Source: an uncultured Marvinbryantia sp. (GTDB lineage: Bacteria; Bacillota; Clostridia; Lachnospirales; Lachnospiraceae). Taken from it: a DNA stretch of 20,443 bases. Position numbers and translations under genes: made by a program. Under the pieces are notes generated by a model that made no database searches, was not told the origin of the DNA, and worked only from the letters and a program-made list of their open reading frames with translations. Location of the stretch: the NCBI GenBank assembly GCA_934373455.1, contig CAKRON010000043.1:1-20443 (forward strand), given 5' to 3'. Each line of letters starts with the position of its first letter. The first letter of the stretch is position 1. This document shows, piece after piece, positions 1 to 20,443 of this stretch.

Positions 1-878
1 ACCTGTGGATATGTCGGATATGGATACTCTTCTTCCCATGCTTCGTACAACTTGGAATTATCCACTACCAGCTTGCAACCTGCCAGAAACTCATCGTCAA
101 ATCTGGCTGCGGACGGCATGCTGATCAATGCTCCTTTTTTGATCCAGTCTCCACTGATGTATGGGAAAGAAGATACGTCATCACGCACGGTTGTAGTAAA
201 ACTGATAATATCACTGTCTCGTACCGCTTCCTCTACCGTATCGCAGATTTTGATGTTCTTAATCTGTGGCAATTCTTCTTTTATGAATTTTACAAAAGCA
301 TCCAGTGATCTCTGGCTTCTGCCTTTGATTTTTACGGTGTCCACCTTCGGGCAGACACTGACAAATGCGGCAAGAGAAGTCTTTCCCATTACTCCAGGTC
401 CGATAATGGATACTACTTTTGCATCTTTTCGTGCCAGATATTTGGCTCCGACCCCAGGGATTCCACCGGTGCGGTAAGCGCTTACCAGATTCGCAGACAT
501 CAGTGCCAGCGGGGCACCGGTATCTTTATCATTTAACATCATCATCAGAATAGATCGAGGAAGTCCTTTTTTCTTATTGTCTACATTGGATCCATACCAC
601 TTCATGCCTGCCATCTGATATCTTCCACCAAGATAAGCCGGCATTGCCATGAACCTGCGGTCGTCTGCATTCTTTGGCATACCTTCAAACTGAGGATCAT
701 CCGGAAACATAATCATACATCCATGGGAATTGTGGTTGGCGCCACCCATCACATAATCCCCTTTATACAAAGTGATAAGCAAGTCTTCCATTACCTCCAC
801 ACAGGAAGCCATGTCCTTGACGCCGGCTTTGATCATATCTTCTTCACTTAAATATAAAAAATCAATTTTTGCATCCAT
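1..878 (-). CDS. Ornithine cyclodeaminase-family protein (tyramine oxidase subunit B-like), partial
   Basis: The C-terminus lies beyond the window; 292 codons are visible. The protein belongs to the ornithine cyclodeaminase/mu-crystallin family. An N-terminal region of about 135 residues carries the conserved MKWYGS lysine segment and an RTG-containing segment (SAYRTGGIPG). A Rossmann NAD-binding motif, IIGPGVMG, follows at about residue 151. Family members are NAD(P)-dependent deaminating lyases or imine/opine reductases. I recall close relatives being named tyramine oxidase subunit B in automated annotation, but that name is no proof of activity. The start ATG at 878 is preceded by GGAGACA. 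The gene begins 39 nt after the DAO-family oxidase gene and is last in view of the redox operon, which suggests it acts on the same amine or amino-acid substrate. The family is confident; the substrate is unknown. Confidence 0.85.
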   Translation of the reverse strand, partial: MDAKIDFLYLSEEDMIKAGVKDMASCVEVMEDLLITLYKGDYVMGGANHNSHGCMIMFPDDPQFEGMPKNADDRRFMAMPAYLGGRYQMAGMKWYGSNVDNKKKGLPRSILMMMLNDKDTGAPLALMSANLVSAYRTGGIPGVGAKYLARKDAKVVSIIGPGVMGKTSLAAFVSVCPKVDTVKIKGRSQRSLDAFVKFIKEELPQIKNIKICDTVEEAVRDSDIISFTTTVRDDVSSFPYISGDWIKKGALISMPSAARFDDEFLAGCKLVVDNSKLYEAWEEEYPYPTYPQ

Positions 879-917
879 TTGAATGTCTCCTTTACTGAAT
901 TTATTATTTTCTATCTC

Positions 918-2045
918 CTAGATCACTGCCTTGAACCGATCATAACGAAATGCGGACAGATCCAAAGTCGTATTTTCTTCTCTGGCAATCTCGGCCAGCA
1001 GAGTTCCCACAATTGGGGAAATACCAAATCCATGTCCGGTAAACGCACAGGCGGCGATCAGGCCCGGCACCTCTTTGATCTCTCCCAGAACCGGCACCCC
1101 ATCCGCAGATACATCCTCATATCCTGCCCAGGTACGAACGATCTTGGCATCTGCCAGTTTCGGAATATATTTCATGATTCCCCGACAGATACATGGTGCT
1201 GTGATACTGGAAGTCATGTTGTGACCGTTATCTTTGTTCACTGACTCAAATCCGGATGCACCTCCGAATACAAATGAACCGTGATCCGTCTGATGTCCGT
1301 AAAAGTCTGCGTCTGCGGTTCCAAGCATCTGTGGAAACATCGGGGATTCCGCTTCTGTCACCAGCGCTTCAATCAAATCTTTGGACATTGGAATGTCGAT
1401 ACCCACACTTTCAAGAATCCATCGGCTTTCATATCCTGCTGCTACGATGATTTTTTCCCCTTCAAATACATTCTTTCTGGTAATGACTCTGCGTGCTTTT
1501 CCTTTCACTGTCTGAAGTTCTGTCACTTCTTCTCCGGTATAAAACTGTACGCCCAGCCTTCTGGCTGCACGGTAATAACCGAGGGTGGTCATCAGGGGAT
1601 TCGCGTGTCCGTCTGTGGCACACCAGCTTGCTCCAATGACCTCCTCACTTAAATATGGATTAATCGCACGTACTTCTGCTCCGTCAATCATCCGTACTTC
1701 CAGTCCACAGGCAGTTGCACGATCTGTTAAGCCCTGAAGAATTTCAAGATGACGTTCTGTCTTGCCAAGTCGCAGATTGCCTTCTTTGTGGTATTCTACA
1801 TTTACTCCCAGTTCCTCAGAAAGATTTGGCCACAGATTGTTTACTGCATACATTGCCAGAGGAAGTTCTCTCGGATCTCGTCCTGACTGACGGACGCCAC
1901 CGCCATTTCTGGCTGAACCACCGTTTCCGATATTCTCATCTTTATCAAGAACGATGACGGAAGTTCCTTTTTTTGCAAGATAGTAGGCTGTTGCACATCC
2001 GATCACTCCGCTTCCTATAATAATCACATCTGCTGTTCTACTCAT
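918..2045 (-). CDS. FAD-dependent amine/amino-acid dehydrogenase subunit, DAO family (HcnC/opine oxidase beta-like)
   Basis: A 375-residue flavoprotein of the DAO (glycine oxidase/sarcosine oxidase) family. The FAD-binding motif GSGVIG lies at residues 11-16, followed by an acidic residue at the end of strand two (VIVLDKDE). The SARNGGGVRQSG segment is typical of this family, and the C-terminal TGHGFGISPIVG closes the FAD site. It is expected to oxidise a C-N bond and pass electrons to the partner flavoprotein and iron-sulfur subunits. I chose ATG 2045 because it has GGTGAGGA just upstream and overlaps the previous stop by 8 nt; a longer reading from 2066 has no advantage. It sits with three electron-transfer genes in the arrangement known for hydrogen cyanide synthase, opine oxidase and D-hydroxyproline dehydrogenase. 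The substrate cannot be read from the sequence. Confidence 0.9.
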   Translation of the reverse strand: MSRTADVIIIGSGVIGCATAYYLAKKGTSVIVLDKDENIGNGGSARNGGGVRQSGRDPRELPLAMYAVNNLWPNLSEELGVNVEYHKEGNLRLGKTERHLEILQGLTDRATACGLEVRMIDGAEVRAINPYLSEEVIGASWCATDGHANPLMTTLGYYRAARRLGVQFYTGEEVTELQTVKGKARRVITRKNVFEGEKIIVAAGYESRWILESVGIDIPMSKDLIEALVTEAESPMFPQMLGTADADFYGHQTDHGSFVFGGASGFESVNKDNGHNMTSSITAPCICRGIMKYIPKLADAKIVRTWAGYEDVSADGVPVLGEIKEVPGLIAACAFTGHGFGISPIVGTLLAEIAREENTTLDLSAFRYDRFKAVI

Positions 2046-2367
2046 CTTCCTCACCTTCCTTTGCAAAAATCTTCATTTCCAGAGGTCTCATGGGTGCTCT
2101 GGACGTGGCTGGTGTCAGCACTGCCGGGGAAACACCCAATTCTCTTGCCACAATTCCCTTCACCAGCTTCGCACAGGTCTGTCCCTGACAAAGTCCCATA
2201 CCGCTGCGGAGATATCTTCGAATCTCTGTAATTGTATACATGCCATCATGTACAGCTCTGCGAATCTCGCCTTTCGTGACCTCCTCGCATCTGCATATAA
2301 TCCTGTCATCATCTGGTTCTGGTTTATATTCTCCCAAATCTATGGTTCTGTCATATATGTTTTCCAT
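2038..2367 (-). CDS. BFD-like [2Fe-2S]-binding small subunit
   Basis: A 109-residue protein with a bacterioferritin-associated-ferredoxin (BFD)-like cluster motif: C-x-C in IICRCEEV, then C-x4-C in LCQGQTC about 30 residues later. These four cysteines usually hold one [2Fe-2S] cluster. In related oxidase complexes a BFD-like domain bridges electron flow between two flavin subunits. The start ATG 2367 is preferred over the longer reading from 2388 because GGGAG lies at good distance upstream. The gene begins 49 nt after the larger flavoprotein gene and overlaps the next oxidase gene by 8 nt (ATGAGTAG), so the two are probably translationally coupled. The acidic tail ending EGEEDE is created in this overlap. 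Confidence 0.87.
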   Translation of the reverse strand: MENIYDRTIDLGEYKPEPDDDRIICRCEEVTKGEIRRAVHDGMYTITEIRRYLRSGMGLCQGQTCAKLVKGIVARELGVSPAVLTPATSRAPMRPLEMKIFAKEGEEDE

Positions 2368-2416
2368 TGTTTTTCTCCCATCTCTCATACCTTTCTATAG
2401 TTACCGTCTCAAAACT

Positions 2417-3991
2417 TTAGCTGAGATAAAATCTGACTTTCATAGCGTAATCTTCCGGGACTTTGATGGTCAGCAAATTCGTATGGTCAAAAGCTTTTTT
2501 ACTTCTGACAGATAGCACCTCTGCCTTGCAGATTTTCTGTCCATTTCTACCTAACCCATATCCTGTTTCTCCCGGTTCCGAAAGTGGAAGAAATTCATAT
2601 GGAATGGTTACTGTTGCAAATCCAGGTTCATATGTCTCATCTACCAGAAAAATTGCCTGCCCTGAGCAAGATGCCACGCACATGCCACAACCGATACAAT
2701 CTGCTGTCTCGTCTACCGCCGGAAGAGATGTGATGTGTTCTCCGATCTTAATACAATGCTTTGGACATGCGTCCTGACATGGATTACATGGGATGTTCTG
2801 TGTACACTCCATTACCGGATGTACTCCGACTCTGTGGGTAACGCCTGGAAAACGTTCAATTTCATCATCTGCTACGAATCCGTGTTTTAAAAGATTCATC
2901 GAGATGTCGATGCCTTCCTCCGTCTTCTCGATGAGTTTTCCACGGTTTTTCGGTGCAAACATACCCTGACGTAATCCTTCGAGAGCTGTTTCGTTTTTCT
3001 GAACATCTTCTTCCAGTTCTGTCTCTTCGATATACCCAAGATATTTTGCTGCTGCAATTCCGGCAATTCGCCCTTCGATCATCGCAGAACTTGCTTCCTC
3101 AATTCCGGATACATCTCCTGCTACAAAAATACCTTTTATAGATGTCTCTCCATATTCATCTACGATTGGCACTTGACCGCCTCTTTTTGGATTATCCTCC
3201 ATCTCGCATCCTGCCATCTTAAGCAGCTGTGACATTGGGGAAAGCCCTACTGCCAGGCATATTGTATCCACATCAAAGTGCTTTTCTGTTCCAGGTATGA
3301 ACTGGAAATGACTGTCTACCTCTGCAATGGTGACACCGGTTACATGATCGGTTCCCTCTGCTCTTACAATCGTATGTGACAGATAAAACGGAACTCCGGT
3401 TCTGGCCACTTTGGCTGCATGCACACCGTATCCACCGATTCTTGGTGCTGCGTCCACCAGTGCGACCACATCGCATCCACATTGTTTTAACTGAAAACTG
3501 ACTACCAGTCCTACATTTCCACTTCCCAGCATAAGAATTCTATTTCCCGGTTTTACTCCGTGAAGGTTCATCATCGTCTGTGCTGCCCCGGCACCGATGA
3601 CACCCGGGAGTGTCCAACCATCGAATGTAACCATGTTTTCTGCCGCACCTGTGGCTATAATAATTGCGTTTCCTTTATAGTGAAATACTTCTTCTTTCTT
3701 GCGAACTACAATTTCTTTGTCCTGATACATACCAATTACTGTCGCATTTAACTCTACATCCACACCGGCTTTGTCTGCTTCTACCAAAAGTTCTTCTCCA
3801 ATGACAAAACCTCTTATCTTTGCCTTATGTTCTTTGGATCCAAAAAACTTATGAATCTGCTTAAACAACTGCCCACCTGGTTTTTCATTTTCATCAAATA
3901 CAACTACTTTTAATCCTCTTTTTGCTGCTTCAATAGCAGCTGATAATCCGGAAGGTCCGGCTCCCACAACGATTAAATCATATCTTTTCAT
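2417..3991 (-). CDS. FAD/NAD(P)-dependent oxidoreductase with C-terminal 4Fe-4S dicluster domain (HcnB/opine oxidase alpha-like)
   Basis: A 524-residue protein with two Rossmann dinucleotide sites: GAGPSG at residues 10-15 for FAD and GSGNVG at 156-161 for a second nucleotide. The FAD-closing motif is GIFVAGDVSG at about 287. A cysteine-rich part follows at residues 396-442. It has C396, C402, C405, C409 and C413, then a standard C-x2-C-x2-C-x3-C at 432-442, which fits two [4Fe-4S] clusters. The N-terminal part matches the alpha subunit of HcnABC-type, opine and proline/hydroxyproline dehydrogenase complexes, which carries electrons from the DAO-family subunit. Here a dicluster ferredoxin is built into the same chain. 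The start ATG 3991 has AGGAG eight nt upstream. The gene lies 14 nt after the ferredoxin-like gene and 49 nt before the BFD-like gene. Confidence 0.9.
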   Translation of the reverse strand: MKRYDLIVVGAGPSGLSAAIEAAKRGLKVVVFDENEKPGGQLFKQIHKFFGSKEHKAKIRGFVIGEELLVEADKAGVDVELNATVIGMYQDKEIVVRKKEEVFHYKGNAIIIATGAAENMVTFDGWTLPGVIGAGAAQTMMNLHGVKPGNRILMLGSGNVGLVVSFQLKQCGCDVVALVDAAPRIGGYGVHAAKVARTGVPFYLSHTIVRAEGTDHVTGVTIAEVDSHFQFIPGTEKHFDVDTICLAVGLSPMSQLLKMAGCEMEDNPKRGGQVPIVDEYGETSIKGIFVAGDVSGIEEASSAMIEGRIAGIAAAKYLGYIEETELEEDVQKNETALEGLRQGMFAPKNRGKLIEKTEEGIDISMNLLKHGFVADDEIERFPGVTHRVGVHPVMECTQNIPCNPCQDACPKHCIKIGEHITSLPAVDETADCIGCGMCVASCSGQAIFLVDETYEPGFATVTIPYEFLPLSEPGETGYGLGRNGQKICKAEVLSVRSKKAFDHTNLLTIKVPEDYAMKVRFYLS

Positions 3992-4005
3992 ATTCTCATC
4001 TCCTG

Positions 4006-4332
4006 CTATTGTTTTTCAAAAGGTTCTGCAGACACACCATATTGAGTCTGAACTTTCATTCCTGCCTTCAGTGGTGTCACACAGGTTCGCACATTTGGAA
4101 CTCCATCTACTACCATGACACAGTCTGTGCAGCGCCCAATGGCACAGAAAATACCTCGCGGTGTATGTTCTTTTTTGGTATAACGGTGAATCTGAATACC
4201 CGCAGCCTTCAACGCTGCCGCAATGGGTTCTCCTTCATATCCCTGAATCTTCTTGCCGTCATAAGTGAAATTAACCAGATTTCCTTTCTGCGGTATTCCT
4301 AAAATCGGATGTTCTGTAATACGTGTTCCCAT
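4006..4332 (-). CDS. [2Fe-2S] ferredoxin-like subunit (HcnA-like)
   Basis: A 108-residue protein with the plant-type ferredoxin cluster motif C-x4-C-x2-C-x11-C (CAIGRCTDC, then C in VRTCV). Stand-alone subunits of this length are the smallest part of HcnABC-like and sarcosine/opine oxidase complexes, where they carry one [2Fe-2S] cluster. I chose ATG 4332 because GGGAGA lies six nt upstream. A longer reading to 4380 would run into a repetitive hairpin and adds proline-rich residues unlike the family. It is the first gene of the redox operon. No promoter is visible between it and the large hairpin at 4368-4439. Confidence 0.88.
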   Translation of the reverse strand: MGTRITEHPILGIPQKGNLVNFTYDGKKIQGYEGEPIAAALKAAGIQIHRYTKKEHTPRGIFCAIGRCTDCVMVVDGVPNVRTCVTPLKAGMKVQTQYGVSAEPFEKQ

Positions 4333-4367
4333 GTTCTGTCTCCCTTCTGTCGGTGTGTCATGCGGTG

Positions 4368-4439
4368 GTGGCGAGGCCATTGGGGACGGAGTTTTCTGGC
4401 TTTTCTGAGCCAGAAAACTCCGTCCCCAATGGTCGCCAC
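4368..4439. repeat. REP-family fold-back hairpin (copy a)
   Basis: The arms 4377-4401 and 4408-4432 are perfect 25-bp inverted copies around a 6-nt loop. Outside a 2-nt bulge the pairing continues for 7 bp (GTGGCGA at 4368-4374 with TCGCCAC at 4433-4439). The core, GGGGACGGAGTTTTCTGGC, is a variant of the GGGGACGGTGTTTTTTGGC repeats found at four other loci here. It lies between the upstream terminator and the start of the ferredoxin-like gene. There is no T-run after the stem, so it is not a classical terminator. Confidence 0.85.
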
Positions 4440-4445
4440 TTCACT

Positions 4446-4493
4446 TAAAAACAGCCGAGGACATCTGCGATTGTTTGCAGACATCCTCGGCTG
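4446..4493 (-). terminator. Rho-independent terminator after the alcohol dehydrogenase gene
   Basis: The arms CAGCCGAGGACATCTGC (4452-4468) and GCAGACATCCTCGGCTG (4477-4493) pair with only two mismatches around an 8-nt loop. Read on the minus strand the stem is followed at once by TTTTTAA. It lies 92 nt beyond the alcohol dehydrogenase stop codon and before the redox operon, so it should end the iolG-like/ADH transcript. Confidence 0.85.
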
Positions 4494-4585
4494 ACTTATC
4501 AGTTTTTTCGATTTATAATCGTTTTTGTTTTGATTTGTTCATATCATAATCGTTCTACTGGAGATTGTATTGTAAAAAACGATAC
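4494..4585. other. AT-rich intergenic stretch with a 9-bp direct repeat
   Basis: The stretch lies between the alcohol dehydrogenase stop and its terminator. It holds ATAATCGTT twice, at 4515-4523 and 4546-4554. I see no gene and no convincing promoter. If the redox operon promoter were here, its transcript would have to pass the terminator hairpin. Confidence 0.4.
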
Positions 4586-5779
4586 TTATTTCTTATTGTT
4601 ATTGGCCATTTTATAAATCTTATAAATATCGTTTTCATCGCACACGCGGAAGGATCCTATGGTTCTGGTACCTCCAAATGCACAGCTATGTGCCATTGCA
4701 TGAAGTGTTGCATCATCCTGAAGACCTACTCCTTCTGCTTCGCCAAAGCAGGTGGGCATATCCAGTGATTGAAAATATGCTACTGTCTGACGAATTCCTT
4801 CCAAAGCTGCTTTTTCGGTATCTTCTTCTGTCACGTTCCATACTTTTCTGGCATACTGGGCGAATCTCTCTGGTTTTTCCTGATATACATACAATGCCCA
4901 GGATTCCCATACTGTGGAAAGGCTGGCTCCATGTGCAAGATCAAATCTGGAACTTAATTCATGTCCCAGCTGATGCACTGCGAAGTCTTTCTGCGCGCCA
5001 AGCCCTGTCAGACCATTGTGGGACAGACTTCCGGCCCACATCAGTTCACTCATGGCATTATAGTCATGTGCATCCCGAATTGCGATCTTTCCATTGCGGA
5101 TCGCTGTGCGAAGCAGTCCTTCTGCAATCTCATCTGTTAATTCATTATGTTCCGTCTTCGTGAAATAACGATCCAGAGTATGCATACAGATATCTACCAC
5201 TCCGCATCCAACCTGATATTTCGGGAGTGTAAAGGTCAGTTCCGGATTCATAATTGCAAACGCAGGGCGGTTAAAATCGGTGGACATTCCTCGTTTTTTC
5301 TGTGTCTCTTCGTCTGTCAATACTGCCGAATCACTGGTTTCACTGCCCGCTGCCGATAAAGTCAGAACTACTCCGACCGGAAGGGATTTGTCTACTTTCT
5401 TTTTTCCTGTCCAGAAGTCCCAAATATCTGTGTCAGGGTTAGCGGTTCCATGAGCAATTGCCTTGGCTGTGTCAATCACACTTCCGCCTCCCACCGCCAG
5501 CACAAAATCCGTGCCGAATTCTTTTGATTCCTCTACGCATTCTCTCGCAAAAGAGAGTCTTGGATTTGGTTTTACGCCACCTTTTGCCACCCATGTAAGC
5601 CCTGCTTCTGTCAGAGAATCCGTCACACGATTCAGAAGCCCACTTTTCACTACGCTTCCTCCACCATAAACTACGAATACTTTACTCGCTCCCTGCTGCT
5701 TTGCCAGACTTCCGGCCTGCTGTTCTGTGTCCTTTCCAAAAATAATTCTGGTTGGTGTATATTGTGTAAATGCCTGCAT
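4586..5779 (-). CDS. Iron-containing alcohol dehydrogenase, YqhD/BdhA type
   Basis: A 397-residue group III alcohol dehydrogenase, full length for the family. The N-terminal nucleotide-binding part has YGGGS at 38-42 and the GGGSVID motif at 97-103. The metal ligands expected from E. coli YqhD are all present: D196 and H200 in VVDICMHTLD, H269 in FAVHQLGHE, and H283 in LAHGASL. Such enzymes reduce aldehydes to alcohols in the cytoplasm, usually with NADPH and an Fe or Zn ion. The start ATG 5779 has a strong AAAGGAG site. A REP palindrome (5793-5824) stands only a few nt upstream of that site, in the gap after the inositol dehydrogenase-like gene, with which it probably shares a transcript. 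The physiological aldehyde is unknown. Confidence 0.93.
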   Translation of the reverse strand: MQAFTQYTPTRIIFGKDTEQQAGSLAKQQGASKVFVVYGGGSVVKSGLLNRVTDSLTEAGLTWVAKGGVKPNPRLSFARECVEESKEFGTDFVLAVGGGSVIDTAKAIAHGTANPDTDIWDFWTGKKKVDKSLPVGVVLTLSAAGSETSDSAVLTDEETQKKRGMSTDFNRPAFAIMNPELTFTLPKYQVGCGVVDICMHTLDRYFTKTEHNELTDEIAEGLLRTAIRNGKIAIRDAHDYNAMSELMWAGSLSHNGLTGLGAQKDFAVHQLGHELSSRFDLAHGASLSTVWESWALYVYQEKPERFAQYARKVWNVTEEDTEKAALEGIRQTVAYFQSLDMPTCFGEAEGVGLQDDATLHAMAHSCAFGGTRTIGSFRVCDENDIYKIYKMANNNKK

Positions 5780-5792
5780 AATTTTCTCCTTT

Positions 5793-5845
5793 GGGACGGT
5801 GTTTTTTGGCTTTTTTAGTGTCCCTTATTGTTTTATTGTTGTGTT
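5793..5845 (-). repeat. REP palindrome with a remnant of a RAYT C-terminus (copy b)
   Basis: Positions 5793-5824 hold GGGACGGTGTTTTTTGGC and its partner GTGTCCC, a near match to the left end of the transposase element at 6929. The next 21 bp, read on the minus strand, translate as NTTIKQ followed by TAA. This aligns with NTAIKP and the stop of the transposase remnant, so the copy is the 3' end of a RAYT element. Further upstream, in the same frame, LTEIMQ resembles LTGISR of the transposase. Confidence 0.8.
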
Positions 5846-5874
5846 GCACTGCATAATTTCTGTCAGCTATTAAA

Positions 5875-6885
5875 CTACATAATTTCTGCCATCTTTACCG
5901 GTCGGTGCTCTGCCAGTGATTTTTTCGCTGCTAGTCCCATGCGTACTGCTTCCAGTCCATCCGTGATTCCGAGTGGTGTCTCTGTATCCTGCTCGATTGC
6001 TTGAACAAATGCTCTGATCTCTTTTGCATAAGACTGCATATAACGTTCCAGGAAAAAGTACAATGGTTTTTCTCCCATTACGCCTTCCGAATTGCTGATC
6101 ACTGCAGAAGATGTGGTATCATTGGATACCGATACCATCCCCTGCGAACCAAACACCTCTACTCTCTGGTCATATCCATAGACTGCTTTTCTGGAATTAT
6201 CTATCGTAACAATGCTGCCATTTTCCATCTTCATAGTAATGACAGCAGTATCCACGTCTCCCGCTTTTCCTATCGCCGGATCGATCCGCACTCCTGCCTG
6301 CACATAGATCTCTTCTGCGTCGCAGCCTGCCAGAAAACGTGCCATATCAAAATCATGAATTGTCATATCCAGAAACATTCCACCGGAGACTTTTACGTAT
6401 TCCAGGGCCGGTGGCTCCGGATCTCTGGATGTAATACGTACAATATGTGGTTCTCCGACTTTTCCGGATACCACCGCATTCTGTACTGCTTCGAAATTGT
6501 GATCGAATCGACGGTTAAATCCAACCTGATATTTTACCGGATGCTTTTTCAATGCTTCCTGCACCTGTCTGATTTTTTCTATACTATGATCCACTGGTTT
6601 TTCGCAGAATACGTGCTTGTCTGCCTCAATAGCTTCCATCGATATCGAAGCATGCGTATCTGTGGATGAACAAATCAGTACTGCATCTATTTCCGGATCA
6701 TCCAGAATCTCATGATAATCTTTTGTTACCTGCGCCACACCTTTCTTCTTTACCCATGCCTCCTTTTCCGCATCCATAAATGGATCTGCCACTGTCTTTA
6801 CCTTTGCATTCGGAACCTGTGTACAAATACTTTCCATATGTACTTTTCCGATTCTTCCTGCACCAATGATTCCTAACTTAACCAT
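5875..6885 (-). CDS. iolG: Inositol 2-dehydrogenase-like oxidoreductase (Gfo/Idh/MocA family)
   Basis: A 336-residue NAD(P)-dependent sugar/polyol dehydrogenase. The N-terminal Rossmann domain has GAGRIGKVH at 8-16. The family motif CEKP has its catalytic K96. The C-terminal domain carries D173 and H177 in FLDMTIHDFD, which align with Lys97, Asp172 and His176 of B. subtilis IolG. IolG oxidises myo-inositol to scyllo-inosose. No other inositol catabolic gene is visible, so the exact polyol is uncertain and the symbol is tentative. I chose ATG 6885 because AGGGGG lies just upstream; the reading from 6927 would start in the promoter and repeat region. It probably forms a transcript with the alcohol dehydrogenase gene 95 bp downstream. 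Confidence 0.82.
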   Translation of the reverse strand: MVKLGIIGAGRIGKVHMESICTQVPNAKVKTVADPFMDAEKEAWVKKKGVAQVTKDYHEILDDPEIDAVLICSSTDTHASISMEAIEADKHVFCEKPVDHSIEKIRQVQEALKKHPVKYQVGFNRRFDHNFEAVQNAVVSGKVGEPHIVRITSRDPEPPALEYVKVSGGMFLDMTIHDFDMARFLAGCDAEEIYVQAGVRIDPAIGKAGDVDTAVITMKMENGSIVTIDNSRKAVYGYDQRVEVFGSQGMVSVSNDTTSSAVISNSEGVMGEKPLYFFLERYMQSYAKEIRAFVQAIEQDTETPLGITDGLEAVRMGLAAKKSLAEHRPVKMAEIM

Positions 6886-6908
6886 AGTCTTGACCCCCTG
6901 ATATCTTT

Positions 6909-6924
6909 TATAACAAGTATAGCA
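6909..6924 (-). promoter_or_regulatory. Candidate extended -10 promoter of the iolG-like gene
   Basis: Minus-strand TGCTATACT (6916-6924) is an extended -10 element, TGn followed by TATACT. It lies about 31 nt upstream of the chosen start ATG at 6885. The position of the -35 box is occupied by the REP palindrome 6929-6960 and no good hexamer is seen there. Confidence 0.5.
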
Positions 6925-6928
6925 CAAT

Positions 6929-7334
6929 GGGGACGGTGTTTTTGGCTTTTTTTGTGTCCCTTATGGTTTTATTGCTGTGTTGATTGCTGTCCGTGAAATA
7001 CCTGTCAGTCTGCTAAGCTGGCGTATGGATATGCCGGTATGGTATAGTTGACTTAAATAATGATTTCTTGTAATGAGATCCAGCCGTTGAAAATCTGCCG
7101 GCGATTTACATGGTGTTTTTTTCTGAATTATTTGAAGTGCTTCTATATCAGAAATACGAATTGTTGAATTGTGCTCCATACATTTTTCTTCAGAAGTGGT
7201 TTGCAAGTAATCCATGCACTCTGCATGATTTGAAAACAGGCTAAGAATTTTTTCAATATCTATAAAAGAATTGTCCGAATTGGCATAAGACCAATCCACT
7301 AGGGACGGTATTAATGCCAAAAAACACCGTCCCC
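6929..7334 (-). mobile_element. Degenerate REP-RAYT element flanked by inverted palindromes (copy c)
   Basis: A 406-bp unit begins with GGGGACGGTGTTTTTGGC (6929) and ends with GCCAAAAAACACCGTCCCC (to 7334), so its ends are inverted. Each end is itself a small palindrome: 6929-6960 (GGGAC/GTCCC) and 7302-7334 (GGGACGGT/ACCGTCCC, 8 bp). Between them is the C-terminal half of a RAYT-type transposase; the catalytic N-terminal half is missing. The unit lies between the 3' end of the last polysaccharide-cluster gene and the promoter of the iolG-like gene. Confidence 0.85.
6961..7299 (-). pseudogene. REP-associated tyrosine transposase (RAYT/IS200-like), C-terminal remnant
   Basis: About 112 residues remain. 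They match the distal part of Y1/HUH-type RAYT proteins: DWSYANSD resembles the end of the catalytic domain, DIEKILSLFS follows, and a C-terminal helix-turn-helix (GISIRQLSRLTGISRTAI) precedes the stop at 6961. The HUH histidine pair and the catalytic tyrosine, normally in the first 150 residues, are absent because the sequence jumps directly into the right-hand REP palindrome. The open reading frame can be extended to 7347, but that part is translated repeat and the end of the neighbouring gene. It is not expected to act as a transposase. A role for the surviving helix-turn-helix cannot be excluded. Confidence 0.85.
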
Positions 7335-8438
7335 AATTTCTCTGCATATCCAGCCTGCTTCTCCTGTATACAATGGATATTTTCTGTTTTTATGAAATTC
7401 TGTTTCATAATTTTTTATCAGTTCTATAAGATGTTTGTTATCTCGGACCTGTACCGCTGCCATTCCGGTTATTGTCCAGGCAAAACCTTTTCTTGTTTTG
7501 TTCATTTCCTGCCACTGGAATTTTTCTGTAAACTGATTATATAATTCTTTTTGTGCCTTTTTTTCTTTTACTTTAAATCCACAGATCAGGGGATAGACTT
7601 GGGCTATTCCATCCGGATAGAATTTTTCCGGATTATAATGGTCACTGTCTCGCATGATTCGCCATCTTTGATTTTTTTCGTCCCAGAATACGGCCTCTAT
7701 TTGTTTCTGCAGGTTTTCACGCATTTCGGTTACCACTTGTGTTTGTGTCATATCGTCCTGCATGATATCTGCCGCTTCCAGTGCCAAAAGACCTTTCCAC
7801 ACTTCTAAATTATCCATCAGATAAATGGTTGTATTCTCTGTGGAAACCTGTGTGGTTCCATCTCGCATCAGACTCTGAATTTTGTCCAGTGCAAGATGAA
7901 TTCCTTCCTGCCAGGATTCTAGGCTTTCTGTATCGCCGGTTTTTTTCAGGTATTCTCCCATGAGTAAAAGGTACATACCAAGATAGCCGTCTTCTGAATC
8001 TGCTTTTTCCACATACACAAGTTCCTGTCCTTCTTTACGGTAAATTCCCATTTTTCCATCTGTTTCCAGAAGCATCTTGGTATGCCAGTTCAAGTACCTG
8101 CTCACCGCATTTTTCTCTGTTTCACTCATCGGACAATTTTTTGTTTCTGCCAGAAGTCCCAGTGCAGCCATACAGGCAAAATATGGATTTACATCTCCGG
8201 CTTTTTCTCCATTCATGTAAATTTCACCTGCCGCTCCCTGATTTTTCAGAATCCACTTTTTTTCTTCTGTCAAAACACTTTCCAGCCATTCCTGCCTTGC
8301 TCGTATTTCTTTTCTCCAGTTCTGATAATTTATGAACATCCATACCATTCCCATTATTATACACACCATGAGAAATGATTTCACGATTCTTCGCTGTTTC
8401 ACGTTTCTCTTTTGTCTGACCTTCTTATGATCATACAT
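7311..8438 (-). CDS. Membrane-anchored protein, possible six-hairpin glycosidase
   Basis: A 375-residue protein with a very basic N-terminus (DHKKVRQKRNVKQRR) and one membrane segment at about 21-40, so the main part should face outward. The rest is helical, with recurring aromatic and Gly-Asp/Glu-containing segments such as DSEDGYLGMYLLL, KFYPDGIAQVYPL and GFAWTITGMAAV. This suggests an (alpha/alpha) barrel like GH8 or related glycosidases, but I do not recognise the family with certainty. ATG 8438 is chosen for its GGAGG site and 8-nt overlap with the epimerase stop; a reading from 8507 would overlap far more. The last seven residues, GDGVFWH, and the TAA stop come from the inserted REP palindrome, so the native C-terminus is altered or lost. 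A hydrolase here would parallel BcsZ/CcsZ in other exopolysaccharide clusters. Confidence 0.6.
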   Translation of the reverse strand: MYDHKKVRQKRNVKQRRIVKSFLMVCIIMGMVWMFINYQNWRKEIRARQEWLESVLTEEKKWILKNQGAAGEIYMNGEKAGDVNPYFACMAALGLLAETKNCPMSETEKNAVSRYLNWHTKMLLETDGKMGIYRKEGQELVYVEKADSEDGYLGMYLLLMGEYLKKTGDTESLESWQEGIHLALDKIQSLMRDGTTQVSTENTTIYLMDNLEVWKGLLALEAADIMQDDMTQTQVVTEMRENLQKQIEAVFWDEKNQRWRIMRDSDHYNPEKFYPDGIAQVYPLICGFKVKEKKAQKELYNQFTEKFQWQEMNKTRKGFAWTITGMAAVQVRDNKHLIELIKNYETEFHKNRKYPLYTGEAGWICREIGDGVFWH

Positions 8439-9531
8439 CAAGATCCTCCAGAATTTTTCGAATTTTGATACTTGCTGTTCCATCACCGTAAGGATTTCTG
8501 GCTTCACTCATCTCCCGGTAGATTGCCTGATCTGTCAGAAGCTTCTTGCATTCTCTGTATATGTTCTCCATTCCTGTACCAGTCAGCTTTAACGTACCGG
8601 CCTCTACACCCTCCGGACGTTCTGTCGTATCTCTCATAACTAGCACAGGTTTTCCAAGTGCCGGCGCTTCCTCCTGGATTCCGCCGCTGTCTGTCATAAT
8701 CAGATAACTTGCTTTCATCAGGTTATGAAACTCCACCACATCCAGCGGTTCAATCATGTGAATTCTCTCACATCCGTCAAATTCCTGGTCGGCAATTTTT
8801 CTTACCTGTGGATTTAAATGAACCGGATAGATCACCTTTACATCTTCAAATTCTTCCACAATCTTTCGAATCGCACGGAACATATCCCGCATAGGTTCTC
8901 CCAGATTTTCACGTCTGTGCGCAGTCAGTGCGATCAGTCTGCTGCCTTTTGCCCATTCTATTTCAGGATGATAAAAATCATTTCGGACTGTATAATGTAA
9001 CGCATCGATTCCTGTATTTCCTGTAATAAAAATATGCTCTTTCTCTTTTCCCTCTTTCAAAAGCGCATCCGCTGCTTTCTGCGTTGGTGCAAAATGCAGA
9101 CTGGCAGTCAGTCCAATCGCCTGACGGTTAAACTCTTCCGGATATGGCGACTGCATATTATACGTGCGAAGTCCGGCTTCCACATGTCCTACCGGAATCT
9201 GCTGATAAAATGCAGCCAGGGATGCTGCAAATGCAGTTGAAGTATCTCCATGTACCAGCACAATGTCCGGTTTTTCCTTTTTCAGAATCTCTCGCATTCC
9301 TGTAAGAATTGCAGTAGTCACGTCTGTCAGATCCTGCCCTTTTTTCATAATAGCCATATCATAATCCGGAACCACATGAAAAATATCAAGCACCTGATTC
9401 AGCATTTCTTTATGCTGCCCGGTAACACATACCACAGTTTGCAGTTTTTCGCTTTTTTTTAATTCCAAGACAAGGGGACACATTTTTATTCCTTCCGGTC
9501 TTGTTCCAAAAATAACCAGTACCTTTTTCAT
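8431..9531 (-). CDS. wecB: UDP-N-acetylglucosamine 2-epimerase (non-hydrolysing)
   Basis: A 366-residue protein, full length for the non-hydrolysing family, with a GT-B fold. Motifs are FGTRPEGIKMCP at 8-19, VHGDTST with D96, HVEAGLR with E118, PEEFNR with E132, and TAHRREN with H205. A UDP-binding segment SGGIQEEAP lies near residue 285. These align with Asp95, Glu117, Glu131 and His213 of E. coli WecB. The enzyme interconverts UDP-GlcNAc and UDP-ManNAc in the cytoplasm. The start ATG 9531 has AGGAGG upstream and lies 3 nt after the CotH-family stop. No UDP-ManNAc dehydrogenase (WecC) is present, so within this cluster the product would be used as ManNAc. Confidence 0.95.
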   Translation of the reverse strand: MKKVLVIFGTRPEGIKMCPLVLELKKSEKLQTVVCVTGQHKEMLNQVLDIFHVVPDYDMAIMKKGQDLTDVTTAILTGMREILKKEKPDIVLVHGDTSTAFAASLAAFYQQIPVGHVEAGLRTYNMQSPYPEEFNRQAIGLTASLHFAPTQKAADALLKEGKEKEHIFITGNTGIDALHYTVRNDFYHPEIEWAKGSRLIALTAHRRENLGEPMRDMFRAIRKIVEEFEDVKVIYPVHLNPQVRKIADQEFDGCERIHMIEPLDVVEFHNLMKASYLIMTDSGGIQEEAPALGKPVLVMRDTTERPEGVEAGTLKLTGTGMENIYRECKKLLTDQAIYREMSEARNPYGDGTASIKIRKILEDLDV

Positions 9532-9534
9532 TTG

Positions 9535-10953
9535 TTAATTTCCTCCTAATTCCTTATCCAGAAAAGCAATTCTCTTCTGAATGGTATCCTTCAACTGTGT
9601 CATTGCATCTTCATAGCTTTCAATATCTCTTGAGGTTCCATCTTTATTCCTGCCAACCAGCAGATTTTCTTCAAAAGAATATCCCCATACTTTAAAATTT
9701 CTTTCCACAGCTTCTCCCAGTTCTTTTTCATAGGACGCTATTTTATCAAAAATATGCTCTTCCGAAAGAGTACTTTTACGAAGCTGACAGTATCTTTCAC
9801 GGACGCGTTCTCGGAAGTTCTCGTCCTGCCACAATCTTTCAATCCAGGAATTTTCGATTGTGTGAAACTCATCGGTTTCTGACCGGAACCACTGATAATT
9901 GTCAAATCCATTGTTAAAATCCCAGACTGCCAGCTGCAATTTTCCTCCAAGTTCTTTGTATACATATGTGGAAAGATTTCCTGCATCATAGTTCATGGCA
10001 AATTCGTTGATAATAAAATAGTCTATCCAGTTATCCACATCTATATACTTTTGATAGCCGCTCCATTTATCCTGAAAATTATCCCCGTATAAAACTTTTT
10101 CAAATTGGGAAATATCATTTTCGATATATTCTATTTGCTTCTCTGTCACCTTCTTAGAAGAAGGATATTCGAGGTACATGGCATTGTTGGTGTATCCCGC
10201 TGTTTTTCCATAAGTTTCCAGTTCTTCTGATCCGGTATCCACTCTGTCCCTGTTTGCTATATAAGCAGTTTCACCGGAGAGAAGACCAAATTCAGCAAGA
10301 CGAAGCCGGCTTTCTCCATTCGTAACCGGTTCGACTGCCAGATAAACGCCCTGATATTTTCCGTCTACAAACAGCTCCACAAATCTTGAATCCGGCGCCC
10401 ATCCATTTAATTCCCTGGAAAGGTCATACATCAGTTTATTTCGTATTAACGTCTTGTCAAGGTAGGGACCATTCAAAACCCACTCACTGTTTGCACCCAT
10501 TCCTGCCAGAGACACTTTTTTAGAACTGTCTTTTTTATTTTTATAAAACTTGATTCGATATTGCTTTTTTTCAAATTTTAAATAAGAAGAAGCACCTCGA
10601 TATTTAATTGTCGCTCTGTGAAGTGAATTAGGAACAGAAAATATCGATTTTTCTTCACCGTCCGCTTCCAAAAGAGCAATATTTCCCCAGATCGTATTTT
10701 CCTTTAACACCTGCTGACCTTTGGTATTCATATAAACTACCGGAAGTGTAGTGGAAAACTCGCCCAGACCATAATACTCCAGCATATCCTTATCTGGTGC
10801 AATCCATTCTTTTCTTTCCTCTTCCGTGATAACAGTTTTCTTTTTACCTTTTGATGTGTTCTCCGATTTGACAAAGAAGTTTCCCATAAGGGAGGCTGCA
10901 CAAAGAAACGCTATCATAAAAAAACTTAACAGGATCCATTTTATCCTTTTCAT
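9535..10953 (-). CDS. CotH kinase family protein, membrane-anchored
   Basis: A 472-residue protein with one N-terminal membrane segment (about 5-25) and an external domain of the CotH family. Visible family motifs are RGASS at 119-123 with the KK pair at 129-130, NGPYLDKTLIRNKL near 161-174, and FVDGKYQGVYLAVEP near 195. The nucleotide/metal segment WDFNNGFDN lies at 344-352. In B. subtilis spores CotH is an atypical protein kinase that phosphorylates coat proteins; most family members have no known target. Many CotH proteins read WDFD where this one reads WDFN. ATG 10953 is preferred over 10971 because GGGAGGAATCGAA directly precedes it. It sits in the VTC-DUF4956-CotH order that I know as a recurring gene group. 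Confidence 0.88.
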   Translation of the reverse strand: MKRIKWILLSFFMIAFLCAASLMGNFFVKSENTSKGKKKTVITEEERKEWIAPDKDMLEYYGLGEFSTTLPVVYMNTKGQQVLKENTIWGNIALLEADGEEKSIFSVPNSLHRATIKYRGASSYLKFEKKQYRIKFYKNKKDSSKKVSLAGMGANSEWVLNGPYLDKTLIRNKLMYDLSRELNGWAPDSRFVELFVDGKYQGVYLAVEPVTNGESRLRLAEFGLLSGETAYIANRDRVDTGSEELETYGKTAGYTNNAMYLEYPSSKKVTEKQIEYIENDISQFEKVLYGDNFQDKWSGYQKYIDVDNWIDYFIINEFAMNYDAGNLSTYVYKELGGKLQLAVWDFNNGFDNYQWFRSETDEFHTIENSWIERLWQDENFRERVRERYCQLRKSTLSEEHIFDKIASYEKELGEAVERNFKVWGYSFEENLLVGRNKDGTSRDIESYEDAMTQLKDTIQKRIAFLDKELGGN

Positions 10954-10983
10954 TTCGATTCCTCCCCACACAGCAGTTCTTTT

Positions 10984-11664
10984 TTATTGTGAAAGTTCAT
11001 CCTTCTGGTCAACCACATTTACTCTTTTTACACCATCGATTTTAATCAATTTTTCTGAAATATCCATCTGGTTCTTTTTCGCAAAATGTTCCAGTACACC
11101 TTCTCCGATAGAATACACCAGTTCGCAGCTTGTCTGTGTCACATTGCGCATGGAAGCATGCACTTTTCCGGAAAAGAATGTATCCACAGCGGCTTCAATC
11201 TTATGTAAACTTTGGAGATCTCCCTGCACAACCAGCATCTTATTGCAGGTTGTAAATCCTTTTCTGGTAAGAATAAGAAACAGCAGCAAAAAGGCTGAAC
11301 CGACAGCAATCAATGCATACTGGGAAACACCGCAGCCAATACCTGCTGCAATTGCCCAGAAAATATATGTAGCATCCCGCACATCTTTTACTGCGGTACG
11401 AAAACGGATGATAGAAAGCGCACCCACCATACCAAGAGACAATGCAACGTTGTTACTGATAATACTCATAATCATTGCAGTGATAATCGTAATAGATCCA
11501 ATGGAAATATTAAACCGTCGGCTATAGGTTGTTCCTGCATAGGAGATTTTGTAAGTCAACATGATGAAAAACGCCACCACTAAAGCCATCACATTGTTCA
11601 TCAGGATTGTGGCCATACTCAATGCCTCTGTGTTTGTCAGATTTTCAATTATAAATTCCCTCAT
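10984..11664 (-). CDS. DUF4956 domain membrane protein
   Basis: A 226-residue protein with about four to five membrane segments in residues 16-133 and a cytoplasmic C-terminal domain of about 90 residues. The signature LGMVGALSIIRFRTAVKD lies at about 77-94 and identifies DUF4956. No biochemical role is known to me for this family. It is commonly found next to VTC-domain and CotH proteins, as here. The start ATG 11664 follows GGAGAGATGAA. The gene is 44 nt downstream of the VTC gene, with a small 13-bp palindrome (CGGCATTATGCCG, 11681-11693) in the gap, and 30 nt upstream of the CotH gene. Confidence 0.88.
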   Translation of the reverse strand: MREFIIENLTNTEALSMATILMNNVMALVVAFFIMLTYKISYAGTTYSRRFNISIGSITIITAMIMSIISNNVALSLGMVGALSIIRFRTAVKDVRDATYIFWAIAAGIGCGVSQYALIAVGSAFLLLFLILTRKGFTTCNKMLVVQGDLQSLHKIEAAVDTFFSGKVHASMRNVTQTSCELVYSIGEGVLEHFAKKNQMDISEKLIKIDGVKRVNVVDQKDELSQ

Positions 11665-11708
11665 TTCATCTCTCCAATCCCGGCATAATGCCGTCTATTT
11701 ATTTACCT

Positions 11709-12383
11709 TCACATCATTCTTGCTCTGGAATATTTACTGTGACTGGTAGACAGTTCATCTGCTTCTTTTAATACCTCTGCTATCGTATCCGGAAGAAATC
11801 CTGTATACTTTACTTCCATTAATTCCTTATTGGTTCCACCCAGGGCAACTGTCCCTGTATTTTCAAATAAACCATACGGATAAGACGCTCCTCTTATATC
11901 TGTATCAAAGGTAATCCTCACATCTCCTGCCGGATACGCAAATGCCAGTCTTTGGTAGTCAATAATCGTTTTCGGCCGATAGCATCCCCGGGTGATCCGC
12001 AAATACAGACGCATGGCCAGTTCTGTTTCGTAATTCAGGAGAAAAGAAGCATCTCCCTGTTCCATACGAAGGGCTTCTTCCCGGCTGATTGGTATGGAAT
12101 ATTTCACCCCGTCCATCCCATTTTTACATTTGAATTCCAGTTTGACCGTAGTATCCGATAAGGAATAGATTCTTAATCTGATTTTTCTTTTTTCATATAT
12201 TCCATCGAGATTGTCCCATAAGTCCCTGTCATCAATGGAATCATAATATTGTGACCGGATAAAATATCTTCCATTCTCTCCATGAACATCTCTCTCCATG
12301 ATTGTATCCAGCTTTTGCTGCAAAATAATAGAAGATTTTCGGTCGATCAGATATTTGATTTCTTTGCGAAAAACCGTTTCCAA
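11709..12383 (-). CDS. VTC polyphosphate-polymerase-domain protein
   Basis: A 224-residue single-domain member of the VTC/CYTH-like triphosphate tunnel family. Expected basic and acidic tunnel residues are visible: RKEIKYL at 6-12, KRKIRLR at 65-71, KLEFKCK at 81-87, DYQR at 142-145, ELMEVKY at 187-193 and HSKYSRAR at 215-222. In yeast, Vtc4 makes polyphosphate from ATP at a membrane. Bacterial single-domain relatives are known mostly by sequence. It has no membrane segment and would act in the cytoplasm, perhaps with the DUF4956 protein. The start is a TTG codon at 12383 with AAGGGGG upstream. It overlaps the preceding gene by 37 nt in another frame, which suggests coupled translation. Confidence 0.88.
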   Translation of the reverse strand: METVFRKEIKYLIDRKSSIILQQKLDTIMERDVHGENGRYFIRSQYYDSIDDRDLWDNLDGIYEKRKIRLRIYSLSDTTVKLEFKCKNGMDGVKYSIPISREEALRMEQGDASFLLNYETELAMRLYLRITRGCYRPKTIIDYQRLAFAYPAGDVRITFDTDIRGASYPYGLFENTGTVALGGTNKELMEVKYTGFLPDTIAEVLKEADELSTSHSKYSRARMM

Positions 12384-12943
12384 ATTTTCTGCCCCCTTTC
12401 TGATTTTCTTTCAAACAAGATGAGCTGAATTAGAAATCCGCATACCGCAAGTAAAACGGCGTTCTTGATTCCAGCTTCAGAAATCAGCAGTGCACCGGCT
12501 GTCACTGTAGCAAGTATTGCTCCTTCCAATGGAAAAAATCCGGCTGCCACAGCTGTACCTATGGCGAAAGCTCCAGTCACCCACAGAGAAGGATGATTCA
12601 TCCACACAACTGCCGCAGCGGTCAGTGCAGAAAATAACATGGAATCTGCTGTTTTCCATTTAAATGCCATGTATCCCAGCAGACATCCGGTTATGGTAAA
12701 AGCAGTTACAATGCTTCCCCATTTTGCGTGACCGTCCATTATGGTGCATAAGATAACCGTCACACCCCAGAACATCACAAAGGACATAACAGCTGTATAT
12801 ATTTTAGCTCCCAGGAAAATCAGTATTATTCCAAGCACCAAAAATCCTGTTCTTATGTTATCTGCGTCCATATAAAACGTTCCTGCAGTTCCTGTCTTTT
12901 TCAGGAAAATATCGATGCCCTGTAAAATGAGTTCCGACATCAT
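12347..12943 (-). CDS. Polytopic membrane protein of unknown function (TMEM198/DUF4203-like)
   Basis: A 198-residue protein made almost entirely of about seven hydrophobic segments between residues 30 and 175, ending in a basic tail (KSERGQKIWKRFFAKK). The repeated glycine-containing helices resemble TMEM198/DUF4203-type proteins, but this is a weak resemblance. The start ATG 12943 (or the adjacent ATG 12940) follows GGAGGGAAGG and overlaps the previous stop in the ATGATG arrangement. Its last 37 nt overlap the VTC gene. Position and overlap suggest a partner of the VTC or glycosyltransferase proteins. No function can be stated. Confidence 0.7.
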   Translation of the reverse strand: MMSELILQGIDIFLKKTGTAGTFYMDADNIRTGFLVLGIILIFLGAKIYTAVMSFVMFWGVTVILCTIMDGHAKWGSIVTAFTITGCLLGYMAFKWKTADSMLFSALTAAAVVWMNHPSLWVTGAFAIGTAVAAGFFPLEGAILATVTAGALLISEAGIKNAVLLAVCGFLIQLILFERKSERGQKIWKRFFAKKSNI

Positions 12944-14046
12944 GCCTTCCCTCCCTCCTCTGAAAGTGGATTCAGTGCTCTCATATAAGACGCCTTTCCC
13001 ATTTCTGCAACATCCTGTGCCCAGATGATGTATTTTATATCATACTCATCTATGATTTTTTCCAGGTTCTGCACAAAATCGACATCCTCATAAATATTTG
13101 ATACGTAGACTTTATGAAATAACTCAGATAAATAGGAAATCATCATTTTTCCTCTTGTATCTGTGATCAAAAGAAGATTTTCTTCTCCTCTTCCCTCCAC
13201 TACACTGTGTTGGTACTCAGAAGCAATGACCGCATTCCCGCCACTGCTGTTCAGCTGGATCGTCGTCCGCTTCATTGTCTGCAGCTTTCCTTTTCTGTTT
13301 TCAAAAGTGACTTCTTCACAGTTTGGATTCGAACCATTGAGATAAATATAAAAAATATCCTTTTCTATATTTTTTATGGATTCTGCAAGATCTGTTTCAC
13401 ATTTTTTTGCGGCTGAAGAAACCAGATCTCCATCAAAATTTCCAAAGGCATATTCGCGGTAAGCATCCAGATTTTCTTCTTCGTATCCAATTGCTTTAAA
13501 AAAGGTCTGTGCACCGTAAAATGCCCCTCGCATCGTCCAGTTGTTTTCTGTCCGGAAATAAAGATATTCATATTTGTGTTGTTCCATTTCCGGCAGCGGA
13601 TTTAATACTTCTGCATTGTCAGAAAGAGCCTTCTTCATCTTTTCGATATAACTGTTGTATTGTTCTTTTTCACTGTCATATCCAACTTCAAACACGCCTC
13701 TTTCCGGCACCGGCAGAATATATATATCTTTACCTGTTTTTTTCTGAAGTGCGCCGGCAATGTCTGATGCATACAATGCCTGGGATGTATCCGTCTGATT
13801 GATGTTGAAAATGCGGTCTGTATAAACGACTTGTTTTGCATCTTCTAAAAGCTTTTTTGTAGATAATGTTTGGTTATCTTTTAATCCAAAACCGTTATAC
13901 AAATCCCTCGTTTCCGGATAATATATCTGCTCTTTCTTTGCATTCTGAACCTGGTCCATCTGATTTTGAAGAATCAGTGTTCCTGTTCCCAGCAGCAGGA
14001 GGAAGAATAAAACAAGAAACAGTTGAAGTATTTTACTCTTTTTCAC
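12940..14046 (-). CDS. DHHW/AlgX-like SGNH protein with degenerate catalytic motifs
   Basis: A 368-residue protein with an N-terminal membrane anchor (about 7-27) and an external domain. The overall pattern matches DHHW-family (AlgJ/AlgX-like) O-acetyltransferases found in exopolysaccharide clusters. However, the defining DHHW motif reads ENNW (167-170, in YFRTENNWTMRGA). The usual nucleophile segment (D-S-[FY]) reads ITDTRGK at 294-300, with Thr for Ser. Acetyl transfer is therefore unlikely; a binding or scaffold role is possible. The start is GTG 14046 with GGGAGG upstream, overlapping the upstream stop by 14 nt. Its own stop overlaps the next gene's ATG. Confidence 0.72.
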   Translation of the reverse strand: MKKSKILQLFLVLFFLLLLGTGTLILQNQMDQVQNAKKEQIYYPETRDLYNGFGLKDNQTLSTKKLLEDAKQVVYTDRIFNINQTDTSQALYASDIAGALQKKTGKDIYILPVPERGVFEVGYDSEKEQYNSYIEKMKKALSDNAEVLNPLPEMEQHKYEYLYFRTENNWTMRGAFYGAQTFFKAIGYEEENLDAYREYAFGNFDGDLVSSAAKKCETDLAESIKNIEKDIFYIYLNGSNPNCEEVTFENRKGKLQTMKRTTIQLNSSGGNAVIASEYQHSVVEGRGEENLLLITDTRGKMMISYLSELFHKVYVSNIYEDVDFVQNLEKIIDEYDIKYIIWAQDVAEMGKASYMRALNPLSEEGGKA

Positions 14047-15730
14047 GTTCTTTCACCTCCCTGAAATGAATCTGAACCTTTGGACAGATTTCATTTAATT
14101 CTGCAATGCCTGGCTGATCTTTTATTCTTTCCGGTACTGAAATACTAACCAGGGAACTGCAATACTTAAATGCACTGATTCCAATATATTCTATCTGATC
14201 CGGCAAATATACTTCTTTTAATTTTTTACATCCCCGGAAGCTATGAGCGCCTATTTTCTTTAATAATGCATTGTCTGAAAATATGATTTTTTCAATGGCC
14301 AGACATCCTGCAAATGCTGCACCTTCAATCGTCTCAAGGGAATCCGGAAGTCTGGATACTTCCAGCTTCTCACAATTTTCAAAAGCTGAATTTCCAATAT
14401 AATTCAGTGGAAGCTGAGACAGATCTTCCTGCATTTGCAGCAAGGTACAGTCGGCAAAGGCATAGTCTTCTATAATAGAAATACTTTTTGGCAGACATAT
14501 TTTTTCAAGCTTCTGACATTTAAAAAACTGACTTGCCGGTATTACCACACTTCCATCCGGTATCACTGCCTCTTTTATATGCTGATCCATCCTGAATCCC
14601 TGATAGTCAACATTCTGGTATTCTTCCAGACTCTGAAATACAAGCTTTTCTGTATACACCGGTTTTTCCGGAAAACAATATTCTTCCGACAATGTTTCAT
14701 CTGATTTCAGAATTTCACCGCCTCCTTCTGATGTAATATACCCAAATACGTAATTGTTCCCATAAAAGCTTATGTTTCCCCTTGCAACTACAGAACTTAT
14801 CTTATTTGGCTGGCCAACGCTGGCACCTTCTTCAAATATAATGTTGCCCTGAGTAAAAACGTTGCCCAGTACTGTTGCATTTTTTTCCAGAAGCACATCT
14901 TTCTCTGCAAACACATTGCCAAGGACTGCTGCATTTTCCATAATTCTTACGGATTCATCACTGTGAATATCCCCTTGAAGAATGATGTTCTCTATTACCT
15001 TTACATCCCCTCTTGAAATAATGGAATAAGGCACCGTTCCGTTTTCTGTAATCATATCCTCATGAATATAATGACGGTTGAATTCATGGCTGTTGAGCAC
15101 CGGCATCCGAAAGATTTTCATATCACGGCTTTCCATAAAGCGTTCCGGTTCCTGTGGTCTCTGACCAAGACGGATCATTGGAGCATACAAACTTTGAAAA
15201 GTATTGTCAAACCCGATTACCAGCTGTTCTCCGCTGGATACTCTTCTTCCCAGATCGCATCCGTCATAAACCACAACTGCTTCTTCTGCATCTGCCCATC
15301 TAAGCAGATGAATGTTATTTCCGAAAAGAATTCTCTGCTTACTGTATACCGCACGAATTTTGGTTTCTTTTGCAAAGAACATCGCATCTTTTTCGCAGTA
15401 TATTTCTTTATGAAACTCTAAACCTTCTTGTTTTAGGCAAAAGGTTTGCTTTCTGGAAAGAACCAATTTTTCTATATCTGAATTTTTAAATGTCGTATCT
15501 TCTTCGATTTCCAAAACTTCCTCTGGTTTGGAAAGTGTAATCACATTATTTTTCATTTCCGGAAGAGCTTTTTCCATCATGTTCGCAAAACTACGTCCAA
15601 AGTATCTTGTATCTTTGACATAATTCTGTCTTATTTTCAGAATCTGTCCCTTTTTTAACCGGAAATACAATAATGCAACTACAAGAGGCATAGACATCAT
15701 GCAGATAAAAAGTAAAATCCATATCTTCAT
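14033..15730 (-). CDS. Membrane-anchored bactofilin-like and BspA-type leucine-rich-repeat protein
   Basis: A 565-residue protein. An N-terminal membrane segment (about 3-23) is followed by a mixed region to about 235. Residues 236-340 show a beta-helix of the bactofilin/polymer-forming type with a recurring pattern (AAVLGNVFAEKDVLL, then ATVLGNVFTQGNIIF, 22 residues apart). Residues about 390-535 hold LRR_5 (BspA-like) repeats such as LPKSISIIEDYAFADC and LPDQIEYIGISAFKYC. The combination suggests a self-assembling or scaffold protein around the polysaccharide synthase. The start ATG 15730 overlaps the glycosyltransferase stop as ATGA. Both the domain pairing and the position between synthase and AlgX-like gene are unusual. 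Confidence 0.8.
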   Translation of the reverse strand: MKIWILLFICMMSMPLVVALLYFRLKKGQILKIRQNYVKDTRYFGRSFANMMEKALPEMKNNVITLSKPEEVLEIEEDTTFKNSDIEKLVLSRKQTFCLKQEGLEFHKEIYCEKDAMFFAKETKIRAVYSKQRILFGNNIHLLRWADAEEAVVVYDGCDLGRRVSSGEQLVIGFDNTFQSLYAPMIRLGQRPQEPERFMESRDMKIFRMPVLNSHEFNRHYIHEDMITENGTVPYSIISRGDVKVIENIILQGDIHSDESVRIMENAAVLGNVFAEKDVLLEKNATVLGNVFTQGNIIFEEGASVGQPNKISSVVARGNISFYGNNYVFGYITSEGGGEILKSDETLSEEYCFPEKPVYTEKLVFQSLEEYQNVDYQGFRMDQHIKEAVIPDGSVVIPASQFFKCQKLEKICLPKSISIIEDYAFADCTLLQMQEDLSQLPLNYIGNSAFENCEKLEVSRLPDSLETIEGAAFAGCLAIEKIIFSDNALLKKIGAHSFRGCKKLKEVYLPDQIEYIGISAFKYCSSLVSISVPERIKDQPGIAELNEICPKVQIHFREVKEREKE

Positions 15731-17001
15731 TTCCCAGCCTCCTTCCTCGTATTGTCTGTGGAAAATCTGATTGTTTTATCCCATTTCACCCCTCTTCCTG
15801 TAATTGTATCCAGCACAGCATCGAAAAATCCGAGAGAGATGTTCCACATATAAAAGAAGAAATTAAACATCATGAGCGGCAGCAACAATGCCTCTCCAAT
15901 CAGCCCATCTATCACCAATGATGTTCCAATTTCAAAAAACGGTGCAAAATTACCAAGGGAATTATAGATACCCAAAAATAAAATAACCCACCATCCTGAA
16001 AAGATCTGCATTTCTCCCAAGAAAAATAATGCCAGGGAATCAACCCAGCCGATCAGTAAGAATACCGGCACAGAATAGATAAAAAGCAGAAATAAACCAT
16101 CTATTTTCTGAAATAATCCCATGTATGGATTTGTGATCGTCGGAATCAGATAACGGAATAATACTTCATTATGTCCTCTGGACCAGCGTCTGATCTGTCT
16201 TCCCCGCACATTCCAGCTTTCCGGAGATTCTTCGTAACATTCTGCAGAATTTGCATACACGACCTTCCATCCATTTGTAAAAAGCCGATAGGTAAGCTCG
16301 GTATCTTCTGCCAGAACTTTGGGATTGAACCCTCCTGTCTGCAATAAAAAGTCTTTCCGAAATCCTCCTACGGTTCCACCGTACTGTGGAATGGTCCGAA
16401 GGTTATAACGTGCCTGCTGGTCAACCTGATATCCACCTGACCGCTCCAGATTAATCAGTCTGGTCAGCATGTTTTTATTTGTGTTATATGGAATGACTCT
16501 TCCCATAACTGCCCCTACCTGCGGATCTTCAAATCCAAGGGCAATCTGTTTTAACATATTTTTGGCAGGCCGGTAATCCGCATCAAATACGATGATGATT
16601 TCGCCTCTCGCCAGCTGCATGGCATCATTGAGTCCCACAGGTTTTCCTCTGTCCGGACAGTCTCTGTGAAGCGGTCGTATGAACTCATATTTTCTGTGAT
16701 ATTCGTCCAGCATTTCTTTTGTGCGGTCTGTTGAATTGTCATTGATTGGGATGATTTCTAATCTGTCCCTGTCATAATCACATTCCAGGAGTGAATCCAG
16801 TACATTCATAAGTACCTGTTCCTCATTATGCATTGGAATCAATACGGAAATGCTTTTCATTCTGCTTGTAACAATATCATTGTAATAAAGGCGCTGCTTT
16901 CCCAACAGTCTTACCACGGTAAAATAAAAATGTCTGACTGTATACAACAGCATCAGAATAATCACAAATATTATGTAACCTTTCATAATAGCTATGACCA
17001 T
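15727..17001 (-). CDS. Processive family 2 glycosyltransferase (PgaC/hyaluronan synthase-like polysaccharide synthase)
   Basis: A 424-residue membrane glycosyltransferase. One N-terminal membrane segment (about 6-26) precedes the GT-A domain. Conserved sites are HNEE at about 58, IPINDNSTD with D88, FDADYRP with the DxD at 140-142, LAEDTELTY with E232-D233, and the processivity motif QIRRW at 269-273. Several hydrophobic segments follow at 300-395, forming the export channel. This is the pattern of synthases that polymerise and extrude a beta-linked polysaccharide (PgaC, hyaluronan and cellulose synthases). There is no PilZ domain. ATG 17001 is chosen for its AAGGAGG site; it overlaps the upstream stop by 10 nt. 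With the epimerase in the cluster, an N-acetylhexosamine polymer is the likeliest product, but the sugar is not proven. Confidence 0.93.
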   Translation of the reverse strand: MVIAIMKGYIIFVIILMLLYTVRHFYFTVVRLLGKQRLYYNDIVTSRMKSISVLIPMHNEEQVLMNVLDSLLECDYDRDRLEIIPINDNSTDRTKEMLDEYHRKYEFIRPLHRDCPDRGKPVGLNDAMQLARGEIIIVFDADYRPAKNMLKQIALGFEDPQVGAVMGRVIPYNTNKNMLTRLINLERSGGYQVDQQARYNLRTIPQYGGTVGGFRKDFLLQTGGFNPKVLAEDTELTYRLFTNGWKVVYANSAECYEESPESWNVRGRQIRRWSRGHNEVLFRYLIPTITNPYMGLFQKIDGLFLLFIYSVPVFLLIGWVDSLALFFLGEMQIFSGWWVILFLGIYNSLGNFAPFFEIGTSLVIDGLIGEALLLPLMMFNFFFYMWNISLGFFDAVLDTITGRGVKWDKTIRFSTDNTRKEAGK

Positions 17002-17786
17002 TTCCACACCTCCTTACCTTTTCGGGAATCATATATTTTAATCATTCGATTCACGAACATACCATAGATCATGACCAGATACAGAAAATCAAATAATGGT
17101 CCTATCATAAAGTAGAATAATGCCATATAGAGTACGGAATATTTGTACAGCAAATAGATAAATACCATATAACGCACTGTTCCAAATACAATGGAATACA
17201 GCATCACAAAAAATAACGCTGCCAGTTTATATCCCAGTCCCTTATTTCCCATGATTCCCGTAACGCAAACTGTCAGAACAAAAAATACGACCCATATGCC
17301 TATTTCCTGAAGTATATATAATTGAGAATACACCGTTAAGGTATACGGAAAATCTCTTCCGCCAAAGATAAACCAAAGGCTGTTTATCAGATGGATTGTG
17401 CCATTTAAAATCATATAGATGGCAAATGGACGTCCTTTACATGGCAGGAACGCAAACAGGAGAACTATGAATAAAGAGCATCCTGCATTGATCAGGCTTG
17501 TTCCAATTCCCGGGTATACTGTGTTCGCAGACAGATAACTGATTTTTCCAAACAGTGGATATGTTTCTGACCTTATTCCAATATACATACCCGGCTCATA
17601 TTTTTTCAGCTCCGCTGCACAAAATTTACAGATGATTCTGGTCAGATCTCCTACATGAAACCAGAAAAGTAAAAATACAAATATGATCAGTAAAATAATA
17701 TAAGCGGCACATTTCTTTTTATCCGCACTGATTTTTCGATATGTTCTGCTGTAATCAATAATTTTCTTTTCTTTCATAATCATCAC
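16992..17786 (-). CDS. Polytopic membrane protein of unknown function, first gene of the polysaccharide cluster
   Basis: A protein of up to 264 residues with about six or seven hydrophobic segments, basic ends and no recognised family. Segments include one near 27-44, one near 97-113, one near 117-137, and a cluster from 160 to 255. The start is uncertain: GTG 17786, ATG 17783 and ATG 17777 stand within 10 nt, behind AAGAAGAG. It opens the cluster and overlaps the glycosyltransferase gene by 10 nt. A partner of the synthase, for instance in polymer transfer, is plausible only from position. Confidence 0.7.
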   Translation of the reverse strand: MMIMKEKKIIDYSRTYRKISADKKKCAAYIILLIIFVFLLFWFHVGDLTRIICKFCAAELKKYEPGMYIGIRSETYPLFGKISYLSANTVYPGIGTSLINAGCSLFIVLLFAFLPCKGRPFAIYMILNGTIHLINSLWFIFGGRDFPYTLTVYSQLYILQEIGIWVVFFVLTVCVTGIMGNKGLGYKLAALFFVMLYSIVFGTVRYMVFIYLLYKYSVLYMALFYFMIGPLFDFLYLVMIYGMFVNRMIKIYDSRKGKEVWKWS

Positions 17787-17840
17787 CGCTCTTCTTTATT
17801 ATTTTTCTGAACTCATGATCAATTCTTTATTACATTCTTC

Positions 17841-17922
17841 ACTTATGACTATAGTCTATTTTATACTTATGATTATAAACCACATTGTTTATTTACATAA
17901 TATACTTTTTGACTTCAAAAAG
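17841..17922 (-). promoter_or_regulatory. Candidate promoter and operator region of the polysaccharide cluster
   Basis: On the minus strand a perfect -10 hexamer TATAAT (17872-17877) lies 17 bp from a poor -35 (TTATGT, 17895-17900). Five bp upstream is a perfect palindrome with 8-bp arms and a 2-bp centre (CTTTTTGA/TCAAAAAG, 17905-17922). A 13-bp direct repeat, ACTTATGAyTATA on the plus strand, occurs at 17841-17853 and 17865-17877, the second copy covering the -10. The poor -35 next to a palindrome fits activator control. The leader would be about 80 nt. It lies in the 225-bp gap between the cluster and the LuxR-family gene. Confidence 0.5.
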
Positions 17923-17963
17923 TGCCCCTTTTCTGTAATAAGAAATGCATTTTCCTACTATAG

Positions 17964-18011
17964 AAAAATACGGTCATCCGCACTGATAATTCAGTAAGTT
18001 GACCGTATTTT
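17964..18011 (-). terminator. Rho-independent terminator of the LuxR-family gene
   Basis: A perfect 12-bp stem (AAAATACGGTCA at 17965-17976 with TGACCGTATTTT at 18000-18011) encloses a 23-nt loop. The loop itself contains a small ACTGA/TCAGT stem. It starts right after the LuxR-family stop codon and ends in a T-rich run on the minus strand. The plus strand also reads into T residues, so it may work both ways. Confidence 0.8.
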
Positions 18012-19007
18012 TTATCTCAGTACAAATTTCTTTAGTTCATCTCTTTTTTTCACATGAAGTTTACCAAAAATATCTGTCAGATAATGCTTCACTGTATTTA
18101 TCGATATTCCTATATGATCTGATATTTCCTGATTGCTCCATCCCCGGCTGGCAAGCATTGCAATAGAAAATTCCATAGTTGTCAAAATATCTGTCACATT
18201 TTCATCCGCACGTGGGTTATGAACTGCTGTCCAGCCACGGGTGAATGAAATCACTGCTTCAGCTATCTTTTTATACATTTCAGGCTTTTCTTTGCGAATG
18301 CATGATTCCAACAGCCCCTGCAGAAGTCCGTGGTGTTCAATAAGTGGTTCAAAAAATCCGTCCTTCTCTGCTATTTTCCATGCAGTGCGCAGCGCTTTTT
18401 GTGCTTCTGTCTGATTTTTCAGACTCATTTCACACGTAGCAATCATACAGTACAGATATATCGTGCTGATTGGATACTTCTCTTCGCTAAAAATCAACGC
18501 CGCATCACAGAGTCCCAGCGCTCTTCCATATTCTCCTTTCAGGTAAAGATCATGTGCCATTACATAAAACGCATAAATTCTAAGGCCATCGGGCAGCTCA
18601 GATATGTATCTTTTCATCTCTTGAAAATCTTCCATCGGGAGATGCAGAAGCACTGTTACCAGATATCTGGTAAATTTACAATATGCCAGATTCTCATCGG
18701 ATGACGGCGCCGCCATTTCTTTTCTAATCGTTTCCCGAATTATTTCCAATGCATGCCTGGATGATCCGGCATTTCCCAATGTCAGATTCGAATATGCATA
18801 TAACATACATGCCGACAGCCGCAATTTCAAATCCGGACTCATAATATATATTTCCGCTATATCACTGCATTTTTTCACTTCTCCCGAAAAATAATAATAT
18901 TCCGCCAAAGCAATCTCAGAAAAATTCCGATCTTTAAAACTTTCTGCCCTCTCTTTTGCAGTTCCTGGCTCAAAATCTGCATTGAGCAATGGTAAAACTG
19001 TCATCAT
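18012..19007 (-). CDS. LuxR-family transcriptional regulator with TPR-like N-terminal part
   Basis: A 331-residue protein. The C-terminal 60 residues form a LuxR-type helix-turn-helix (MLASRGWSNQEISDHIGISI followed by NTVKHYLTDIFGKL), a DNA-binding domain. Residues about 20-250 are helical with paired aromatic/alanine patterns such as ALAEYYYFSGE, AHDLYLKGEYGRALGLCDAA and QTEAQKALRTAWKIAEK, which suggests TPR repeats as in the sensing half of MalT-like regulators. The large ATPase domain of MalT is absent, so this is a short-form regulator with an unknown signal. The start is ATG 19007 or the adjacent ATG 19004, with only a weak GAAAGAAG site. A REP palindrome ends 14 nt upstream of the start. 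Location just before the polysaccharide cluster makes that cluster a candidate target. Confidence 0.85.
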   Translation of the reverse strand: MMTVLPLLNADFEPGTAKERAESFKDRNFSEIALAEYYYFSGEVKKCSDIAEIYIMSPDLKLRLSACMLYAYSNLTLGNAGSSRHALEIIRETIRKEMAAPSSDENLAYCKFTRYLVTVLLHLPMEDFQEMKRYISELPDGLRIYAFYVMAHDLYLKGEYGRALGLCDAALIFSEEKYPISTIYLYCMIATCEMSLKNQTEAQKALRTAWKIAEKDGFFEPLIEHHGLLQGLLESCIRKEKPEMYKKIAEAVISFTRGWTAVHNPRADENVTDILTTMEFSIAMLASRGWSNQEISDHIGISINTVKHYLTDIFGKLHVKKRDELKKFVLR

Positions 19008-19020
19008 TTCACTTCTTTCC

Positions 19021-19053
19021 GGGGACGGTGTTTTTTGGCTTTTTTAGTGTCCC
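19021..19053 (-). repeat. REP palindrome in the leader of the LuxR-family gene (copy d)
   Basis: GGGGACGGTGTTTTTTGGC at 19021 with GTGTCCC ending at 19053 matches copies b, c and e almost base for base. In the predicted mRNA it would form a GGGAC/GUCCC hairpin ending 13 nt before the start codon. Confidence 0.85.
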
Positions 19054-19095
19054 ATACGGAAGATATCTTAAGCGAATCCATAAGATTTTTCAAGG

Positions 19096-19111
19096 CATAG
19101 TATTCACTATG
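19096..19111. repeat. Short inverted repeat in the LuxR-gene leader
   Basis: CATAGT (19096-19101) and ACTATG (19106-19111) are perfect inverted copies around ATTC, and pairing extends outward with a one-base bulge. It lies in the predicted untranslated leader and could be a small RNA hairpin or an operator. Confidence 0.4.
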
Positions 19112-19193
19112 TCCAATGTTTATGTCCATTTCTCGGGAATTTCTTTTCCTGTACGATATTTAGTTGTCAATTTTCATTCCATTTGTTGTCTTC

Positions 19194-19256
19194 ATTATAA
19201 AATAAACAGATTTTTTTTCAATTGTTCTGGCACGAATCACTCAATATTGGCACAAA
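19194..19256 (-). promoter_or_regulatory. Sigma-A promoter of the LuxR-family gene with tandem activator-like sites
   Basis: On the minus strand, TTGAAA (19216-19221) and TATAAT (19194-19199) are 16 bp apart, a near-consensus promoter. Just upstream stand two direct repeats with a 20-bp period, TTTGTGCCA (19248-19256) and TTCGTGCCA (19228-19236). The nearer one ends 6 bp from the -35 box. Such placement suits a dimeric activator, possibly the LuxR-family protein itself or the LytTR regulator. The predicted leader is about 180 nt. Confidence 0.7.
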
Positions 19257-19262
19257 TTGTAA

Positions 19263-19344
19263 GGGACGGTGTTTTTGGCTTTTTTAGTGTCCCATACGGT
19301 TTTATCCACTGGGGACGCTATCAATGCCAAGAAACACCGTCCCC
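19263..19344 (-). repeat. REP doublet (REPIN-like), minimal derivative of the RAYT element (copy e)
   Basis: The 82-bp unit has inverted ends, GGGACGGTGTTTTTGGC and GCCAAGAAACACCGTCCCC. The 17 bp between its two palindromes, read on the minus strand, join AGTGGAT to AAAACCGTATGGGAC. These match the first and last bases of the transposase remnant in copy c, so e is what remains after deletion of nearly the whole interior. Confidence 0.85.
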
Positions 19345-19360
19345 AGATGTATATAATAGG

Positions 19361-19424
19361 ATGTCGTTTCATTCCAGTCAATAAACATGGAACAAAACGA
19401 CATCTAAATGGCTTAAAACGACAT
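19361..19424 (-). repeat. Hairpin and 21-bp-period direct repeats downstream of the LytTR gene
   Basis: ATGTCGTTTCATTCCA (19361-19376) pairs with TGGAACAAAACGACAT (19388-19403) with two mismatches. The 10-mer AAAACGACAT occurs at 19394-19403 and again at 19415-19424, exactly 21 bp apart. The hairpin could help end the LytTR transcript, but no T-run follows it. The gene-free stretch 19054-19432 otherwise holds copy e and the LuxR-gene promoter. Confidence 0.5.
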
Positions 19425-19432
19425 GTTTTTAG

Positions 19433-20215
19433 TTATTTTGTACGATTTCTCAGGTATGTACTCCATATTTTATGGACATTGTCACTACTGTCAACTGCCT
19501 TTATCATATCCAGGTCAAACAAGATACAGCCACAATGCCCCTTAAAGGTAGGAAAACAGATTACTTTCAGGTTGGTGTCTATTTCCGGGCTATAATCCAT
19601 AAGTTCCAATACTTCTCCATAAAGTGCCGAACGTTCATAACTTCGCAGCCATTTTGAATCCATATTGGCAAACAGACTTCCAAAAGATTTTCCCAGTAAT
19701 TGATTCAACGAAAGCTTTTCTAATCTGGCAAGTTCCTGATTTGCATAACGGAAAATCCAGTCTACCGCATGGTTTTCTTCATTAAACACCATTTCTATAT
19801 CCGTAAATGCAATAGGAAGATATTCAAAAGAACTATAATGATGACGATATTCTTCTTCCGTAGCCGGAATGCCTTTATTTTCCAAAGCATGAATCATTTT
19901 TTTCTGCTTTTCCCGAATCTCGGCCACGATTTGTTTTTTCTTGCGAACAGTATACGCCAATTCTTCTCCGTTGCCGAGATCTACCGTATCTGTCACATCA
20001 TGAATCGCTTTTACAGATACAATACAGCCTCTGTGTATTTTTACAAATTCTTCCTTCAATATTCCTTCCAGTTCTTTCAAAGCAGTTCTCGTCTCGTATA
20101 CTCTTCCCCCGACTATATGAATCTCCGCATTTTTTCCATTCATTATAATATAAAGAATCACATCCGTATCCAATGTTACTTTTTTTCTATCTGAAGTTAT
20201 ATTAATAATTCCCAT
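19433..20215 (-). CDS. LytTR-domain transcriptional regulator with PAS-like C-terminal domain
   Basis: A 260-residue protein. Residues 1-100 form a LytTR DNA-binding domain (VILYIIMNGKNAEIHIVG, then EEFVKIHRGCIVSVKAIHDV and the basic VRKKKQIVAEI). After a helical linker (about 100-125), residues 125-240 look PAS-like (EYLPIAFTDIEMVFNEEN, DWIFRYANQELARLEK, LLGKSFGSLF). The usual receiver domain is absent, so phosphorylation by a histidine kinase is not expected; the PAS-like part may sense a ligand. I chose ATG 20215 (GAGG about 10 nt upstream) over the GTG at 20236. A nine-codon open frame precedes it. It lies just upstream of the LuxR-family gene on the same strand. Confidence 0.85.
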   Translation of the reverse strand: MGIINITSDRKKVTLDTDVILYIIMNGKNAEIHIVGGRVYETRTALKELEGILKEEFVKIHRGCIVSVKAIHDVTDTVDLGNGEELAYTVRKKKQIVAEIREKQKKMIHALENKGIPATEEEYRHHYSSFEYLPIAFTDIEMVFNEENHAVDWIFRYANQELARLEKLSLNQLLGKSFGSLFANMDSKWLRSYERSALYGEVLELMDYSPEIDTNLKVICFPTFKGHCGCILFDLDMIKAVDSSDNVHKIWSTYLRNRTK

Positions 20216-20226
20216 TTTTGTTATCC

Positions 20227-20256
20227 TCACATCCACTCAAGGGAGATGTTTTCCAT
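20227..20256 (-). CDS. Candidate nine-residue leader ORF before the LytTR gene
   Basis: ATG 20256 is preceded by GGAGG, a strong ribosome binding site, and encodes MENISLEWM before TGA at 20227. The stop is 11 nt upstream of the chosen LytTR start. This spacing would allow re-initiation or coupling. It may equally be chance, or mark a longer protein whose start I have misjudged. Confidence 0.3.
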   Translation of the reverse strand: MENISLEWM

Positions 20257-20297
20257 TCCACCTCCACCCATTTGTCATCATAAATGCAATACTTAAA

Positions 20298-20443
20298 TTA
20301 TATTTCCACCAACTGATTCTCATCCTCTGCCATTTTAATCTGCTCTGCAGTGTTCAGAACATTCAGCTGATATTCAGCAATTTCCTGTAGGATTTTAAAC
20401 CGTTCTTCTTTTTTCTTTCCTTCTTTAATCATCTGCGCGTTAT
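20298..20443 (-). CDS. C-terminal end of an unidentified protein, partial
   Basis: A reading frame enters at the window edge and runs 47 codons to TAA at 20298. It is charged and helical (KEGKKKEERFKILQEIAEYQ, then LNVLNTAEQIKMAEDENQ). Too little is visible to assign a family. The stop is 82 nt before the LytTR start, so the two may share a transcript. Confidence 0.5.
   Translation of the reverse strand, partial: NAQMIKEGKKKEERFKILQEIAEYQLNVLNTAEQIKMAEDENQLVEI

Follow-up and report, generated by a model that had tools for sequence, protein, structure and literature searches.

The Listeria Pss locus (pssA-E) has been described as producing a poly-beta-1,4-N-acetylmannosamine (ManNAc) polymer with galactose (PMC5039582). 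Beside the Gram positive Pel operons, a trio of genes coding for a polyphosphate polymerase (VTC), a DUF4956 protein and a CotH-type kinase has been reported (PMC7112168, PMC12345266), and the 2025 account describes this trio as absent outside them (PMC12345266). VTC and CotH are also mentioned for the NELoc-2 locus of Clostridium perfringens (PMC2879425). In the Pel operon of Streptococcus intermedius, for which the effects of deleting SIR_1592 and SIR_1594 have been published, strains lacking the corresponding genes differ in aggregation and in how much Pel they make; no single trio gene is required for Pel production, the amount being altered when either of two of them is missing. The polyphosphate-polymerase mutant keeps both aggregation and Pel production, which argues against an essential role of VTC.

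We have analyzed a window of 20,443 nucleotides (the whole stretch of DNA considered here, positions 1 to 20,443 of contig CAKRON010000043.1 from an uncultured Marvinbryantia sp.) in which the same trio adjoins a synthase unrelated to the Pel polymerase. A synthase-dependent surface polymer, already proposed in a preliminary description of the region, is well supported. We explain the cluster as a whole, with moderate confidence, by a surface poly-N-acetylmannosamine-type polymer accompanied by a phosphate trio that would work across the membrane. Our observations concern gene content, gene order, co-occurrence, kinship, model folds and hydropathy; the preliminary description was confirmed in part for what it observed and partly supported in how it interpreted it.

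Cluster layout and the synthase core

The cluster spans 7311..17786 and has ten genes, A to J (Table 1), not the nine first counted, all of them on the minus strand. Neighboring genes overlap or are separated by at most 44 nt, as had been described; the spacing points to a single transcriptional unit, which is less than the direct demonstration once claimed from it. The cluster could be aligned to that of its nearest relative, while both flanks could not. Scans of the sequence gave 40 candidate promoters against 31.5 (sd 5.0) in shuffles and 8 candidate terminators against 7.1 (sd 2.5), counts that we set aside, and a search of phage records with the cluster DNA gave no match. A candidate RNA switch upstream of A was discarded, the three matches in 17000-18100 being at chance level and none in the window reaching its gathering score. 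Among the relatives, RNA matches were seen in L004 (FMN) and L005 (ssnA).

Table 1. Genes of the cluster, with positions in the window
Gene	Position	Strand	Product and features
A	16992..17786	-	264 aa membrane protein, no family; predicted synthase partner
B	15727..17007	-	processive-type GT2 synthase; invariant motifs DxD, ED, QIRRW
C	14033..15730	-	N-terminal membrane segment, bactofilin-like domain, BspA-type LRRs
D	12940..14046	-	DHHW family, decayed motif TENNW, one N-terminal membrane segment
E	12347..12943	-	198 aa membrane protein
F	11709..12383	-	VTC-domain protein, predicted cytosolic polyphosphate polymerase
G	10984..11664	-	DUF4956 membrane protein; Pfam 50.8 bits
H	9535..10971	-	CotH-type kinase, N-terminal membrane segment; likelier start ATG at 10953, after GGAGGA
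I	8431..9531	-	WecB, non-hydrolysing UDP-GlcNAc 2-epimerase; TIGR00236 505.7 bits, cut-off 210.15
J	7311..8507	-	predicted membrane-anchored (alpha/alpha)6 glycosidase-fold protein (AlphaFold model); likely start ATG at 8438

Pfam matches above the curated cut-offs were obtained for GT2, DHHW, VTC, DUF4956, CotH and UDP-GlcNAc 2-epimerase, and the processive QxxRW glycosyltransferase, the complete VTC-DUF4956-CotH trio and the epimerase of the preliminary description all stand. Compared with four characterised synthases, B is closest to PssC of Listeria (159 bits, 31% identity), followed by PgaC (96 bits) and BcsA (69 bits), the similarity to NfrB being not significant (E 1.9). The family models separate it from the PNAG synthases PgaC/IcaA (TIGR03937, 121.2 bits for an equivalog cut-off of 422.3), from cellulose synthase (TIGR03030, 51.2 for 699.1) and from the XrtG-associated glycosyltransferase (TIGR03111, 87.7 for 363.95). 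In the same way, A was rejected as an exosortase (XrtG), since it matched neither XrtG nor any other family in Pfam or NCBIfam and has no conserved Cys or His. Its AlphaFold model (pLDDT 93.2) gave no PDB match at E 0.001, and Foldseek and VIA-align nothing convincing, which does not imply a new fold. A search of plasmids with A as a single sequence gave no match; profiles detect it on the plasmid loci L001 and L002.

Of the bactofilin/LRR scaffold proposed for C, the repeats are solid (LRR_5, 158 bits, a family found in 7 of the 10 relatives scanned) and the bactofilin match (PF04519) is below the Pfam gathering score (20.1 vs 27.9 bits), for which reason we call the domain bactofilin-like. 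The score is also too low in all nine scanned relatives with a match and in L002, and exceeds the threshold only in L001 (31.0).

Partner genes across 90 loci

We collected 90 loci through the synthase alone, and they span about 15 phyla. A is near the synthase in 85 of them and C in 89. Twenty loci form a monoderm clade (100/99 in the synthase tree), where D is present in 18, F in 15, G and H in 14 each, relatives of E in 11 and J in only nine (it was not found in L003). The remaining 70 loci are without D, F, G and H, and carry YaiO barrels (57 loci) and NodB-like proteins (42 loci). Neither of these appears in the 20 monoderm loci, and F, G or H was found together with a YaiO or NodB-like protein in none of the 90. 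Locus L016 of Sporomusa malonica, for example, combines A, B, C and J with a YaiO barrel and a NodB-like protein. The order A-B-C-D-(E)-F-G-H is kept in all 14 loci that have F, G and H, with the exceptions that L120 ends before A, that E was not detected in L011, L118 and L120, and that L011 has a second C match. The conserved co-occurrence in relatives that had been proposed as a check is thus positive, both core and order being kept. Besides, the DUF4956 gene lies in the cluster in 8 of 12 genomes, all reached via their own synthase loci, against 0.13 expected by chance within 10 kb of the synthase, a rough yardstick because the genomes are related.

D does belong to the DHHW family (52.3 bits for a cut-off of 25), although its namesake motif is lost and its ALGX score is below the cut-off (25.4 vs 26.5). 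With TENNW as its motif and no MBOAT in the cluster, we rejected it as a DHHW/AlgX-type O-acetyltransferase. The exact motif was found in four of the five loci in which an MBOAT is adjacent or fused (L011, L012, L013 and L117; the fusion in L120 reads TNPHW) and in none of the 13 loci without MBOAT in the cluster (Fisher p = 0.0016, L120 included), the four intact loci not being independent because one clade holds them all. In L009 the D motif retains DH, and the contig of L006 is short. In L003 an MBOAT occurs together with another protein of DHHW type, some 5 kb upstream of A. For E, the Pfam and NCBIfam profiles searched gave no family match.

Nor has J a Pfam family, and what upholds the possible glycosidase suggested before is the fold of its model. 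D98, D101 and D160 are invariant and E163 nearly so, residues that would fit a predicted glycoside hydrolase activity on the polymer.

The trio and the proposed polymer

The families of the Pel-type accessory set are found here side by side, and 14 loci have all three. F (Pfam VTC 105.1 bits, above the cut-off) has a hydrophobic segment in none of the 15 cases, and its residues aligned with the tunnel Arg, Lys and Tyr of yeast Vtc4, which we take to be the catalytic ones, are invariant in 15, the Vtc4 match itself being weak (E 0.0016). All 14 G proteins have 3-4 hydrophobic segments. H (Pfam CotH 218 bits) aligned with 5jd9; two Asp, presumably catalytic, are invariant in 14, and the N-terminal membrane segment is present in all 14. 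This pattern suggests a phosphate device acting across the membrane. The phosphorylated or phosphate-linked polymer proposed earlier gains from the conservation of the trio and of the key VTC and CotH residues, the link to phosphate itself being conjectural.

A realistic, if tentative, alternative for the trio alone is that CotH and DUF4956 tune the synthase, either through phosphorylation of proteins or by sensing phosphate, and that the polymer is free of phosphate, which would be compatible with a ManNAc product. The S. intermedius mutants described above agree with such regulation, and the Pel authors themselves propose it via protein phosphorylation (PMC7112168), but all 14 H proteins are predicted to be extracytosolic, away from the synthase catalytic domain and from ATP.

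We narrow the predicted sugar to ManNAc because WecB is in the operon and B is kin to Listeria PssC, although 31% identity does not fix the sugar or linkage of a GT2 enzyme. As generally expected of ManNAc-polymer systems, a processive GT2 is found here in association with a WecB of the kind that forms UDP-ManNAc. WecB is near the synthase in 56 of the 90 loci and missing from the covered neighborhood in 34. It was above the cut-off in 18 of 18 genomes checked (16 without an adjacent copy) and also in 10 of 14 controls, and for this reason a wecB elsewhere in the genome is uninformative. The loci lacking a nearby WecB, together with PgaC as the next characterised relative of B, would suit a different amino-sugar polymer (GlcNAc, GlcNAc mixed with ManNAc, or ManNAcA formed by oxidation), with WecB serving a side chain or another pathway; PssC is clearly closer to B and WecB lies inside the operon in both architectures, and we consider this alternative unlikely.

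For the ManNAc polymer, we infer the sugar, its linkage and the part played by the trio and by each of A, C, D, E and J as follows. The WecB homologue would convert UDP-GlcNAc into UDP-ManNAc, and B, which A and C accompany in 85 and 89 of the 90 loci, would polymerise this sugar and push the chain through the membrane, where J, with its predicted anchor, likely trims it outside the cell. In the non-monoderm relatives the YaiO outer-membrane barrel would be the likely exporter and the NodB-like protein the likely deacetylase, their place being mostly taken by D, E and the trio in the monoderm clade. With a cytosolic VTC, a membrane-embedded DUF4956 and CotH outside, the trio would most likely phosphorylate a partner beyond the cytoplasm (C, D or the polymer), a step that may tune polymer amount or retention by analogy with the S. 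intermedius Pel operon.

That the polymer itself is phosphorylated, one of the two options first proposed, is distinctly unlikely: polyphosphate-polymerase and kinase families with their key residues do sit in the operon, but CotH is known as a protein kinase. More speculative still is a portable polyphosphate-powered extracellular kinase, in which VTC would make polyphosphate on the cytosolic side, DUF4956 (with E) would conduct it across the membrane, and CotH, with no ATP outside, would draw on it in phosphorylating the nascent ManNAc polymer or the scaffold, the same device serving Pel, a cellulose-like synthase and the present synthase family. A sporulation (spore-coat) cluster, suggested by the CotH name, is hardly credible, as the same trio is described in non-sporing streptococci (PMC7112168).

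Comparison with described systems

A full-text literature search gave no paper with this gene set, in agreement with the preliminary description, although the trio in it was already known beside Pel. The clusters in PMC3684757 and PMC8250860 were rejected as the same system, the gene sets described there being different. Listeria Pss shares with our cluster the nearest characterised synthase, but its locus includes genes for BcsB, DUF2334 and a diguanylate cyclase, and nothing there matched A, C, J or the trio; no BcsB-type partner was matched among the ten cluster proteins, nor were c-di-GMP parts found in the window. The NGR system of Escherichia coli (NfrA/NfrB/WecB) has a GT2, a dependence on WecB and a proposed ManNAc polymer (PMC8669472, PMC8669469); it differs in the MshEN domain of NfrB, for which B has GT2 families only, and in the nfr locus, which lacks A, C and J. 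By their descriptions, the Acinetobacter PGR locus combines GT2, WecB, a predicted porin and a proposed ManNAc glycan but is built on a BcsB homologue (PMC12507263), and the Clostridium difficile 630 operon, proposed to make a deacetylated ManNAc-rich polymer, has GT2, a WecB homologue, a deacetylase and a hydrolase but a BcsB-type partner and GH113 (PMC7710045).

The likeness to clostridial cellulose (ccsZABHI) noted earlier is loose. Synthase, hydrolase and a DHHW-family protein are common to both, but ccs has the MBOAT/DHHW pair CcsH/CcsI, where D is without partner and motif, and a cellulose-type synthase, and its description reports neither WecB nor the trio (PMC7710045). The Gram positive Pel operons share CotH, polyphosphate polymerase and DUF4956 and differ by DUF4832 and their own polymerase (PMC7112168, PMC12345266); the pelDEADAFG families and DUF4832 had no match among the annotated ORFs of the window. 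Being found beyond Pel, where the 2025 account had not found it (PMC12345266), the trio passes from a Pel oddity to a general polymer accessory. The A-B-C core, in turn, delineates an uncharacterised synthase family in about 15 phyla, with a predicted ManNAc polymer and two alternative partner sets.

A ten-gene unit and its recurrence around the synthase

The ten genes of the cluster form a unit. The distances between them range from -37 to +44 nt with the ORFs as listed; the spacing of I and J is -77 nt if the first GTG is the start of J, and an alternative start, an ATG at 8438 with GGAGG ahead of it, gives an 8-nt overlap with I. When the window was compared with L003, the nearest relative fetched, 7,944 nt of DNA aligned inside the cluster and 0 in both flanks, the two synthases matching at 83% in the search and at 91% over the columns kept for the tree. 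Upstream, on the same strand, are regulators of the LuxR and LytTR types. The genes downstream look like an operon of the sarcosine- or amino-acid-oxidase type.

Features of the window and of relative loci (genes A to J in transcription order)
Feature	Position (nt)	Strand	Description
Cluster	window 7311..17786	minus	ten close-set genes
A (first)		minus	264 aa membrane protein
B (second)		minus	GT2 synthase
C (third)		minus	bactofilin-like with LRRs
D (fourth)		minus	DHHW family
E (fifth)		minus	198 aa membrane protein
F (sixth)		minus	VTC
G (seventh)		minus	DUF4956
H (eighth)		minus	CotH
I (ninth)		minus	WecB
J (tenth)		minus	without Pfam family
Oxidoreductase series	window 3-6927	minus	ornithine cyclodeaminase-like, FAD oxidoreductase, BFD/Fer2, pyridine-nucleotide oxidoreductase, Fer2_4, Fe-ADH, MocA family
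Small ORF	window 6961-7347		128 aa, overlaps J 3' end; resolvase-type HTH match below threshold
MBOAT-DHHW fusion	L120:4742-7270	minus	replaces D
Plasmid version	L001:6572-13251		E. fergusonii IncI-type conjugative plasmid; bactofilin, wecB, YaiO-like, A, acyltransferase, J, synthase
GGDEF-EAL gene	L007:11162-12553		Granulicatella balaenopterae; directly after C

Starting from the synthase alone we collected 90 loci: the window itself, 80 from a scan of genome contigs (the best 80 of at least 509 confirmed), seven found by searching whole genomes and two on plasmids; some are near copies of one another. Excluded from this count were L123 (contig shared with L003), the outgroup synthases L121 and L122, and the DUF4956 neighbourhoods L124-L131. 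In these 90 loci, 80 of which are the best 80 of at least 509, profiles placed C near the synthase on the same strand in 89, A in 85, I in 56 and J in 52. Since the profiles had been trained on the loci themselves, they were checked against six exopolysaccharide loci from outside the set: the B profile matched each of the six synthases (29 to 239 bits), and the profiles of A, C, D, F, G, H, I, J, K (a NodB-like protein) and Y (a YaiO outer-membrane barrel) gave no match there at E 0.01.

The system is rare within any single group: one family has it in 6 of 299 genomes, the family of L003's genome in 3/150 and one phylum in 7/398, the starting genome counted each time; three of the last seven matches were much weaker, and both of the two looked at were without A and C. 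Among the best matches kept, the labels on the synthase tree cover 15 phyla (not counting that of L008), though metagenome labels can be wrong.

Two sets of partner genes

The synthase tree has a 20-row clade that includes the window (support 100/99). Its named members we take to be Bacillota of monoderm groups, except L008, a contig titled Micrarchaeota whose cluster groups with a Clostridiaceae one and which is probably a misbinned metagenome contig. The profile search found D in 18 of these 20 loci, F in 15, G, H and I in 14 each, E in 11, J in 9, and Y or K in none. Among the best matches kept, the remaining 70 loci had Y in 57, J in 43, and K and I in 42 each; the same search found none of the genes D to H there. 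Genes of the trio (F, G, H) occurred with K or Y in 0/90 loci and ten loci had neither, part of them on short contigs (80 of the 90 being the best 80 of at least 509). Y corresponds to YaiO (PF19413), above cut-off in L002 and below it in L001, and K is a polysaccharide-deacetylase match below cut-off. L119 carries A, B, C, K, J and I but not Y and shares its phylum group with monoderm loci, so that the split between K and the trio need not strictly track the outer membrane. L007 belongs to a clade whose other members usually have the trio, and its GGDEF-EAL gene suggests that c-di-GMP controls that cluster.

The alignment of F with yeast Vtc4 is weak but colinear (E 0.0016), and the matching Arg, Lys and Tyr are retained in 15 F sequences. 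H aligns with CotH 5jd9, with two Asp, presumably catalytic, retained in 14 sequences. By hydropathy F has no segment (15/15), H one at the N-terminus (14/14) and G three or four (14/14). The order VTC, DUF4956, CotH lies beside this synthase, unrelated to Pel, in 14 loci among the best matches kept. DUF4956 genes, 17 in total, were present in 10 of the 12 genomes reached via synthase loci, and inside the cluster in 8 of 12 versus 0.13 expected by chance, a rough yardstick as the genomes are related.

The exact DHHW motif was found in 4 of 5 D relatives with adjacent or fused MBOAT and in none of 13 without MBOAT in the cluster; the window has TENNW. The four intact motifs belong to one clade, indicating few events behind the association, but the motif varied in many ways among the others. 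In the window, D is probably not an acetyltransferase.

The synthase and the predicted polymer

B carries the motifs that are invariant in processive GT2 enzymes. The nearest sequence beyond its own family in pairwise comparison was L121 (177 bits), followed at 159 bits each by Listeria PssC (31% over 376 residues) and L122, and these three group together in a small tree; PgaC scored 96, BcsA 69 and the L125 synthase 42 bits, and NfrB gave no significant pairwise similarity. UDP-ManNAc is the established product of the WecB family. WecB was above cut-off somewhere in the genome in 18 of 18 checked genomes versus 10 of 14 controls; 34/90 loci (80 being the best 80 of at least 509) had none in the neighbourhood examined, a caution against over-reading ManNAc. 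The Listeria polymer is poly-beta-(1,4)-N-acetylmannosamine with galactose, according to a review (PMC5039582). ManNAc polymers are proposed for E. coli NfrB on grounds of wecB dependence (PMC8669472, PMC8669469), for Acinetobacter PGR (PMC12507263) and for a C. difficile operon, in a paper on clostridial cellulose (PMC7710045). We infer that the cluster product is a ManNAc polymer, possibly beta-1,4 linked.

In the working that we propose, WecB would supply UDP-ManNAc, A, B and C would polymerise and export, and J would trim the polymer. D, E and the trio would act at the surface in the monoderm clade, and K and Y beyond the inner membrane in most non-monoderm relatives. Polyphosphate from VTC would be the candidate donor for an extracytoplasmic kinase, the boldest answer.

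The trio beside other polymers

A full-text literature search, with subscription papers and preprints outside its reach, found no paper with this gene set in the text it covered, and we file the cluster as one of the synthase-dependent exopolysaccharide systems, its gene set not found in the literature searched. The VTC, DUF4956 and CotH families adjoin Gram-positive Pel operons (PMC7112168). A study of S. intermedius (PMC12345266) reports that deletion of SIR_1592, a protein with four membrane segments that we equate with DUF4956, raised Pel and lowered aggregation, and that deletion of SIR_1594 (CotH) lowered both. The mutant of SIR_1593 (polyphosphate-polymerase domain) kept aggregation and Pel production, a mild phenotype that counts against an essential role of VTC polyphosphate.

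The trio has a third polymerase as neighbour in L125 (Butyrivibrio genome G002, contig C514), a cellulose-synthase-like gene that bears PilZ. It is preceded by CotH, MBOAT, a weak DHHW-type match, VTC and DUF4956 and followed by DUF4956, CotH and MBOAT, its match to the cellulose-synthase model being below cut-off. L124, L127 and L128 have VTC-DUF4956 pairs adjoining Cthe_2159 carbohydrate-binding proteins, with no CotH detected in the stretches examined. Lying beside Pel, the cluster synthase and the L125 synthase, and as a VTC-DUF4956 pair beside Cthe_2159 proteins, the trio looks like an accessory that is portable between surface-polymer systems. The S. intermedius authors did not encounter the synteny of the three genes apart from Pel (PMC12345266), whereas here the trio is found without Pel, in a gene arrangement that may differ from the one sought there.
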